A stretch of 64,000 nt of DNA from Pandoraea pneumonica. GTDB taxonomy: Bacteria; Pseudomonadota; Gammaproteobacteria; Burkholderiales; Burkholderiaceae. The notes below the pieces were generated by a model, which made no database searches, was not told where the DNA came from, and saw only the letters and a list, made by a program, of their open reading frames with translations. The translations under genes and the position numbers were made by a program. The stretch lies in contig NZ_CABPSK010000001.1 in assembly GCF_902459645.1 (NCBI RefSeq), positions 682,001 through 746,000 of the forward strand. Reading direction: 5' to 3'. Of this stretch, positions 1-64,000 are shown in pieces; the stretch's first letter is position 1, and every line of letters starts with the position of its first letter.

Positions 1-2
1 GC

Positions 3-692
3 AAGCTGGTGTCGCTCGTCGGGCCGTCGGGCTGCGGCAAGAGCACGCTGCTCTATATCCTCGGCGGGTTCGTGCAAGCGTCGCAGGGGGCATGCTCGAC
101 GTTCGGCACACCCATCACCGGTCCGGGTGTCGACCGAGGCATCGTGTTTCAGGAATACGCCTTGTTTCCGTGGCTTACGGTGTTCGAGAACATCGCCTAC
201 GGCTTGCGTCGCAAAGGGGCCGATGCCGACACGGTGACCCGGACGGTCGAGCGCTACATCGCGTTGATTCATCTCAAGGGCTTCGAACACCGCTTTCCGC
301 GCGAGTTATCGGGCGGGATGCGTCAGCGTGTGGCATTAGCCCGCACGTTTGCGAGCGATCCGAAAATCCTGCTGCTCGATGAGCCGTTCGGTGCGCTCGA
401 CGCGCAGACGCGCGAGTTCATGCAAGACGAGTTGCTGCGACTCTGGTCCGACTCAGGCAAGACGGCTGTTCTCGTGACTCACGATATCGACGAAGCCGTC
501 TATCTATCGGACACGATTTACGTGATGTCGCGCCGCCCGGGCCGGATCGTGAAACGCATCGATGTCGATCTGGACCGCGCGCTCGGTCGCGAAGTGACGA
601 TGCTATCGCCGCGCTTCGCGCAGTTACGCAACGACGTCTGGCTGACCGTGCGAGAACAGGTGCGCGGGGCTGAGTACGAGGCGACGATATGA
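3..692 (+). CDS. ABC transporter ATPase, NitT/TauT family (5' end cut by window)
   Basis: ATP-hydrolysing subunit of an importer for small anions or amine-type substrates (nitrate/sulfonate/taurine class). The reading frame is open to the left edge, so the N-terminus is missing; the GTG at 9 is an internal valine just before the Walker A loop, not a start. Visible motifs: Walker A GPSGCGKST, Q-loop in VFQEYALFPW, the signature LSGGMRQR (canonical LSGGQ with M for Q), Walker B ILLLDEPFGALD and the switch His in VTHDIDEA. The stop overlaps the next gene in an ATGA, so the ATPase and both permeases are translationally coupled. The substrate-binding protein would be expected upstream, outside the window. 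Family assignment is firm; substrate is unknown. Confidence 0.93.
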   Translation, partial: KLVSLVGPSGCGKSTLLYILGGFVQASQGACSTFGTPITGPGVDRGIVFQEYALFPWLTVFENIAYGLRRKGADADTVTRTVERYIALIHLKGFEHRFPRELSGGMRQRVALARTFASDPKILLLDEPFGALDAQTREFMQDELLRLWSDSGKTAVLVTHDIDEAVYLSDTIYVMSRRPGRIVKRIDVDLDRALGREVTMLSPRFAQLRNDVWLTVREQVRGAEYEATI

Positions 693-1495
693 GCAGCCGT
701 GCGTTGCCAGCGCTCGCCGTGCGGCAATGGCCCGGCGCGAAGGCCGCGACCGGGGCCGTGTCGGTGGGACTGTTGTTCGTGCTCTGGTATGCCGCGACGC
801 GATGGCAATGGTTGCCGGAAGGCTTCGTGCCGCCAATGACCGACGTATGGCGTGCAACGACGCATTTGGCGCGCACCGGCGAACTGTGGAGCAACCTCGT
901 CGCCACACTTCGTGCGAGCTTTTGGGGGTTGGCTGCCGGGCTGTTGATCGGCGTGCCGACGGGCTTGCTGATGGCAACGTCGGGCAGGTTCGAGCGCATC
1001 GTGGCGCCGGTGGTGCGCTCCACGTACGCGTTGCCGAAGACGACGCTGATCCCGCTGCTCGTGCTGTGGTTCGGCGTGGGCGGCATGACCAACATCGTGG
1101 TCATCGCCGTGACGACCACGCTGCCGCTCATTGTCTATACCCTGCGCGGCGCGCATGAGGTTCCCCACGTGCTGCTGTGGAGCGCACGCTCGCTTGGGAC
1201 TTCCCGCACGGGGCTGCTCTGGCGCGTGGTACTCCCCGGCGCAATGCCGCAGATTCTCACGGGCGTGCGCGTGGCGTTCGGTTTCACGCTGCTCGTGGCG
1301 ATTTCGTGCGAAATGATCGTGGCGAATCAGGGCATCGGCAAATTGATCTCGCAATATGGCGATCAGGGCAGCTACGACTATCTGTTCGCCGCACTGCTGG
1401 CGACGACGGTCATCGCGTATCTGGCCGACCTTACGCTGCGCAAGGTCAGTCAGTTCTGGCTGCGGTGGCACGAAACGACACAACATCATGACTAA
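689..1495 (+). CDS. ABC transporter permease (BPD/SsuC-like) 1
   Basis: Inner-membrane permease of about 268 residues, the usual size for NitT/TauT permeases. It has an N-terminal membrane segment (about residues 20-37) followed by the binding-protein-dependent transport domain. The EAA-type cytoplasmic loop that contacts the ATPase is seen in the stretch around ARSLGTSRTGLLWRVVLPGA (about residues 168-187). The ATG sits in an ATGA overlap with the ATPase gene. It overlaps the second permease by 8 nt, so the pair probably forms a heterodimeric channel. Substrate cannot be read from the sequence. Confidence 0.92.
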   Translation: MSSRALPALAVRQWPGAKAATGAVSVGLLFVLWYAATRWQWLPEGFVPPMTDVWRATTHLARTGELWSNLVATLRASFWGLAAGLLIGVPTGLLMATSGRFERIVAPVVRSTYALPKTTLIPLLVLWFGVGGMTNIVVIAVTTTLPLIVYTLRGAHEVPHVLLWSARSLGTSRTGLLWRVVLPGAMPQILTGVRVAFGFTLLVAISCEMIVANQGIGKLISQYGDQGSYDYLFAALLATTVIAYLADLTLRKVSQFWLRWHETTQHHD

Positions 1496-2309
1496 GGCCA
1501 ATGTATTGAACGGCGCGCAGGCGCCGCGGGCCACCGATTCCGCAGTCGCAAAGCGGACATCAGATGGGCTTCGCTGGGTCGAGCGATGGGTGGCGCTCGC
1601 TGTCTTGCTGACAGTCTGGCAAGCGGCCACGTATTACGGATGGGTGAGGGCGGTCTTCCTGCCGTCGCCAGCGGTTGTGGTTCACACGTTGTGGCAGCTC
1701 GTCGGGACGGGGGAGTTGTTTGTCACGCTGGGCACGAGTCTCTGGCGTGCGTGCGCCGGTGTTGCATTGGCGGCGTTGGTAGGGATTCCCGCTGGGCTGC
1801 TGATGGCCGAGTCCCGGTTTGCGCGCTGGTGGTTGTCGCCGTACATCGCGTTTGGTTTTCCATTGCCCAAAATCGCGTTGATTCCCGTGTTCACTGCGTG
1901 GTTCGGGATGGATAGCCTGTCGAAAGTCGTACTCGTGTTCGCCACCTGCGTATTTCCGTTTATCGTCGCTGCGCACGCGGGGGCCGCACTGATCTCGCAG
2001 AAACTGCGCTGGGCAGCGCTCTCGCTTGGCACGACGCGTGGCGAGTTGTTCCGCTTGATCTTGCTTCCCGCGACAGTGCCGTCGATGCTCTCAGGGCTGC
2101 GTATCGCGCTGCCGATCGGACTCATTACCGTATTCACCGCCGAGATGGTGACGGGCGGGGGCCTCGGCGAAGCCATCGTGCAAGCGCAGCGATACTTTCA
2201 ATCGCCACAGGTATATGCCTATGTGATCGTCACCATGATCGTGGGGTATCTCGCCGATGCGGGCATTGCGGCGTTGCAACGGCGCTTTGCCGCATGGGCC
2301 ACCGAATGA
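1488..2309 (+). CDS. ABC transporter permease (BPD/SsuC-like) 2
   Basis: Second permease, 273 residues from the ATG at 1488. The same frame is open further upstream (to 1356), but that part lies inside the first permease, and the ATG at 1488 gives the normal family length. Shows an N-terminal membrane segment, the same BPD fold and an EAA-like loop around ALSLGTTRGELFRLILLPA. The paralogy with the upstream gene is obvious in the shared LP(K)xxLIPvxxxWFGxxxxxxxxxV pattern. Two distinct permeases with one ATPase is a known arrangement in this family. Followed after 43 nt by a sulfurtransferase gene, which hints at a sulfur-containing substrate; that is inference. Confidence 0.92.
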   Translation: MTKANVLNGAQAPRATDSAVAKRTSDGLRWVERWVALAVLLTVWQAATYYGWVRAVFLPSPAVVVHTLWQLVGTGELFVTLGTSLWRACAGVALAALVGIPAGLLMAESRFARWWLSPYIAFGFPLPKIALIPVFTAWFGMDSLSKVVLVFATCVFPFIVAAHAGAALISQKLRWAALSLGTTRGELFRLILLPATVPSMLSGLRIALPIGLITVFTAEMVTGGGLGEAIVQAQRYFQSPQVYAYVIVTMIVGYLADAGIAALQRRFAAWATE

Positions 2310-2352
2310 ACGAATGGCCCACTGGGGCCGTGTTCAGATTCTCAAATTCAAA

Positions 2353-3255
2353 ATGACAGCCAACGCCTCTGCCTCTACGCCGGTGATCGAGCCCGGTTTT
2401 CTCGTCAATACCGAATGGCTGGCGCAAAACCTGCACCGCCCGGATCTGCGGCTGTTCGATTGCAGCGCCACGATGGTGGTGGATCCCGTTATCAAGCAGC
2501 GTGTGCAGCCGGAGCGAGCCGCCTTCGAGGCTGCGCACATCCCGGGCGCGCAGTTCATCGACATCGATGCGCAACTGTCCGACCGGCATCACCCGATTCA
2601 TCTGATGTTGCCGCCCCCCGATGCGTTCAAGGCGGCGGTGGAGGCGCTGGGCATTCGTCGCGACAGCATCGTCGTTATCTACAGTACCGGCACGCCGTGG
2701 TGGGCCACCCGCGTGTGGTGGATGTTGCGCGTTTATGGTTTTACGAATGCGCACCTGCTCGATGGCGGCTTGGCAAAGTGGCAGGTGGAAGGGCGGGGCG
2801 TCGAACAAGGACCCGTGGAAGCGCCCGCACCGGGCGAGTTCAGCATTGCGCAGCCGTTGCCTTATGTGGCGGCACGCGAAGATGTCGAACGGGCACTGCA
2901 TGCGCCGAAGGTTCGGCTGATCAATGCGCTGCGCCCGGCACAGTACAGCGGCGAGGAAATGCCGCGCAAGGGGCGTCCGGGCCATATTCCCAGCAGCGTC
3001 AACGTCCCGGCGGCCAGTCTTCTCGACGGCGCGTCCGGCGAGTTGCTCGACGATGCCGCATTGCGAGACCGCTTCGCTGCGGCGGGCGTTGGGCCGGAGC
3101 GCGCTGTCATTGCCTATTGTGGCGGCGGCGTTTCGGCGAGTCTGGTGGTCTTTGCGCTCATGAAACTCGGTCATCCGGATGTGCGGCTCTACGACGCCTC
3201 GCTGGGCGAATGGGGGAGTGCGCCGGAACTGCCGATGCAGGTCGAAGGCCGGTAA
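2353..3255 (+). CDS. two-domain sulfurtransferase (rhodanese / 3-mercaptopyruvate type)
   Basis: About 300 residues with two rhodanese domains, the SseA/TST layout: an inactive N-terminal domain (about residues 10-140) and a catalytic C-terminal domain (about 165-295). The persulfide-carrying cysteine is Cys256 in YCGGGVSAS. That loop departs from the CRxGx[R/T] loop of thiosulfate sulfurtransferases and from CGSGVTA of mercaptopyruvate enzymes, so the sulfur donor is uncertain. I chose ATG 2353; ATG 2314 is an alternative that adds 13 residues, and neither has a strong Shine-Dalgarno. It lies directly behind a NitT/TauT importer and may process sulfur from the imported compound (inference). 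Confidence 0.88.
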   Translation: MTANASASTPVIEPGFLVNTEWLAQNLHRPDLRLFDCSATMVVDPVIKQRVQPERAAFEAAHIPGAQFIDIDAQLSDRHHPIHLMLPPPDAFKAAVEALGIRRDSIVVIYSTGTPWWATRVWWMLRVYGFTNAHLLDGGLAKWQVEGRGVEQGPVEAPAPGEFSIAQPLPYVAAREDVERALHAPKVRLINALRPAQYSGEEMPRKGRPGHIPSSVNVPAASLLDGASGELLDDAALRDRFAAAGVGPERAVIAYCGGGVSASLVVFALMKLGHPDVRLYDASLGEWGSAPELPMQVEGR

Positions 3256-3495
3256 TTTCGCGATCACTTCGCGTAACCGGCTGTTTTCTCAAGTTTTTCA
3301 CGTTTGCGCCGTTGGAGCCCTTAGGGGCCATTGCGGCCCTTGAACCTGTCATGTCAGCCGGGGGCAACGAGACTGTTGCGCGGCAAGCCCAGACAACCGT
3401 GACACGCGTGCGTTTGTCATGCATTTCGGGCAGCATGGCGGGCGGCGACCTCCGGGGCCGGAGGCCGCTCTCCCGAAAGAAAGGCGAAAGCGCAA

Positions 3496-5133
3496 ATGTT
3501 GAAGAATTGGACGATTCGTTGGCGGTTACGGTTTGCGGTGGCGGGGCTTGCCACGCTGGTCGTGGTGGTGGGCGGCCTGACCCTCGCAGGGTTGCGTGAG
3601 ACGGTGGGCAGTCTGCGCGAGGTTTACAACAAAGAACTGGCCAGCACACGGCTGCTCGGGGAGTCCGAAATTCAGATCGGCCGCGCCCGCGCGGTGGTCC
3701 TCAGAGCGCCGCAGGCGCCCACGGCGGAACTCAAGGCCGACGACATCAAGAAGGGCACGGTCTACTGGGGTGAGTCGGAGAAGGCATGGCAAGCCTATCT
3801 GGCGTTGCCCGCCGACGCTGACGAGCAACGTCTGGCGGCGCAGGTGACCAGTGCGCGGCAGGCGTTGAAAGATGCCTTCACGCTGGTGCAGAACGGTATT
3901 TCCTCCGGCCAGACCGACGCCTATTACGAGCAGGCGGCGGCACTGGGCAAGCGCTATACGTCCTATGTGAATGCGAACGACGCGCTCAAGCAGCTTTACG
4001 ACGGGCGGGCCAAGACGAGCTTTGAGTCGGCCGAGTCGGCTTACGATCGGCAACTGATCTTGACGCTTTGTGCGATTGGGTTTGCCGTCATTGCCGCGTT
4101 CCTGACGGCGCGGGCATTGAATCGCGCCATTACGCGGCCGTTGGACGACGTGCTCGAACACTTCCAAGAAATTGCCGACGGCAACTTGCGCCGCCCCGTT
4201 CACATTACGTCGACGGACGAGATGGGGCGGTTGCTGGAGGCGCTTGCCGCGATGAAGGCGCAGCTTGGCGACACGGTGGCTAAGGTGCGCAAGAGCGGTG
4301 AGGCCATTGCAGCGAGTGCGCGCGAGATTGCCGCCGGTAATTTGGATCTGTCGTCGCGTACGGAGCAACAAGCGGCGTCGCTTGAAGAGACGGCGGCGAG
4401 CATGGAGCAGTTGACGGGCACCGTGCGGCAGAACATGGAGCATGCGCATCAAGCGAATCAGTTGGCGCGTCAGGCGAGCGAGCAGACCGGCGCCGGCGAT
4501 AGCGCGATGGCGCAGGTGACCGACACGATGCGTCAGATCGATGCGGGATCGGCGAAGATTCGCGAGATTATTTCGCTGATCGACGGCATCGCGTTCCAGA
4601 CGAACATTCTCGCGTTGAACGCGGCTGTGGAAGCGGCTCGCGCGGGCGAGCAGGGCCGTGGGTTTGCCGTGGTGGCTAACGAGGTGCGCACCTTGGCGCA
4701 GCGCTCGGCGAGTGCGGCACGTGACATCAAGACGTTGATCGAAACGTCGGCCGAGCGCTCGGCAGCGGGCAGCCGCATCGTCGGTGAAGCCGGGGCCGCG
4801 ATGCAGGAAATTGCGGGCAGCGTGCGTCGGGTGACCGACATCATGGCCGAGATTTCGGCGGCATCGGAAGAGCAAACGGCGGGGATCGATCAGGTGGCGC
4901 GCGCGGTCACGCAGATGGACGAGGTGACGCAGCAGAACGCCGCGCTGGTCGAGCAAGCCTCGGCAGCCGCCCAGTCGCTCGCGGAACAGGCCGAGTCGCT
5001 GAAACAAGCCGTGGCGGTGTTCCAGTTGGCACAGTCAGATGAGCCAGGCATGCTGGGTTTTAACGCGCTTGGTCAAGCCCCTGCGGCAACCGCAGCCACG
5101 GCACGGGGGCGGTTGCATTCGGTGGTGTCTTGA
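3496..5133 (+). CDS. methyl-accepting chemotaxis protein
   Basis: Inner-membrane chemoreceptor of 545 residues. TM1 is at about residues 9-29, followed by a periplasmic four-helix ligand domain (about 30-186, Tar-like), TM2 about 187-208, a HAMP linker, then a long coiled-coil signalling domain. The hairpin tip that binds CheA/CheW is clear ([20 protein letters not shown], near residues 360-380). Glutamate/glutamine-rich methylation helices flank it (for example [20 protein letters not shown]). The C-terminus (LHSVVS) lacks the NWETF-type pentapeptide that tethers CheR, so adaptation probably relies on other receptors. No other chemotaxis genes are near; this is an orphan receptor. Ligand unknown. 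Confidence 0.95.
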
Positions 5134-5168
5134 GTGGGTAATGTCGCGGGGTGAGGCAAGCCGCAAGG

Positions 5169-7376
5169 TTAGGCACGATTCAGTTGCCGCCCACCCCAGT
5201 CGCCACGCCGCCCGACATCGAACGTCGCAGCAAACTCCAGCGCCGGCATCGGTTTCCCGAAGAGATACCCCTGTCCTTCGTCGCAACCCAGCCGGCGCAA
5301 GTTGTCCCGCTGTTCTGCGGTCTCGACGCCTTCTGCCGTCGTGCGCAAATCGAAGCTCCTCGTCATATCGACGAGCGCCCGCACGACTGAGGCGTCTCGC
5401 TCCGATTCCACCATCGCCTGCACAAACGACCGGTCGATTTTGATGCGGCTCAGCGGATAACGCCTGAGCAAGCTGATCGACGCGTAGCCCGTGCCGAAAT
5501 CGTCAAACGCTATGCCGACGCCGTAATCGCGCAGGCGCCGCAATGCATCGAGCACTACGTCGTCGTCAAGCACGATGCTCTCGGTTACCTCCAGTTCGAG
5601 CGCCTGCGGTGGCAAACCGTGCCGGTTCAATACGGCAATGACTTCGTCGACGATGCTCCCAATGCGGAACTGCAAACCGAACAAATTGACGCCAATGCGA
5701 AACGCCGGTGCCCCATTGCGCCGCCAGAACGCCGCTTGCGCACACGCTTCATCCAGCACCCATGCGCCTACGGCCGCCGCTAACGGCCCGCGCTCAAGCG
5801 CAGGCAAGAATGCCGCCGGGGACAACAACCCGCGCTGCGGATGCCGCCACCGGATCAACGCCTCAGCGCCGGTCAGCGATCCATCCGCGAAATCGACCTG
5901 CGGTTGATAGAACAGCACGAACTCGCCGTCGTTGACCGCCCGGTGCAGCTCGATGTTGTACACACGACGCTCGACGGCCTCCATGCGCAACGTTTCCACA
6001 AACACGAACACCTGACCCGGCCCGTGGTGCTTCGCGCGCGACAACGCGAGGTCGGCATTGCTGATCAGGCTAAGCGCCTCGTGCGCGTGCTGCGGCGCGA
6101 CGGCGATGCCGCAACACGCCGTCACGCGTACATCGAACCCGCCGATCACCATCGGCTCGGCAATGGCCGCCGCAGCGGCATCGGCAATCAGTCGCGCATC
6201 TGCCGTGTTCGTCACCCCGGGCAGCAGCAGCGCGAACTCGTCGGCGCCAATCCGTGCGACGGTGTCGTCCGCTCGCACCATCCCGCTCAACCGCCGCGAG
6301 ACTTCGCAAAGAATGCCGTCGCCCACCGCGTGCCCGAGCGTGTCGTTCACATCCTTGAAGCCATCGAGATCGATGATCACGACTGCCGCACCACTGAGGC
6401 ACGCCGACGTGACTTCGGTGTTGCGATAAAAGCTTGCGCGATTGGCCACGCCGGTCAGCACGTCGGTGCTGGCAAGCCGTTTGAGCGCATCTTTCTCGTC
6501 GCGCAACGTACTCAAGTCATGGACATGGGCGTTGAACGTCAGCACGCCATTCTCGCGCCAGCAGAACAGCGACGCGCTCAACATAAACTCGGCCCCATCT
6601 TTTCGCAGCCCATAAACGACTGACGGCATGGTCAGCCCATCGACCGAGCCCATGGTGACCACTTGTGCGATTCGGTCACGCAGTGCGGGGCGGCCGTGCT
6701 CGGGCACCAGCGCTTCGATAGTCAGGCCTAAGGCGTCTTGGATGTCATATCCGTAGAGCGTGGCCGCAGCGAGATTCCAGTCGAGGATCTTGCCGCTCTC
6801 GTCGAAGCGGATCATCGCCGTGGGCGAACGCCGCTCAGGCTCAGCAAAAGTGCGCCGGTCGCGTTCGACAAAGAGCTCGACGCGACGTAATTCGAGCCGG
6901 TCGGATGCCATTCTCGCTAGCTCGCGCAAACGCTCGCAATCGACCGCTGAAAAATCGTGCTTGGGTTTGTTGTCGATAACGCACAGCGCGCCAAGCGCAT
7001 GCCCACCGACCGACATGAGAGGCACGCCCGCATAAAAGCGCACCTGTGACTCGCCAGTGACAAGGGGGTTGTCGTGGAAGCGCTCGTCGCGTGTCGCGTC
7101 GGGCACGACCAGCACGGCGTCCTGAAGGATCGCATGCGCGCAGAACGATGCGTCGCGGCTCATGTCGACGTCGCAGCCCGAGAATCCCGTCGCGGCGGCA
7201 AAAAACACGTGATCGCTGCCGACCATATTGACCGCTGCCACAGGGACATCGAACATGTGCGCCGCGATGCGAACTACGACATCCAGACTCGGCAGCGGAC
7301 GATCGCTGCCCAGCCCGTATTCCGCCAACGCGGCAAGCCTCTCGGTATCCATCGGCAATACAGGGGGACACTTCAT
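5169..7376 (-). CDS. GAF-PAS-GGDEF-EAL cyclic-di-GMP signalling protein
   Basis: Cytosolic 735-residue protein. Order: GAF (about 20-165), PAS (about 190-300), GGDEF (about 310-465), EAL (about 480-725). The diguanylate-cyclase active-site motif reads GADEF instead of GG(D/E)EF, while the inhibitory I-site RADD five residues upstream is kept. The EAL domain looks complete: EALIRW, ELEVTES, DDFGTG, KIDRS and AEGVETAEQ are all present. The expected activity is therefore c-di-GMP phosphodiesterase, with the GGDEF domain possibly acting as a GTP or c-di-GMP sensor. The start has a good GAGGAG 7 nt upstream. It converges on the chemoreceptor with only 35 nt between stops. No membrane segment is seen. 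Confidence 0.94.
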   Translation of the reverse strand: MKCPPVLPMDTERLAALAEYGLGSDRPLPSLDVVVRIAAHMFDVPVAAVNMVGSDHVFFAAATGFSGCDVDMSRDASFCAHAILQDAVLVVPDATRDERFHDNPLVTGESQVRFYAGVPLMSVGGHALGALCVIDNKPKHDFSAVDCERLRELARMASDRLELRRVELFVERDRRTFAEPERRSPTAMIRFDESGKILDWNLAAATLYGYDIQDALGLTIEALVPEHGRPALRDRIAQVVTMGSVDGLTMPSVVYGLRKDGAEFMLSASLFCWRENGVLTFNAHVHDLSTLRDEKDALKRLASTDVLTGVANRASFYRNTEVTSACLSGAAVVIIDLDGFKDVNDTLGHAVGDGILCEVSRRLSGMVRADDTVARIGADEFALLLPGVTNTADARLIADAAAAAIAEPMVIGGFDVRVTACCGIAVAPQHAHEALSLISNADLALSRAKHHGPGQVFVFVETLRMEAVERRVYNIELHRAVNDGEFVLFYQPQVDFADGSLTGAEALIRWRHPQRGLLSPAAFLPALERGPLAAAVGAWVLDEACAQAAFWRRNGAPAFRIGVNLFGLQFRIGSIVDEVIAVLNRHGLPPQALELEVTESIVLDDDVVLDALRRLRDYGVGIAFDDFGTGYASISLLRRYPLSRIKIDRSFVQAMVESERDASVVRALVDMTRSFDLRTTAEGVETAEQRDNLRRLGCDEGQGYLFGKPMPALEFAATFDVGRRGDWGGRQLNRA

Positions 7377-7683
7377 CAGTGGTCTCCTCGCCTGAAAGCG
7401 GCGCTATCGACAAACTTCGGGAAGCGTTTGCATGCGTGCAGACACGAAGCGTATCGCGGTCAAATAAGACCGGAAGTACGTTCGAGCAAGGGAAGCCCCG
7501 TGAGTGACGCTTTGCGTTCTATCCGCCGGATATGCGTCCGGCTGAATTCGGATAATTCGTCCGATTGAGCGGATTATAGTGCGAAGTTAAGCACTTATGT
7601 ATTCAGGCTAATTCGGGATGCCAATTGTATTGCAATGGCGTATTGGGAAACGCGTTTTCATACTTGCGTTTGAAGCGTAGTGG
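7377..7683. other. intergenic region, 307 nt, no gene
   Basis: Lies upstream of the GAF-GGDEF-EAL gene and downstream of the isochorismatase-like gene, both on the minus strand. No convincing coding frame. It becomes A+T-rich from about 7550 to 7680 and should hold the promoter of the signalling gene. One perfect inverted repeat, GCCGGA-N6-TCCGGC at 7525-7542, could be a hairpin or operator; there is no T-run behind it. Confidence 0.5.
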
Positions 7684-8253
7684 TTAGGCCAGTAAAGCCA
7701 GCGCATCCGCGAGTGTCAGCACGGTAGTTCTCGATTCGAACGCCGTCGCGAAAAGATGATCGTGCACGAGCTGATCCGGATCGTAGCAGCAATCTTTCAC
7801 GGTGAATAACCGAAAATCGGCATCGCTCGCATAAGCGATTGACGACAACATCACGCCCGTCGATGCGATGCCCACCATGATCAACGTGTCGATGCCACGG
7901 GCGGAAAGCCGCACCTGCAAATCGGTGCCATAGAAAACGCTGGCACGATGCGCGACGACAACCGTTTCGTTCTCTCGCCGCCCCAATTCAGGCGAGACAG
8001 CGTCTTCAACGAATAGCCCCAATTGCTTGACGCCTTGCCCATTCTTATTGAGCGGGCTGACTTCCGGATAACCAGGGCTAAAGTGAAACTTGGCGAAATA
8101 GATATCAATGCCTTTAACGCGGGCGGCGTCACACAATTGACGTGTGTTCGAAAGCAGCTCGGGGGCAACTGAAGGAAACAGCGCGAGGATATCGGTCTGA
8201 TAGTGCATGACCAACAGTGCTGTTTTCTCGGAATGGATGTCCGAAATCGGCAT
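7684..8253 (-). CDS. isochorismatase-like hydrolase lacking the usual Cys
   Basis: 189 residues from ATG 8253 (an upstream in-frame ATG at 8319 would add a 22-residue basic tail unlike the family). Fold markers of the isochorismatase/nicotinamidase superfamily are present: the first acidic residue in MHYQTDIL, the Lys in FAKFHFSPGYPE, and the cis-peptide loop region GIASTGVMLSS. In cysteine hydrolases the last motif carries the nucleophile (TxxCV); here the position is Val, as in some family branches that are not classic amidases. The reaction is therefore unclear. Single gene, with the nitroreductase terminator immediately upstream. Confidence 0.85.
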   Translation of the reverse strand: MPISDIHSEKTALLVMHYQTDILALFPSVAPELLSNTRQLCDAARVKGIDIYFAKFHFSPGYPEVSPLNKNGQGVKQLGLFVEDAVSPELGRRENETVVVAHRASVFYGTDLQVRLSARGIDTLIMVGIASTGVMLSSIAYASDADFRLFTVKDCCYDPDQLVHDHLFATAFESRTTVLTLADALALLA

Positions 8254-8313
8254 AGTCGTTGCGCGCAGGGGGCGTTCATAAGAACGATCAGCGACTCTAT
8301 CACGCGCTATGCG

Positions 8314-8347
8314 AAGCAAAAAAGCAAAACGGGCGCCGAAGCGCCCG
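8314..8347 (-). terminator. intrinsic terminator of the nitroreductase gene
   Basis: On the minus strand: a 7-bp perfect stem CGGGCGC / GCGCCCG closed by a stable TTCG tetraloop, followed by TTTTGCTTTTTT. It starts 28 nt after the nitroreductase stop, a textbook intrinsic terminator position. Confidence 0.85.
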
Positions 8348-8375
8348 CGCGAGTTCTCTTAGCTCTGCGATCCAA

Positions 8376-8993
8376 TTAAATGGACAGCCGCCCCAGCCAT
8401 TCGCGAACGTGATCGCCGCGTTCGGCACGAGGCTTCACTTCGGCATCGGCAGGCGGGGTGCCGACGAACAGGAAGCCCAGAATTTGTTCATTCGGCTCGA
8501 AGTCGAGCACCTGATGCAGATCTTTGTCGTAAGCGTCGGGGCCGGTGGCCCAGAACCCGCCATAGCCAAGAATGTGCAACGCGTTGAGCATATTCATTGT
8601 GGCCGCGCCAACCGACAGTAGTTGCTCGCCCGCCGGTACATTCGTTTGCGTCGATACCGACGCGGCAATCACGATGATGAGCGGTGCCGCAAAGGCTTTG
8701 CGACGGCGTTGCTCGTGGGCCTCGGGCCCTGCGTCGGGATTTCGTTTGGCGGCAATCTCAACCAGCGCTTGGCCCAGATCTTCGCGCGCTTCGTCGCGCA
8801 CGACGACAAAGCGCCACGGACGCAACCGGCCGTGGTCCGGTGCACGCAGCGCAGCATCGAATACCAGATTGAGCTCAACATCGTTCGGTGCTGGTTCAGA
8901 CAGCGGCCAGTGCGACTGACGCGAGAGCAGGGCGTCGAGCGCCAACTGACGCGATGCATTCACCGGGCTAGCAAAATCAGTGGTCGTACCCAT
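8376..8993 (-). CDS. nitroreductase family protein (YdjA-like)
   Basis: FMN-dependent NAD(P)H oxidoreductase of 205 residues. The motif RAPDHGRLRPWRF (about 46-58) is typical of the YdjA branch, which is smaller than NfsA/NfsB and has a reduced helical excursion. The C-terminal FMN-contacting segment GYGGFWATG is also seen. Start: ATG 8993 is preferred over ATG 8999 because GGAG lies 8 nt upstream of the former. Likely cytosolic homodimer reducing nitro- or quinone-type substrates; natural substrate unknown. Divergent from the AhpD-like gene across a 174-nt region with a Fur-box-like palindrome, so the pair may be co-regulated. Confidence 0.92.
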   Translation of the reverse strand: MGTTTDFASPVNASRQLALDALLSRQSHWPLSEPAPNDVELNLVFDAALRAPDHGRLRPWRFVVVRDEAREDLGQALVEIAAKRNPDAGPEAHEQRRRKAFAAPLIIVIAASVSTQTNVPAGEQLLSVGAATMNMLNALHILGYGGFWATGPDAYDKDLHQVLDFEPNEQILGFLFVGTPPADAEVKPRAERGDHVREWLGRLSI

Positions 8994-9046
8994 CAACATG
9001 TCTCCAGAAACAGATGAGCCATCATCCGCGATTCTTCTGGAAAAAT

Positions 9047-9065
9047 CAAAATGATTCTCATTTGC
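9047..9065. promoter_or_regulatory. Fur-box-like palindrome between divergent genes
   Basis: A perfect 15-bp dyad AAATGA-TTC-TCATTT (9049-9063) matches 13 of 19 positions of the Fur consensus GATAATGATAATCATTATC when aligned on its centre. It lies 54 nt before the nitroreductase start and about 100 nt before the AhpD-like start. The match was counted by eye; binding is not shown. Confidence 0.45.
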
Positions 9066-9167
9066 GATAATGTCTTGCGTTTTTTGCAAGATGACGTGTC
9101 GCGCAAGTCATTTGAGAAAGCTTGTAATCTAGCGCTTCGCCCAACTGCCAACGCAAAGGCCTATCTC

Positions 9168-9572
9168 ATGAGTCAGCAAGCCCCTGTTGAATACGCAAAC
9201 GCCACGCCGGAAGTGAAGGCCGTCTTCGATGACATCAAGACGACACGCGGCGTGCCAGACGTCAATAATTTCTGGAAATTCATCGCGCAACACCCGCCGA
9301 CGCTCGCGCGCACGTGGGACAGCGTGAAAGATGTGATGGCACCCGGGGCGCTCGATCCGCTGATTAAGGAATTGATTTATGTCGCGGTGAGTGTGACCAA
9401 CAATTGCGGCTACTGCGTGGCAAGCCACACGGCCGCCGCCCGGCGCGCGGGCATGACCGATGAGATGTTTGGCGAGTTGCTCGCCGTGGTCGGTATGGCG
9501 AATGAAACCAATCGGCTGGCAGTCGGCTACCGGGTGCCGATCGACCCGGCGTTCGAACTGCCAGCCAAATAA
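9168..9572 (+). CDS. carboxymuconolactone decarboxylase / AhpD-like protein
   Basis: 134 residues from ATG 9168. Contains the AhpD redox signature NNCGYCVASH (about residues 74-83): two cysteines three apart followed by a histidine, as in alkylhydroperoxidase-type proteins rather than true gamma-carboxymuconolactone decarboxylases. The preceding Glu of the proton relay (KELIYVAVS) is also present. Likely a cytosolic all-helical oligomer with peroxide-reducing activity. Frame is open upstream to 9051, but that part runs through the presumed promoter and Fur-like site. Pairs with the divergent nitroreductase, consistent with a redox-stress role. Confidence 0.9.
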   Translation: MSQQAPVEYANATPEVKAVFDDIKTTRGVPDVNNFWKFIAQHPPTLARTWDSVKDVMAPGALDPLIKELIYVAVSVTNNCGYCVASHTAAARRAGMTDEMFGELLAVVGMANETNRLAVGYRVPIDPAFELPAK

Positions 9573-9585
9573 AACGGCGACGGCG

Positions 9586-10821
9586 TTATTGCGCGGCGCT
9601 ACGCGACATCCACCGCCGATAGCGCCGCGTTTGGCAGGCCGTCGCGAGTTGTTGCAGGATCAACGCCTTGAGCGGCGACACGTCAGGTTTTGTCGCGCGT
9701 CCGGCGCTCAAGCGATTGAGTTGGAACTTGACGACAGCCATGTTCGCCAGCGAGCCGAGTGCCTTGTTCTTCCACGTGATGGGACGCAGGTTCGGCTCGC
9801 TGTGTTTGCCGTCGCGCCAACGTGCGGGCAGCGTCGGATCAATGGACAGGGCGGTGGCAATGCCAACCATGGCCACGCCATCATTGACGACCTGTTCGGC
9901 GACGGCTTGGCGGCGGATACCGCCGGTAACCATCAAGGGCATGCGCGCTGCCGTTGTGATCTCGCGGGCAAATTCCAGAAAGTAGGCTTCCCGCGCCAGC
10001 GTACGGCCATCGCGCGCTTGCCCTTGCATCGCGGGTGCCTCATAGCTCCCGCCTGACAGTTCGACCAAATCGACGCCCAACGGGTTGAGCAATTCGACCA
10101 CGCGTTTGGCATCTTCAGCGCTGAAACCGCCACGCTGGAAATCGGCGGAGTTGAGCTTCACGGCCACGGCAAATCCCGGCGAGACCGCTTTTCGCACCGC
10201 TCGGACGATGTCGAGCAGCAAGCGGGCACGGTTTTCCAAACTTCCGCCCCATGCGTCCTGACGCTTGTTCGTCAGCGGGGAAAGGAACTGACTCAGCAGG
10301 TAGCCGTGCGCCGCATGAATCTGCACGCCCGTAAAGCCGCTGCGCTCGGCGAGTTCGGCGCTGCGTACGAAGCGTGACTGTACGTCAGCGATGTCGTCGG
10401 GCGTCATTTCTCTGGGCACGGCAAAGCGTTTGGACAAGGCGCCAAGGTCGAGCGCGACGGCCGACGGGGCGACGGTGGGTTGTCCGAGGGCGGACTGCAT
10501 CTGACGCCCGGGGTGGTTGAGCTGCATCCAGATCTGCGCACCCTGCGAGCGTGCGGTGTCCGCCCAGCGCCGAAAGCGATCCAACTGCGCGTCGTCCTGC
10601 AACACGACCCCGTTGGGGCCGGTCATGGCTTGCGCGTCGATCATGACGTTACCCGTCAGAATCAGGCCCACGCCGCCGCGCGCCCAAGCGTCGTAGAGAC
10701 GGAGCAATGCATCGGACGGTGCGTGGTTGGCGTCGGCCATGTTTTCTTCCATGGCGGCCTTGGCCAGGCGGTTCGGGATTTGGGTGCCGTTCGGCAGGGT
10801 AAGGGGGGTGAAGAGCGTCAT
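9586..10821 (-). CDS. NADH:flavin oxidoreductase, old yellow enzyme family
   Basis: 411-residue single-domain TIM barrel that binds FMN. Family marks: N-terminal FTPLTLPNGTQIPNRLAKAAM, the substrate-binding histidine segment (QLNHPGRQ), the HAAHGYLLSQFLSP motif and the FMN-phosphate stretch VTGGIRRQAVAE. There is no C-terminal FeS/FAD extension, so it is not a 2,4-dienoyl-CoA reductase of the long type. It presumably reduces activated C=C bonds of enones or similar. Strong ribosome site (GAGGAGG) before ATG. Convergent with the AhpD-like gene (13 nt between stops) and driven by a MerR-type promoter facing the MerR gene. Confidence 0.93.
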   Translation of the reverse strand: MTLFTPLTLPNGTQIPNRLAKAAMEENMADANHAPSDALLRLYDAWARGGVGLILTGNVMIDAQAMTGPNGVVLQDDAQLDRFRRWADTARSQGAQIWMQLNHPGRQMQSALGQPTVAPSAVALDLGALSKRFAVPREMTPDDIADVQSRFVRSAELAERSGFTGVQIHAAHGYLLSQFLSPLTNKRQDAWGGSLENRARLLLDIVRAVRKAVSPGFAVAVKLNSADFQRGGFSAEDAKRVVELLNPLGVDLVELSGGSYEAPAMQGQARDGRTLAREAYFLEFAREITTAARMPLMVTGGIRRQAVAEQVVNDGVAMVGIATALSIDPTLPARWRDGKHSEPNLRPITWKNKALGSLANMAVVKFQLNRLSAGRATKPDVSPLKALILQQLATACQTRRYRRWMSRSAAQ

Positions 10822-10851
10822 TGTGTCGCCTCCTCAGTTGACGATGAGGGG

Positions 10852-10882
10852 ACGATAACCTTAAAGTTCACTTTAATGTCAA
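10852..10882 (-). promoter_or_regulatory. MerR-type promoter with 19-bp spacer and operator dyad
   Basis: On the minus strand: -35 TTGACA (10877-10882) and -10 TATCGT (10852-10857) separated by exactly 19 bp, the over-long spacing that MerR activators correct by twisting DNA. The spacer holds a perfect dyad TTAAAGT-GA-ACTTTAA (10861-10876). It reads toward the old yellow enzyme gene, with the MerR gene divergent 18 nt beyond it. Confidence 0.8.
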
Positions 10883-10900
10883 GCGCTGTGGAGGCGGACG

Positions 10901-11350
10901 ATGAAAATTGGTGACCTGGCGAAAGTCAGCGGCCTGGCGGCGTCGAAAATCCGCTTCTACGAGGCACAGGGGCTGTTGCCCGATGCGCAGCGACAGTCCA
11001 ACGGCTATCGGGAGTACGGCGACGATGCGCTCACGCGGCTGGATATCATCCGCCGCGCGCAGAACGCCGGGTTCTCGCTCGATGAAATCCGGTCGATCCT
11101 GCCGCCCGATCTCAGTGCGTGGCCCCACGACACGTTGCTTGAAGTGTTGCGCCGTAAGGTCACGGAGATCGAGCGTCTCGAGCAAAGTCTGGCGCAAAGC
11201 AAACACAATATTTCGGCGCTGATCGATGCGATTGAGCAGCGCGGCGAGGGGGAAGGGTGCGGCGAGGCGGCCCAGCGCGTGCTGACATCGCTGCGCAACA
11301 CCCCGGTGGACCCGCCGCTCACCAACGGGCGGGCGCGCAAACGGGGTTGA
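10901..11350 (+). CDS. MerR family transcriptional regulator
   Basis: 149 residues. N-terminal winged helix (MKIGDLAKVSGLAASKIRFY, about 1-70) with the usual second half QSNGYREYGDDAL, then a long dimerisation coiled coil (about 80-120). The effector tail is short and has one cysteine (GEGCGEAA), so it lacks the SoxR four-Cys cluster and the metal-binding CXnC pattern of metal sensors. Likely senses an organic or electrophilic compound. It faces the old yellow enzyme gene, whose promoter has the diagnostic 19-bp spacing and dyad; the regulator probably also represses itself from this site. Confidence 0.93.
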   Translation: MKIGDLAKVSGLAASKIRFYEAQGLLPDAQRQSNGYREYGDDALTRLDIIRRAQNAGFSLDEIRSILPPDLSAWPHDTLLEVLRRKVTEIERLEQSLAQSKHNISALIDAIEQRGEGEGCGEAAQRVLTSLRNTPVDPPLTNGRARKRG

Positions 11351-11372
11351 TGCCCGCCTCGACGGCTCGCCT

Positions 11373-12392
11373 TTATTCCATCGAAACCCAGCACTCGTTG
11401 CGCGCTTTGTCATAGAGCACGCCATGCCCTTTGTACTCGGTCGCGCAGGCGGTGCCACGGAAGCGCACATCGCTGGGCGACTGGGCGCGCATCCAGCTTT
11501 CTTCCTTACTGCCTGCGGCGATATCGGCGGCGCGATCCGTCGGCTTGCAGCCTTTGCCCTCGCACCAGTGCGCCTGCACCGCTTCGCCGCAGGTATTGGC
11601 GATGCCGTACCAGTACATGTTCTTGACCGTGTCGTCGAGTTTGACGTCGACGATCTTCAGGCAGCTTGGGTACTGCTTGAGGACCAAGCGCTTCTTACCG
11701 GCGCCGACGTTGCTGTCGAGCGCCGCGGTCGATTTTGCAGTGATGTCGTCGAATTTGGTTTGATGGGTGCGGTCGATCGCATCGGCGCTCCAGCCCAACT
11801 CGTCCAGACGCGCCGCGATGGCACCGGCGACGCATTGGTTGCCCTGCTTGCTGTCGATCATCGAGGGATCGGCCATGTCGCTGTTCAGCTTATGGAGACG
11901 CTCGCGCAACCGCGGCACGTTGGCGATGTTGATATCCCGATAGTCGGTTTCCCAGAAGCTACGTGCCAGATCGGCCAGCCGCGCACTCGTCATGTCCGGG
12001 CGCGAGGCGACTAACGACGCGCGCAGGGAGTCTTCGCAGTTGTAACCGGCGTTGGTCACCAGTGCTGGCTTTTGTTGAGCGGCGGGCTGGTACGTCTGGG
12101 CAGCCGGACGTGGGGTAGGGGCTTGATATGAGGGCGTCGGATCGTCATTCTGCTGCGCCGGTGCGTTCTGCGGTTTTGACAGCGCGTTGAGCGTGTTGAT
12201 CAGAATCTGCGTGTTGACGTTGGTGTTGCTGTTCCCGCTCGGCTTGTTTGAATTCGACGGTGCGGAGGTCGGCGGTGCCTGCGTGGCAGCGGTGGTGGCC
12301 AACCCGGCAGCGAATGTGACGCTGACGGGCGCGCAAGTGAAAACCGTGGCCAGCGCCGCAGCGGTGACCACCTTCGTCATTGTTGTGTGCAT
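11373..12392 (-). CDS. exported protein of unknown function with several cysteines
   Basis: 339 residues from ATG 12392, chosen because AAGGA lies just upstream and because the first 30 residues form a Sec signal peptide (hydrophobic AAALATVFTCAPVSVTFAA, cleavage near AAG). A Ser/Asn/Pro/Gln-rich linker follows (about 35-110), then a compact domain (about 125-339). The mature domain has about ten cysteines, some in close groups (CEGKGC, ANTCGEAV), suggesting disulfides and a periplasmic location. I do not recognise the family. Not in an obvious operon; divergent from the Ldh2-type gene and convergent with the MerR gene. An upstream in-frame ATG (12578) would overlap the divergent gene and destroy the signal peptide. 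Confidence 0.75.
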   Translation of the reverse strand: MHTTMTKVVTAAALATVFTCAPVSVTFAAGLATTAATQAPPTSAPSNSNKPSGNSNTNVNTQILINTLNALSKPQNAPAQQNDDPTPSYQAPTPRPAAQTYQPAAQQKPALVTNAGYNCEDSLRASLVASRPDMTSARLADLARSFWETDYRDINIANVPRLRERLHKLNSDMADPSMIDSKQGNQCVAGAIAARLDELGWSADAIDRTHQTKFDDITAKSTAALDSNVGAGKKRLVLKQYPSCLKIVDVKLDDTVKNMYWYGIANTCGEAVQAHWCEGKGCKPTDRAADIAAGSKEESWMRAQSPSDVRFRGTACATEYKGHGVLYDKARNECWVSME

Positions 12393-12597
12393 TTTTCCTT
12401 CCCCACTAAAACGGTGTTCAACGCTGTATCGCGAGAATCGGTTGGAATTACAGCACAAGGGGGTGAGCTCTCCATCCTTCATTTGATGGATATCCGGCGC
12501 GGGTGGTCGAAGACGCTGCGTTGCCGTATTCTCAACAAGCATTGCAATATCTGCACCGGAAATGGGTGTTCCGAACATCGACTATCACGGGGAATCC

Positions 12598-13572
12598 ATG
12601 CAACTCGACATCGAGCAGGCTAAGGCATTGGCGCGCACGGCAATCATGGCGGTGGGCGCCGACGCACCGACGGCTGCGTCACTCGCCAATGCCACGGTCG
12701 CCGCAGAACTGTCGGGCCACGGTTCGGTAGGTTTTGCACATCTGCTGGATTACCTGAGAGGTTTCTCGAAGGGCCAAATTGCGCGGTCGGCGCAGCCCGA
12801 CATCGCGTTTCCCACGCTGACGACGATCAAGGTCGATGCAAAACACGGCATTGCGCAATTGGGTTTCGATCTGGCATTCAACGAGCTTGTCGAACGCGCG
12901 AAGCAGTATGGCGTTGCGTTGTTTGCGCAGGCCAACAGCTACACCGCTGGGGAGTTGGGCTATTACACGCGGCGGTTGGCCGACGCCGGTTTGATCAGTC
13001 TGGCGACATCGAACGGCCCGGCGCTCGTGACCACGCCACAGAGCCGCCAGCGGGTATTCGGCACCAATCCGTTGTCGTTCGGCGCGCCAATTGCCGGGGG
13101 CGCGCCGCTGGTGATCGATCAGGCGTCGAGCGCTACGGCATTCGTCAACATTCGCGAAGCCGCCGCGAAGGGGCATGCCATTCCGGAAGGCTGGGCGCTA
13201 GACGCCGCAGGTATGCCCACAACCGACGCGAACGATGCCTTGACGGGCATGCTGCTCGCTTTTGGCGGCGCACGAGGCGCCAATATTGCGTTGATGGTCG
13301 AAGTCCTGTCGGCAGGGCTAACCGGCGCGAACTGGTCGTTAGATTGCCCGTCTTTTGAACATGGCAACGCCTCACCGGGTGCCGGGCTATGCATCGTCGC
13401 CATCGCCCCGGCGGCGCTCGCTCCGGATTTCGCCACCCGATTGGCGCTTCACGTAGAGCGCTTGTCTGCCAAGGGTATTTACGTGGCGGGGCGTGGCGAT
13501 CGCCCCGACGTGATCGAGGTCGCGCCGTCAGTGCTATCTGAGATCGAACGCTATTGCGCACACAACCTATGA
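12598..13572 (+). CDS. Ldh2 / malate dehydrogenase-like NAD(P)-dependent oxidoreductase
   Basis: 324 residues, the type-2 malate/L-lactate dehydrogenase family, which also holds delta1-piperideine-2-carboxylate/pyrroline-2-carboxylate reductases (DpkA), sulfolactate and ureidoglycolate dehydrogenases. Seen: the catalytic-region GHGSVGFAHLLDYL (equivalent of the SHG motif), the NAD(P) segment FGTNPLSFGAPI and LVIDQASSATAFVNI. ATG 12598 has GGGGA upstream; ATG 12562 is an alternative adding 12 residues. No neighbour points to one substrate; an imine or 2-oxo acid reductase is most likely. Confidence 0.85.
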   Translation: MQLDIEQAKALARTAIMAVGADAPTAASLANATVAAELSGHGSVGFAHLLDYLRGFSKGQIARSAQPDIAFPTLTTIKVDAKHGIAQLGFDLAFNELVERAKQYGVALFAQANSYTAGELGYYTRRLADAGLISLATSNGPALVTTPQSRQRVFGTNPLSFGAPIAGGAPLVIDQASSATAFVNIREAAAKGHAIPEGWALDAAGMPTTDANDALTGMLLAFGGARGANIALMVEVLSAGLTGANWSLDCPSFEHGNASPGAGLCIVAIAPAALAPDFATRLALHVERLSAKGIYVAGRGDRPDVIEVAPSVLSEIERYCAHNL

Positions 13573-13728
13573 TGAATAAGAACCCAATCATTCAGCACAA
13601 TCAGGGTGCTGACACATAGCCGCAGAAGTCAGGCGTAAGGATGGCCTGCCTAAACCGGGCGGGCATCCGTTTCGCGGGTGGACCGATACCAAAAGTGATG
13701 ACGAGACGCCCGCAGGAGGCGTTTTTTC

Positions 13729-14598
13729 ATGAACCCGATCACATCGTTTCTCGTCTTGGTCCTGTTGTTGCTGGGCGCGGCAGCAGGCGTGTATGTCAAC
13801 CCTTATCTGGCGCCTTGTTTTCTCGTCGCTGCGATGTTGCTGGCGTCGATGTTGAAGATGGCCAACGCTTGGCAGAAGTTCGTCATTTTGCGGGCCGGTA
13901 AGCTCCAGAGCGTCAAGGGGCCGGGGCTGTTCATGATCTTGCCGGTCGTCGACAACGTGACAGCCATCATCGATACCCGCATTCAAACCACGGCATTCAA
14001 TGCAGAACAGGCGCTTACGAAGGACACGGTGCCGGTGAATGTCGACGCCATCATCTTTTGGCATGTGAACGACGCGGAGCGGGCGGCGCTTGCGATTACG
14101 GATTACCGGCAGGCGATCGACCGCGTAGCGCAGACATCGTTGCGCGAGATGATCGGCGCATCGATGCTCTCGACGTTGCTGTCTGACCGGAAGGCGTCCG
14201 ACGAGCAATTGCGTGCGGATATCAGCGCCAAGACTGCCGCGTGGGGGATTGCCGTGATTTCGGTCGAAGTGCGGGACGTGGCGATTCCCGTGGCGCTGCA
14301 AGATGCGATGTCGCGGCAGGCACAGGCCGAGCGGGAAAAGCAGGCCCGTATGATTCTCGGCTCTGCGGAAGCGGTGATCGCGGCGCGCTTCGTCGAGGCG
14401 GCCACGATCTACGAAGGCCATCCGCAGGCGTTGCAGCTGCGCGCGATGAACATCATCTACGAGACGACCAAAGAGCGAGGCGCCACCATCCTCATGCCGT
14501 CGTCGATGGTCGACAGCATGAACCCGGCGATGCTGGCGTTTGCCGTGGGCGGCGCAGATCCAAGCAATGCGATGTCGACATTGAAGACCGCGGCTTGA
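13729..14598 (+). CDS. slipin / SPFH-band 7 membrane protein
   Basis: 289 residues. A hydrophobic hairpin at the N-terminus (about residues 5-45) anchors the protein, followed by an SPFH domain (about 50-210) with the slipin/stomatin pattern (VNVDAIIFWHVNDAE, VEVRDVAIPVALQDAMSRQAQAEREKQARMI split across the helix). The C-terminal helical part would oligomerise in membrane microdomains. No NfeD partner is next to it, although slipins are often paired with one. Good ribosome site (AGGAGG 12 nt upstream), which lies in the loop of a short ACGCC/GGCGT repeat. Ends at a strong bidirectional terminator. Confidence 0.92.
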   Translation: MNPITSFLVLVLLLLGAAAGVYVNPYLAPCFLVAAMLLASMLKMANAWQKFVILRAGKLQSVKGPGLFMILPVVDNVTAIIDTRIQTTAFNAEQALTKDTVPVNVDAIIFWHVNDAERAALAITDYRQAIDRVAQTSLREMIGASMLSTLLSDRKASDEQLRADISAKTAAWGIAVISVEVRDVAIPVALQDAMSRQAQAEREKQARMILGSAEAVIAARFVEAATIYEGHPQALQLRAMNIIYETTKERGATILMPSSMVDSMNPAMLAFAVGGADPSNAMSTLKTAA

Positions 14599-14606
14599 TC
14601 GAACTG

Positions 14607-14635
14607 AAAAGGCTCGCTTGATAGGCGAGCCTTTT
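14607..14635. terminator. bidirectional intrinsic terminator
   Basis: Perfect 11-bp stem AAAAGGCTCGC / GCGAGCCTTTT with a 7-nt loop, between the slipin stop (14598) and the convergent amidohydrolase stop (14638). The A- and T-runs allow it to act on both strands. Confidence 0.93.
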
Positions 14636-14637
14636 CG

Positions 14638-15759
14638 TTATCCCAATCGATAAACCTTCGACACTGTCTCTCTGAACAGTGCGGCCCGCTCGGTCGGGCT
14701 GGCCTGTGCCGTGAGGCGCTTGAAGGCGTTCCAGCCGTTATTGAACGAATACGAGCCTTTGTCGACCGGGAAGTTGCTCTCGAACATGCAGCGGTCTGCC
14801 CCGAACGCCTCGATACAGGTGTGCATCCACGGCTTCCATGCGTCGGCGAGCGCCTGTGACGTGGGCGGCCGTTCTCCCTTTTCGAAGTCGAAGCCGTTGA
14901 TCCGCATCCCCAATCCGCCCACTTTCACATAGACGTTCGGCAACTGCGCCAGCTCGCGCATTGAGCGGGACCACCGGGTGAACACCTCGTCGCGCGCATT
15001 CTCGTAGCTGGCAATGCGCACCACGCCGCCGCAGTGATTCACGATAAAGGGCGTCTGCGGATATGCCTTGGCCAGATCGAACAACTCCGGCAGTTGCGGG
15101 AAAAACAGCCACGCGTCGTACGACAAACCGAGCGACCCCAACTGCGCCACGCCTGCGCGGTAATCCTTGTCGAGCAACAGCCCACGTGGTGCGGCCGACA
15201 GCGGATTGACGAGCGTCTGATCGGCATCCCAGGTCACCAAATGACGCACGCCTTTGAACCGGCCTTGTCCCGCTGCGAGGTGTGCCTCCAGGACGTCGCG
15301 CACCGCTGCCCCCCGCCGCAAGTCGGCATACCCGACCATGCCCTGCGCGACGCGCGGCGACGATTGCTGCAACGGTGCCGTGATATCCGCCACGAACTGC
15401 GTCTCACCGACCGGCCGCAGTGCTTCGGGACCCGACTGCCGGTAGCGAGTAAGCGCCTGCATGAACACCGACGCCGTGATGTTGTGCCCGCCGCGGGCAT
15501 CTTCCAGATACTCGTCGAGCAGATAAATCCAGCCCGGGCGCTCGTAGAAGTGATGATGCGCATCGATGATCGGCATCGCCGGTTCAAGCGCGGATTCATT
15601 ACCCGATGCCAGCCATTCGGCGCGCACGGGCAGATAGTTGCTAGTCGCCGTCATGGGACGGGATTCCTCCTTGGCAAAAACGCGCGTGGCCGACAGCGCT
15701 GCCGATGCCGCAGCCGCCTGCAAGAGCTTGCGGCGCGACGGTGATTGAATACGGCGCAT
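14638..15759 (-). CDS. Tat-exported amidohydrolase (amidohydrolase-2 family)
   Basis: 373 residues. N-terminal twin-arginine signal (SRRKLLQAAAASAAL) predicts folded export to the periplasm. The mature TIM-barrel belongs to the amidohydrolase-2 / metal-dependent hydrolase family: first metal motif IIDAHHHFYE (about 64-73), a central FIVNHCGGVV with the histidine, and a late FESNFPVDKGSY with the catalytic Asp. These enzymes open lactones or decarboxylate. Last gene of the minus-strand catabolic cluster; its start overlaps the MFS stop by one base (TAATG), so both are co-translated. A periplasmic location for a member of a CoA-based pathway is unusual: it may prepare the substrate for uptake by the adjacent carrier (inference). 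Confidence 0.88.
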   Translation of the reverse strand: MRRIQSPSRRKLLQAAAASAALSATRVFAKEESRPMTATSNYLPVRAEWLASGNESALEPAMPIIDAHHHFYERPGWIYLLDEYLEDARGGHNITASVFMQALTRYRQSGPEALRPVGETQFVADITAPLQQSSPRVAQGMVGYADLRRGAAVRDVLEAHLAAGQGRFKGVRHLVTWDADQTLVNPLSAAPRGLLLDKDYRAGVAQLGSLGLSYDAWLFFPQLPELFDLAKAYPQTPFIVNHCGGVVRIASYENARDEVFTRWSRSMRELAQLPNVYVKVGGLGMRINGFDFEKGERPPTSQALADAWKPWMHTCIEAFGADRCMFESNFPVDKGSYSFNNGWNAFKRLTAQASPTERAALFRETVSKVYRLG

Positions 15760-17069
15760 TATTTCTCCTCCTGCGGGAAGGCGAACAGAGCGAGCGTGAG
15801 CAGCGTGGTCACACCGAGTACGACGGCCAGACCCAACATGCCTGCCGTGAACGTACCGAAACTGTCTTTCAGATAGCCCACGAGATAAGGGCCTGCAAAG
15901 CCACCCAATGCGCCAATCGAATTGATCAGGGCGAGACCGCCTGCCGCCGCCTGTCCGGAGAGGAACCGTGCAGGCAGCGTGAAGAAGATCGTGCGGCCCG
16001 CGATGGTGCCGATCAGGGCAAGCGTGATGCCGGTCATCGCAGGCACCAACTGGTCGAAATAGGTCGACACGCCTAACGCTACGGCACCGATCAACAGCCC
16101 CGCCGCCAAATTCGCAATGTGCCCGCCGCGACGGTCCACACGCTTAGCCCACCAGAGCAGCGCGATCGTGGCGAAGAAGTACGGCACCGCGGAGAGCCAG
16201 CCCGTCTGCGTCACGCTCATGCCGTGCGCTTTGAGCATTTGCGGCAACCAGATGCCAATGCCGTACGAACCCATCGTGAAGCCGAACGAAATCGAGGCAA
16301 GCAGATAGACGCGCACGTCTTTGAGGGCCGCGCGGAAGTCCTTCTTTTTCTTGGCCGAACTGCCTTCACGCTCGAAGGCCTGTTGCAGCGCCTGACGCTC
16401 GTCGGGGGTGAGCCACTTGGCATCGGCGGGCTTATCGGCAAGCAGCTTCAGCACGAGATAACCCAGCAAACATGCGGGCAACCCTTCGATGATGAACATC
16501 CACTTCCAACCGGCAAGGCCGAACACGCCGTCCATTTGCAGCAGCCACGTCGACAGCGGGCCGCCGATAAAGGACGACAACGGCGTCGACACAGTGAACC
16601 ACGCGAGCACCCGCGTGCGGTAGTTCGCAGGGAACCACACGGCAAGGAAGAAGATCACGCCGGGGAAGAAACCTGCTTCACCGATACCGAGCAGCAGGCG
16701 AATCGCGTAGAAGCTCATCGGCCCCACGGCCAGCGCCGTCGCTGCCGCAAAGATGCCCCACGTGATCATGATGCGGGCCAGCCAGCGCCGTGCGCCGAAG
16801 CGATAGAGCGCGAGATTGCTCGGCACTTCGCAAAGGCAATACCCGGCAAACATAATGCCCGCGCCCCAGCCGAACTGCGTGGCCGTCAGGCCGAGGTCGC
16901 GGTTCATCGTGAGCGCTGCAAACCCCACGCTGGTACGGTCGAGATAGTTAAAGAAATAGGCGAGGGCAAGCAGGGGGATGAAGCGCCAGGCGGCTTTTTG
17001 CACCGCGCGTTGCTCCAGCGTGCCGCTCGCGGGCAGTTCCGCTGGCGTGGTCCGGGATAACGAGGTCAT
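15759..17069 (-). CDS. MFS transporter, anion:cation symporter type
   Basis: 436 residues with about twelve membrane segments. N-terminal FFNYLDRTSVGFAALTMNRD and the loop-2 region are typical of the ACS branch (phthalate, hexuronate, tartrate carriers). The start is ATG 17069: GGAG lies 9 nt upstream, whereas the earlier in-frame ATG at 17084 sits inside that ribosome site. Presumably imports the organic acid handled by the HMG-CoA-lyase-like/CoA-transferase pair. Co-translated with the downstream amidohydrolase. Confidence 0.92.
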   Translation of the reverse strand: MTSLSRTTPAELPASGTLEQRAVQKAAWRFIPLLALAYFFNYLDRTSVGFAALTMNRDLGLTATQFGWGAGIMFAGYCLCEVPSNLALYRFGARRWLARIMITWGIFAAATALAVGPMSFYAIRLLLGIGEAGFFPGVIFFLAVWFPANYRTRVLAWFTVSTPLSSFIGGPLSTWLLQMDGVFGLAGWKWMFIIEGLPACLLGYLVLKLLADKPADAKWLTPDERQALQQAFEREGSSAKKKKDFRAALKDVRVYLLASISFGFTMGSYGIGIWLPQMLKAHGMSVTQTGWLSAVPYFFATIALLWWAKRVDRRGGHIANLAAGLLIGAVALGVSTYFDQLVPAMTGITLALIGTIAGRTIFFTLPARFLSGQAAAGGLALINSIGALGGFAGPYLVGYLKDSFGTFTAGMLGLAVVLGVTTLLTLALFAFPQEEK

Positions 17070-17177
17070 GGTTGTCTCCTGCATATTGCCGGGCGCGCTT
17101 GCCGTTCAACGGGTGGCACGCCTCGGCGTTCTTGTGTGTGACTTACGGATTCGATGGATTCAGTGGACTTGCGAAAT

Positions 17178-18467
17178 TCAGGCGCTCGCTAGCTCCACGG
17201 GGGACGGCTGCGCCGCGCCATCGACTGCCTGCGCTGCCGCGCAACGCACGACACCGGCATCGGCTAGGCCCGCAATCTCGTCGGGCGTATAGCCGAGTTC
17301 AGCGAGCAAGGCCTGCGTGTCCTGACCCAGCGACGGCGGCGCTGCGCGCAGCGGCAAACGCTCGCCTGCCAGCGTGATCGGCAGCAGTGCGGTGCGGGTG
17401 CTGACGGCTTGTCCTGCCGCACTCGCGTCGGCGGGCAACGTGACTTCCGCCAGACCGCCCGTGGCCAGCAGATGGGGATCGTCGAACAACGCTTGCGGCT
17501 TCGTGATCGGCGCGTAAGGCAGGCCGGCGCGCTCGAAAATTTCTCCGATATGGGCGGCGGTGAATGCCTCCATGTGATGCCGAAGCTTCGGCATCAGCCA
17601 TTCACGCGCTTGCACGCGCAGGTTGTTGGTGGCGAGCCGTTCGTCTGCCTTGAATGCTTGCAAACCGAACGCATCGCAAAAGAGTGCCCACTGGGTATCG
17701 GATACCACCGCGAGGAAAATTTGCTCGCCGTCTTTGACGGTAAAAACGTCGTACACCGCCCATGCGGAAATGCGGCTCGGCATCGGCGCGGCGGGGCGAC
17801 CGGTGACGGCGAACTGCATCATGTGCTGCGCCATCAAGAACACGTTGTTCTCGAAGAGTGCGCTTTGCACTTCTTGCCCTTGCCCGGTGCGCTCGCGCTG
17901 GGCCAACGCGGCCATTGCACCTATTGCGCCGAACATGCCACCCATCACATCGTTGACGCTCGCGCCTGCGCGCAGCGGCTTGCCTTCCGGTCCGGTCATG
18001 TAGGCCAGACCGCCCATCATCTGCACGACTTCGTCGAGCGCAGTGCGATGGTCGTACGGGCCGGGCAAGAAGCCCTTGTGCGACACGTAGATGAGGCGCG
18101 GATTGAGGCGCGACAACGTTTCGTAGCCGAGCCAGAGCTTGTCCATCGTGCCGCTCTTGAAGTTCTCGCTGAAGACGTCGGCATTCGCGAGCAAGCGGTG
18201 CACGATCTCCACGCCGCGCGGGTCTTTCAGGTCGACGGCCAGACTCTTCTTGTTGCGATTGAACGTACTGAAAAAGCCCGCGCCGGAACCGCGCAGTTGC
18301 CGTGTGCTGTCGCCAGTCATCGGCTCGACTTTGATGACTTCTGCGCCCAGGTCGGCCAGCACCATCCCGCACGTCGGGCCCATCACCATGTGCGTCATTT
18401 CGATGACGCGCACGCCGCTGTAGGGCAAGTCACGGTTGCCGTGCACTTTGTTTGTCGCCTCGCTCAT
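17178..18467 (-). CDS. CaiB/BaiF family (class III) CoA-transferase
   Basis: 429 residues from ATG 18467 (GGGAG upstream; coupled by ATGA to the lyase gene). Family marks: N-terminal GVRVIEMTHMVMGPTCGMVLADLGAEVIKVE split across the Rossmann part, SLAVDLKDPRGVEI, and the catalytic Asp region SDTQWALFCDAFG. These enzymes move CoA between carboxylic acids and usually form interlocked homodimers. With the lyase next door it should activate a branched 3-hydroxy acid so that it can be cleaved, as in 3-hydroxy-3-methylglutarate or citramalate breakdown. Exact acid unknown. Confidence 0.92.
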   Translation of the reverse strand: MSEATNKVHGNRDLPYSGVRVIEMTHMVMGPTCGMVLADLGAEVIKVEPMTGDSTRQLRGSGAGFFSTFNRNKKSLAVDLKDPRGVEIVHRLLANADVFSENFKSGTMDKLWLGYETLSRLNPRLIYVSHKGFLPGPYDHRTALDEVVQMMGGLAYMTGPEGKPLRAGASVNDVMGGMFGAIGAMAALAQRERTGQGQEVQSALFENNVFLMAQHMMQFAVTGRPAAPMPSRISAWAVYDVFTVKDGEQIFLAVVSDTQWALFCDAFGLQAFKADERLATNNLRVQAREWLMPKLRHHMEAFTAAHIGEIFERAGLPYAPITKPQALFDDPHLLATGGLAEVTLPADASAAGQAVSTRTALLPITLAGERLPLRAAPPSLGQDTQALLAELGYTPDEIAGLADAGVVRCAAAQAVDGAAQPSPVELASA

Positions 18468-19450
18468 TGCGCGTCTCCCAGCAGGCAACCTTCCGGTTGC
18501 GGGGCGCTAGGGGCGCGTCCATCGGCGTAGCGAAAGCCTTTCGGCAGACCGGCGTCTTGCACGTGGCCGTAAAGCGCTTCGCCAGGCAGGGCATCGGCAA
18601 GCACGGCGCGCGCAGCGGCGAGCGCATCGACATCAATGCCGGTGTCGTGACCCATGGCTTCGAGCAGGAACACCAAGTCTTCCGTGACGATGTTGCCGGT
18701 TGCGCCGGGCGCATATGGGCATCCGCCGAGTCCGGCCTGGCTCGCATCGATGGTCGTCACGCCAGCGTCCAGCGCCGCGACTACGTTGGCTAGCCCCTGA
18801 CCGCGGGTGTTATGGAAATGCGCGCCGCCCGCTTTGCTGCCGAATTCGGCCTGCAAGCGACGGAACAGGCGGCGCACCTGCACCGGGTTGGCGTAGCCGC
18901 TGGTATCGGACAAACCGATTTCATCGACGCCGCACTCCGCCATGGCGAGGCACATGCGCATCGTCTGGTCGTCGGTCACGGTGCCCGCAATCGTGCAGCC
19001 GAAGGCGACCGATACCCCGGCTTCGATCTCGATGCCAGGGAATTGGGCGTCGCGCAGCGCCACGATGGCGCGCACTTCTTCGATCATTTGCGCCGTGGTT
19101 TTGCGGATGTTGGCCATCGAGTGCTCGTCGGTCACCGAGACGGGCAGCGTCAGCTTGTGCACACCGGCTTCGAAGGCCGCCTGCGATCCGCGCAAATTGG
19201 GCGCGAGCACCGCGACGCGCAGTCCGGGAATCGACAGCGCGTGGGCGACGACGTCGTGAATGTCTGCCATCTGCGGCAGCAACTTGGCCGGTACGAACGA
19301 GCCGACTTCAATTTCTTTGAGACCGGCGGCAGCGAGTGCGGAGATCCAGCGCAGCTTGGCGGCGGTCGGCATCACGCGCTTCAGACTTTGCAGTCCGTCG
19401 CGCGGACCGACTTCGCTCACCAGTACTTGCGGGGCGGAGGATTGGGTCAT
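18464..19450 (-). CDS. HMG-CoA lyase-like enzyme
   Basis: 328 residues, DRE-TIM metallolyase fold. The start motif VGPRDGLQ (about 14-21), metal-binding HFHNTRG (His211, His213) and the catalytic loop GLGGCPYAPGATGN with Cys244 are all present, which places it with HMG-CoA lyase and (3R)-citramalyl-CoA lyase-type enzymes. Product would be acetyl-CoA or pyruvate plus a keto acid. AGGAG precedes the ATG. First gene of the cluster, directly behind a pair of tandem operators (19466-19502), so its expression is probably set by the divergent IclR protein. Confidence 0.93.
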   Translation of the reverse strand: MTQSSAPQVLVSEVGPRDGLQSLKRVMPTAAKLRWISALAAAGLKEIEVGSFVPAKLLPQMADIHDVVAHALSIPGLRVAVLAPNLRGSQAAFEAGVHKLTLPVSVTDEHSMANIRKTTAQMIEEVRAIVALRDAQFPGIEIEAGVSVAFGCTIAGTVTDDQTMRMCLAMAECGVDEIGLSDTSGYANPVQVRRLFRRLQAEFGSKAGGAHFHNTRGQGLANVVAALDAGVTTIDASQAGLGGCPYAPGATGNIVTEDLVFLLEAMGHDTGIDVDALAAARAVLADALPGEALYGHVQDAGLPKGFRYADGRAPSAPQPEGCLLGDAQ

Positions 19451-19464
19451 TCGAAAGCTCCTGA

Positions 19465-19503
19465 AGTTCTATCAGAAAGAACTATGTTCTGTTTGATAGA
19501 ACT
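19465..19503. promoter_or_regulatory. double operator, nested 39-bp palindrome
   Basis: Two copies of GTTCT-N7-AGAAC, at 19466-19482 and 19486-19502, centres 20 bp (two helical turns) apart. Together they form one palindrome whose 18-nt arms match at 16 positions and whose outer AGTTCTATCA / TGATAGAACT is perfect. It lies 15 nt upstream of the lyase start. Expected ligand: the IclR protein encoded divergently. Confidence 0.75.
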
Positions 19504-19569
19504 ATACGAGCAACTTCACGCGCATTTAAGTTGGGTAAACCCGTAATTCACTCATTTTGTGGAACTTGT

Positions 19570-19586
19570 GTTCTGTCCCGTAGAAC
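19570..19586. promoter_or_regulatory. third copy of the same operator motif
   Basis: GTTCT-GTCCCGT-AGAAC, identical in design to the two upstream copies and 84 bp (centre to centre) from the nearer one. It is 44 nt before the IclR start, a position fit for autoregulation. Confidence 0.65.
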
Positions 19587-19630
19587 TGTAGAGTTGCCGG
19601 ACACAATGAAACGCACGACAGGAGAGCCGA

Positions 19631-20455
19631 GTGGGCCAAGAAGAATTCAGTGCTGAGGGACAAGCCGCCGAAAGCGCCGGTAACGCCGATAGCGGCAGCG
19701 GCAGCGGCGTCGCAGTGCTCGATCGTGCGTTTGCGATCCTCAACGCGTTCGGCCCTGCCGAAGATGGGCTGACACTGACCGAAATTTCGCTGCGCACCGA
19801 TCTGTACAAGAGCACGGTGCTGCGCTTGCTCGGTGCGCTCGAACACGGGGGATTCATTCGCAAACTGGGCGACGGGCGATATGCCATCGGCCCGCAACCG
19901 TTGCGCTTGGCGGCACGTTATCAGCGGTCGTTTCAGGTGGGGCCCGTGATTGAGCCGGTGTTGCAGCAGTTGAGCCGCGAACTGGGCGAAACCGCATCGC
20001 TGTATGTCCGTCAGGGCGATCAGCGGTTGGTGCTCTACCGGGTGGAGCCTACGCGCGCGGTGCGGGTGTCGATTCGTATCGGTGAAGAATTCCCGATCGC
20101 GAAGGGCGCGTCGGGCAAGGTTTTACTCGCCTTTACTGAAACCGACGACCCGCGTTGGGCCGATGTGCGAGAGCGTCTCTGGGCTGTCTCGTTCGGTGAA
20201 CGAGACCCCGAAACCGCGTCGGTTTCGGTGCCGGTGTTCGGTGCGAGTGGGGAGTTCGTCGGTGCGCTCACCCTGTCCGGGCCGAAGGCGCGTTTCGACA
20301 TGGCATCGGCAGTGAAGCAGGCATTGGCCGCGCTACTCGACGGTGCACGTCGCGCGACCGTTGCACTCGGTGGCATGGGGGAGCGTTACGACGCGAGCCT
20401 TGCCGCGACACGCCAAGCAGGGTTCACAGTGCCGGGGCACGACGCGGGCACGTAA
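19631..20455 (+). CDS. IclR family transcriptional regulator
   Basis: 274 residues from GTG 19631 (GGAGAG 7 nt upstream). A Gly/Ser-rich N-tail (about 1-25) precedes the winged helix (about 28-85: VAVLDRAFAILNAF, LTEISLRTDLYKSTVLRLL) and the effector-binding domain (about 95-255). Divergent from the four-gene catabolic cluster and separated by three GTTCT-N7-AGAAC operators; it most likely controls that cluster in response to its substrate. Family is certain; effector is not. Confidence 0.94.
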   Translation: MGQEEFSAEGQAAESAGNADSGSGSGVAVLDRAFAILNAFGPAEDGLTLTEISLRTDLYKSTVLRLLGALEHGGFIRKLGDGRYAIGPQPLRLAARYQRSFQVGPVIEPVLQQLSRELGETASLYVRQGDQRLVLYRVEPTRAVRVSIRIGEEFPIAKGASGKVLLAFTETDDPRWADVRERLWAVSFGERDPETASVSVPVFGASGEFVGALTLSGPKARFDMASAVKQALAALLDGARRATVALGGMGERYDASLAATRQAGFTVPGHDAGT

Positions 20456-20504
20456 GCCATGCCGGGCGAGTCATTTCAAGTGAGTGATGCACGCCGCGTC
20501 AGTA

Positions 20505-21194
20505 TCACTCGCCCTTGCGAATGGCTTCCGCCACGACGGTCAACACCTCAGTGGCCGTATTTTCCGAGTGTGCCTTGAGCACATCGCCCAAGCGAGGGCG
20601 CCCGTCCTCGCGTAGCGCACGCATGATCTGCTCATGCTCTTCGTGCGATTCCTGCCAACGTAAATGATCGGCATTTGCCGCGCCACGCGCGCGGTGCACC
20701 TTACTCATCAGCGCCGCGTAAATCGACGACAACACCGGGTTAGCGGCGCCATCGACGATCAGTTGATGAATCTCCTGATTGATGCGGAAGTAGTCTGTGC
20801 GATGGCCTTTGCTATGCGCATCGAGCATCTGCAAATGCTTCTTTTCAAGGGTGCGCAGCGCGACATCCGTCAGCCGCGACGCGGCCAACTCGCCTGCCAA
20901 ACGCTCCAGCCCATGCAGCGTTTCGAACGTCGCGCGCAACTCCGCTAAATCCAGCGGGGCAACGCGATAACCGATGTACTGCCGGTGCAATACCAGCCCT
21001 TCGGAAACCAGCGTTTTTAGCGCCTCACGCAACGGCGTCTTCGAGACATCGAAAAGTTCGCAGAGCGCTTTCTCGTCGATGCGCTCGCCCGGGGGCAATT
21101 CGCCTTCTTCGATCATGACGCGAAGGCGGGCTGCAATCTCGGCGGACATACCGAGTGTGCGGAGTCTGGGGGACTGCTGGAGGGGAAGGGCCAC
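20505..21194 (-). CDS. GntR family regulator, FCD (FadR) subfamily
   Basis: 229 residues with a GTG start at 21194; ATG 21149 is the alternative, and neither has a strong ribosome site. Winged helix at about 15-85 (GERIDEKALCELFDVSKTPLREALKTLVSEGLV split across helices), then an all-helical FCD ligand domain (about 90-225) that commonly binds carboxylates through metal-coordinating histidines. Divergent from the MFS/hydantoinase operon. A perfect TAGGGA-AA-TCCCTA dyad lies between them. Confidence 0.92.
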   Translation of the reverse strand: MALPLQQSPRLRTLGMSAEIAARLRVMIEEGELPPGERIDEKALCELFDVSKTPLREALKTLVSEGLVLHRQYIGYRVAPLDLAELRATFETLHGLERLAGELAASRLTDVALRTLEKKHLQMLDAHSKGHRTDYFRINQEIHQLIVDGAANPVLSSIYAALMSKVHRARGAANADHLRWQESHEEHEQIMRALREDGRPRLGDVLKAHSENTATEVLTVVAEAIRKGE

Positions 21195-21238
21195 GTTGTC
21201 TCGTTATCGATTATCAGTGTCGAAAAGATCCTACCATA

Positions 21239-21252
21239 TAGGGAAATCCCTA
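21239..21252. promoter_or_regulatory. candidate GntR operator
   Basis: Perfect 14-bp palindrome TAGGGA-AA-TCCCTA in the 176-nt region between the divergent GntR and MFS genes. Size and short centre fit FCD-type GntR sites. Nearby is a tandem ATTACAG pair (21293-21306). Confidence 0.5.
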
Positions 21253-21370
21253 CGTATCATCCTAATAAAATCAATTATTTACCAGCGTTGTAATTACAGA
21301 TTACAGATTCTATACTCACTCCCAAGTTGCGCGACGACGGTACTCAAGTCATCTAATCGGGAGATTCACC

Positions 21371-22669
21371 ATGCAGTCGACAAGCAGGGCCGCAACGCTA
21401 ACCGGTGCGAAGAGCACGGTTCGCTGGAAGATCTTTTTTCTGATGCTGTTTCTCATCGCCGTGAACTACATCGACCGTGCGTCGCTGTCGGTGGCGATGC
21501 CGTTGATCTCGAAAGAGTTCGATCTCACGCCAGCGATGGAGGGGCTGATTCTGAGCGGCTTCTTCTGGACTTATGCCGTCATGCAGATTCCGGGCGGCAT
21601 GCTGGCCGACAAGTACAAGCCACGCATCGTCATCGCACTGGCCACGGTCTTCTGGGGCCTCTTTCAGGCGGCCGCCGCGTTTTGTACGAGCGCCACGACG
21701 CTGCTCCTGACCCGCTTCGGGCTGGGCGCTGCGGAAGCGCCGATTTATCCGGCGGGCGGCAAACTCAACGCCATCTGGATGACGCAGAACGAACGCGGAC
21801 GCGGTGCCACGCTGCTCGACGGCGGTGCGCCGCTCGGGGCCGCGTTGGGCGCCATCATCATCACGTGGCTGATTACCGTGCTGGGTTCGTGGCGGCTGGC
21901 CTTCGTGGTGGCGGGTGTGGGCACGATGCTCGCGGGTTACGTCGCATGGCGTTATATCCGCAATGCACCGCGCGAACATCCGGACGTCAACGAAGACGAA
22001 GCCAATTACATCGAAATGGCGCAGGCGTCGGAGCATCGCGCCGAACCGGAAAACTTGTCGGGCCGTTCGCTGGATTTCTTCAAATACCGCTCGGTTTGGT
22101 GCATGGCGCTCGGCTGGATGTGCTTCAACACCGTGTTCTACGGGCTGCTGACGTGGATGCCGAACTACCTGCACAAAGTGCACGGCTTCGATATCAAGCA
22201 AATGGGTGGTGCGAGTTTCATCATCTTTTTCTGCGGCTTCATCGGTGAGCTGATCGGTGGCTGGATCGGCGACAAATGGAAAGCGGCTGGCGGCGCACCG
22301 AACAAAGTGATGCGCACGCTCTTCGGCATTGCTGCGGTCATCGCAACGGCCTCGATTTTCTCGGTGGCATACGTCACCAGCGATGTGGTCACGGTCGTGC
22401 TGCTGTCGTCGACGCTCTTCTTCCTGCGCTGGTGCGGCCTGTACTGGTGCATTCCGTCGATCCTCGGCACGCGTAACAAGATCGGTTTCCTCGGCGGCGT
22501 GATGAATCTGGGCGGCAACATCGGCGGCATCAGCGTGCCGTTGATCGTCGGCCTAATCGTGCAAACCACCGGCTCGTACTTCCTTGCGCTGATGTTCTTT
22601 GCTGCCGCTGGCGTTGGGTTGTTCGTGTGCTCCACGTTGATCGATTACGAACGAAAACTCCCTGTCTGA
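21371..22669 (+). CDS. MFS transporter, anion:cation symporter type
   Basis: 432 residues, about twelve membrane segments. The FLIAVNYIDRASLSVAMPLI start and GLGAAEAPIYPAGGK in the first half mark the ACS branch. GGGAG precedes ATG 21371. First gene of the operon with two racemase-family proteins and a hydantoinase, so it probably imports a hydantoin-, ureide- or carbamoyl-type compound or a related acid. Controlled by the divergent GntR protein (inference). Confidence 0.92.
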   Translation: MQSTSRAATLTGAKSTVRWKIFFLMLFLIAVNYIDRASLSVAMPLISKEFDLTPAMEGLILSGFFWTYAVMQIPGGMLADKYKPRIVIALATVFWGLFQAAAAFCTSATTLLLTRFGLGAAEAPIYPAGGKLNAIWMTQNERGRGATLLDGGAPLGAALGAIIITWLITVLGSWRLAFVVAGVGTMLAGYVAWRYIRNAPREHPDVNEDEANYIEMAQASEHRAEPENLSGRSLDFFKYRSVWCMALGWMCFNTVFYGLLTWMPNYLHKVHGFDIKQMGGASFIIFFCGFIGELIGGWIGDKWKAAGGAPNKVMRTLFGIAAVIATASIFSVAYVTSDVVTVVLLSSTLFFLRWCGLYWCIPSILGTRNKIGFLGGVMNLGGNIGGISVPLIVGLIVQTTGSYFLALMFFAAAGVGLFVCSTLIDYERKLPV

Positions 22670-22743
22670 TTTATCGATTTACCTGACCGGCACGCGCTCG
22701 CAGCGGCCGGTCGCTGTCCTTTGCTTTTGGTATTGGAACGACA

Positions 22744-23478
22744 ATGACAAAAAACTCCCGCACTTTGCTTGGCATGCTCACGCCGTCCTCCAACACCGCG
22801 CTCGAACCGATTACCAGCGCGATGGTGGCGGGACTGCCGAATGTCAGTGTCCATTTTTCGCGTTTTCGCGTGACCGAAATTTCGCTGGGGTCGACGGCGC
22901 TCGGCCAATTCGATCTCGACAAGATTCTCGACGCGGCCAAGCTGCTCGCCGATGCCGAAGTCGACGTCATCGCTTGGAACGGCACGTCGGCAGGTTGGCT
23001 CGGTTTCGAAACCGACGAAGCGCTGTGCCGCCAAATTACCGAGGCGACGGGCATCCCGGCGACCACCTCTGTGCTGGCGCTCAATGAAATTCTCGAGCAG
23101 ACCGGCGTCAAGGAGTTGGGGCTGGTCACACCGTATCTCGACGACGTTCAGCAGCGAATCATCGCGAATTACGCCCGGCGCGGTATTCAATGCACGGCCG
23201 AGCGCCATCTGGACTTGCGCAAGAACTTCGAGTTCTCCGAAGTCGACAGCGATACGCTCACCCGTCTCGTGAACGAAGTGGCCGTGCAGCGCCCGCAAGC
23301 CATCACCACGTTCTGCACCAACTTGCACGCCGCACCGCTGGCGCGCGCGCTCGAAGCCCAAACCGGCATCCCTGTGTACGACACGATTTCCACGGTGATC
23401 TGGAAATCGATGAAGCTTGCCGGTCTCGATACGCGCGCGTTGTCCGAGTGGGGACAACTGTTTGCGCGAGGGGAGTGA
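22744..23478 (+). CDS. Asp/Glu racemase superfamily protein, maleate isomerase-like
   Basis: 244 residues with two similar alpha/beta halves. The first half of maleate isomerases and arylmalonate decarboxylases carries a nucleophilic Cys in a C-T/S-S loop; here the corresponding stretch is WNGTSAGW, without a cysteine. The second-half cysteine is kept (TFCTNLHAAPLA, about residue 193). A single-Cys member should not work by the two-base racemase mechanism and may be a decarboxylase- or lyase-type enzyme. Located between the MFS carrier and the hydantoinase, with 4 nt to the next start. Specific reaction unknown. Confidence 0.82.
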   Translation: MTKNSRTLLGMLTPSSNTALEPITSAMVAGLPNVSVHFSRFRVTEISLGSTALGQFDLDKILDAAKLLADAEVDVIAWNGTSAGWLGFETDEALCRQITEATGIPATTSVLALNEILEQTGVKELGLVTPYLDDVQQRIIANYARRGIQCTAERHLDLRKNFEFSEVDSDTLTRLVNEVAVQRPQAITTFCTNLHAAPLARALEAQTGIPVYDTISTVIWKSMKLAGLDTRALSEWGQLFARGE

Positions 23479-23482
23479 TGCC

Positions 23483-24916
23483 ATGACGAATGCATTTGCA
23501 GGCGCGCAGCCCTTCGATCTTGTGATTCGCAACGCGGATGTCGTGACGGCCTCCGATCGCTTTCAGACCGATATCGGCGTAAGCGATGGCGTCATTGTGG
23601 CGCTGGGCCGCCGCCTCGGTCCGGGGCGGCGCGAAGTCGATGCCACGGGCCTGCTTGCCATGCCGGGCGGCGTTGACGGTCATTGCCATCTCGATCAGCC
23701 AATGCCGGACGGACTGCGCATGGCCGACGACTTCTTCACCGGCACACGCGCTGCCGTGTGTGGCGGTACCACGACCGTGATCCCATTCGCCGCGCAGGAG
23801 AAAGGCGGCTCCTTGCGCGCGGCGGTCGAGGATTACCACCGCCGAGCGAACGGGCGCGCCGTGGTCGATTACGGCTTTCACCTGATCGTGGCCGATCCGA
23901 CGGAAAAGGTGCTGAAAGAAGAGTTGCCGCAACTGATTCAGGAGGGCTACACGTCGTTCAAGATCTACATGACTTACGACGATCTGAAGCTCTCGGACAG
24001 AGAAATTCTCGAAGTGCTCTCGGTGGCGCGCGAGCATCGTGCACTGGTGATGGTGCATGCGGAGAACTCGGATTGCATCGCGTGGCTGACCGACAAACTG
24101 GTCGGTCAAGGGCGCATTGCGCCGAAGTTTCACGGGTTGGCGCGCCCGGCTGCTGTGGAGCGTGAGGCCACGCATCGGGCCATTACGTTTGCCGAATTGG
24201 TCGACGTACCGATTCTGATCGTGCACGTATCCGGCAAAGACGCCATCGGGCAAATTCGCTGGGCGCAGGGCCGCGGCATGCCCATTCTTGCCGAGACGTG
24301 TCCGCAGTATCTCTATCTGACGGCTGACGACATGGGGCACCCCGGCGACGACGGTTATGCCGGTGCCAAATGCGTGTGCAGTCCGCCGCCGCGCGATACC
24401 GATAATCAGGAAGCCGTCTGGAAAGCGCTCAAGCAGGGCGTGTTCTCGGTGTTTTCATCGGATCACGCGCCGTTTAACTACGACGATCCGCAAGGCAAGA
24501 AGCCCGGTGGTGAAACGCCATCGTTCGAACACATTCCCAACGGCATTCCCGGGATTGAAACGCGGCTTCCGTTGTTGTTCGACGGTGTGCGTCAGGGACG
24601 GCTGTCGTTGCATAAGTTCGTCGAACTGACGTCGTATCGCCCGGCACGGCTGTACGGTCTGTACCCGCGCAAAGGCACGATCGCCATCGGTGCCGATGCC
24701 GACATCGTGCTGTGGGACCCCGACGCGCAGGTGCAGATCACGAACGATGCCTTGCATCACGCGGTCGACTACACGCCGTACGAGGGCAGGGAAGTGACGG
24801 GGTGGCCAGTGCATTGCTTCTCGCGCGGCGAGCAACTCGTGGCCAATCGCAAGTATCTGGAACCGGCGCCGGGGCGCGGGCAGTTTCTGCCCGCCGATGC
24901 GCCGTCGCTCGTGTAA
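23483..24916 (+). CDS. hydantoinase / dihydropyrimidinase
   Basis: 477 residues from ATG 23483 (GGAG 8 nt upstream). Cyclic amidohydrolase that opens hydantoin, dihydropyrimidine or related rings. The dinuclear-metal site is complete: HxH (GHCHLDQPM, His67/His69), the carbamylated lysine (SFKIYMTYDD, Lys160), the histidine of ILIVHVSGKDA and the Asp of VFSSDHAPFNY. Typical length for the D-hydantoinase group. Middle gene of an operon with racemase-family proteins on both sides, as in hydantoin-use clusters, but no carbamoylase gene is present, so the ring-opened product must be processed elsewhere or by an unrecognised partner. Confidence 0.93.
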   Translation: MTNAFAGAQPFDLVIRNADVVTASDRFQTDIGVSDGVIVALGRRLGPGRREVDATGLLAMPGGVDGHCHLDQPMPDGLRMADDFFTGTRAAVCGGTTTVIPFAAQEKGGSLRAAVEDYHRRANGRAVVDYGFHLIVADPTEKVLKEELPQLIQEGYTSFKIYMTYDDLKLSDREILEVLSVAREHRALVMVHAENSDCIAWLTDKLVGQGRIAPKFHGLARPAAVEREATHRAITFAELVDVPILIVHVSGKDAIGQIRWAQGRGMPILAETCPQYLYLTADDMGHPGDDGYAGAKCVCSPPPRDTDNQEAVWKALKQGVFSVFSSDHAPFNYDDPQGKKPGGETPSFEHIPNGIPGIETRLPLLFDGVRQGRLSLHKFVELTSYRPARLYGLYPRKGTIAIGADADIVLWDPDAQVQITNDALHHAVDYTPYEGREVTGWPVHCFSRGEQLVANRKYLEPAPGRGQFLPADAPSLV

Positions 24917-24939
24917 CGCACTGACAAGGAGACGTTGCG

Positions 24940-25677
24940 ATGCGCTTGCTCGTGATCAACCCCAATATTTCCACCAGTGTGACGGCACTGATCGAGGCGG
25001 AGGCGCGCCGGGCGGCGTCGCCGCAAACGTCGCTGTCGTTCGCCACCGCGCAATTCGGCGTGGCGTATATCGAAACTCGCTTCGAGGCGCTGACCGGCGG
25101 CTATGCGACCGCTTGTGCGGCGGCAGAGCGGGCGGGCACGTTCGATGGTCTGGTCGTGGCGGCCTTCGGCGACCCCGGCTTGGGTGGCATCAAAGAGTTG
25201 TTCGACGTGCCCGTGGTCGGCATGACCGAAGCGGCACTGGCCAGCGCCTGCCTGCTCGGCAACCGGTTCTCGATCATTGCCATTTCGCACCGCATTCAGG
25301 CGTGGTATCGGGAATGCGTGGCGGCGAACGGCTTGTCGTCGCGGCTTGCCAGCATTCGCAGCCTCACCTCACCGCTGCGAGACATTGCGACGGTGCAGGA
25401 AGACCACGCGGCGCGGCTCGTGGAACTCAGTCAGATGGCGGTGGAGCATGATGGTGCCGACGTCATCATCGTGGCTGGCGCGCCGCTGGCCGGATTGGCG
25501 CGCCAGTTGCGGGGGCAGATTCCGGTGCCGGTTGTCGATGGCGTCTCCAGCGCCGTCAAGCACTGCGAATCGTTAATGGCGTTGCAGCCGGGGGCGGCGA
25601 CGGGCGGCAGTTTTCAGCGTCCACCGAGGAAAGACAACGCCGGGTTGCCACCGGCATTGCAGGCGCTGCTCGACTGA
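24940..25677 (+). CDS. hydantoin/allantoin racemase-family protein without catalytic cysteines
   Basis: 245 residues, HyuA/HpxA-like fold (MRLLVINPNIS start). Hydantoin racemases use two cysteines, one before the first FGDPG-type motif and one in a GCAG-type motif. Here the two positions read AAFGDPGL and VAGAPLAGLA: both are alanine. The rest of the fold is intact, and the frame shows no damage. So racemisation by the known mechanism is unlikely; it may belong to a non-racemase branch of the family. Strong ribosome site (AAGGAG). Last gene of the operon, followed by a terminator. Confidence 0.85.
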   Translation: MRLLVINPNISTSVTALIEAEARRAASPQTSLSFATAQFGVAYIETRFEALTGGYATACAAAERAGTFDGLVVAAFGDPGLGGIKELFDVPVVGMTEAALASACLLGNRFSIIAISHRIQAWYRECVAANGLSSRLASIRSLTSPLRDIATVQEDHAARLVELSQMAVEHDGADVIIVAGAPLAGLARQLRGQIPVPVVDGVSSAVKHCESLMALQPGAATGGSFQRPPRKDNAGLPPALQALLD

Positions 25678-25728
25678 GGACGCGATTCAGCACGCTTAGC
25701 TGCTACTCGAGTCGCAGAAAGATTCGGT

Positions 25729-25764
25729 AAGGCCGGCGCGGAAACGTTGCCGGCCTTCGTTTTT
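25729..25764 (+). terminator. intrinsic terminator after the hydantoinase operon
   Basis: Perfect 9-bp stem AAGGCCGGC / GCCGGCCTT, 11-nt loop, followed by CGTTTTT. It isolates the hydantoinase operon from the contractile-system operon. Confidence 0.92.
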
Positions 25765-25828
25765 CTATCGCCGCGCCAATCACTGTGCGCATGTGCTACA
25801 GTTCCGCTGCCAAAAATGAAAGCCAGAT

Positions 25829-25867
25829 GCCGAAAACGCTCAGGAATGCCGAGCGTTGCGTTTCGGC
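25829..25867 (+). promoter_or_regulatory. long hairpin in the leader of the eCIS operon
   Basis: Nested inverted repeat: outer GCCGAAA / TTTCGGC (25829-25835 and 25861-25867), inner ACGCTC / GAGCGT (25836-25841 and 25851-25856), a 9-nt loop and a 4-nt bulge on the right arm. It is about 100 nt before the first eCIS gene. No T-run follows, so it is more likely a leader structure or protein-binding site than a terminator. I could not place a convincing sigma-70 promoter. Confidence 0.5.
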
Positions 25868-25970
25868 AATCGAGACGGTGTAGGAATAATTACGACAAAG
25901 CAGTACCGGTAGTCGCTAGTGTTGTACCGAATCAGATAAGCAATTGGATTGCGAACGGTATCGGGGAACC

Positions 25971-26546
25971 ATGATTAACGCTGCTGTGGGCCACCTAGCG
26001 GGGCGGCTCAATGAGTATTTAAAACAAGCCTACACACTCACCGAAGACATCGTGACGATGTCCGGTCTGGTGGATATGCACGGCCATGCCGTTGCGGACA
26101 CGAACAACCGTTTGGTGGTGTTCCTCACGCATATCGAACGAGACACGGGGCCGTATCGTCAATCGCTGCCCGGTGAGGCAGGCGCATCGCGCGCGACGAC
26201 CACCGTCGCACCGCTTTATCTGAATCTCTACGTCATGGTGGCCGCCAATTACACCGGCGGTAACTACGAAGATTCGCTCAAGCTCATCTCTGGCGCGATC
26301 ACTTTCTTTCAGCGTTATCCGGTCTTCGACCATCAGTCTTCGCCGTCGCTCGACGCGCGCATCGACCGACTGGTGCTCGAGATCGAAAATCTCAACATCC
26401 GCGAACTTAGCAATCTCTGGACGATGCTTGGCGGCAAGTATTTGCCGTCGGTGCTGTACAAGGTGCGCCTAATGGCCCCCGATACCGGCGATATCGTCGG
26501 TACCGTGCCGACGGTGCGCACGCCTGTACCGGCGCTCAATCACTGA
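25971..26546 (+). CDS. eCIS tail terminator protein (Pvc16/Afp16, DUF4255)
   Basis: 191 residues from ATG 25971 (GGGGA upstream). The Pvc16 N-terminal domain is recognised from the order VTMSGLVDMHG, LVVFLTHIERD, PLYLNLYVMVAANY and the later LISGAITFFQRYPVF plus ELSNLWTMLGGKYLPSVLYKVRLM. These proteins cap the tube and sheath at the end far from the baseplate and stop tail growth. First gene of the block, an order also found in several non-Afp eCIS clusters. Cytosolic assembly factor and part of the mature particle. Confidence 0.88.
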   Translation: MINAAVGHLAGRLNEYLKQAYTLTEDIVTMSGLVDMHGHAVADTNNRLVVFLTHIERDTGPYRQSLPGEAGASRATTTVAPLYLNLYVMVAANYTGGNYEDSLKLISGAITFFQRYPVFDHQSSPSLDARIDRLVLEIENLNIRELSNLWTMLGGKYLPSVLYKVRLMAPDTGDIVGTVPTVRTPVPALNH

Positions 26547-26566
26547 CCCGGCCCGGAGCGCGCCCG

Positions 26567-27499
26567 ATGTCCGCCACGTCCAACGGGGCCGCTGTGTCTG
26601 GTTACACGCGGCTATTCACCGTCGATCTCACTCATGCGTACTGGTCGCAACCGCACGCATGGGTGCGCCACGCGCTCACGCCTGCGACCCTCGATTGGGC
26701 GCGGCGCCGCGACTTGCTCGTGCGAGCGCATCGGCAGGGTGTTGCCGTATTTTGCGATGCGGCGCGCCGTGACGCGCTGCTGGGCGATCTCAAACCGGGC
26801 GAGGCCGTGGCCACGATCAAGTGGTACGCCAACGACGAACATTTCTCTCGCTATACCGCGCCAGTTCAGAACAGTGCTGCCGTCTACTTTCTGCAAAGCG
26901 CGACGAGTGTGCCGCAGACCGGCGAGAACCCGAATGCCGCTGTGCTGACGCAACGTCTGCACGCAGGCAATGCTATCGATGCGTCGAATGCGGTGCCGAT
27001 CACCGCACCGCCATTGACCACCCATCTCGAGCGCGCCGACCGGCTTTCTCCGCCGGTGTTGGTCGTGCAGATCGATCTCGCCGACCACGTTGCCAGTGCT
27101 TCAGCGAACCAGATCTGCGTGGACTACACGGTGCATTTCGACGTGCGCGCGACGCGCTGGCGCTACTACTACGTTTGCGAAGCCAGCAACGATGCTTTAG
27201 CCATCGTCGATCTCGACGAGAAGGTCAGTTTCGTGGCGTCCGGCAGTGAGCCGCGCAGCGGCGGTCGCTGTGCAATGGTGTTCGAGAGCGAGCAGGAAAT
27301 TGCAATGCAGCAGCAATATCCGCAGCGATTTCAGCTGCGGGAACGGGGCCGGTCGGGTGAACGCGTGTTGATCCGAAGACTGCCCAATGCCGAAGTTGGC
27401 AGCGTGATTCAGCAGGGGATGGAGACAAAGCAACGGCAGGAATGGCAGGAAGCGGCGCAGAGCCGGGCAGTTTGGGTGTCCGAGATCTACATCAATTGA
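26567..27499 (+). CDS. unrecognised eCIS-linked protein
   Basis: 310 residues, GGAG 11 nt before ATG. No known domain recognised. Composition is that of a soluble, mainly beta protein (about 1-250) with a Gln/Glu-rich C-terminal helix (about 265-300) ending WVSEIYIN. No signal peptide or membrane segment. It sits between tail terminator and sheath, 20 nt after the former and 19 nt before the latter, so it is almost certainly expressed with them. Possible roles: second cap or collar protein, sheath chaperone, or cargo adaptor; none is demonstrated. A homology search limited to eCIS loci would show whether it is a constant partner of DUF4255. Confidence 0.6.
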   Translation: MSATSNGAAVSGYTRLFTVDLTHAYWSQPHAWVRHALTPATLDWARRRDLLVRAHRQGVAVFCDAARRDALLGDLKPGEAVATIKWYANDEHFSRYTAPVQNSAAVYFLQSATSVPQTGENPNAAVLTQRLHAGNAIDASNAVPITAPPLTTHLERADRLSPPVLVVQIDLADHVASASANQICVDYTVHFDVRATRWRYYYVCEASNDALAIVDLDEKVSFVASGSEPRSGGRCAMVFESEQEIAMQQQYPQRFQLRERGRSGERVLIRRLPNAEVGSVIQQGMETKQRQEWQEAAQSRAVWVSEIYIN

Positions 27500-27518
27500 T
27501 CGTTGACCGAGGTGAACC

Positions 27519-29246
27519 ATGGCGCAATACAAAACACCAGGCGTATACGTAGTCGAACAAAATGCATTCCCCAATTCCGTGGTGGAAGTCGCCACGGCCG
27601 TGCCGGCATTTATCGGCTACACCCAGTTCGCCGATAACAAAGGCACCCCGCTTGCCAATACGCCCTGGCGTATTAGCTCGATGGCGGAGTTCCTGACGTA
27701 CTTCGGCGGGGCACCGACGACGAGCTACTCGCTCGACGCAGTGCCGGCAGCGACGGCACCGGCAAAGGACGCGGGTGGTGCCGCACCGGCCGCCGATGCA
27801 GGCGGTGCCGCGGCCCCGCAACGTCCCGCCGTGACCGACCTCTTTGTCGGCCCGACCGGCGCGCGCAAGCCGTTCAAACTGACCGCGCAAGGCACCGAGT
27901 ACTTGCTGTACTACAGCATGCTGCTGTTCTTCCAGAACGGCGGCGGGCCTTGCTACGTGGTGTCGGTGGGCACGTATGCCGACAATGAAATCGATCCGGG
28001 CAAGCTGACCAAGGGCATCGACACGCTCATCAAGGAGCAGGAGCCCACGATGGTCGTGGTGCCCGAAGCGGTGCGTCTGTCGGCGCAAGACTGCACGACC
28101 GTGCAGCGCGCCATGCTCATGCACTGCGGCTACACGATGCGGAATCGCTTTGCGATTCTCGACGTGTTCGACGGTTACTGGGATCGGCAAGCACCGGGCG
28201 GCGATGCCATCACGGCATTCCGCGATGCCGTCGGCTCCGAATTCCTCGACTTCGGTGCCGGGTATTACCCGTGGGTGAATACGTCGATCGTGACCGAGAA
28301 GGATCTCGACTTCACGAAGATTTCGAACCCCGCACAACTGCAAACGCTGATCACGGCGGAACTCGACCCGGTGCTCAACCCGGTGCCGTCGTCGCCAGCG
28401 GCACAGGCGAAGGCCGCGCAGGTTAAGGAAGTGCTGGCGAAGTTGGCCGGTGGCGCCGCACCTGCTGCGCCCGCCGCTGCCGCGCCCGCGGGCGGAGATA
28501 CGCCGGCGGCGGATGCACCTGCCGGTGGCGATGCACCTGCTGCCGCGCCTGCCGCTGCCGCGAAACCCGCAGCGATGTCCGCCAACGACATCGAGACGCT
28601 GCACAAGACGCTCGCCGCCCTGAGCAATGTCTACGTGCAGGTGCTGCAATCGTTGCAGAAGAAGCTCAACTTGCTGCCGCCGTCTGCCGGTATGGCTGGC
28701 CTGTACACGCTCGTCGACAACACGCGCGGCGTGTGGAAGGCCCCGGCAAACGTGAGCCTGAATGGTGTGGTGTCGCCGAGCGTGAGCATTTCGAACGCCG
28801 ACCAGGAAGACCTGAACGCGCCGACCAACGGTAAGTCGGTCAACGCGATTCGCAGCTTCATCGGCGAAGGCGTGATGGTGTGGGGCGCCCGTACGCTCGA
28901 CGGCAACAGCCTCGACTGGCGTTACCTCAGCGTGCGCCGCACGATGATCATGATCGAAGAGTCGTTGCGCCTTGCGTGTAAGGCCTATGTGTTCGAGCCG
29001 AACACTGCCAACACGTGGGTCACGATCAAGAGCATGGTGCGCAACTTCCTCACTAGCGTGTGGAAGCGCGGCGGTCTGGCGGGCGCAAGCCCCGACGACG
29101 CGTTCCAGGTGTTTGTCGGGCTGGGCGAGACGATGACGGGCGACGACATTCTCGAAGGGTTGCTCAAGGTGTCGGTGCTGGTGGCGGTGAGCCGTCCGGC
29201 CGAATTCATTGAACTCACGTTCGAACAACAAATGCAGAAGTCCTGA
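27519..29246 (+). CDS. contractile tail sheath protein (Pvc2/Afp2-like)
   Basis: 575 residues. N-terminal KTPGVYVVE with the donor-strand region, a domain with ATAVPAFIGYT, and the conserved C-terminal sheath core: SINGVVSP-like LNGVVSPSVSISNADQ, LNAPTNGKSVNAIRSF, GVMVWGARTL, WRYLSVRRTMIMIEES and the last strand FIELTFEQQM. These let subunits interlock and contract. Two Ala/Pro/Gly-rich insertions (about 75-102 and 305-353) interrupt the family pattern and are predicted to be flexible, surface-exposed segments. Only one sheath gene is present, whereas Afp has three. GAGGTG precedes ATG. Confidence 0.95.
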   Translation: MAQYKTPGVYVVEQNAFPNSVVEVATAVPAFIGYTQFADNKGTPLANTPWRISSMAEFLTYFGGAPTTSYSLDAVPAATAPAKDAGGAAPAADAGGAAAPQRPAVTDLFVGPTGARKPFKLTAQGTEYLLYYSMLLFFQNGGGPCYVVSVGTYADNEIDPGKLTKGIDTLIKEQEPTMVVVPEAVRLSAQDCTTVQRAMLMHCGYTMRNRFAILDVFDGYWDRQAPGGDAITAFRDAVGSEFLDFGAGYYPWVNTSIVTEKDLDFTKISNPAQLQTLITAELDPVLNPVPSSPAAQAKAAQVKEVLAKLAGGAAPAAPAAAAPAGGDTPAADAPAGGDAPAAAPAAAAKPAAMSANDIETLHKTLAALSNVYVQVLQSLQKKLNLLPPSAGMAGLYTLVDNTRGVWKAPANVSLNGVVSPSVSISNADQEDLNAPTNGKSVNAIRSFIGEGVMVWGARTLDGNSLDWRYLSVRRTMIMIEESLRLACKAYVFEPNTANTWVTIKSMVRNFLTSVWKRGGLAGASPDDAFQVFVGLGETMTGDDILEGLLKVSVLVAVSRPAEFIELTFEQQMQKS

Positions 29247-29300
29247 GGCCGTTGGCCTGGCACAGCATTTTTCGCATCCAATCTTTAAACGAGGTGTGTG

Positions 29301-29759
29301 ATGGCAGACGACGGCTCGAAACAATCCACCACAGTGTGGCCGCTTCCCAAGTTCTACTTTCAGGTGAAGTGGGACTCGCAGGTCATGTCGTTTCAGGAAG
29401 TCAGCGGTCTGGACGTGCAGTCCGAAGAAATCAAGTATCGCCACGGCGACAGCCCCGAATTCTCGGTCATCAAGATGCCGGGTATGAAGAAGTACGGCAA
29501 CGTGACGATGAAGAAGGGCGTGTTCAAGTCCGATAACAAGTTCTGGGACTGGTTCAACCAGATCAAGATGAACACCATCAAACGCGTGCCGGTGACGATC
29601 AGCCTGCTCGACGAAGCCGGCAAGCCGACGATGGTCTGGACGCTTGCCAACGCGTGGCCGACCAAGATCACGGGCACCGACTTGAAGTCCGAAGGCAACG
29701 AAGTCGCCATCGAGACGATCGAGATCGTGCACGAAGGGTTGACCATCGCCAATAGCTAA
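29301..29759 (+). CDS. tail tube protein (gp19-like; Pvc1/Afp1 type)
   Basis: 152 residues from ATG 29301 (GAGG 7 nt upstream). Phage T4 gp19-like tube fold: FYFQVKWDSQVMSFQEVSGL, DSPEFSVIKMPGMKKYGNVTMKKGVF split over strands, and the C-terminal strand EVAIETIEIVHEGLT. Such proteins stack as hexameric rings to form the inner tube through which cargo travels. Placed right behind the sheath, as in all eCIS, and followed by a strong hairpin before the second tube gene. Confidence 0.93.
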   Translation: MADDGSKQSTTVWPLPKFYFQVKWDSQVMSFQEVSGLDVQSEEIKYRHGDSPEFSVIKMPGMKKYGNVTMKKGVFKSDNKFWDWFNQIKMNTIKRVPVTISLLDEAGKPTMVWTLANAWPTKITGTDLKSEGNEVAIETIEIVHEGLTIANS

Positions 29760-29769
29760 CCACCGGTCA

Positions 29770-29809
29770 CCGGCATCGGCGCGCTGGCAAAAGCGCGTGC
29801 CGATGCCGG
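29770..29809 (+). promoter_or_regulatory. strong mRNA hairpin between the two tube genes
   Basis: Arms CCGGCATCGGC (29770-29780) and GCCGATGCCGG (29799-29809) are perfectly complementary and extended inward by GCGC/GCGC with a 2-nt bulge. No T-run follows. It begins 11 nt after the first tube stop and ends 10 nt before the next start, a place where it could block 3' exonucleases or limit read-through. Confidence 0.6.
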
Positions 29810-29818
29810 CCCGCGCAC

Positions 29819-30292
29819 GTGCCCGACATGCCGTCATCGCCTTTCGATCCGTACCCGCCTGCTGCCTTCCACTTTCGCGTGATGTTCGCTACGACGGGCG
29901 GTGCCGTCGATGCGTCGTTTCAGGAAGTCTCCGGCATCAGCACTGAACTCGACACCGAATCGGTCCCCGAGGGTGGGGAAAACCGCTTCGTGCACACGTT
30001 GCCAAAGGGGGTGAAGCATCCGAACCTCGAGCTCAAGCGGGGCGTTGCGTCGTTCTCGTCGCCGCTGGTCATGTGGTGCCGCTCGGTGTTCGAAGGCGAA
30101 TTCATCGTGCCGATACGGCCGCAGTCGTTGATGGTGCAGTTGCTCGATGAAATGCATATCCCGATTCGCATCTGGACGTTCGCCAATGCGTATCCGGTGA
30201 AGTGGGAAATCGAAAGCTTCGGTTCGACGAAGAATGAGGTGGCGATCGAAAAGATCGTGCTGAGCTACACCTACGCCAATCGTATGGAGTGA
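29819..30292 (+). CDS. second tail tube protein (Pvc5/Afp5 type)
   Basis: 157 residues from GTG 29819; ATG 29828 (154 residues) is equally possible, and neither has a visible ribosome site. Same gp19-like fold as the previous gene, with the shared pattern FHFRVMF...FQEVSGI, a central HPNLELKRGV and the C-terminal NEVAIEKIVLSYTYANR. In eCIS the Afp5-type tube protein forms the initial ring or rings next to the spike, below the main tube. Ends 4 nt before the DUF5908-like gene. Confidence 0.9.
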   Translation: MPDMPSSPFDPYPPAAFHFRVMFATTGGAVDASFQEVSGISTELDTESVPEGGENRFVHTLPKGVKHPNLELKRGVASFSSPLVMWCRSVFEGEFIVPIRPQSLMVQLLDEMHIPIRIWTFANAYPVKWEIESFGSTKNEVAIEKIVLSYTYANRME

Positions 30293-30296
30293 CCCG

Positions 30297-30491
30297 ATGT
30301 CGATTGAAATCGGTCAATTGAGTATCAAGTCGAATGTGATACAGCAAGCGCCAGGCGAAGGCGGCCCATTGCCGGTACCCGCCGATGCGCCGGAAGGCGA
30401 AGCCGTGTTCGATGCGCAGGCGCGCGCCGACTTGCTCGCCGAATGCCGTGCACTCGTGCTCGATTTGCTTGAACGTGCGAAGGAGCGCTGA
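30297..30491 (+). CDS. small eCIS protein, DUF5908-like (Afp6 position)
   Basis: 64 residues; GGAG 7 nt before ATG. The N-terminal MSIEIGQLSIKSNV strand and the C-terminal amphipathic helix (DLLAECRALVLDLLERAKER) match the pattern of the short DUF5908 proteins found between tube and LysM genes in eCIS loci. Function is not established; a chaperone or hub-plug role has been guessed for such proteins. Tightly packed: 4 nt from both neighbours. Confidence 0.75.
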   Translation: MSIEIGQLSIKSNVIQQAPGEGGPLPVPADAPEGEAVFDAQARADLLAECRALVLDLLERAKER

Positions 30492-30494
30492 TCC

Positions 30495-31178
30495 GTGGCG
30501 GCCAGTCTGAATCGCAGAAAATTCAACATCGCCCCGTGCAAAGTCTCGGGCGGTCAGATTTCGGTCGACACGAGCCGCAGCGCATTCGAGGCGCTGATCA
30601 ACCCGGTGGGTTACAAGCGCAAGCTGAGCATCGAATACAACAAGAAGCAGACGCTCGGACAGCCGAGTGCGACGCCACGTTTTAGCGCAATCCGGCCGGA
30701 AACCATCACCATCGAGAACCTCGTGCTAGACGGCACGGGGGTGGTCGACGGCACGGGGTCGCGTAGCGTCAAAGACATGATCGATGCGCTGCTCGCCGTG
30801 ATTTACCAATACGACGGCAAGAAGCACGAACCGAACTACATCCGACTGTTGTGGGGCACGTTCATCTTCTTTGGTCGGGTAGAGTCGATCGCGCTCGACT
30901 ACACCATGTTCAAACCGACCGGTGAGCCGCTGCGCGCGCGCGTGACGCTTGGCATCGTCGGCTGGATGAGCGCGACCGAGAGCGCGTTGCGTGCGAATCT
31001 CAGCTCACCCGATTTGAGCCATCTCGTCGAGGTGACGGCGGGCGACACGCTGCCGCTGTTGTGCAATCGCATCTATAACGACCCGTCGTATTACCGCGAG
31101 GTCGCGCGTATCAATAACTTGACCGGTTTTCGCAAGCTGGAGCCGGGCATGGTGCTGCGCTTTCCGCCGCTCGTCTGA
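30495..31178 (+). CDS. LysM-containing baseplate hub protein (Pvc7/Afp7-like)
   Basis: 227 residues from GTG 30495; the ribosome site GGAG lies inside the previous gene. N-terminal tube-adaptor domain (about 1-160; LINPVGYKRKLSIEY) and a C-terminal LysM module (about 172-225: VTAGDTLPLLCNRIYND, LEPGMVLRFPPLV). This corresponds to phage gp53-type hub/LysM proteins that link the tube to the spike and wedge. Stops 4 nt before the spike gene. Confidence 0.9.
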   Translation: MAASLNRRKFNIAPCKVSGGQISVDTSRSAFEALINPVGYKRKLSIEYNKKQTLGQPSATPRFSAIRPETITIENLVLDGTGVVDGTGSRSVKDMIDALLAVIYQYDGKKHEPNYIRLLWGTFIFFGRVESIALDYTMFKPTGEPLRARVTLGIVGWMSATESALRANLSSPDLSHLVEVTAGDTLPLLCNRIYNDPSYYREVARINNLTGFRKLEPGMVLRFPPLV

Positions 31179-31182
31179 CGCC

Positions 31183-32973
31183 ATGGCCGATTCTCCCGCC
31201 CTCAACGCCAATGGTGTGCTGACGCTCTCGATCACGAGCGCAGGCAACCCCATTCCCGACACCGCAGGCGTGATCTCCGTCGAGATCGACCGTGCGGTGG
31301 GACGCGTATGCAGCGCACGCATTGTGCTGCGCGACGGCGACATGCCCGACGACGATTTCCCGCTGAGCGACCTGGAAGTCTTTGTGCCGGGCACGGCCAT
31401 TGTCATCAGTGCCGGTTACGGCGGCACTACGAAACCGATTTTCGACGGCATTGTCGTGCGGCACGGCATCAAGATTCACGGCAACAACGACGCTCGACTG
31501 ATTGTGGAGTGCAAACACAAAGCCGTCGCCATGACCATCGGTTGCAAGAACGCGAACTATGTCCAGCAGCAGGACAGTGGGATCATCAGCCAACTGATTT
31601 CCAATGCCGGACTCACGGCCGATGTGACCACGACGCAGACGCAGCATCAAGAGATCGTCCAGTTCTACAGCACCGACTGGGATTTCATGGCGCTGCGCGC
31701 TGAGGCCAATGGCGCACTCGTCATCGCTGACGACAACGGCACGGTGAGCGTTAAGCCGCCGCAGACCAGCGCAGACGCCGTGCTGAAGGTGACCTATGGC
31801 ATGGACATGATGTCGTTTTCGGCCGATATCGACGCGCGCACGCAGTTGCAGAGCGTGGTGGCGGCTGCGTGGGACCCGGGCACACAGGCGATGGTGCAGC
31901 AAGCGGCACCCGCCAAAGCGCTTTACGAGCAGGGCAACCTCACTCCGGGAAAGCTTGCGCAAGTGGCCAGCCCGTCCACGTTCCGGCTGCAATCGACGGT
32001 GCCGCTCATCAGCGACGAGCTGAAATCGTGGAGCGAGGCGCGGCAGATGCGCGCGGCGCTGGCGTGCATTCGCGGCCGTCTTTCGTTTCAAGGCAACGCG
32101 TCGGCGAAGCCGGGCGTGATGATCGAGCTCGCCGGTGTTGGCAAACGCTTTAGCGGCAGCGTGTACGTGAGCGCGGTGCAGCACCGCATTGCCGACGGCA
32201 ACTGGATCTCCGAAGTCGAGTTCGGACTGTCGCCCGAGAGCCACAGCGAGCGCCACGGCGCGGGAGACGTAATGGCATCGGGGCTTGTGCCGGGCGTGGG
32301 CGGTCTGCAAATTGGCGTGGTCACCAAACTCGATGCCGACCCCGAGGGCCAGTACCGCATTCAGGTGGCCGTGCAGGTCTTGGAAGCGGAGGCGGCAGGC
32401 GTCTGGGCGCGGCTTGCCAGCTTCTACGGTTCGGCGGGCGTCGGGGCGTTCTTCATTCCCGAGATCGGCGACGAAGTGATTCTGGGCTATCTCAACGGCG
32501 ACCCCTCGCATCCGATCGTGCTGGGCAGTGTCTACAGCAGCCAGCACAAGATGCCGTACGAGCTAACGGCCGACAACTACACCAAAGCGTTGTGGACGAA
32601 AGGGCTGCTCAAGATCATCTTCGACGATGACAAGAAGGTGATTACCGTCATCACACCGCAGAAGAACACCATTGAGATGAGCGACGACGCCAAGTCGATC
32701 TGTCTGACCGACCAGAACAACAACAAGATTCAGATGACGCCGGATGGCATCACGCTGGACAGCCCGAAAGACATCGTGATCAACGCCAAGGGCAAAGTCA
32801 GCATTACCGCGGTGTCGAACATCGAACAAACGGCGCAGGCCGATATCAAGAGCGAAGCGCTCAACATCAACAGTACGGCCAAAGTCGGCATCGTCGCGAA
32901 GGGCTCAGCGACGGCTGAACTGTCTGCCAGCGGCCAGACGACGGTCAAGGGTGCACTGGTGATGATCAACTGA
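31183..32973 (+). CDS. VgrG-like central spike protein (Pvc8/Afp8-like)
   Basis: 596 residues. gp27-like ring domain (about 1-360), gp5 OB-fold (about 370-460: VVTKLDADPEGQYRIQV, FFIPEIGDEVILGYLNGDPS), then a C-terminal beta-helix (about 465-596: repeated short strands such as DNNKIQM, DSPKDIVINAKGKVSI, SATAELSASGQTTV). No lysozyme domain and no C-terminal toxin extension. Forms a trimeric needle capped by the PAAR protein encoded next. No separate ribosome site; 4 nt from the hub gene stop, so probably coupled. Confidence 0.94.
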   Translation: MADSPALNANGVLTLSITSAGNPIPDTAGVISVEIDRAVGRVCSARIVLRDGDMPDDDFPLSDLEVFVPGTAIVISAGYGGTTKPIFDGIVVRHGIKIHGNNDARLIVECKHKAVAMTIGCKNANYVQQQDSGIISQLISNAGLTADVTTTQTQHQEIVQFYSTDWDFMALRAEANGALVIADDNGTVSVKPPQTSADAVLKVTYGMDMMSFSADIDARTQLQSVVAAAWDPGTQAMVQQAAPAKALYEQGNLTPGKLAQVASPSTFRLQSTVPLISDELKSWSEARQMRAALACIRGRLSFQGNASAKPGVMIELAGVGKRFSGSVYVSAVQHRIADGNWISEVEFGLSPESHSERHGAGDVMASGLVPGVGGLQIGVVTKLDADPEGQYRIQVAVQVLEAEAAGVWARLASFYGSAGVGAFFIPEIGDEVILGYLNGDPSHPIVLGSVYSSQHKMPYELTADNYTKALWTKGLLKIIFDDDKKVITVITPQKNTIEMSDDAKSICLTDQNNNKIQMTPDGITLDSPKDIVINAKGKVSITAVSNIEQTAQADIKSEALNINSTAKVGIVAKGSATAELSASGQTTVKGALVMIN

Positions 32974-33036
32974 CGCACCGTTGTACGACGCCCATCGCGA
33001 TACGAGACACGCAACAAGCAACAAGGAGACCTGACC

Positions 33037-33339
33037 ATGCCGTTGGCCGCACGACTCACCGACATGCACCTGTGCCCGATGCAGACGCCGGCGTTCCCGG
33101 CGCCGATTCCGCACGTGGGCGGCCCCATCCTCGGCCCTTGTGTGCCGACGGTGCTGATCGGCAAGCTGCCTGCCGCCGTGGTGACCGACAACTGCTTATG
33201 CGTGGGGCCGCCCGACTCGATCGTGATGGGGTCGACGAGCGTGCTCATCGGCGGCAAGCCCGCCGCCCGAGTGGGTGACACGTGCGCGCACGGCGGTTCG
33301 ATTTCGATGGGGTGTCCGACGGTGCTGATCGGCGGTTGA
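33037..33339 (+). CDS. PAAR-domain spike tip protein (Pvc10/Afp10-like)
   Basis: 100 residues that are all PAAR fold. The repeated pattern (TVLIGKLPAAVVTDNC, SVLIGGKPAARVGDTCAHGG, TVLIGG) and the Cys/His set (His57-like metal ligands in DTCAHGG) indicate a small metal-bound cone. It sharpens the spike trimer. No extension that could carry a toxin. Good ribosome site (AAGGAG). Confidence 0.93.
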   Translation: MPLAARLTDMHLCPMQTPAFPAPIPHVGGPILGPCVPTVLIGKLPAAVVTDNCLCVGPPDSIVMGSTSVLIGGKPAARVGDTCAHGGSISMGCPTVLIGG

Positions 33340-33355
33340 GCGCGAACGCCGCAGG

Positions 33356-33400
33356 ACAAGCGGCAAGACGATCGACAAAACAAGCGACAAGACGAGCGAC
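33356..33400 (+). repeat. imperfect 21-bp direct repeat before the gp25-like gene
   Basis: Two purine-rich copies, 33356-33376 and 33380-33400, differing at two positions, with a 24-bp period. They lie in the 88-nt gap between the PAAR and gp25-like genes, and shorter CGAC/GAGCGA echoes continue to 33412. No known function. Confidence 0.55.
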
Positions 33401-33427
33401 AACGAGCGAAACAAGGGGAAAGCACGC

Positions 33428-33865
33428 GTGAGCACCGACAAATCGTTTCTCGGCACTGGCTGGGCCTTTCCGCCGCGCTTTGGCGATCACGCGGCGCAGG
33501 GGCGCACGCAAATGGTAGAGGCCGAGGCCGACATTCACGAGAGCTTGCGCATCATTCTCGCGACCGTGCCCGGCGAGCGGATCATGCAGCCCACGTTCGG
33601 CTGCGGCATCAAGACCTACGTGTTCGACGAGATCAGTGAAAGCGTGCTCACCGAAATACGCGATGCCATCGAGCGCGCCATTCTGTTTTTCGAGCCGCGC
33701 ATCACGGTCGAGCAGATCGTGATCGATTCGTCGGCGGCTATGGAAGGACGCATCGACGTGCTCATCGATTACACGGTGCGGGGGGCGAATACGCGCAGCA
33801 ACATGGTCTATCCGTTTTATTTCCTCGAAGGCACGAACTTGCCCGATAAGCAGATGCCGCGCTGA
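33428..33865 (+). CDS. baseplate wedge protein, gp25-like (Pvc9/Afp9)
   Basis: 145 residues from GTG 33428 (AAGGGG 10 nt upstream). The GPW/gp25 core is clear: ESLRIILATVPGERIMQPTFG, with the characteristic EPRI(T)VEQI and the short C-terminal strand pair. gp25 proteins start sheath polymerisation by offering the first handshake strands at the baseplate. Order PAAR then gp25 differs from Afp (9 before 10), but the set is the same. Confidence 0.93.
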   Translation: MSTDKSFLGTGWAFPPRFGDHAAQGRTQMVEAEADIHESLRIILATVPGERIMQPTFGCGIKTYVFDEISESVLTEIRDAIERAILFFEPRITVEQIVIDSSAAMEGRIDVLIDYTVRGANTRSNMVYPFYFLEGTNLPDKQMPR

Positions 33866-33900
33866 TACGGCAAACGACCCGACGACGAGACGACGACCCG

Positions 33901-36900
33901 ATGTACAACCTCATCATTCGCGATGGCACCAGTCAGGCGATGCGGGCACTGCCCGCGTTGCAGGACGGCTATTTCCATCTCGATGAGTTGTCGTTTCACG
34001 AGTTGCTGGCAATCGTGACGGAGTTCGCCGCGCTGGTGCGGTTTCATAACGCCGAGAACGTGCCGGAAGGCGACTGGACGCCGTTCTTTCGCGCAGACGA
34101 AACGGTGGTGATGAGCCGCATTCTGGCGTTCGATCTCACGCGCGAGACCGCGCATTTCGCGCAGTGGTGGCGCAACACGCCGGAACACATCGGGGTGAGC
34201 GCGGACGGCGAGAGCTCTGGGTGGACGCTGGAAGCTTCGCCCGTCGCGGAGCTCGTCGCGACACTGAACGATTGGTATGTCGCGCTGGCGCAAGCGCAGA
34301 GCGATAACGGGCTAGGCCTGCGGACCGTACTGCGCGCGGTGATCGTGCAATTGAGCGTCGACCGGTCGGGCATTCTCGGGGCGTTACGCACAGCAGGTGC
34401 TTCGCTTGCACTCGACCCCATTTGGTCAGTCGACGTGACGGTGCCGAATGCCGACGGCATTGCCCGCGCAGGCGCCCATCTGACCAAAGCCGACGTGCGC
34501 ACGGACTTCCACGCGTACATGAAGGCTATCGAAATGGTGCGTAAAGAGGCGCTGGCGCGCTTGCCTGCGTCGCTGCACAACGGCATCCACGATCCCGCCA
34601 TCGGCTTGTTGATTGCCTTCGTGCAGCAGTTCCAGAAGCTGCAAGGCAAGCTGAATGGTTACACCCGTCGCTTTATCGATTTCTATTACGACCGCATGCT
34701 GGGCAGCACGCCGCGCTCGACGGTGCCGGATCGCACGTGGCTGGTGGTCAAGCGCACGCCGGACGCACGCGACGTCGTGGTGCCGGCGGGCACCGAGTTT
34801 CCTGCCGGTGTCGATGCGCAGAGCCGCGACATTCTTTATCTGGCCGACAACGAACTGCGCGTGTCGGATGCCGTGGTGAGTCAGGTGCAGACGCTCTACC
34901 TCGATCACAACGGCTACAGCGCGCCCGAGAACTTGCTGGCCGAAGACGACAACGCGGCACCCGGCACACCGGTCACCGGGCGGACATGGGCCACGGCAGC
35001 ATGGTTCCAGGCGGTGTCGGTTGCGCCGCCGGGGGCGGTGCACACACAGGCTTGGCCGATGCTGGGCGCGCCGAAGGCGGGCATGGGCAGCGGGCCGCAT
35101 CGGGATGCCCGTATTGGCTTTGCGCTGGCGAGCAAGGTGCTTCTGCTCAAAGAGGGCGAGCGCCGCATCAGTGTGACGATCACGTTCGCCGACGACACGC
35201 TCATGCAACGGCTCGACAAGGTGGCCGACGCGATGCTCGGCACGCCGGCCGCGCCGACAGAGGTGGCTGACGCATCGGACATCGATAACGGAAGCGCCGA
35301 AGCGATCGCCAAGCGCGACGCCCGCGCGCTGGAGCTGCGTCGCAACGACATCTTTCTGAAGATCTTTCGCAGCATCTTCGTCGTGGGTCTGACGGGGGAG
35401 TTCGGCTGGATCGATATTCCGGGCTACGTGCCGTTCTTCAAAGACAACGTGCTGCGGTTGAGCTTCGAGCTGCCTCCCCAGTCGCCGAGCGTGGTGGCGT
35501 ACTCGCCAGCGTTGCACGGTGAGCAGTTCGACATCGAGACGCCGATGCTGCGTTGTGTGATCAATCCGGGTGCGTACTTGTTTCCGTACGGCATGCTACG
35601 CGATCTCGCGGTCACGGGAGCCCGCATCGACGTCGAGGCGCGAGGCTGCCGCGACCTGGTATTGCACAACAACATCGGGCAACTGAGTGCCTCGACGCCC
35701 TTCGCACCGTTCGGCCCGCTCGCCCGATTGGGCAGCTATCTCGTTGTCGGCAGCACCGAGATGGCGTCAAAGCGCATCACCGATTTTCGGGTGGAGATCG
35801 AGTGGGCGGATTTGCCGCGCACCACGGGGGGATTCAGCACGTGGTACGACGGCTACGACGTACGCGTGGCCAATGAAGACTATCTGGCCACCGTCGCGGT
35901 ATTAGCCAAAGGGGTGTGGTCGCCTGCCAGCGAGTTGTCGCGCCCCAGCGTGCCGTTGTTCCAGACGCGCGTGCAACCGGGGCAGGGCGAGCGCATCGAC
36001 AACCGGATCGTTTGGCGCGCAGGTCAGTTGGCGCATTTGTTCGAACCCGATGCGGGCGTGAGCGCAGCGCAGCCGCTCACGTGGGGGCCGGGCGCGAAGA
36101 ACGGCTTCTTCAAGTTCACGTTTGCGGCCCCGGCGTTTGCGTTCGGGCACGAGACCTATGCGCAGGCGCTCTCGACGACGATGATGACCAACGCACGGCG
36201 CCGTCGCTGGCGTCGGCCGAATGCGGTACCGCGTGCTCCGTACACGCCACTCATCAATGCCATTTCCATCGACTATTGCGCGACCGGGGCGATCAGCGTC
36301 GACCGGCTGCCGAACGGCGACGACGACGGCCGCTTTCTGCACCTGTTCCCGTCGGGGTGGGAAACGCTAGGCCTCACCAGCTACCCGGCGCCCGCCTTGC
36401 TGCCGCGCATCAACGCCGCTGGCAATCTGTACGTCGGCATTGCGGCGGGCGACCTGGGCAAGACGCTGACGTTGCTCTTCGAATTGCGCGAAGACTCCCA
36501 ACCAGTGCCGCCGACGGACGAAGATACCGACGAAGGCCCCGCCAATAGTGCCGGGCTGCATTGGAGTTATCTGACGAACAACGTGTGGAAGCCGTTGTCG
36601 CGGCGCGCCATCGTGGCGGATGGTACCCATCACTTCATGACCTCCGGCATTGTGACGTTGCGCGTACCGGCGGACATCGGGTGCAGCAATACGGTGATGC
36701 CCGACGGACTGTACTGGTTCCGCGTGAGCGCCGATCGCGACATGGAGAAGTATTGCAGCCTCTATGCGGTGCATGCGCAGGCCGTGCAGGTGACCCGAGG
36801 GCCGGACGTACCGCCCGAAGTGCCGACCGTGCTACCTGCCGCATCGATCACGCGCAGCCGCCGCCCATTGCCGGGCATTACCGGCATTGTGCAGCCGCTG

Positions 36901-37797
36901 CCGTCGTGTGGCGGGCGTGCGGCGGAAACGCGCGATCAAATGCGCACCCGCGTTAGCGAGCGGCTGCGGCACAAGCAACGCGCCATCTCTCCGGCCGACT
37001 ACGAATCGCTGATTCTGGAAGCGTTCGCCGAGGTCTATAAGGTCAAGTGCTTCGCGAATCTGACCTCGTCGAACGGCCCCTTCGATTGTGTGCGCCCGGG
37101 CCATGCGTTGATCGTCCCGCTGCCTTACTGGCCCGCAGTGCAGGCCGATGAGCAGATGCCGATGCTCGACGGCAATCTGATGCAGGAAATTGCGGCGTTC
37201 GTGAACACGCTGTCGTCGCCTTGGGCGCATGTGTCCGTCGAGAACCCCGTGTACGAGCGCATTCAGGTGCGTTGCAAAGTGCGCTTTTCCGACGTGTCGG
37301 GCAATGGCCGCTATATCGCCATGCTCAACGCTGCCATTTCGCGCTACCTCACGCCGTGGCAAGACGATGTGGGCTACCGCACGCACTTCGGGTGGCGGAT
37401 CCGGCAGCACGATCTGGAAGCGTTCATCGGCGCGCTGCCTTACGTGCAAAACGTCTCGGGATTCTCGATGCTGCGCATTGCTGCGAAGCCGCCTGCGATG
37501 TCGGCGGCGTCGTCAGAAACGACGGCTGCGCCCAGCCCGGTGGTGTGGGCGTCGGCGGATGTGCAAACGTATTCCCTGTTCGACACGGCTAACCCGGCTG
37601 ACTTGGGCAGTTCCGTGCTTGCGAAAGGGCAAGCCGACATCACGCCGCTCTACCCGTGGAGCATTGCCATTCCCGTCGCGCGTCACGCCATCGAAGCCGT
37701 CGACGACGGCATCGACTATCCGGGCGTGCGCACCACGCTCAGTCGCCTTGAAATCGGCGCCACTTTCATCATCTCGGACGACTCCAATGACCAATAA
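33901..37797 (+). CDS. large baseplate-J-like wedge protein (Pvc11/Afp11-like)
   Basis: 1298 residues. Long N-terminal half without a named domain but with the eCIS Afp11 layout, and a baseplate_J/gp6-like segment near the C-terminus (about 1010-1180: RDQMRTRVSERLRHKQRAIS, ADYESLILEAFAEVYKVKCF, then HVSVENPVYERIQVRCKVRF). Forms the wedge ring with the later 846-residue protein. No ribosome site is obvious before ATG 33901. Its end overlaps the next gene by 11 nt, so the two are probably coupled. Confidence 0.9.
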   Translation: MYNLIIRDGTSQAMRALPALQDGYFHLDELSFHELLAIVTEFAALVRFHNAENVPEGDWTPFFRADETVVMSRILAFDLTRETAHFAQWWRNTPEHIGVSADGESSGWTLEASPVAELVATLNDWYVALAQAQSDNGLGLRTVLRAVIVQLSVDRSGILGALRTAGASLALDPIWSVDVTVPNADGIARAGAHLTKADVRTDFHAYMKAIEMVRKEALARLPASLHNGIHDPAIGLLIAFVQQFQKLQGKLNGYTRRFIDFYYDRMLGSTPRSTVPDRTWLVVKRTPDARDVVVPAGTEFPAGVDAQSRDILYLADNELRVSDAVVSQVQTLYLDHNGYSAPENLLAEDDNAAPGTPVTGRTWATAAWFQAVSVAPPGAVHTQAWPMLGAPKAGMGSGPHRDARIGFALASKVLLLKEGERRISVTITFADDTLMQRLDKVADAMLGTPAAPTEVADASDIDNGSAEAIAKRDARALELRRNDIFLKIFRSIFVVGLTGEFGWIDIPGYVPFFKDNVLRLSFELPPQSPSVVAYSPALHGEQFDIETPMLRCVINPGAYLFPYGMLRDLAVTGARIDVEARGCRDLVLHNNIGQLSASTPFAPFGPLARLGSYLVVGSTEMASKRITDFRVEIEWADLPRTTGGFSTWYDGYDVRVANEDYLATVAVLAKGVWSPASELSRPSVPLFQTRVQPGQGERIDNRIVWRAGQLAHLFEPDAGVSAAQPLTWGPGAKNGFFKFTFAAPAFAFGHETYAQALSTTMMTNARRRRWRRPNAVPRAPYTPLINAISIDYCATGAISVDRLPNGDDDGRFLHLFPSGWETLGLTSYPAPALLPRINAAGNLYVGIAAGDLGKTLTLLFELREDSQPVPPTDEDTDEGPANSAGLHWSYLTNNVWKPLSRRAIVADGTHHFMTSGIVTLRVPADIGCSNTVMPDGLYWFRVSADRDMEKYCSLYAVHAQAVQVTRGPDVPPEVPTVLPAASITRSRRPLPGITGIVQPLPSCGGRAAETRDQMRTRVSERLRHKQRAISPADYESLILEAFAEVYKVKCFANLTSSNGPFDCVRPGHALIVPLPYWPAVQADEQMPMLDGNLMQEIAAFVNTLSSPWAHVSVENPVYERIQVRCKVRFSDVSGNGRYIAMLNAAISRYLTPWQDDVGYRTHFGWRIRQHDLEAFIGALPYVQNVSGFSMLRIAAKPPAMSAASSETTAAPSPVVWASADVQTYSLFDTANPADLGSSVLAKGQADITPLYPWSIAIPVARHAIEAVDDGIDYPGVRTTLSRLEIGATFIISDDSNDQ

Positions 37798-38605
37798 GCC
37801 CATGGCTCGCCGCAATCGCGACACGCTCCGGCGCAAGTTCGGCAATGGCGAGATGCCGTCGGCGACGGCTTTCTCCGAACTCATCGACTCGATGCTCAAT
37901 ATCGTCGACGAGGGATTCGACAAGACACCGGTGGACGGGCTGAAGGTCTCGCAACTCAATCAAGGCAAGCTGCTCAGCTTCTATCAGAACATCGATGTGA
38001 AGAGCCCCATCTGGTCGGTACAGCTCGACGGTCCCGGGGGCGGATTGGCGTTTGGCAACGAGAACAACCCCACGGTACTGACATTGCGTCAGTTGCCGGG
38101 GCGGCCGGTTACCCAAACGTCAGGGAAGTCAGACGCCGCTGCCGACTTCGAACTCGACTTGGCCGGGCGCATCGTGGCCGATGGCCGACGTGGGCGGCCC
38201 GGCAGCCGCAGCGTACCGGCCGATGGGAAATGGCACGACATTACCGACACGCTCACCGGCTGCAATGCGTTCGAGATCATGGCCGGGGTCGGCAAGCGAG
38301 GTAGTGGCAAGTACGCGCTGATGCACGCATACGCCGTCATGGCGTTCAACGGCAAAGGCGACATCGACTATCGACAGTCTCACTTCGGCAGCAAGTGCAA
38401 CCGGCTGCAACTGCAATGGGTGGACGCGCCAGACGGCGCGAAGCATAACTACATTCTGCAAATGCGCGTCGGCTGCCCCTACGACACCACGCGTGACGCG
38501 GCCGGTGCGGACCGGACGTGGGTGACCTACTACCTGACTAACCTCTGGTTCGATCCGGATATGCAGACAAGCGCGATCGATCCTGAGCCGAAGGTGCAGG
38601 CATGA
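37787..38605 (+). CDS. unrecognised eCIS protein, candidate baseplate-attached fibre
   Basis: 272 residues from ATG 37787 (ATG 37802 is an alternative). The N-terminal segment RDTLRRKFGNGEMPSATAF followed by a helix with LIDSMLNIVDEGFDK resembles the attachment heads of fibre-like proteins in other contractile systems. The rest (about 95-270) reads as a beta-rich globular domain (ALMHAYAVMAFNGKGDID, HNYILQMRVGC). No clear Afp13 fibre gene with adenovirus-type shaft is found elsewhere in the locus, so this protein is the best candidate for target recognition. That role is inference; it might also be a baseplate accessory. Coupled to both neighbours by overlaps. Confidence 0.55.
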   Translation: MTNKPMARRNRDTLRRKFGNGEMPSATAFSELIDSMLNIVDEGFDKTPVDGLKVSQLNQGKLLSFYQNIDVKSPIWSVQLDGPGGGLAFGNENNPTVLTLRQLPGRPVTQTSGKSDAAADFELDLAGRIVADGRRGRPGSRSVPADGKWHDITDTLTGCNAFEIMAGVGKRGSGKYALMHAYAVMAFNGKGDIDYRQSHFGSKCNRLQLQWVDAPDGAKHNYILQMRVGCPYDTTRDAAGADRTWVTYYLTNLWFDPDMQTSAIDPEPKVQA

Positions 38606-38940
38606 GCACGCCAACGACGTTCGACATCGTGTTCGAGGCGCAGGACGCCCAACAGGTGATGGCTGCGCTCGCGGAGTTGCCGTTCAAGCGCGTGTACGAG
38701 CTGATCGGCACGCTCAACCGGCAAGCCGTCGATGCAAACGCTGGCGAACCCATTACCTGTGCGCTCGACGCGCAAGCTTTCGCGTTGATCGTGGAAGCGC
38801 TTGGTTATTTGCCGTATCACCAAGTGCATGGGCTGATCGACGCGATGAAAGGGCAATTGCACAGCGCCCGCATGGCGTTGGCCGAGACGGGTGACGACGT
38901 GCCGCGCGCGAGCGGTATTCGAGGTGTGGTCAGCCGATGA
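38602..38940 (+). CDS. small unrecognised eCIS protein with internal duplication
   Basis: 112 residues, ATGA overlap at both ends (38602 and 38937), hence surely translated with its neighbours. It is built of two similar helical units: VMAALAELPFKRVYELIGTL (about 13-32) and IVEALGYLPYHQVHGLIDAM (about 62-81), sharing the pattern aL-x2-LP[FY]-x2-V-x2-LI. No signal peptide, membrane segment or cysteine. I do not recognise a family. The position between the fibre-like gene and a baseplate gene suggests a chaperone or small structural linker. Confidence 0.6.
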   Translation: MSTPTTFDIVFEAQDAQQVMAALAELPFKRVYELIGTLNRQAVDANAGEPITCALDAQAFALIVEALGYLPYHQVHGLIDAMKGQLHSARMALAETGDDVPRASGIRGVVSR

Positions 38941-41477
38941 GCGCCCCCGAGTCGATCGCCCGGCTGGCCCCCGATCCGAATGGGCTGGATTTCGATGCGC
39001 TGCGCCGCGCAGGCATTGCCACGCTACAAGCCCTGTGCGGAGAGCGTTGGACCGACTACAACCTGCACGACCCGGGCGTCACGATTCTTGAGCAGCTTTG
39101 CTATGCGATCACCGAACTGGCCTACCGTTCGGATTTCGCGCCCGAAGACTATTTGGTCGGCCCAACGGGCATCATCGATTACCGTCGCCATGCGCTACAT
39201 CCGGCGGACGAGATTCTGCCGAGTCAGGTGCTGACGGTCGATGACTATCGGAAGCTGTTCTACGACTCGATTCCCGAACTCGAAGATGTCTGGTTGAGTT
39301 GCGAGCCGCAAGCGGGGGAGTCGGCAAGTGGGGTGCGGGGGCTGTATCGCGTGCTGGTCAAGCTTAGCGAGACATTGTCGGGGGAGTTGTCGGGAGAGGC
39401 GCAGGCCGCGATGGAGGCCGACGTGCGCAAGCGCATCTTCGAAGTCTTCAATGCGCATCGCAACCTGGGTGAGGATTTGGCCGACGTGCAGGTCGTGCCC
39501 GCGCAGGCGGTCTATCTCAGCGGCGACGTACAGATTCACAGCGAGCGCGATCCTGCGTCGATCTTCGCCGACATCTATTTCCGTTGCGCACAGGCGGTGC
39601 TCTCGGGGTTTCAGGTCGAGCGGTACGTCAAGGCATTTGCCGCCGGGGTGCCGCTCGATATTTTGTTTTCCGGGCCTCGCACGGTGCACGGATTTATCGC
39701 TAGCACTGGCGCGCAGGCGCCCGGCTCACCGATTGCGATCGCGAAGCTGGTCGGACTGGTGCAGGAAGTGGACGGTGTAGCCCATGTGCACCGGCTGTCG
39801 TTGTGCGACGCCGACGGCAACCCGGTGGGCGCGGACATGGCCAAGCGCGCTGTCCTGCGATTACGGTTCCCGGGCGATGCGCAGAGCGGCTTTTTGCGGC
39901 TGCACTTTGCCAGCAGCGCGGTCGGCGGGGACGTGGCGCCGGTTGCGCACGCTGTCGAACAGCGGCGTGAAGACAAGGCACGGGTGGTGCTCGACGACGC
40001 GCGTGTGGCGCTGGCCAAGGCGCGGTTTGAATTCGATACCCTGCGCAACACGCCGCAATCGGTTGCGGGCATCGTGCCCGCCCCACAGGGCGAGACGCGC
40101 GAATTGCGCGACTACTTTTCGATTCAGCATCAGTTTCCGGCGATTTACGGCATCAATCACTTCGGTGTGCCGCCGTCGGCACCGCTTGAGCATCATGTGA
40201 GTGCGAAGCAGTTGAAGGCTTATCTGTATCTGGCCGAGCAACTGATGGCGAACTATCTCGAGAACCTGCAATCGGTCGGCCGCATGTTCTCCGTCGACGA
40301 TTTGCACCAGACGTATTTCTCTCAATGGATCGGGGACGAGGCGTTGCCCGATATCGAATCGCTATACGTCAACGCGCCGGACGATGTGCGCAGTGCGCTC
40401 ACTCGCATCGTCTCGCGCAAAGATCGGGCCGAAGACCGGCGCAGCCGATTGCTCGACGTGCTGCTCGCGATGTATGGCGAGACGTTTTCGCAGAAGTCGT
40501 TGCGGCGTTTCGACGATTACCAGGACAAGCACGCCACGCATTGGCTGGTGAATAACAAGCTTGAGTTCTTGCGTCATATCGCGACACTGTCGCGCGACCG
40601 GGCGACGGCGTTCGATGTGGGCATGCCTGACGTTCGGGCCGACAAGCGAGCCAATGTCTCTGGCGTGCATGCCAAGATTGCGATCTTGCTGGGGTTGCCC
40701 GCGCAGCCGGACACCAAGCCGTTGAGCGAGGCGCTGTTGCGTCGGCGACTTCGCTTGCGAGCGGACAACGTCGCCACGGCGGACGACTATGAACGCGCGG
40801 CGGCCCGCTTAGTGGTGCTGGCGGGGCGCAGTGCGTCGGGGGCCGATGGCGGGCGGGACGATGCCGCGCGCAAAGACGCTCACGAAGACATGCTTCCCGT
40901 TGGGCTGCTCGTGCATGGCGTGCGGTTGGAAAACTACGTGTTGGAGCAGCATGGCGAGGAAGTGCACGTGCATTTCCAGACCCACGACGATCGGCTGGGC
41001 AACGTGCGTCTCGCGAAGTTCAGACGGGCAGGTGCGGTGACACACGCCGACCGGTATGTACAGACGCTGCGCGAATTCCTCTGTCAGTTGAATGTGCAAT
41101 CGGAGGGGTTTTATCTGGTCGAGCACGTGTTGCTGCGCCCTCGGAAGCAAGACGCCGACGCTGTGGATGATGCGTTTTTCGACGCGCGCGTGAGCATCGT
41201 ATTCCCGGCGTGGTCGGCACGATTCAGTGATCCGGACTTCCGCAATCTGGCGCAAGAGACGGTCTGTCGCAATCTGCCGGCGCATCTGTTGCCGGAATTT
41301 CATTGGCTGGATTTTGTGACGATGCGCGACTTCGAGCATCGCTACGACTTGTGGCGTTCGCGGTTGCGCGAAGACGTGACGCGTGCGGACTCCCGTCGGC
41401 TGGATGCCAGCAGCGCGAGCCTGGTGTCGTTGCTCATGCGCCAGCGGCGCGAGCGCAACCTGACCTTGTGGGTATAG
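38937..41477 (+). CDS. second large baseplate protein (Pvc12/Afp12-like)
   Basis: 846 residues. The early motif WTDYNLHDPGVTILEQLCYA followed by ELAYRSDF (about 38-66) is the hallmark of the second wedge subunit in eCIS baseplates, which pairs with the Afp11-type protein in a gp6-like heterodimer. Later, ILPSQVLTVDDYRKLFYDSIP continues the baseplate-J-like part. A C-terminal region (about 650-800) with EGFYLVEHVLLRPR is also common in this group. Ends 2 nt before the tape measure start. Confidence 0.85.
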   Translation: MSAPESIARLAPDPNGLDFDALRRAGIATLQALCGERWTDYNLHDPGVTILEQLCYAITELAYRSDFAPEDYLVGPTGIIDYRRHALHPADEILPSQVLTVDDYRKLFYDSIPELEDVWLSCEPQAGESASGVRGLYRVLVKLSETLSGELSGEAQAAMEADVRKRIFEVFNAHRNLGEDLADVQVVPAQAVYLSGDVQIHSERDPASIFADIYFRCAQAVLSGFQVERYVKAFAAGVPLDILFSGPRTVHGFIASTGAQAPGSPIAIAKLVGLVQEVDGVAHVHRLSLCDADGNPVGADMAKRAVLRLRFPGDAQSGFLRLHFASSAVGGDVAPVAHAVEQRREDKARVVLDDARVALAKARFEFDTLRNTPQSVAGIVPAPQGETRELRDYFSIQHQFPAIYGINHFGVPPSAPLEHHVSAKQLKAYLYLAEQLMANYLENLQSVGRMFSVDDLHQTYFSQWIGDEALPDIESLYVNAPDDVRSALTRIVSRKDRAEDRRSRLLDVLLAMYGETFSQKSLRRFDDYQDKHATHWLVNNKLEFLRHIATLSRDRATAFDVGMPDVRADKRANVSGVHAKIAILLGLPAQPDTKPLSEALLRRRLRLRADNVATADDYERAAARLVVLAGRSASGADGGRDDAARKDAHEDMLPVGLLVHGVRLENYVLEQHGEEVHVHFQTHDDRLGNVRLAKFRRAGAVTHADRYVQTLREFLCQLNVQSEGFYLVEHVLLRPRKQDADAVDDAFFDARVSIVFPAWSARFSDPDFRNLAQETVCRNLPAHLLPEFHWLDFVTMRDFEHRYDLWRSRLREDVTRADSRRLDASSASLVSLLMRQRRERNLTLWV

Positions 41478-41479
41478 CG

Positions 41480-44400
41480 ATGAATACGCGCCATCGCATC
41501 GACCATCTGGCATTCGACCTGACGTTCACGGCAGGCGGGCTGGACATGTCGCAAAGCGATGCGCTGCGCTCACTGGTCGTCGACAGGCTGTTGCCGGTGG
41601 TGTCCACGGTTTTCGATAACCGTGCGCCTGGCGAAGGCGTGATTCGTATTGATCGGCTCGACATCGATCTGGGCAGCGTCCCGGTGGCCGATTTGCCGGA
41701 AGCGCTTGCGGAAAGCTTGTCCGACGCGCTGGAGCAGGCGTTGGCGGAGCGGGGTGGCGACGTGCCCGGACATGGCGCACCGGTGGTGACACGCTTCGAA
41801 TCGGCAGTCGATGCCGACACGGCTTCGCTCATGGGATTTCTTACGTCCGGGCGGTTGCCGGATCGGCTGGCAGCGGTAACCGATGCCGGGCGAGCTGTGC
41901 GTGGTGACGTTCGTGCCGATGAGGGGCAGGGGCGGCGGCAAGCCGCACGCAAGAGGCCATGGGAGGAATCGCGGCAGGAAGTGGGGCAGGAGGTGGGGCA
42001 GGAGGTGCGGCAGGACGCTCAGGCTGATGTGGAAGCCGACACACAAGGCGACACGGAGCGCGACACGCGTTCCGACGCGCAAGGCGAAACGCAGCGCGAC
42101 ACACGTTCCGACGCACAAGACGAAACGCAGCGTGCCGCGTATTCCGACGCGGAAGCCCTATCGCGGTCCGACAGGCAATCCGATGCGCAAGGCCAAACGT
42201 CGCCCGATAGGCAATCCGATGCGCAGGGCCGAACGCCGCCCGACAGGCATTCCAACGCGCAGCGCCAAACGCCGGACGACGCGCAATTCGACGAGCCGAG
42301 TGAAACGCAACATGACGTGCAATCTGCCGCGCAAACCCATGTATCTAACGCACCTCTGGAGGCGTTGCTCGCCAGGGTGCTGGCGGGAGATGTCGAGCCG
42401 ATAAGACGACTGCTGTTGAGCAGTGCTTCACGCGACGTACAGATCGCGCGATTGGTGCGGCAGTTTCCAGAGGCTCAGATCGAGGCAATGCTTTACGCGC
42501 TCCGACCTGCGGAAGCGCAGCGCTGGTTGGCAGACTTAGATGCGATCGACGAGACGCTTGCCGTCGCAGGGTGGACGGCGAACGCGCGCGAGGCGGCACA
42601 ACTCGTCGCGCGAGAAAAACTGTTGGCGATCGGCCTGACCCCGCTGAGTGCCGGAGGACTGCAAACGCCGTGGCACGAGATCTGGCAAGCGGTCTTGATC
42701 GGCGAGCGGGCAGGTCTTGGCACGCAAAACACGGCGAAAGCAGGTCAGGACATCGCAACGCGAGCAGCACAAGTCCTTAGGCAGGTGGAACTTGCCCAAC
42801 TCGCTCCCGCGCCCCTCATGTTGGCGGTGTTGCGCCGATTGGCCGGAACGAGTGCGCATGGGCGAGCGGCCGTTATGGATCGACCGATATCACCCGGTAC
42901 GGCGGCTAACGTGGGCGACGTGAACAAAGTGGTCAACGTCGACGATATGGCCGACGTTACCAACGCGGCCGATGTGGTTGATTTGGCTAATGTCCCCAAT
43001 GTCCCCAATGGGCTGCCTTTCGCCGAAATAGATATAGCCGATGGCGAGGGTCGAGAGGTGGAAATCGCCAGCGAACGTCTAGTGGCGAAAGCCGCGTCGC
43101 GTGACGATAGTGTTCCCCACAAATTGACGAAGGAAGCCGAGGGAGAAGCGGGGACGGAAGCATGGACGAGAGCCGCTGACGCAAAAGAAGAAGATCGTGC
43201 AACCGCCGAGTTGGCGACGATGGGTGGCAACAGCGTGGCACAAGGCGATTGGCGTGGTGCTAACGAAACGCTGACCGAAACGCCGTATTCAGCCCACTTA
43301 CTTGCGCGGACGCGAGTGCTGTTGGCAAACGCGTTTGCGCGAGGGCAATCGCAGGCGCTCTACGATGTTTGGCCGCAGTTGATGCGCGAAGCACCGACGC
43401 TGGTGAGGGATGCGCTGCGTCACTATGCGGCCTATCCCGATTTACGCGACAGGATGGCAATGTCGCTTCCAGTGTCGTTGTTGGAGGACATGCTGGCACT
43501 GCTTGCGGCGCAAATGCCGGAGAGCCAAAGCGAGCAAGCGGCGCTCACCGGATGGGCGCGTCGTCGCGCATGGTCTGAAGCCGTCGCGGCTGCGTTTTCA
43601 GGAACATCCGCAGAGATCGAGGGGGAAGAGGGCAGCGACGGTGCCTCGCCATCGATGTTGGTAGATGAAGCGTGGCGTCACATGAGCGCGGATGCCGCAG
43701 TCGTTGCAGCAGACGGCACACCTGAACCGACGAACTTGGCGACGCCACACGTCTCAACCGCCGAGGCGCAGTTGCACGATGAGGTGGTGCGCCCGGGCTC
43801 CACGTTGGAGACGAATCCGGCGCTCGTTGCGCATTCGGGAACAGTGGCGGCGAGTGTCCCAGACGAGTCTGCCTCACCAAACGATGGGGAATCGACCCCG
43901 CGCGTCAGCCATACCGGCGCGGCCGGTGAACGCGAACAACAAAAATCGGAATCGCCTGCGGAGGCGATGCCCCCGTCACCCGACATCGCAGACGAAGCAA
44001 TGATGTCGGCTGCCGCAGGGAGGAACCCGGCTGCCGCACGCCCTGCGCAACCGATTGCGGGCAAGCCGAGCGACGAGCAATCGGCTATTGAGATATCCGT
44101 AGCCCCTGACCCCGACAACGAATCGGCAGTTGCCAAAGTGGAAGCCGGGGCTACTGGCGGGCACGTCGGTGAGCGTGGCCGGTTGATTGAGGCGTTACTC
44201 AGTGGCGAGTCGGCGCCGCTGTACGACGATTGGGCGGACTGGCTGTCGACGCGCGGTGAAATGTTGACCAGCGCGTTTCGGCATTACGGACGGCGGGACG
44301 AGGTATTGACGCGAATCGTCGCGGGTTTTCCGGAGAACATGCTGCTGGATTTGGCGACGCTGTTGCACCCAGCGAGCGCAGTGTATTGGCGATCGCTCCG

Positions 44401-46936
44401 GGCACTTGCCCGAGAGGATGCGCTGCCGGAGCGCCCGGTTTCCGTCCGTGGCGAGCCGAAGGCCGACGATATAGCGGCCAATGTGCCGTCGCATGACTCG
44501 ATAGCGGCGAGCGCGTTGCCTTCCGCGCTGCCGACGAACGGCACGGATTTACCGTCACACGCGTCAGTCGATGTGTGGAGGCGGGCGATCTGGAAGCGAG
44601 TGTTCGAATGGTTGCTTCAGACGTCGCCTGTCCAGCCTTTGACGCTCGACGGAATGCGGGGTCTGGCGAGTGCCGAGCGCCTCGCTGGTTGGCAGCTTCG
44701 GTTGATGCAAGTCTGGGAATCCAACGCGCTTGGGCTTGCGACCGAGCAGGGCGACGTCAGAAAGCCGTTGATCGCCCCGACTGGGCGCAGCGACTCACCG
44801 AATTCGGCGGTCACGCGTGATGCCTTCGACGACCCGACGCAACACGGGATTAGCGCCCGCGATGCCGTTCCAGATGCCGAATCCTCGTCAGCGTTGGAGG
44901 GGGGCGAGTCGCTTGGCGAACGTGGCGCTTCGAACGAGTCCGGCACGGCAGTGGCCAAATCCGAAGTCTCAGGGGGCTCTCAGGCCGTCTTAGTACCCCG
45001 CACAACAAGCGCATCCAGTAGCCCAGCCGTTTCTAGCAAGTTCGCTGGTTCAGTGGAGCAACGTGGGCCAGATAGCGATATCGCTCCGGAACAAACCGGT
45101 GTTGCCGTTGGCGCCAGTGATGCCGTTGCTGCCGTTGATACGGTTGAAGCAGTTGACGTTGCTGATGCGACTGAAACCACTGATGCCGTTACCGCTGCTC
45201 ATGCGAACGACGTCGGTAACGCCAGCGCATCGGATGCATTGCAGCGGCTATTGCAGGTTCACCGAGAGATGACCTCCCTCGGCGCGTCGTTGGTCAGTCG
45301 CACCGGGGGGCTGTCGCAAGAAGCGCGCGCTACGTTACAGCGCGACCTTGGCCTGAGCCGCGCAATGCTGATTTCCGGTGTCGGCACGCTCGCACCGCAG
45401 GCTTGGGCTGCCGTGGCGGATATTGTTGTCTCCGTGAGCGAAGCGATTCCCGCCGCTCATCGCGAATCGTTTTACGACGCCATCGTCAAGCACACACCTG
45501 TCGCGTCACCGGAGGCATCCCTCGCCGTTGCGCGCTATTACGCCAGTGTTGTCGCCGCATTGCTGGAAGGCTCGACGCTGGACCTCGAAGCGTTGAGCGA
45601 AACGGCATCGATGAATAGGGCGCTCGATGAAGACAGTGTGCACGCCACGGAGCATCGGGATAACGCGGCATCACCTGCCAGTTCCGCATCGACGCTCTCA
45701 ACAAAAACTGACGCACAGCCTGACGCACCCCATCACTCTGCGGACACAGCCTCGCGTCCCACACCCGATCAGACGTCGCGCCGGACTTCGTTTCCCGAGT
45801 CGACTGCGCGCCAGCGACCGGCCCAACATCGCTCTCAAGAAAGTGGCCCCGATATGGCATCCACGCAGCCTACCGATTTTCTCGACTACGTCGCTTCATC
45901 GGACTTCCGCAATGGGCGCGGGACGCATCCACCAGGGTTGTCCGTCTGGTTGCATCAGGCGATGCAGACGGGCGCGGCAGCGCTGCGTCAGGTCCTCACG
46001 CCTGCCGCTATCGACGACGATTTGGCCGGACGTTGGCTCGATCTCGTGCCGGTTGACCTGTGGCCCGGCTTTGCCCGCCTGTCGTCGCGCGACACCGCCG
46101 AGATTGACCGAATGCTACGTCTGTCGGCGGATATCACCGATCTCTTCGTGCTGAGTCTAGATACACACCCGGGAGCACATCCGGCCGCGAACACGCCTGC
46201 AAAGTTGGCGCGCGCCCGATGGCTAACGCTCTTCGGATGGCTCTTTGCGCCACAGCGCGCTTACGCAGGCGCAACGTTTGCCTCTGCGCTCGCCACCCGG
46301 TTGTCCAAAGCGACGTCCCGTGAGATGTCGCCCGTGCTGGCAAGCCGGATACGGGAGCAGACCGGCATCGACATTGCGGTGCCGAGCGCCAACTCGAGCG
46401 ACCTATCGCAAACGCCAACTCGGGTGATACATGCCGGTGCCGTGCTGCTGTGGCCGTTTCTTTCGCGTCTATGGGAGGTGTTCGATCTCATGGAAGCGTA
46501 TTGGGAAGATGGGCACCGGCGCAGCCGTTTTGTCAGCGATGCTGCTGTCGAGCGGGCGGTCTTGATGCTTCACTATGTCGTGAGCGGACGCACGGAAGCG
46601 CCGGAGTATGACTTGGTGATGCACAAGCTGCTATGCGGCCTGCCATCGAGCGTGCCAGTCGCGCGGCACATCGAGGTCACTGCGCAAGAAGACACCATCA
46701 TCAATGACCTGCTTCGCTCCATGATTCAGCACTGGTCAGCGATAGGCAGCACATCGCCAGAAGGGCTGCGAGAGGCCTTCTTGCAGCGGGCAGGCGTGTT
46801 GTCACTGGGCGAAAACGGCTGGCATCTCAAGGTGGAACGGACTGCCTTCGACGTGCTGCTCGAGCGTCTGCCTTGGGGAATTTCGACTGTGCACCTTTCG
46901 TGGATGCCACAACCGTTATGGGTGCAATGGGTATGA
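41480..46936 (+). CDS. contractile injection system tape measure protein (Pvc14-like)
   Basis: 1818 residues from ATG 41480. The N-terminus (HRIDHLAFDLTFTA, then GVIRIDRLDIDLGSVPVADL) and the C-terminus (LERLPWGISTVHLSWMPQPL ending in VQWV) are the two conserved ends of the CIS_TMP family; the centre varies in length and sets the tail length. Three related helical modules are visible at about 291-345, 606-677 and 894-967 (pattern AL-x-G-x3-LYD-x-W ... RHY ... LL). They are joined by low-complexity Ala/Asp/Val/Glu-rich linkers. A 12-residue tandem repeat occupies about 194-265. Unlike phage tape measures, there is no transmembrane segment. Ends in an ATGA overlap with the ATPase gene. Confidence 0.92.
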   Translation: MNTRHRIDHLAFDLTFTAGGLDMSQSDALRSLVVDRLLPVVSTVFDNRAPGEGVIRIDRLDIDLGSVPVADLPEALAESLSDALEQALAERGGDVPGHGAPVVTRFESAVDADTASLMGFLTSGRLPDRLAAVTDAGRAVRGDVRADEGQGRRQAARKRPWEESRQEVGQEVGQEVRQDAQADVEADTQGDTERDTRSDAQGETQRDTRSDAQDETQRAAYSDAEALSRSDRQSDAQGQTSPDRQSDAQGRTPPDRHSNAQRQTPDDAQFDEPSETQHDVQSAAQTHVSNAPLEALLARVLAGDVEPIRRLLLSSASRDVQIARLVRQFPEAQIEAMLYALRPAEAQRWLADLDAIDETLAVAGWTANAREAAQLVAREKLLAIGLTPLSAGGLQTPWHEIWQAVLIGERAGLGTQNTAKAGQDIATRAAQVLRQVELAQLAPAPLMLAVLRRLAGTSAHGRAAVMDRPISPGTAANVGDVNKVVNVDDMADVTNAADVVDLANVPNVPNGLPFAEIDIADGEGREVEIASERLVAKAASRDDSVPHKLTKEAEGEAGTEAWTRAADAKEEDRATAELATMGGNSVAQGDWRGANETLTETPYSAHLLARTRVLLANAFARGQSQALYDVWPQLMREAPTLVRDALRHYAAYPDLRDRMAMSLPVSLLEDMLALLAAQMPESQSEQAALTGWARRRAWSEAVAAAFSGTSAEIEGEEGSDGASPSMLVDEAWRHMSADAAVVAADGTPEPTNLATPHVSTAEAQLHDEVVRPGSTLETNPALVAHSGTVAASVPDESASPNDGESTPRVSHTGAAGEREQQKSESPAEAMPPSPDIADEAMMSAAAGRNPAAARPAQPIAGKPSDEQSAIEISVAPDPDNESAVAKVEAGATGGHVGERGRLIEALLSGESAPLYDDWADWLSTRGEMLTSAFRHYGRRDEVLTRIVAGFPENMLLDLATLLHPASAVYWRSLRALAREDALPERPVSVRGEPKADDIAANVPSHDSIAASALPSALPTNGTDLPSHASVDVWRRAIWKRVFEWLLQTSPVQPLTLDGMRGLASAERLAGWQLRLMQVWESNALGLATEQGDVRKPLIAPTGRSDSPNSAVTRDAFDDPTQHGISARDAVPDAESSSALEGGESLGERGASNESGTAVAKSEVSGGSQAVLVPRTTSASSSPAVSSKFAGSVEQRGPDSDIAPEQTGVAVGASDAVAAVDTVEAVDVADATETTDAVTAAHANDVGNASASDALQRLLQVHREMTSLGASLVSRTGGLSQEARATLQRDLGLSRAMLISGVGTLAPQAWAAVADIVVSVSEAIPAAHRESFYDAIVKHTPVASPEASLAVARYYASVVAALLEGSTLDLEALSETASMNRALDEDSVHATEHRDNAASPASSASTLSTKTDAQPDAPHHSADTASRPTPDQTSRRTSFPESTARQRPAQHRSQESGPDMASTQPTDFLDYVASSDFRNGRGTHPPGLSVWLHQAMQTGAAALRQVLTPAAIDDDLAGRWLDLVPVDLWPGFARLSSRDTAEIDRMLRLSADITDLFVLSLDTHPGAHPAANTPAKLARARWLTLFGWLFAPQRAYAGATFASALATRLSKATSREMSPVLASRIREQTGIDIAVPSANSSDLSQTPTRVIHAGAVLLWPFLSRLWEVFDLMEAYWEDGHRRSRFVSDAAVERAVLMLHYVVSGRTEAPEYDLVMHKLLCGLPSSVPVARHIEVTAQEDTIINDLLRSMIQHWSAIGSTSPEGLREAFLQRAGVLSLGENGWHLKVERTAFDVLLERLPWGISTVHLSWMPQPLWVQWV
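42059..42274 (+). repeat. 36-bp repeats inside the tape measure gene
   Basis: Five units of 36 bp (12 codons): 42059-42094, 42095-42130, then after a 36-bp divergent unit 42167-42202, 42203-42238 and 42239-42274. Consensus peptide RxxSDAQGxTxx. A separate 12-bp tandem (GQEV repeats) lies just before, near 41975-42010. The period keeps the frame, so copy number can change without breaking the gene. Confidence 0.85.
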
Positions 46937-48297
46937 CCGACACCATCACCCCACTCACGGCGAACGCCGAGAGCTTGTCGCGCGAAATCGCGTGGTTCAA
47001 CGCGGTACTCGAGACGCGCATGCATGCCTACTTCATGCACGAAGGCGGCCCGCACGACATTCACGCGCACACGCCGCCGGACTTGACCGGCGACCCGTCG
47101 CCATTTGCCAAGACGCTACAGGCGCTGGGGCTGGCCAAGCATTTCGACGCCCGTGTGGTGCTCATGCTTGCCATGCTGCCGCACATCAGGCCGCAGGCGC
47201 TCGATTTGCTCTTCACGCAGAACAAGAACACCGAGCGACAGTTCACCGAATTCGGCGGCTGGCGCGGCCAGCATCACAGCGGCTTGCTGCCGACCTGCGA
47301 AACGGCGGCCTTCATACTCGCCGGTGACGACCTCGCGCGACGGTTCGAGATTCTGCAACTGTTCGACGCGGAGCATACGTTTGCGCGGGAATCGATCTTG
47401 CGGCTAGAGCGCCGCGCCGAAGGCGAGCCTGCGCTCGCCGCTGCGCTGCACGTCGAGCGCGACTTTCTCGAACGCTGCACGTCCGGCAGTGAACACAAGC
47501 CCGATTACAGCGCGGGGTTTCCGGCCAAACGCATCACTACGCTGCGCGACTGGCACGACTTGGTGCTAGCGCCGGACGTGATCGACGAGATCGACCAGAT
47601 TCGGCAATGGCTCGATGGCGGCGAAGCCGTCATGCAACGCTGGCAACTCGATCGAATGGTCAAACCGGGCTTCCGGGCGTTGTTCTACGGGCCGCCGGGC
47701 ACCGGCAAGACGCTCACGGCGTCGTTGCTAGGCAAGGCGGCGGGCGTCGATGTCTACCGGATCGACCTGTCCAAGATCGTCTCGAAGTACATCGGCGAGA
47801 CCGAGAAAAACATGGCGAATGTATTCGATCAGGCGCAGAACAAGCGCTGGATTCTGTTCTTCGACGAAGCCGACGCACTCTTCGGCAAACGCACGGAAGG
47901 CAGCAGCGCCAACGATCGTCACGCGAATCAGGAGGTCGCCTATCTCCTCCAGCGGATTGAAGACTACCCCGGCGTCGTGCTGCTCGCGACCAATCTGAAG
48001 GGCAATATCGACGAGGCCTTCGCACGGCGCTTCCAAAGTGCCATTCACTTTCCGTTGCCCGATAGCGAACAACGCTTGCGCTTATGGAAGAGCCTGTTCC
48101 CGAAAGGGAAGGGCTTGGGGCCCGACGTCGATCTCGTGACGCTGGCCGAAAACCATGTGCTCTCCGGTGGCGCACTGCTCAACGTTGCCCAGCATGCGGC
48201 CATGCGCGCCGAGCGTGAGGGGCGCGATACCGTCAGCCATGCCGATCTACTGCGCGGAGTGCGGCGTGAACTCATCAAGGAAGGGCGGACGATCTGA
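46933..48297 (+). CDS. eCIS AAA+ ATPase (Pvc15/Afp15-like)
   Basis: 454 residues from ATG 46933, coupled by ATGA to the tape measure. An N-terminal helical domain (about 1-190) precedes one AAA+ module: Walker A GPPGTGKT (about 254-261), pore-loop region KIVSKYIGETEKN, Walker B WILFFDEADALFG (about 306-318), sensor-1 LLATN and arginine finger AFARRF. Afp15-type ATPases are required for particle assembly and may load or remodel cargo or the tape measure. One copy, cytosolic, no signal peptide. Confidence 0.93.
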   Translation: MTDTITPLTANAESLSREIAWFNAVLETRMHAYFMHEGGPHDIHAHTPPDLTGDPSPFAKTLQALGLAKHFDARVVLMLAMLPHIRPQALDLLFTQNKNTERQFTEFGGWRGQHHSGLLPTCETAAFILAGDDLARRFEILQLFDAEHTFARESILRLERRAEGEPALAAALHVERDFLERCTSGSEHKPDYSAGFPAKRITTLRDWHDLVLAPDVIDEIDQIRQWLDGGEAVMQRWQLDRMVKPGFRALFYGPPGTGKTLTASLLGKAAGVDVYRIDLSKIVSKYIGETEKNMANVFDQAQNKRWILFFDEADALFGKRTEGSSANDRHANQEVAYLLQRIEDYPGVVLLATNLKGNIDEAFARRFQSAIHFPLPDSEQRLRLWKSLFPKGKGLGPDVDLVTLAENHVLSGGALLNVAQHAAMRAEREGRDTVSHADLLRGVRRELIKEGRTI

Positions 48298-48298
48298 T

Positions 48299-51200
48299 AT
48301 GACCATCCTGTTCTCCAACTCTAAGCGCACGTGTACACGGATCGTCACGATGTGTGCGGCGCTCGCTGGCCTGATGCTGCCCATACCGAGCCATGCGACG
48401 GCCTCGGCGGTGAGTGCCCCAAGTGCGCCAAGTGCCGCGTCCGCTCCCAAGGCAAGTGCGGGCGCGCCGGACTCAGCGCCCGCATCGACAGCGCCCGCTA
48501 GCGTCCCAGTCGCTGCTATCGCCCCTGTAGCCCCTGTCGCTTCTTCGGCAGCCCCGGCGATGGCATCCACGCCGGTCGCGCCGCGACAGGCTGCACCGAC
48601 GCAGTCGCCGCCACCAACGCCCACATCCGTGCCGACGGAACCGGTTGCCGCGCCTGCTGCACCGGCGCCCGTCATTCGCACGACGAACATGGCGCCGCCG
48701 ATGGGCAGCGATGGCAAGCCGATGACGCCGCAAGACGCGCTTCGTATCGTGAACACGGTACAGGTGGCGCCGGAACCGACGAGCGGCGTGGGGGCGGTGC
48801 TGATTTCCGCCGATGTGGTGCGTCACCTGCCACCAGCTACGCGCCGCGCGATTCAGCAGGCGTTGCTGACGATCTACTCGGATGATCCGGCGTATTTGCA
48901 GGCGTATCGCGAAAGCACACGGCCGTTGTCGGACAATTTGGTCGGCCCGATTACGCTCTCGTGGCTCAACCGATTCTGGCTCGATTTCAAGATGCAACCC
49001 GTCGGCAACCTGACCAACGCATCGGTACAGGCGCTGCTGAAGTTTGCGAGCATTGTGCGGGCCCATCCGCAGTGGAAGACCGATCTCGTCAGCGCCGATC
49101 TGGGCCGTTGGATCGACAGCTTCGAGCCGCGAGAACAGGCGCGCTATTACCAGATTCGGCTCGCGGGCACCGACGATGAAATTGCAGCGATGCTTTGGCT
49201 TTATCACCTCGATACCGATGGGCGCCGCAACGCAGGCCCCGACCCGGATCGTGCGCTGCTGACGATCTATAACTACACGCTGGAGGCGAATGACTTCCGC
49301 CTGCTGGCGTCGAAGTCGAAAGTGATCGACAAGCTCTCGGCGCTTCAGGACAAGGTTTATCTGAACCAGCCGTTGTTCGACGCGGCGGTGCTCGACGCGC
49401 TGAAGGATCTGGGCACGCAGGCCGACGCGTATTTGCCCGAAGCGCGTGCTGCCGCTGTCACCACCACCTACCAGCTGACCGATATCTCGGTGCAGCAACT
49501 ACGGCAAGCTGGTCGCGTGCCCGCGCCGATCATCGATGCCGTGTCGGGTCTGACAGAGGAATACGCCAGTCAGGCCGACTTCAACGAGGCGATTCTCGAT
49601 GCCACGTCTGACGTGAAGATCGCCGTCGACGCGTACGTGCCCGACATCATGCGCGCGGCGCAAACGCAGACCACTTATGTGCTGACGGCGCAGGCACTGG
49701 CCGAACTGGCCGCGAGCCGCCGCAACGAAGCCGTGCCACCGGTGATTCTCGACATGCTCAAGGGCTTGCAGGGCCTGCAATATCCGCAGTTGTGGCTGTT
49801 CGATCACGCCGTCATGGCGCGCTTGCGTCAGGGCGTGGGGGCGTGTCCGACAGGCATTCCGGGCAGTGTGGCCGATGCCCGCAAGATTTCCGCCGAGCAA
49901 ATGCAGCAGCTCTCGGCGGTGTTGAAAGATCCCGCGCTATTCGCCCAGCTCGATGCGCTGTGGAAGAAGGGCGATTGCAGCAACGTGGACGTGCTGACGT
50001 TGCCGCAACTGATGCAAACGCTGTACGACCGGTTCCGGCCGTCGCTCGTGGCCACGGCACGCAAGCGCCCGGCGTTCGATCCGACGCAACGCGTGCAATG
50101 GAGCGGTGCGGGCTGCGGCTGTGTGCTCGACGCCTTGCAAGGGGAGGTCTACGGTTTCTTCCCGTTCTGGATGGCGGGCCCGAAACAAATCGTCGACTTC
50201 AGCACGATTTCCCGCGTTGGCTATTACGGCGCAACGTTCGACGACAGCGGCAAGCTACAACAGGCGAACGACGGGCGCAGTTTTGTCGACCTTGCCCAAG
50301 CGAGCGTCGGTCTGCCCGACGATTTCGTCAGCGTCGCGCAAAGGCACCAGAGCAACGTGCTGTGGGTGATTCAGCGCAACGATTGGCGGACATGGGCGCG
50401 GCTGGAGAAGAATCGCAAGGCGCAAGTGCTGGAGCGCGTGAGCGACGACATCGTTCGCCTGCTATCCACGCGGCTGAAGAACTGGACGGCCGAGGTATCG
50501 AACCACCTGCCGTTCGGTGCGCGCTTTGCACCGACCAATGGTGGCGGTGTCGTGATCTTCTTCGACGGCTATCCGGACGACCCGGTGTCAGTGCAGATCT
50601 TCAATCAGTTCATCGACAAACTGCGCACCGATTTGAGAAAGGCCGGGGCGGGCGACCGAATCGACATCATGATGCGGCACGACCGGGTGGGGCACGGCGT
50701 GTATGACTACGGCAATCTTTTCCGGCTGATCATGGAGAACGACCGGAATCCATCGACCGATTTGCTCGCGAAGGTGACGCGCGAGCGGAATCGGCGTCCT
50801 CACTTTTTGGTGCTGCTCGACGAGCCGACCACCGACTCGAAGAAAGCGCTTCGCCTCTCGGTGGAGGAGGGGTTGCACGGCGAGGAGCGTCAGATCGTGC
50901 TGCGTCAGATCGTGCCGGTTATCACGTTCGATCACGACAACTGGCAGCAGCTACAGGACGACATCGTTTACGCGCAGGACAACTTCGGCGGCATCGGTTT
51001 CTGGCCGATACAGTTGCGCAGCGATGGGAAAGCGGCAGAGGGCGGGAACAAGGCGGGGGGCGCGAGTGGGGCAGATGCTGTTATTGCAGCGGTCGACCCG
51101 ACGCCGGGCGTGCAGGAATGCACGGTCACGCGAAGTGTGAGCGAATGTCTGGCGGACTATTACCAAAAGCCCGCCGGTGCGCAGTCGTCTGCCGTATGCA

Positions 51201-51508
51201 AGACCGTGTGCGAAAACCTATACGCGTTCCGGCTCGCGACGAAGATCATGTTGCTGCTGCTGGTCGGGTGCGGTGTGGCGTACTACGTGTCGTGCCGCTG
51301 GCGCGAACTGATGGCGCGTTACTACCATGCGCCCGCGCTCGTGGTGGCGGCCGTCTGGCTCTTGCTCTCGCTGGCTTTGCTCTTCTGCGACCCGTTCCTG
51401 CGATGGCTTGCGCGCGGCTACATGATTCCGATCTTCCTCGTGCTGTTCATCATCGCGCTGATCGCTTGGTATCAGTACCAGTTGAAGGCGCGAGATGAAC
51501 AGCCCTAG
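48299..51508 (+). CDS. exported, membrane-anchored protein with a GH18-like domain at the end of the eCIS operon
   Basis: 1069 residues starting one base after the ATPase stop. Layout: Sec signal (about 5-31, ALAGLMLPIPSHATA), Ala/Pro/Ser-rich linker (about 32-125), a large alpha-rich domain of unknown type (about 130-590), then a region that looks like a degenerate glycoside hydrolase 18 barrel (about 610-905: EVYGFFPFWMAG, SRVGYYGATF, VVIFFDGYPDD, IGFWPIQL). The catalytic DxxDxDxE of chitinases is not intact. Near the end are CxxxxSVSEC-type cysteines and three membrane segments (about 983-1000, 1011-1030, 1041-1062). It should span the periplasm while held in the inner membrane. Candidate for docking, release or wall-passage of the particle; not a standard Afp/PVC component. 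Confidence 0.65.
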   Translation: MTILFSNSKRTCTRIVTMCAALAGLMLPIPSHATASAVSAPSAPSAASAPKASAGAPDSAPASTAPASVPVAAIAPVAPVASSAAPAMASTPVAPRQAAPTQSPPPTPTSVPTEPVAAPAAPAPVIRTTNMAPPMGSDGKPMTPQDALRIVNTVQVAPEPTSGVGAVLISADVVRHLPPATRRAIQQALLTIYSDDPAYLQAYRESTRPLSDNLVGPITLSWLNRFWLDFKMQPVGNLTNASVQALLKFASIVRAHPQWKTDLVSADLGRWIDSFEPREQARYYQIRLAGTDDEIAAMLWLYHLDTDGRRNAGPDPDRALLTIYNYTLEANDFRLLASKSKVIDKLSALQDKVYLNQPLFDAAVLDALKDLGTQADAYLPEARAAAVTTTYQLTDISVQQLRQAGRVPAPIIDAVSGLTEEYASQADFNEAILDATSDVKIAVDAYVPDIMRAAQTQTTYVLTAQALAELAASRRNEAVPPVILDMLKGLQGLQYPQLWLFDHAVMARLRQGVGACPTGIPGSVADARKISAEQMQQLSAVLKDPALFAQLDALWKKGDCSNVDVLTLPQLMQTLYDRFRPSLVATARKRPAFDPTQRVQWSGAGCGCVLDALQGEVYGFFPFWMAGPKQIVDFSTISRVGYYGATFDDSGKLQQANDGRSFVDLAQASVGLPDDFVSVAQRHQSNVLWVIQRNDWRTWARLEKNRKAQVLERVSDDIVRLLSTRLKNWTAEVSNHLPFGARFAPTNGGGVVIFFDGYPDDPVSVQIFNQFIDKLRTDLRKAGAGDRIDIMMRHDRVGHGVYDYGNLFRLIMENDRNPSTDLLAKVTRERNRRPHFLVLLDEPTTDSKKALRLSVEEGLHGEERQIVLRQIVPVITFDHDNWQQLQDDIVYAQDNFGGIGFWPIQLRSDGKAAEGGNKAGGASGADAVIAAVDPTPGVQECTVTRSVSECLADYYQKPAGAQSSAVCKTVCENLYAFRLATKIMLLLLVGCGVAYYVSCRWRELMARYYHAPALVVAAVWLLLSLALLFCDPFLRWLARGYMIPIFLVLFIIALIAWYQYQLKARDEQP

Positions 51509-51524
51509 ACCATCGTTAGCCGCC

Positions 51525-51548
51525 CTGCGACGCCTTAGTGCGTCGCAG
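51525..51548. terminator. hairpin between convergent genes at the eCIS end
   Basis: Perfect 9-bp stem CTGCGACGC / GCGTCGCAG with a 6-nt loop, 17 nt after the last eCIS stop and overlapping the stop of the convergent flavoprotein gene. No T-run on either side, so termination would be weak or factor-assisted. Confidence 0.5.
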
Positions 51549-52098
51549 CGTGCAGACGGGCGGCGACCTGCGCCACGCGCGCCGCATAGCGCTTGACCGT
51601 TTCGAGGTCGCCGCTGGAGATTTCCTCCGTCGTGGCATCGGCGGGCGACTGCACCAGTGCGCCGACCGAGCCGCCCAGATTGTTCACGTCTTCGCGCGTC
51701 GCGGCTTTGGTGTTCGCGGGCAGCAAGCCGAGGCTGACCCAGATGCCGCCGTGTTGCGAGGCGAGCGTCTGCAAATAGATCAACGTGACTTGCTTGTCGC
51801 CGTTCAGGCTCGCGCTGTTCGTGAAGCCACCGAACACCTTGTCTTGCCAACCGCGTCCGAACCACTGCTTGGACGACGCATCGGCAAATTTCTTGAACTG
51901 CCACGGCACCGAGCCCATGTACGTGGGCGTGCCGAAGATGATCGCCTGCGCTTGCGCCAAGGCCTCCCAACCGGCATCGCTCACGTTGCCGTCTTCACTG
52001 ATTTCGATCAGCTCGGCACCGCTGCCTTGCGCGGCCGCTTCGGCGGCCCGCTTCGTATGTCCGTAACCCGAAAAATAAACGATGGCCGTTTTTGCCAT
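51535..52098 (-). CDS. WrbA-like flavodoxin-fold NAD(P)H:quinone oxidoreductase
   Basis: 187 residues. FMN-phosphate loop YFSGYGHTKRAAE at the N-terminus, second FMN loop GTPTYMGSVPWQFKKFAD, and the third contact around TNSASLNGDK. Two-electron reduction of quinones is the usual role, protecting against redox cycling. AAGGAG precedes ATG. Divergent from an HxlR regulator, a pairing often seen for quinone- or aldehyde-responsive reductases. Converges on the eCIS operon. Confidence 0.92.
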   Translation of the reverse strand: MAKTAIVYFSGYGHTKRAAEAAAQGSGAELIEISEDGNVSDAGWEALAQAQAIIFGTPTYMGSVPWQFKKFADASSKQWFGRGWQDKVFGGFTNSASLNGDKQVTLIYLQTLASQHGGIWVSLGLLPANTKAATREDVNNLGGSVGALVQSPADATTEEISSGDLETVKRYAARVAQVAARLHAATH

Positions 52099-52178
52099 GA
52101 CAACTCCTTACACACCGAGAAATGCCGGATTGGCACTGGAGCGTCGATAGTATATTTTGTATAGCAGCCTAACAAGAA

Positions 52179-52202
52179 GTTACCTGGTGGTAACTGGTTA
52201 CC
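52179..52202. promoter_or_regulatory. alternating GTTACC/GGTAAC sites, candidate HxlR operator
   Basis: Three half-sites in alternating orientation: GTTACC (52179-52184), GGTAAC (52189-52194), GTTACC (52197-52202). They form two overlapping palindromes with 4- and 2-nt centres. The block ends at the HxlR ribosome site, fit for autorepression, and lies 81 nt from the flavoprotein start. Confidence 0.55.
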
Positions 52203-52213
52203 GGAGGGATATC

Positions 52214-52609
52214 ATGCCGCGCAATGCCGCATTGGCGAGGACTGACGACGTCGCGAGTCGTTACAACGTCTATATGGAGGGCTGTCCGGCCCGGCTTGTA
52301 TTTAGCCGATTGGCGGACAAGTGGTCGCTGCTGATCGTGAAGATTCTTCGCGACGATGCGCAGCGATTCAATCAATTGCGCCGTGAAATCGGTGGCATCT
52401 CGCCCAAAGCGTTGAGCCAGACGCTGCAAAAACTCGAGCGTGACGGGCTGGTGCATCGCGAGGCGTTCGCCACGGTGCCGGTGACGGTCGAATACTCGCT
52501 CACCGAGCTAGGCCGCACGCTATCGGAACTCGTCGACCCGCTGGTGGCCTGGGCGGAAAACCATATCGAGGAAGTCTTGCGCTCCCAGAACCGTTTCGAT
52601 GATCATTGA
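52214..52609 (+). CDS. HxlR family transcriptional regulator
   Basis: 131 residues from ATG 52214 (GGAGGG 8 nt upstream); the frame is open further left, but that covers the operator. Winged-helix HxlR pattern: CPARLVFSRLADKWSLLIV, RFNQLRREIGGISPKALSQT, LERDGLVHREAF, VEYSLTELGRTL. One N-terminal cysteine (in GCPAR) lies where HxlR redox and electrophile sensors carry theirs. Probably controls the divergent quinone reductase gene. Confidence 0.93.
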   Translation: MPRNAALARTDDVASRYNVYMEGCPARLVFSRLADKWSLLIVKILRDDAQRFNQLRREIGGISPKALSQTLQKLERDGLVHREAFATVPVTVEYSLTELGRTLSELVDPLVAWAENHIEEVLRSQNRFDDH

Positions 52610-52648
52610 CGTCAGATTGACCAACCCATCCATAGATTGGAAATTCTG

Positions 52649-53266
52649 ATGGCAACGAGCAGCACGGAAGTCGATGAACTGCGCACCACGCTGATTGGCA
52701 ATGGCGTTGAACTGCATCCCCTTGAGGTCCACCATCGCTCGGCACTTGTCGACGCGGCTGCCGACGGCGAGTTGTGGAATCTGAAATTCACCGTCGTGCC
52801 GGGGGAAGCCACCATCGACGGCTATATCGACAAAGCGTTGAAGGGACGGCAAGACGGCACCGTGATGCCGTTTGTCATTGTGCGGCGCGATACCGGACGG
52901 GTGGTGGGCAGCACGCGTTTCTGGAAAATCGATCGGGCGAATCGGAAACTGGAGATCGGCCACACATGGCTGAGCGCGTCAGCGCAGCGTTCGAGCATCA
53001 ATACCGAAGCCAAGTATTTGCTGCTGACGCATGCGTTCGATGTCATGCAATGCGTGCGCGTGCAGTTCACGACCGATGAAACGAACGCAAAGTCGCGCGC
53101 AGCGATTTTGCGCATCGGGGCCACGCAAGAAGGCATCGTTCGACACGAGCGCATCATGCCCGACGGCCGAAAGCGCAATTCGGTGCGTTTTAGCATCATC
53201 GATAACGAGTGGCCGGACGTGAAGGCCATGCTCTTACAGAAGCTGGCCGCCTCTCACGCCAGTTAA
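52649..53266 (+). CDS. GNAT family N-acetyltransferase (RimJ/RimL type)
   Basis: 205 residues from ATG 52649 (GGAAA upstream). Acetyltransferase fold with VVGSTRFWKIDRANRKLEIG on the central strands and the TKYLLLTHAF-like helix (EAKYLLLTHAFDVM), ending with ALILRIGA-type AAILRIGATQEG, as in proteins that acetylate N-terminal residues or small amines. The acetyl-CoA P-loop (Q/RxxGxG/A) is degenerate, as is usual in this branch (SAQRSSINTEAK). Target unknown. Not clearly in an operon with either neighbour. Confidence 0.88.
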   Translation: MATSSTEVDELRTTLIGNGVELHPLEVHHRSALVDAAADGELWNLKFTVVPGEATIDGYIDKALKGRQDGTVMPFVIVRRDTGRVVGSTRFWKIDRANRKLEIGHTWLSASAQRSSINTEAKYLLLTHAFDVMQCVRVQFTTDETNAKSRAAILRIGATQEGIVRHERIMPDGRKRNSVRFSIIDNEWPDVKAMLLQKLAASHAS

Positions 53267-53286
53267 ACCGATACTTAACATATCAA

Positions 53287-53318
53287 CGGTCGGTGAATTA
53301 ATTAACCGACCGGTCGGT
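53287..53318. promoter_or_regulatory. CGGTCGGT repeats and palindrome before the acylase gene
   Basis: Half-sites CGGTCGGT at 53287-53294 and 53311-53318 (direct, 24 bp apart) and the inverse ACCGACCG at 53305-53312. Two palindromes result: ACCGACCGGTCGGT (53305-53318) and an 8-10-8 inverted repeat centred on an AATTAATT. A T-run follows, so it might also end transcription of the acetyltransferase gene. It lies 54 nt before the acylase start. Confidence 0.5.
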
Positions 53319-53371
53319 TTTTGTTGTGATAACGTCAATGGTCTCTATCCATAAGAACTCCGGAGACATTG

Positions 53372-56101
53372 ATGACTTTGCTCACTCGCTCGCCGCGCGT
53401 GCTGGCGGCTGCGTCCGCGCATTCCTTCGCCAACGCAACACACCGTGATCCGCGCCGTTTGTCGGCCGCACTGGCGGTGTCGCTCCTGAGTCTCTCGCTG
53501 GCGGGGCCTGTGGCGGCAAAAACTGTCGAAGGTGGTCAGTCGACCGTGGCTGCACAAGGCACGGCGAACCAGGCGAGTCAGGCGATCCCTGGGCGTACCG
53601 ACGTCACCATCAAGCGCGATGAATTCGGCGTGCCGCACATCTATGCCGCGACGACCTACGCGCTGTTCTATGGCTACGGTTACGCCGTGGCACAAGACCG
53701 CTTGTTCCAGATGGAGATGGCGCGGCGCAGCACGCAAGGCACCGTGGCGGAAGTGCTGGGTGAGAAGTTCGTCGACTTCGACAAATCGATCCGAGGCAAC
53801 TACTGGCCCGCATCTATCCGCCGCCAGTTGGCCGATTTGCCACAGCGTGAGCGCGATATCCTCGAAGGCTATGCCGCCGGCATGAACGCCTGGATTGCCC
53901 AAGTGCGCGCGCAACCGAACACACGCATGCCGAAGCAATTCAACGACTTCGGTTTTCAACCCGCGAACTGGGATGCCTTCGATGTCGCCATGGTTTTCGT
54001 GGGCACGATGGCCAACCGGTTCTCCGATGCGACCAGCGAAATCGACAATCTCGCGTTGGTGACGGCACTCAAAGACAAGTACGGCGCCGACAAGGGCATG
54101 GCCTTGTTTAACGAACTGAAGTGGCTCGTGAACCCCGATGCGCCTACGACCATTCCGGCATCGGAAGGCGTCTATCCGGTCAAAGTGGGGCCGTTGTCCA
54201 GCAGCAAGACGGCCGCGTCAGGACAACCGGCAGACCTGGCCTCGACGATGCAACCGCTGGCTCGCTATGACGGCCCGGCCCCGATGCTGGCGCGACTCGC
54301 ACGCGGGGTCGACGGCGCGTTGCTGCATCAGTCCACGGACGATAACGCCGCCACGATGCTCGCCCAGTTTGCGCAATATGGTCAGCCCGGTCCTGCCGGT
54401 TTCCCCACCACAAGCAACATGTGGATCGTCGGGAAAAACAAGGCTCGTGACGCTAGCGCCATCATGCTCAACGGTCCGCAGTTCGGCTGGTTCGCCCCGG
54501 CGTACACGTACGGTATCGGCTTGCACGGCGCGGGCTTCGATCTCGTCGGGAATACGCCGTTCGGCTACCCCTGCATTCTGTTCGGCCACAACGGCAAGAT
54601 TTCTTGGGGATCGACGGCGGGTTTCGGTGACGACATCGACATGTATGCCGAAAAACTCGATCCGGCGAACCCGAATCGCTACTTCCACAACGGCCAATGG
54701 CACGACATGGAAAAGCGCGTCGAGATCATTCGCGTGAAGGGAGGCGAGCCTGTCGTGCAAGAGGTGTATCGCACGGTACACGGCATCGTCATGCAGCGCG
54801 ACAACAAGCAAAACATTGCTTACGCCAAGGCGCGCGCATGGGATGGCCTCGAAGTGCAGTCGTTGCTCGCGTGGACGCATCAAGCGCAGGCGCAAGACTG
54901 GAAATCGTGGACGGCGCAGGCGGCGCGCCATGCGCTGACGATCAACTGGTACTACGCCGATACGGCGGGCAACATCGGCTACGTGCACACGGGCGCGTAT
55001 CCGGATCGCCGCCCCGGCCACGATCCGCGTTTGCCGGTGCCCGGCACGGGCGAGTGGGATTGGAAGGGGCTGCTGCCGTTCTCCACCAACCCGAAGGTCT
55101 ACAACCCGAAGCAAGGCTGGATTGCCAACTGGAATAACTCGCCGCAAAAGGGCTATCCGGCAAGCGACTTGTTTGCGTTTGTGTGGGGCGGTGCCGATCG
55201 CGTCGTGGAAATCGACGAGCGCATCAAGGCGCAAGACAAATTGGGCGTCGACGACATGTGGCAGATCCTGAAGCAGACGAGTGCGGTCGATGTGAATCGC
55301 CGTCACTTCCTGCCATTCATCGAGCGCGCAACGGCCAACCTGCCCGCGACCGATGCGCGTCGCCAGCTCGCGCTGCAATTGGCGAAGTGGGACGGTTTGA
55401 ACCGCGATCCGCAACACACCGGTCATTACGACACGGCAGGTCCGGCCATCATGGACGCATGGCTTAGCGCGATGCTCAAGCGCACGCTTGGCGAAGTGGT
55501 GCCTGCGCCGTACGACAAGTGGTTCTTGGCCAGCGGCTACGCCACACCGCAGGACGGGCCGACGGGGTCGGCCAACATCGGTAACGGCAGCAAGGTGCTT
55601 TACGAAGGCCTGCGCGGCGACAAAGCTGGCGTGCCGCAGACGTTCGACATCTTCAATGGCAAGCGCCCGGACGACGTGATTCTTGCTGCGCTGGACGATA
55701 CGGCGAGCGCATTGAAGTCTAAACTCGGCCCGGACATGGCGGCATGGCGTGCACCGACGGTGCCGCTGACGTTCCGCGCCAACAACTTCTTCGGTGTGCC
55801 GCAGGCCAATGCCGGTGAAGCGGTGCGCACGCCGGTGTACATGAACCGAGGGACAGAGAACGATCTGATCGTCTTCGGCGCGCCTGGTACGCGCGGCAAG
55901 GTGACGGCCTACGACGTGGTTGCGCCGGGGCAGAGCGGTTTCGTTGCACCGGACGGCACGCCGTCGCCGCATTACGCCGATCAGGTGGAGATGTACACCA
56001 CCTTTGGCCGCAAGCCTCTGTGGCACGACAACGCGGACGTCAATCGCGCGGCAAAGTCGGTCGAGCGCTTGAAAATTGAGCGTGAGGCGGTCTCCCAGTA
56101 A
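53372..56101 (+). CDS. pac: penicillin G acylase precursor
   Basis: 909 residues from ATG 53372 (GGAG 6 nt before). Hydrolyses phenylacetyl-amides such as benzylpenicillin in the periplasm. A signal peptide ends near GPVAAK (about residue 50). The alpha-chain block closely follows the E. coli enzyme ([40 protein letters not shown]). After a spacer, self-cleavage would free Ser348 in [15 protein letters not shown], the N-terminal nucleophile. Also kept: [40 protein letters not shown]. These are marks of true penicillin G acylase rather than of AHL- or cephalosporin acylases. Slightly longer than the E. coli protein at the N-terminus. Flanked by a TetR gene behind a 52-bp palindrome. Confidence 0.94.
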
Positions 56102-56116
56102 GTGCCTTGATCCTGC

Positions 56117-56168
56117 GCACGAAAACTAATATGATTAGGAAATTAACTTAATCAATTAGTTTTCGTGC
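56117..56168. promoter_or_regulatory. 52-bp palindrome between acylase and TetR genes
   Basis: Perfect 14-nt arms GCACGAAAACTAAT (56117-56130) and ATTAGTTTTCGTGC (56155-56168), with a second pair TGATTA / TAATCA inside (56132-56137, 56149-56154). It contains CTAAT-ATG-ATTAG, a TetR-like operator. It ends 10 nt before the TetR start. A hairpin here could also terminate the acylase mRNA. Confidence 0.75.
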
Positions 56169-56178
56169 GAGGTCGCGG

Positions 56179-56772
56179 ATGGTCCGAGTTGGGCTGACAG
56201 TTGAACGGCTGGTCGAGGGCGGTGCCGAGTTGGCTGACGAGATTGGCTTCGAGCATTTGACCGGGGCCGCATTGGCGCGCAAGTTCGGCGTGAAGCTCGC
56301 CAGTCTCTATTCCCACCTTAAGAATCTCGACGATCTCAAATCGCAGATAGCGCTGCTGGCCCTGCGCCAATTGGCGGATGCCACGGCGCAGGCAATGGCG
56401 GGGCGCGCCGGTAAGGACGCCTTGATTGCACTGGCGAATGCACATCGAGACTACGCGCTTCGCTGCCCGGGCCGTTTTACCGCCGCGCGCCACCCGTTGT
56501 CCCCCGAGATGGCTGCCGCCAGTGCGGGGCCGCAACTCGCTCAGCTAATGCGAGCGGTGTTGCACGGTTACGCTGTCCCCGAGTCTGAGCAAGTCCATGC
56601 GATTCGTTTTCTCGGTGGCTTTTTCATGGGTTACATCACGCTCACATCATCGAGTGCGTTCGCCCATAGCGCACCGGATGCCGACGTCTCGTGGCAGCGT
56701 TGTTTAGACGCGCTCGATACCTCACTTCGGCAATGGCCTGCCACTCCGCCGCTTCCCACCGGGAATCATTGA
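56179..56772 (+). CDS. TetR/AcrR family regulator (WHG domain type)
   Basis: 197 residues. N-terminal helix-turn-helix (about 8-55: VEGGAELADEIGFEHLTGAA, RKFGVKLASLYSHLKNLDDL) is close to the subgroup with a C-terminal WHG domain (FLGGFFMGYITL). Stops 8 nt before the esterase gene, so both may be one transcript. The 52-bp palindrome immediately upstream is the expected binding site; whether it also controls the acylase gene is open. Confidence 0.93.
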   Translation: MVRVGLTVERLVEGGAELADEIGFEHLTGAALARKFGVKLASLYSHLKNLDDLKSQIALLALRQLADATAQAMAGRAGKDALIALANAHRDYALRCPGRFTAARHPLSPEMAAASAGPQLAQLMRAVLHGYAVPESEQVHAIRFLGGFFMGYITLTSSSAFAHSAPDADVSWQRCLDALDTSLRQWPATPPLPTGNH

Positions 56773-56780
56773 ATCCTGTC

Positions 56781-57791
56781 ATGACCGATGCCATTGACGG
56801 CGTGCGCGTACCCGCGCGCGTCATTCCTTTTCCTCGCAGTATTAGCCCGCAGGCGCTAGCCGCGTTGCGCCGCTGGGTCAGCGCTGACGGCGAGCCGTTC
56901 AACGCGATGTACACAGCACCGGCGCCGAACGACTTCGACGGTTGGATGCGACTCAAGACGGACGCCGATGCGCAATACGGCGCAGCCATGGCGCAGGTAG
57001 CGGGTGAGTTGAACGCGAAAGTGGAAACCCGCGTGATCGGCGGCACGACGGTACACGTTGGCACACCGGCCGATGGCGTCGACGACGACGACGTCGTCTA
57101 TGTCGACCTACACGGCGGCGGGTTGGTTTTTGGCGGCGGAGAGGTTTGCCGTATCGGCGCGCAGATGCAGGCCGCGCAGTTAGGTATGACGTGCTGGGGT
57201 ATCGACTACCGCATGCCCCCAGTACATCCGTATCCCGCAGGGCTGGACGACTGTCTGGTGACGTACCGTCGATTGCTGGAGACGTATCCGGCAACTCACA
57301 TCGTGATCGGCGGCCGCTCGGCTGGGGCCAATCTCGCGGCTGCGATGGTACTTCGCGCACGGGACGAAGGGCTGCCGATGCCCGCCGCGCTAGTGTTGCT
57401 GTCGCCGGAAGTCGACCTGACCGAATCGGGCGATAGCTTCGAAATCAATCAGCGTGTGGATGTTTTGCTCCCGAAGTCGCTGATGCCCAACAACGCGTTG
57501 TATGCGGGGGATGCCGATCTTGCGCATCCCTATCTTTCACCGTTATTCGGCGATTTCTCACAGGGTTTCGTGCCGACGTTCATCCAGAGCGGTACGCGCG
57601 ACTTGTTTCTCTCGAACGCCGTGCGAATGCACCGGGCATTGCGGCGAGCCGCCGTCCCCTGCGAACTGCATATTTTTGAAGGGATGCCGCACGGCGGGTT
57701 TATGGGGGCGCCGGAGGATCAGGAGCTTCGCGCGGAAGTGGCGCGGTTCGTGCATGCACATCTGCCGAGGACGGCATCGGCAGCCGGATAA
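56781..57791 (+). CDS. alpha/beta-hydrolase-3 (HSL-type) esterase
   Basis: 336 residues from ATG 56781. Hormone-sensitive-lipase family: oxyanion motif DLHGGGLVFGG (about 113-123), nucleophile elbow GGRSAGANLAAA (Ser near 179), the acid in SGTRDLFLSNA and the His in GMPHGGFMG. Cytosolic; likely acts on short acyl or aryl esters. Second gene after the TetR regulator and next to penicillin G acylase, which fits breakdown of ester or amide side chains, though no substrate can be named. Converges on the Crp-like gene with only 4 nt between stops. Confidence 0.92.
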   Translation: MTDAIDGVRVPARVIPFPRSISPQALAALRRWVSADGEPFNAMYTAPAPNDFDGWMRLKTDADAQYGAAMAQVAGELNAKVETRVIGGTTVHVGTPADGVDDDDVVYVDLHGGGLVFGGGEVCRIGAQMQAAQLGMTCWGIDYRMPPVHPYPAGLDDCLVTYRRLLETYPATHIVIGGRSAGANLAAAMVLRARDEGLPMPAALVLLSPEVDLTESGDSFEINQRVDVLLPKSLMPNNALYAGDADLAHPYLSPLFGDFSQGFVPTFIQSGTRDLFLSNAVRMHRALRRAAVPCELHIFEGMPHGGFMGAPEDQELRAEVARFVHAHLPRTASAAG

Positions 57792-57795
57792 GCCG

Positions 57796-58467
57796 TCACA
57801 TCCCGAATTCGCGCAACCCCTCAAGGTCGAGAATCGTGAGGACACCGTAATCGACCTTCACCAGTCCGGCCTGCTCCAGTACCTTGAGCGCCAGATTCAC
57901 GCGTTGGCGCGATACCCCGGCGAGATAGCTCAATTCTTCCTGTGAAATCTGGATCGTCGTGTCGTCGCTCGGGTAGAGATCCGGATTGAACATCGACGAC
58001 AGCGAGCGGGCCACACGTGCGTCCGTGTCGAGCAGACGTTCGTGTTCGACTGCCGCGATGAACTGGCCCAGCCGCTCGTTGAGTTGCAGGGTCAAAAAGC
58101 GGTTGAACGGAATGCTTGTGTCGAGCAGCCAATCGAAAGTGGCGATTGGCATATGCGCGACGACCGAGTCGCGCAACGCCAGTACGTCGTACTTACGAAT
58201 CTCGCGCTTGAGCAGTGAGCCTTCGCCGAACCAGGCCCCCGCGGGGACGCCGGTGAATGTCACCGACTTGCCGCTCGCGGACGCGGTCGCGATTTTTACC
58301 AGCCCTTCGATGACCCCAAACCATGCGTGTGACGGGTCGCCTTTGCGGCACACATAACCACCGTTCTCGACCGGCCGCACTTGAATCTCCGCCGTCACGC
58401 GTTCGCGCTGCGCTGGCGTGAGTCCTTGTGCCCATACGCTGCGCTGCAACAGGGTCTCTAACGACAT
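57796..58467 (-). CDS. Crp/Fnr family transcriptional regulator
   Basis: 223 residues. Cyclic-nucleotide-binding-type beta roll (about 15-125: VENGGYVCRKGDPSHAWFGV, SVTFTGVPAGAWFGEGSLLK) and a C-terminal winged helix (about 150-220: ISQEELSYLAGVSRQRVNLA). The R(S/T)A phosphate-binding motif of Crp is not evident, and the cysteine set of Fnr is absent, so the signal is unknown. A TTGTCA-N6-TGACAA palindrome lies 19 nt before the start. Divergent from the CoA-ligase/Liv operon, which it may control. Confidence 0.92.
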   Translation of the reverse strand: MSLETLLQRSVWAQGLTPAQRERVTAEIQVRPVENGGYVCRKGDPSHAWFGVIEGLVKIATASASGKSVTFTGVPAGAWFGEGSLLKREIRKYDVLALRDSVVAHMPIATFDWLLDTSIPFNRFLTLQLNERLGQFIAAVEHERLLDTDARVARSLSSMFNPDLYPSDDTTIQISQEELSYLAGVSRQRVNLALKVLEQAGLVKVDYGVLTILDLEGLREFGM

Positions 58468-58788
58468 ATAGGGACTTTCCCTTGATTGTCATCCGGGTGA
58501 CAAATCCGTCGTGGGTCATGGGGTATCTTCGCCTTGCCATGCGCAGGGTGAGACAAGCATCCACGGTGTTGCTACACGACGCCGAAGCACAAGTATAGAA
58601 GCTGCCTGCCGCGCGGCAAAGCGATCGTCACTGCACTACAAGCCAACCAAGAAGCGCCACGAAAAGTGGCGCCAGCAGGATAGGGCGCGTTAATAAGCGT
58701 GATTGCGAATTATTGCGCGCCCGCCGACCGAGCCACGCCACGTCCCCCTCGACAATTGTCGAAACGTGGCGAGACACAGGAGACAGGC
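58468..58788. other. 321-nt divergent promoter region
   Basis: Between the Crp-like gene and the CoA-ligase gene. Holds the Crp-type palindrome at its left end and a GGGA-CTT-TCCC dyad at 58471-58481; the ligase ribosome site (AGGAG) is at the right end. Frames in the middle have no supported start or family signal; I see no gene. Confidence 0.55.
58486..58503. promoter_or_regulatory. Crp/Fnr-type palindrome
   Basis: TTGTCA-TCCGGG-TGACAA: 6-bp arms with the 6-bp spacing of Crp-family sites (TGTGA-N6-TCACA). Lies just upstream of the Crp-like gene in the divergent promoter, so it may serve autoregulation and the ligase/Liv operon. Confidence 0.65.
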
Positions 58789-60762
58789 ATGCAGGAGCGG
58801 ACCACCTTCCCGCGATTGTTGTTGGCACACGCCGCCACACGTGGTGCCAGCACGGCGTACCGGGAAAAAGATCTCGGGATCTGGCAAAGCTGGAGCTGGC
58901 AGGAAGCGGCGGTTGAAGTGCGCATGCTTGCCTGTGCACTCGCCGCTGCCGGATTCTCGCGTGGCGATAATCTCGCCATCATCGGCAATAACCGCGTACG
59001 TCTGTACTGGGCCATGACGGCAGCGCAAGCGCTCGGCGGTGTCGCCGTGCCGTTGTATCAAGATGCTGTCGCGGCAGAAATGATTCACGTGCTCGAAGAC
59101 GCCGAGATCAATTTCGCCATCGTCGAAGATCAGGAACAAGTCGACAAGCTGCTCGAGTTGCGCGAGAGCGTGCCGCATCTGGCGCACATCATTTACGAAG
59201 ACCCGCGCGGTCTGCGCAACTACGATGCACCGGGTCTGCAATCGTACGCGTCGATGGTAGAACAGGGGCGTGCGTTCGACGCACAACATCCGCGTTATTA
59301 CGACGACGCCGTGGCAGCGGGCGACCCCGAAGATACCGCCACGATTCTTTACACTTCGGGCACGACCGGAAAGCCGAAAGGCGTCTGTCATTCGCACGCG
59401 GGCTTGATCGGCGCGGCGCATCACGGCAGTCAATTCGACAAGCTCGGCCCGGGTGACGAAGTGCTGTCGTATCTGCCGATGGCATGGGTGGGCGACCATC
59501 TCTTCTCTTACGCGCAGGCGCTGGTGGCAGGATTCACCGTCAACTGCCCGGAGTCGCCCGAGACCGTCGCGACCGATATGCGCGAGATCGGCCCGACCTA
59601 TTACTTCGCCCCGCCGCGCGTGTACGAGAACGTGCTCACGCAGGTGATGATTCGCATGGAAGACGCGAGCGCGATCAAGCGCAAACTCTTCTCACATTTC
59701 ATGAACGTTGCGCAGCGCTGCGGTGCCGCCGTGCTCGATGGTCAGCCCGTCTCGCTGGTGGACCGTCTGCAATATGCGCTCGGCAACCTCTGCATCTACG
59801 GGCCGCTGCGCAACACGCTCGGCATGAGCCGCATCCGCACGGCGTATACCGCCGGTGAAGCGATCGGCCCCGATCTGTTCAAGTTCTACCGCGCCATTGG
59901 CATCAATCTGAAGCAGTTCTACGGACAAACGGAGACGTGCGCTTACGTCTGCCTGCAACCTGATCGTCAGGTGCGCTTCGACAGCGTGGGTCCCGTCGCC
60001 CCGGGCATGGAAATCAAGATTGGCGAGAGCGGTGAAGTGTTGGTGCGCGGCGTCGGGTTGCTCAAGGAGTATTACAAGCGCCCCGATGCCACGCGCGAAG
60101 CCTTCGACGAGAACGGCTATTTCCGCACGGGTGACGCCGGCATCATCGATGCCGACGGGCATCTGCGCATCGTCGATCGCGCCAAGGACGTGGGCAAGCT
60201 CGCGTGCGGATCGCTGTTCGCACCCAAGTTCATCGAGAACAAGCTCAAGTTCTTCTCGTACATCAAGGAAGCCGTGGCGTTCGGCGATGGCCGCGACAAG
60301 GTGTGCGCGTTCATCAACATCGACATGGATGCGGTCGGCAACTGGGCGGAGCGCCACAACCTGCCGTATGCGGGCTATCTCGATCTGGCGGGCAACGAGC
60401 AAGTGGCCGAGCTGATTTTGGGCTGCATCGAGCAGGTGAATGCCGATCTGGCGAAAGAATCGGCGTTCGCCGCCGCGCAGATCCATCGCTTCATGATTCT
60501 GCATAAAGAGCTCGACCCCGATGACGACGAATTGACGCGCACGCGCAAAGTGCGTCGCGCCTTTATCGCCCAGAAGTACGACGTACTGATCGACGCGTTC
60601 TACACGGGCAAGACGGCGCAGTTCATTGAAACGCGTGTGAAGTTCGAAGACGGGCGGGAAGGCAGCGTGAGCGCCACGCTGACCATTCACCCCGCACGGG
60701 TGCTCGGCACTCGCGCCCCTGTCGACGACCCTGCGCCTGTGGGCTTGCGCTGCGCCGCATAG
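58789..60762 (+). CDS. AMP-dependent acyl-CoA synthetase (long-chain/aryl type)
   Basis: 657 residues from ATG 58789 (AGGAG 9 nt upstream). ANL superfamily: the phosphate loop TILYTSGTTGKPKG (about 183-196), the FYGQTETCAY motif (about 378-387), the hinge and FRTGDAGIIDADGHLRIVDR (about 445-464). The C-terminal catalytic lysine region has RRAFIAQKYDVL. Heads an operon with a Liv-type ABC importer, an arrangement common in Burkholderiales in which an imported acid is at once coupled to CoA. Substrate could be an aryl- or alkyl-carboxylate; not determinable here. Confidence 0.92.
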   Translation: MQERTTFPRLLLAHAATRGASTAYREKDLGIWQSWSWQEAAVEVRMLACALAAAGFSRGDNLAIIGNNRVRLYWAMTAAQALGGVAVPLYQDAVAAEMIHVLEDAEINFAIVEDQEQVDKLLELRESVPHLAHIIYEDPRGLRNYDAPGLQSYASMVEQGRAFDAQHPRYYDDAVAAGDPEDTATILYTSGTTGKPKGVCHSHAGLIGAAHHGSQFDKLGPGDEVLSYLPMAWVGDHLFSYAQALVAGFTVNCPESPETVATDMREIGPTYYFAPPRVYENVLTQVMIRMEDASAIKRKLFSHFMNVAQRCGAAVLDGQPVSLVDRLQYALGNLCIYGPLRNTLGMSRIRTAYTAGEAIGPDLFKFYRAIGINLKQFYGQTETCAYVCLQPDRQVRFDSVGPVAPGMEIKIGESGEVLVRGVGLLKEYYKRPDATREAFDENGYFRTGDAGIIDADGHLRIVDRAKDVGKLACGSLFAPKFIENKLKFFSYIKEAVAFGDGRDKVCAFINIDMDAVGNWAERHNLPYAGYLDLAGNEQVAELILGCIEQVNADLAKESAFAAAQIHRFMILHKELDPDDDELTRTRKVRRAFIAQKYDVLIDAFYTGKTAQFIETRVKFEDGREGSVSATLTIHPARVLGTRAPVDDPAPVGLRCAA

Positions 60763-60832
60763 TTGCGCGTACGGCGGGCGCACCGGGCAAACACGTCATT
60801 CACAACGTCATCCGAATTCCGCAGGAGCAGGC

Positions 60833-61639
60833 ATGAACGACAAACGCAAGGCCGGCGACGTGTTGATCGACTTGCAGCACATCAGCTTGTCGTTCGGCGG
60901 CGTCAAGGCGCTGACCGATATTTCGTTCGATGTGCGCGAGCATGAAATCCGGGCCATCATCGGCCCGAACGGCGCGGGCAAGAGCTCGATGCTCAATGTG
61001 ATTAACGGCGTCTATCACCCGCAGCAAGGCACGATCGTCTTTCGGGGGCAGGTGCGCCAACGCATGCACCCAACGTCTGCCGCGCGGCAAGGGGTGGCGC
61101 GCACGTTCCAGAACATCGCGCTGTTCAAAGGCATGACCGTCCTCGACAACATCATGACGGGCCGCAACACGCGCATGCGCTCGGGGCTGCTTGCCAGCGC
61201 CCTGTGGTGGGGCCCGGCGCGCCGCGAAGAGACCGAACACCGCGAAAAGGTCGAGGAGATCATCGACTTTCTCGAAATTCAGCATATCCGTAAGACGCCG
61301 GTCGGCCGCTTGCCGTATGGCTTGCAAAAGCGCGTCGAGCTGGCGCGCGCATTGGCGGCCGAGCCGGAACTGCTGTTGCTCGACGAGCCCATGGCGGGGA
61401 TGAATCTCGAAGAGAAGCGCGACATGTGCCGCTTCATTCTCGAAGTCAACGAAGAGTTCGGCACGACGATCGTGCTCATCGAACACGACATGGGCGTGGT
61501 GATGGATATCTCGGATCGCGTTGTCGTACTCGATTACGGCAAGAAGATCGGAGATGGTTCGCCCGCGCAAGTCAAACAAGACCCCGAAGTCATCCGCGCC
61601 TATCTCGGATCGGCGCACGGCGTACCCGCTGCGGCGTGA
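60833..61639 (+). CDS. branched-chain-amino-acid-type ABC transporter ATPase (LivG-like)
   Basis: 268 residues; AGGAG 7 nt upstream of ATG. Walker A GPNGAGKSS, Q-loop TFQNIALFKG, a signature shifted to LPYGLQKRVELARAL, Walker B LLLLDEPMAGMN and H-loop LIEHDMGVVMDISDR. The C-terminal extension after the H-loop is typical of LivG. The LivF partner is not seen before the window ends; it would be expected after the binding protein gene. Cytosolic face of the membrane complex. Confidence 0.94.
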   Translation: MNDKRKAGDVLIDLQHISLSFGGVKALTDISFDVREHEIRAIIGPNGAGKSSMLNVINGVYHPQQGTIVFRGQVRQRMHPTSAARQGVARTFQNIALFKGMTVLDNIMTGRNTRMRSGLLASALWWGPARREETEHREKVEEIIDFLEIQHIRKTPVGRLPYGLQKRVELARALAAEPELLLLDEPMAGMNLEEKRDMCRFILEVNEEFGTTIVLIEHDMGVVMDISDRVVVLDYGKKIGDGSPAQVKQDPEVIRAYLGSAHGVPAAA

Positions 61640-61682
61640 GCCTTGCCGCGCACGGCCACGCATTTGCGACTTGGAGACATCG

Positions 61683-62597
61683 ATGCAGTTCTTTCTAGAA
61701 ATTCTGATCGGCGGGCTGCTCTCGGGCGTGATGTATTCGCTCGTGGCGCTGGGCTTTGTGCTGATCTTCAAAGCGTCCGGGGTATTCAACTTTGCACAGG
61801 GCGCGATGGTGTATTTCGCGGCGCTCTCGGTCGTCGGATTGATGGAGCGAGGATTGCCGCTGTGGGCGGCGGCGATCGGCGCATTCGGCGTCATGGTGCT
61901 CGTGGGAGCTGCGACCGAACGGTTCGTCTTGCGCAAGCTGGTGAACCAGTCGCCGATCACGCTCTTCATGGCGACCATCGGGCTGTCGTTCTTCCTCGAG
62001 GGCTTGGCGCCGCTGCTCTGGGGCAACGAAGTGCGCCCGTTGTCGTTGGGCATTGTCGACGAACCGATCGCGTCGATCATGGATTCGACCGGGCTGCTGG
62101 TCAGCAGCTTCGATCTTGCCGCGGCCGGTATCGCGGCGGTACTCGTTGCACTGCTGGCGTTGTTCTTCAAGGCCACGAGCATCGGCCGGGCATTGCGTGC
62201 CGTGGCCGACGACCATCAGGCGGCGCTGTCGCTGGGCATTCCCTTGCAGCGCATCTGGGTGGTGGTTTGGAGCGTGTCGGGTTTTGTCGCGCTCGTCGCG
62301 GGCATGCTCTGGGGTTCGCGCAACGGCGTGCAGTTCGCCTTGACGATGACGGCGCTCAAGGCACTGCCGGTGTTGATCCTTGGCGGCTTCACGTCGATTC
62401 CGGGCGCGATTGTCGGCGGACTCATCATCGGTGCGGCGGAGAAGCTTGCCGAAATCTATCTGCCGCAGTTGCTGCAAAGCCAGTTCGGAGGCAACTTCGG
62501 CGGTATCGAGGGCTGGTTCCCGTATGTCTTTGCGTTGCTGTTCCTGCTCGTTCGCCCTGAGGGGTTGTTCGGCGAGCGCCATATCGACCGTGTCTGA
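61683..62597 (+). CDS. branched-chain-type ABC permease (LivH-like)
   Basis: 304 residues from ATG 61683 (GGAG 6 nt upstream); the frame is open further left, but only inside the ATPase gene. LivH pattern: LLSGVMYSLVALGFVLIFKA, FNFAQGAMVYF, and the ATPase-contact loop around LRAVADDHQAALSLGIPLQR. About eight membrane segments. Forms the channel with LivM. Confidence 0.94.
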   Translation: MQFFLEILIGGLLSGVMYSLVALGFVLIFKASGVFNFAQGAMVYFAALSVVGLMERGLPLWAAAIGAFGVMVLVGAATERFVLRKLVNQSPITLFMATIGLSFFLEGLAPLLWGNEVRPLSLGIVDEPIASIMDSTGLLVSSFDLAAAGIAAVLVALLALFFKATSIGRALRAVADDHQAALSLGIPLQRIWVVVWSVSGFVALVAGMLWGSRNGVQFALTMTALKALPVLILGGFTSIPGAIVGGLIIGAAEKLAEIYLPQLLQSQFGGNFGGIEGWFPYVFALLFLLVRPEGLFGERHIDRV

Positions 62598-62618
62598 CAA
62601 CTCACCCAGAGGCCAACT

Positions 62619-63695
62619 ATGTTCTATCGCGAAGCGGGTCAGTTCAAGACATCGTACGTCGCCGACAGTCAGATTTTCCCGATCCGTCAGGACCGCCTGA
62701 CGGTTAGTGCAGTGCTGGTGATCGCCTTTGGCGTGCTGCCGTGGATTGCCTCGGAATATTGGCTCACGGCCATTCTCGTGCCGTTCCTCGTGTTCTCGCT
62801 TGCCGCGCTCGGCCTTAACATTCTCACGGGCTACGCGGGGCAGTTGTCGCTGGGTACGGCGGCGTTTATGGCGGTGGGGGCCTACGCGTCATATAACTTC
62901 CAGCTGCGCATCGAAGGCATGCCGATTCTTGCGTCGTTCGCAATGGGCGGCGTATGCGCGGCGCTCGTGGGCATCGCGTTCGGCCTGCCGTCGCTGCGCA
63001 TCAAGGGCTTCTACCTCGCGGTGGCGACGCTCGCCGCGCAATTTTTCGTGCTGTGGGTGCTGACGAAGTTTCCATGGCTCTCGAACAACAGCTCGTCGGG
63101 CGTGATTACGGCGCAGAAGATTTCGATTCTCGGCGTCGACGTCAACACACCGGTGCGCAAGTACCTGTTCGTGCTCGGCATCGTATGCGTTATGGCGTTG
63201 ATCGCGAAGAACCTCGTGCGCTCGCACATCGGCCGTGCATGGATGGCCGTTCGGGACATGGACGTAGCGGCCGAAGTCATCGGCATTCCGCTCATGCGCG
63301 TGAAGCTGCTGGCGTTCGCGGTGAGTTCGTTTTACTGCGGCGTTGCTGGTGCGCTGTACGCCTATTGCTACCTCGGCTCGGTGGAGCCGGACGGCTTCTC
63401 GCTCGACCTGTCGTTTCGCATCTTGTTCATGATCATCATCGGCGGCGTGGGCAGCATTTTGGGCAGCTTTCTCGGTGCGGCGTTCATCTTGCTGCTGCCG
63501 ATCTTGCTCGACTTCACGCTCCCGCCGATTGCCACGTTCCTCCACCTGCCGTTCACCAACGCGACGGTCTCGCACATCCAGTTGATGCTGTTCGGTGGCC
63601 TCATCATCTTTTTCCTGATTGTCGAGCCGCACGGTCTGGCGCGACTCTGGCAAATCACTAAGGAGAAGCTGCGCATCTGGCCGTTCCCGCACTGA
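62619..63695 (+). CDS. branched-chain-type ABC permease (LivM-like)
   Basis: 358 residues, ATG 62619. LivM pattern: LAALGLNILTGYAGQLSLG, FMAVGAYASYN, the ATPase loop GRAWMAVRDMDVAAEVIGIP, and a conserved C-terminal block with FLGAAFILLLPILLD. About nine membrane segments. Starts 21 nt after LivH; the 79-nt gap to the binding protein gene carries only a ribosome site. Confidence 0.94.
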   Translation: MFYREAGQFKTSYVADSQIFPIRQDRLTVSAVLVIAFGVLPWIASEYWLTAILVPFLVFSLAALGLNILTGYAGQLSLGTAAFMAVGAYASYNFQLRIEGMPILASFAMGGVCAALVGIAFGLPSLRIKGFYLAVATLAAQFFVLWVLTKFPWLSNNSSSGVITAQKISILGVDVNTPVRKYLFVLGIVCVMALIAKNLVRSHIGRAWMAVRDMDVAAEVIGIPLMRVKLLAFAVSSFYCGVAGALYAYCYLGSVEPDGFSLDLSFRILFMIIIGGVGSILGSFLGAAFILLLPILLDFTLPPIATFLHLPFTNATVSHIQLMLFGGLIIFFLIVEPHGLARLWQITKEKLRIWPFPH

Positions 63696-63774
63696 TTTCG
63701 ATGTATTGACGCACCGGCAAACGGGCGTTGGCTGACCACGTATCGCTATCGAGAAGACCACAAGGAGACACAGC

Positions 63775-64000
63775 ATGAACACGAAACAACTGGCGGTATC
63801 GCTAGGCATGAGTCTGGTGCTCGGCATGGGCTCGGCGGGCACCGCGCTCGCCCAGACCAACGATCAGTTCATCGCGCTGGCCGACTATCGGGTGGGCCCG
63901 TACGGGGCCAACGGGCAGTCGTTCTACGGTGGCTTCATCGATTATTTGCAATACGTGAACATGAAATACGGCGGCGTGAACGGTGTGAAGCTGTCGTGGG
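63775..64000 (+). CDS. ABC transporter substrate-binding protein, Liv type (3' end cut by window)
   Basis: First 75 codons only. AAGGAG lies 9 nt before ATG 63775. A Sec signal peptide (about 1-27, ending GTALAQ) is followed by a mature start with FIALADYRVGPYGANG and FYGGFIDYLQYVNMK, the opening of a periplasmic type-1 binding fold (LivK/J group). It determines the ligand of the operon, but too little is visible to predict it. Confidence 0.88.
   Translation, partial: MNTKQLAVSLGMSLVLGMGSAGTALAQTNDQFIALADYRVGPYGANGQSFYGGFIDYLQYVNMKYGGVNGVKLSW

Follow-up and report, generated by a model that had tools for sequence, protein, structure and literature searches.

A membrane-anchored, exported protein with a degenerate GH18-like barrel encoded behind eCIS structural genes

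What is an exported membrane protein doing at the end of an eCIS gene cluster? The question is raised by a 64,000-nucleotide stretch of the Pandoraea pneumonica genome (the window), in which the eCIS genes are all carried on the forward strand. Genes for Pvc16_N, sheath, two tube proteins, CIS_tube, VgrG-like, PAAR, gp25 and baseplate J proteins occupy positions 25944..37797, with one segment amid them (26567-27499) belonging to no clear family. To their right are the gene of a conserved 267 aa protein in the fibre slot (37802..38605), recognised by homologue searches and a candidate particle-side partner, a CIS tape-measure reading frame (41303..46936; PF19268, 1.6e-91) whose true start is probably downstream of the listed TTG, and a Pvc15/Afp15-type AAA ATPase (46873..48297; PF00004, 3.5e-30). 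The gene considered here (48299..51508) is the immediate neighbour of the ATPase on its right side, and encodes a membrane-anchored exported protein of 1069 aa whose open reading frame is under purifying selection.

The protein has several distinct parts. A signal peptide at about residues 1–33 (48299..48397) was called by inspection and hydropathy, with residues 11–29 averaging 1.59 behind a basic n-region, and is followed by a linker (residues 35–127; 48401..48679) that stands out by composition, 88% of its 93 residues being A, P, S, T or V. A helical segment (residues 170–232; 48806..48994) aligns with the PG_binding_1 region of distant members, and precedes an alpha-helical region in the AF2 model (residues 240–590; 49016..50068), a GH18-like TIM barrel seen as a fold match of that model (residues 601–905; 50099..51013), and three transmembrane helices indicated by AF2 and hydropathy at about residues 979–999, 1012–1030 and 1040–1060 (51233..51478). 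The signal peptide, the three C-terminal membrane segments and the start one base after the Pvc15-type ATPase, all claimed in the initial annotation, are therefore borne out by the reading frame, hydropathy and AF2, and the claimed GH18-like barrel is confirmed by the predicted fold. Structure prediction was less informative for residues 240–590, which are helical and for which a fold search gave no convincing match. Comparison of six orthologues indicates strong purifying selection, with low dN/dS, in the helical, barrel and membrane parts, and shows the linker to be the fastest-evolving part. Of 80 relatives, 61 have three membrane segments in their final 160 residues, and 11 more have them further from the end. 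The parts of the window protein predicted to face the cytoplasm are small, a loop of ~14 residues and a tail of ~10, which limits its possible grip on a cytoplasmic particle. We note that Undibacterium and relatives (L101, L108, L113, L115, L117, L121, L123 and L124) have ~150 additional residues past the last membrane helix that are predicted to be cytoplasmic, and these could enlarge the part facing the cytoplasm.

The barrel shares the fold of glycoside hydrolase family 18, as found in hydrolases such as SleL and chitinases, but differs from these in having lost the catalytic motif, and the protein differs further in its membrane anchor and its linkage to eCIS. In an alignment of 78 members the DxxDxDxE motif is absent from the motif columns in every one (0/78), and no other part of the 78 sequences contains it; in the window protein the corresponding degenerate site spans residues 749–756 (50543..50566). 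The position of the catalytic Glu is occupied by E in 17 members and by D in 31. Seven other barrel positions are invariant in 78/78 members, namely C606, C608, P622, W696, K848, G898 and W902. The Pfam model Glyco_hydro_18 does not match the window protein at E up to 1, and matches none of the 45 members of set A6, in which the window protein is represented by its N-terminal part only. At E up to 0.01 it matches 2 of the 33 members of set A7 (meant as a non-beta set, with three beta-titled records, L092, L112 and L119), one of which (L043) scores 22.7 bits, below the cut-off of 29.6. The proposal in the initial annotation that the protein opens the wall to release the particle is thus weakened as far as an enzymatic role is concerned, and the barrel, its catalytic motif lost, probably binds wall glycan or protein.

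A connection to peptidoglycan is seen at the other end of the protein. PG_binding_1 matches 4/33 members of A7 at E up to 0.01, with L038 (28.4 bits) above the Pfam cut-off of 23 and L040 (14.4) below it, and 0/45 members of A6; for the window protein no Pfam model, PG_binding_1 included, scored at E up to 1. The family profile also cross-matches proteins with PG-binding-type motifs and MltB-like proteins. A PG-binding-type N-terminal domain is thus present in some distant members, and we infer its presence in the window protein. A dedicated family model was found neither for the window protein (Pfam and NCBIfam) nor for A6 (Pfam) or A7, and the eCIS core-gene analysis of Geller et al., described as Pfam-based, would therefore probably not show the protein as a group (PMC8213781).

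The gene was found together with eCIS genes. Within the genus it is present in 6/13 Pandoraea genomes, the same six that contain PF19268. The class sample has five genomes (5/274) matching the membrane-protein profile, all with PF19268, which is present in 8/274. This first-pass search may miss divergent members, and it missed G226, a PF19268-positive genome in which reading of the locus revealed a divergent member of ~518 residues behind its AAA gene; eCIS is also present in G089 and G269, with no member in the stretches fetched from them. The phylum sample contains five genomes (5/398) with a barrel-bearing match, each carrying PF19268; the latter is above cut-off in 9/398, and below it in a tenth, G336. 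The stretches fetched from four eCIS-containing genomes of this sample showed no member (G395, G413, G435 and G491, the last being cut by a contig end). The profile matched 22 of the 398 genomes, of which 17 are short partial matches (16 towards the N-terminus and one in the membrane part) and were left out of the member count; judged from sequence, five that were read comprise two with PG-binding-type motifs, two that look like MltB-type transglycosylases, and one that looks like a chance match. No barrel-bearing copy without eCIS was found in the class (274) and phylum (398) samples.

A scan of contigs with degenerate motifs of the membrane protein, blind to context, confirmed 100 relatives, of which 80 were kept; three of these loci (L045, L047 and L049) are contigs of the class-sample genomes G148, G091 and G221. 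An AAA gene lies directly upstream on the same strand, with a tape-measure reading frame beyond it, in all 76 loci that have upstream DNA, the other four of the 80 beginning inside the gene at a contig edge. The AAA and membrane-protein genes are separated by -4 to +19 bases at each of the 76, a range that leans small because the start codons nearest the AAA stop were chosen. Among the barrel-bearing copies of the class and phylum samples, the order differs at one locus, L148 (G522), in which the tape measure is followed by the membrane protein and the AAA gene is on the opposite strand. The relatives in the scan are from Beta-, Gamma- and Alphaproteobacteria, Nitrospirota and a Desulfatitalea MAG, and include Pandoraea, Herbaspirillum, Undibacterium, Nitrosomonas, the Roseobacter group and Chromatiaceae; those from MAGs (three Nitrospirota or Nitrospira and one Desulfatitalea) could reflect mis-binning. 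Across 75 loci the distances of the membrane protein and the AAA protein are strongly correlated (Mantel r 0.89, reached in 0/999 permutations), as expected of co-inheritance. Linkage to eCIS therefore holds in the genus, class and phylum samples and at all testable contig loci, and homologues widely present without any eCIS, which would have spoken against the initial annotation, were not encountered in these samples or in 76 of the 80 contig loci, 20 of the 100 relatives being outside this listing. These comparisons support the membrane protein as a specific eCIS partner within a widespread family, and not a local oddity. Two further observations concern the loci themselves: the gene is in two frames in L082, and a methyltransferase gene of ~206 aa (one was scanned, L066:5846-6463) is often found 3′ of it, the loci of Nitrosomonas, Nitrospirota and some Undibacterium having reading frames that resemble the scanned one in size and start.

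The family already has a solved member. PDB 9r9a chain B, an 'Uncharacterized protein' of 864 aa, matches the family profile with E=3.9e-44 over profile positions 35-450 and 523-700, which correspond to the N-terminal part, the barrel and the C-terminal membrane part, and it is matched by the window protein alone in phmmer (5.6e-6). The homology is full-length, although chain B is about 200 residues shorter than the window protein. No other solved relative was found, the remaining PDB matches having E values of at least 0.72. For the window tube the closest solved relatives are 9r9h and 9r9n, and for gp25, the Afp12-like protein and baseplate J they are in 9rce, which contains a molecule named SalCis12. 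The neighbouring codes and this name suggest that 9r9a, 9r9h, 9r9n and 9rce form one deposition series on one CIS, so that 9r9a apparently belongs to a SalCIS series, and a protein of this type has probably been characterised already by another group. Among open-licence PMC papers we found no publication on these four entries or on SalCis, and none evidently describing the membrane protein.

How does this protein compare with those of CIS known to be linked to membranes? The TssM/TssL-type complex of the T6SS is an inner-membrane assembly with a large periplasmic part that serves a contractile system, and it resembles the eCIS membrane protein in how it might work, a comparison set by description only. 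At the level of family models, TssM, TssL and TssJ gave no match to the window protein in Pfam at E up to 1 or in NCBIfam at E up to 0.1. In Streptomyces coelicolor the membrane protein CisA (SCO4242), encoded in the CIS cluster and absent from purified particles, is reported to be needed for contraction in situ, and is described as bitopic, with a cytoplasmic N-terminus and one membrane segment (PMC12237407). The window protein is not predicted to have this topology; as compared with the published description of CisA, it differs in having a signal peptide, a GH18-like barrel and three C-terminal helices, and in being encoded usually behind the AAA gene (PMC12237407). The thylakoid-anchored CIS of Anabaena also solves the problem of membrane anchoring, but as described it does so without a separate exported protein, through Cis12 and Cis13, by means of an extended baseplate and a fibre-like protein that carries a membrane helix (PMC8894136). 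Because its layout is unlike either CisA or Cis12/Cis13, the suggestion that the window protein is an independent solution is a reasonable one; however, the family is widespread and a homologue is already in the PDB.

If the membrane protein meets the particle, the fibre-slot protein is a candidate for the particle side. Homologues of it are present in 17/17 contig loci that reach baseplate J (two of these contigs are rows of the search model), and at a mean identity of 47% across 26 loci it is second to the AAA protein (54%) and above the membrane protein (32%), the Afp12-like protein (32%) and the tape measure (26%). In the class sample it has matches in 7/274 genomes, full-length in five (G000, G091, G221, G226 and G262), each with the membrane protein, and short and partial in G089 and G252; no match was obtained in G148, the sixth genome with the membrane protein, whose contig begins in the tape-measure region. 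The fibres of published eCIS reportedly show remarkable diversity (PMC12923769), and the conservation of this one suggests a conserved target, perhaps the membrane protein of its own cell. Two other open frames in G089 (L157 and L159) share only the first 40-80 residues with it, suggesting that this segment could be a common baseplate-attachment domain. No solved relative of the fibre-slot protein was found, 9r9a and 9rce included, the best match being an unrelated chain with E 0.13. Co-divergence of the fibre-slot and membrane proteins gave a partial r of 0.66 over all 26 loci, with 0.77 in 12 and 0.12 (p 0.24) in the remaining 14, in which the two proteins instead track the Afp12-like protein (0.58 and 0.48); simple co-evolution of the two was dropped as not robust. 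In this split L112, titled Roseateles, was grouped with the alphas.

We favour the interpretation that the membrane protein serves one eCIS lineage as a dedicated platform for docking or triggering at the envelope, to which we give a probability of roughly one half (0.48). The absence of the GH18 motif from all aligned members, the invariant aromatic, lysine and cysteine positions, and the PG-binding domain in some members together make a wall-bound platform likelier than a wall-opening enzyme, and its retention in the same place beside the eCIS genes in relatives suggests docking on, or triggering at, the cell's own envelope. The protein would be exported through Sec, as its signal peptide implies, and held in the inner membrane by its three C-terminal helices, with the flexible linker and the N-terminal PG-binding-type domain reaching into the peptidoglycan. 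There it would dock a cytoplasmic particle at the envelope, or report the state of the envelope so as to lead to firing at that site, with the conserved short fibre-slot protein as the proposed contact on the particle. The anchoring of the particle to the inner membrane put forward in the initial annotation is thus the part of its functional proposal that we favour, in view of the membrane helices and the PG-binding domain of some distant members.

Of the other interpretations, an envelope-stress sensor, in which the periplasmic part senses the state of the wall or envelope and signals to the CIS without holding the particle, overlaps with the docking model and is hard to tell apart from it by sequence, and we consider it unlikely. 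The invariant aromatics would suit a ligand pocket, CisA-dependent firing under stress is described in Streptomyces (PMC12237407), and a small number of gamma loci also encode a Cache-domain membrane protein (two scanned) and a TPR membrane protein (one scanned); however, extra genes that look like these in size and membrane segments come next in just a handful of the 80 contig loci, none does in the window, and Pfam recognises no cytoplasmic signalling domain in the window protein. The scanned dCache/PDC-domain proteins are encoded downstream at L039:15048-17162 and L041:5999-8149, and the TPR-repeat protein, with predicted membrane segments, at L039:13602-15020, between the membrane-protein and Cache genes. 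Residues 473-659 of the L039 Cache protein match a ligand-gated ion-channel construct (5osa, E 2.5e-4), making an eCIS-linked Cache-gated channel possible; the Cache protein has no match to 9r9a.

A slightly lower likelihood attaches to a role in release, with the protein acting as a wall hydrolase that is tethered to the membrane and opens the peptidoglycan so that particles leave the cell. Against this stand the missing DxxDxDxE motif and the replacement of the catalytic Glu in most members; hydrolysis by a different type of active site is possible. The location of the gene at the 3′ end of the cluster, described as the usual place of eCIS effectors (PMC8213781), would fit an exported effector, receptor or self-protection protein outside the firing machinery, but a signal peptide with three membrane helices, co-inheritance with the AAA protein, low dN/dS and a constant cluster position across phyla make this improbable. 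Least credible by far is a housekeeping enzyme placed behind the operon by chance, for which nothing speaks except that the GH18 fold is common, since every barrel-bearing copy in the testable genomes and loci is accompanied by an eCIS (four loci being without upstream DNA and 20 relatives outside the listing).

Should the platform interpretation be correct, its implications extend beyond Pandoraea, as the targets open to a CIS depend on whether it leaves the cell or works from that cell's envelope. The membrane protein could be used as a sequence marker of one eCIS lineage that may work in a membrane-linked mode, with the fibre-slot protein as a candidate partner. We suggest tentatively, as a broader reading that we hold to be rather doubtful, that this Proteobacterial and Nitrospirota lineage of 'extracellular' CIS is not primarily extracellular, and that an independently evolved trans-envelope platform meets an invariant baseplate fibre in a T6SS-like or self-firing arrangement. 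If so, such a mode would have been assembled from unrelated parts: a PG-binding domain, a pseudo-chitinase barrel and a three-helix anchor.
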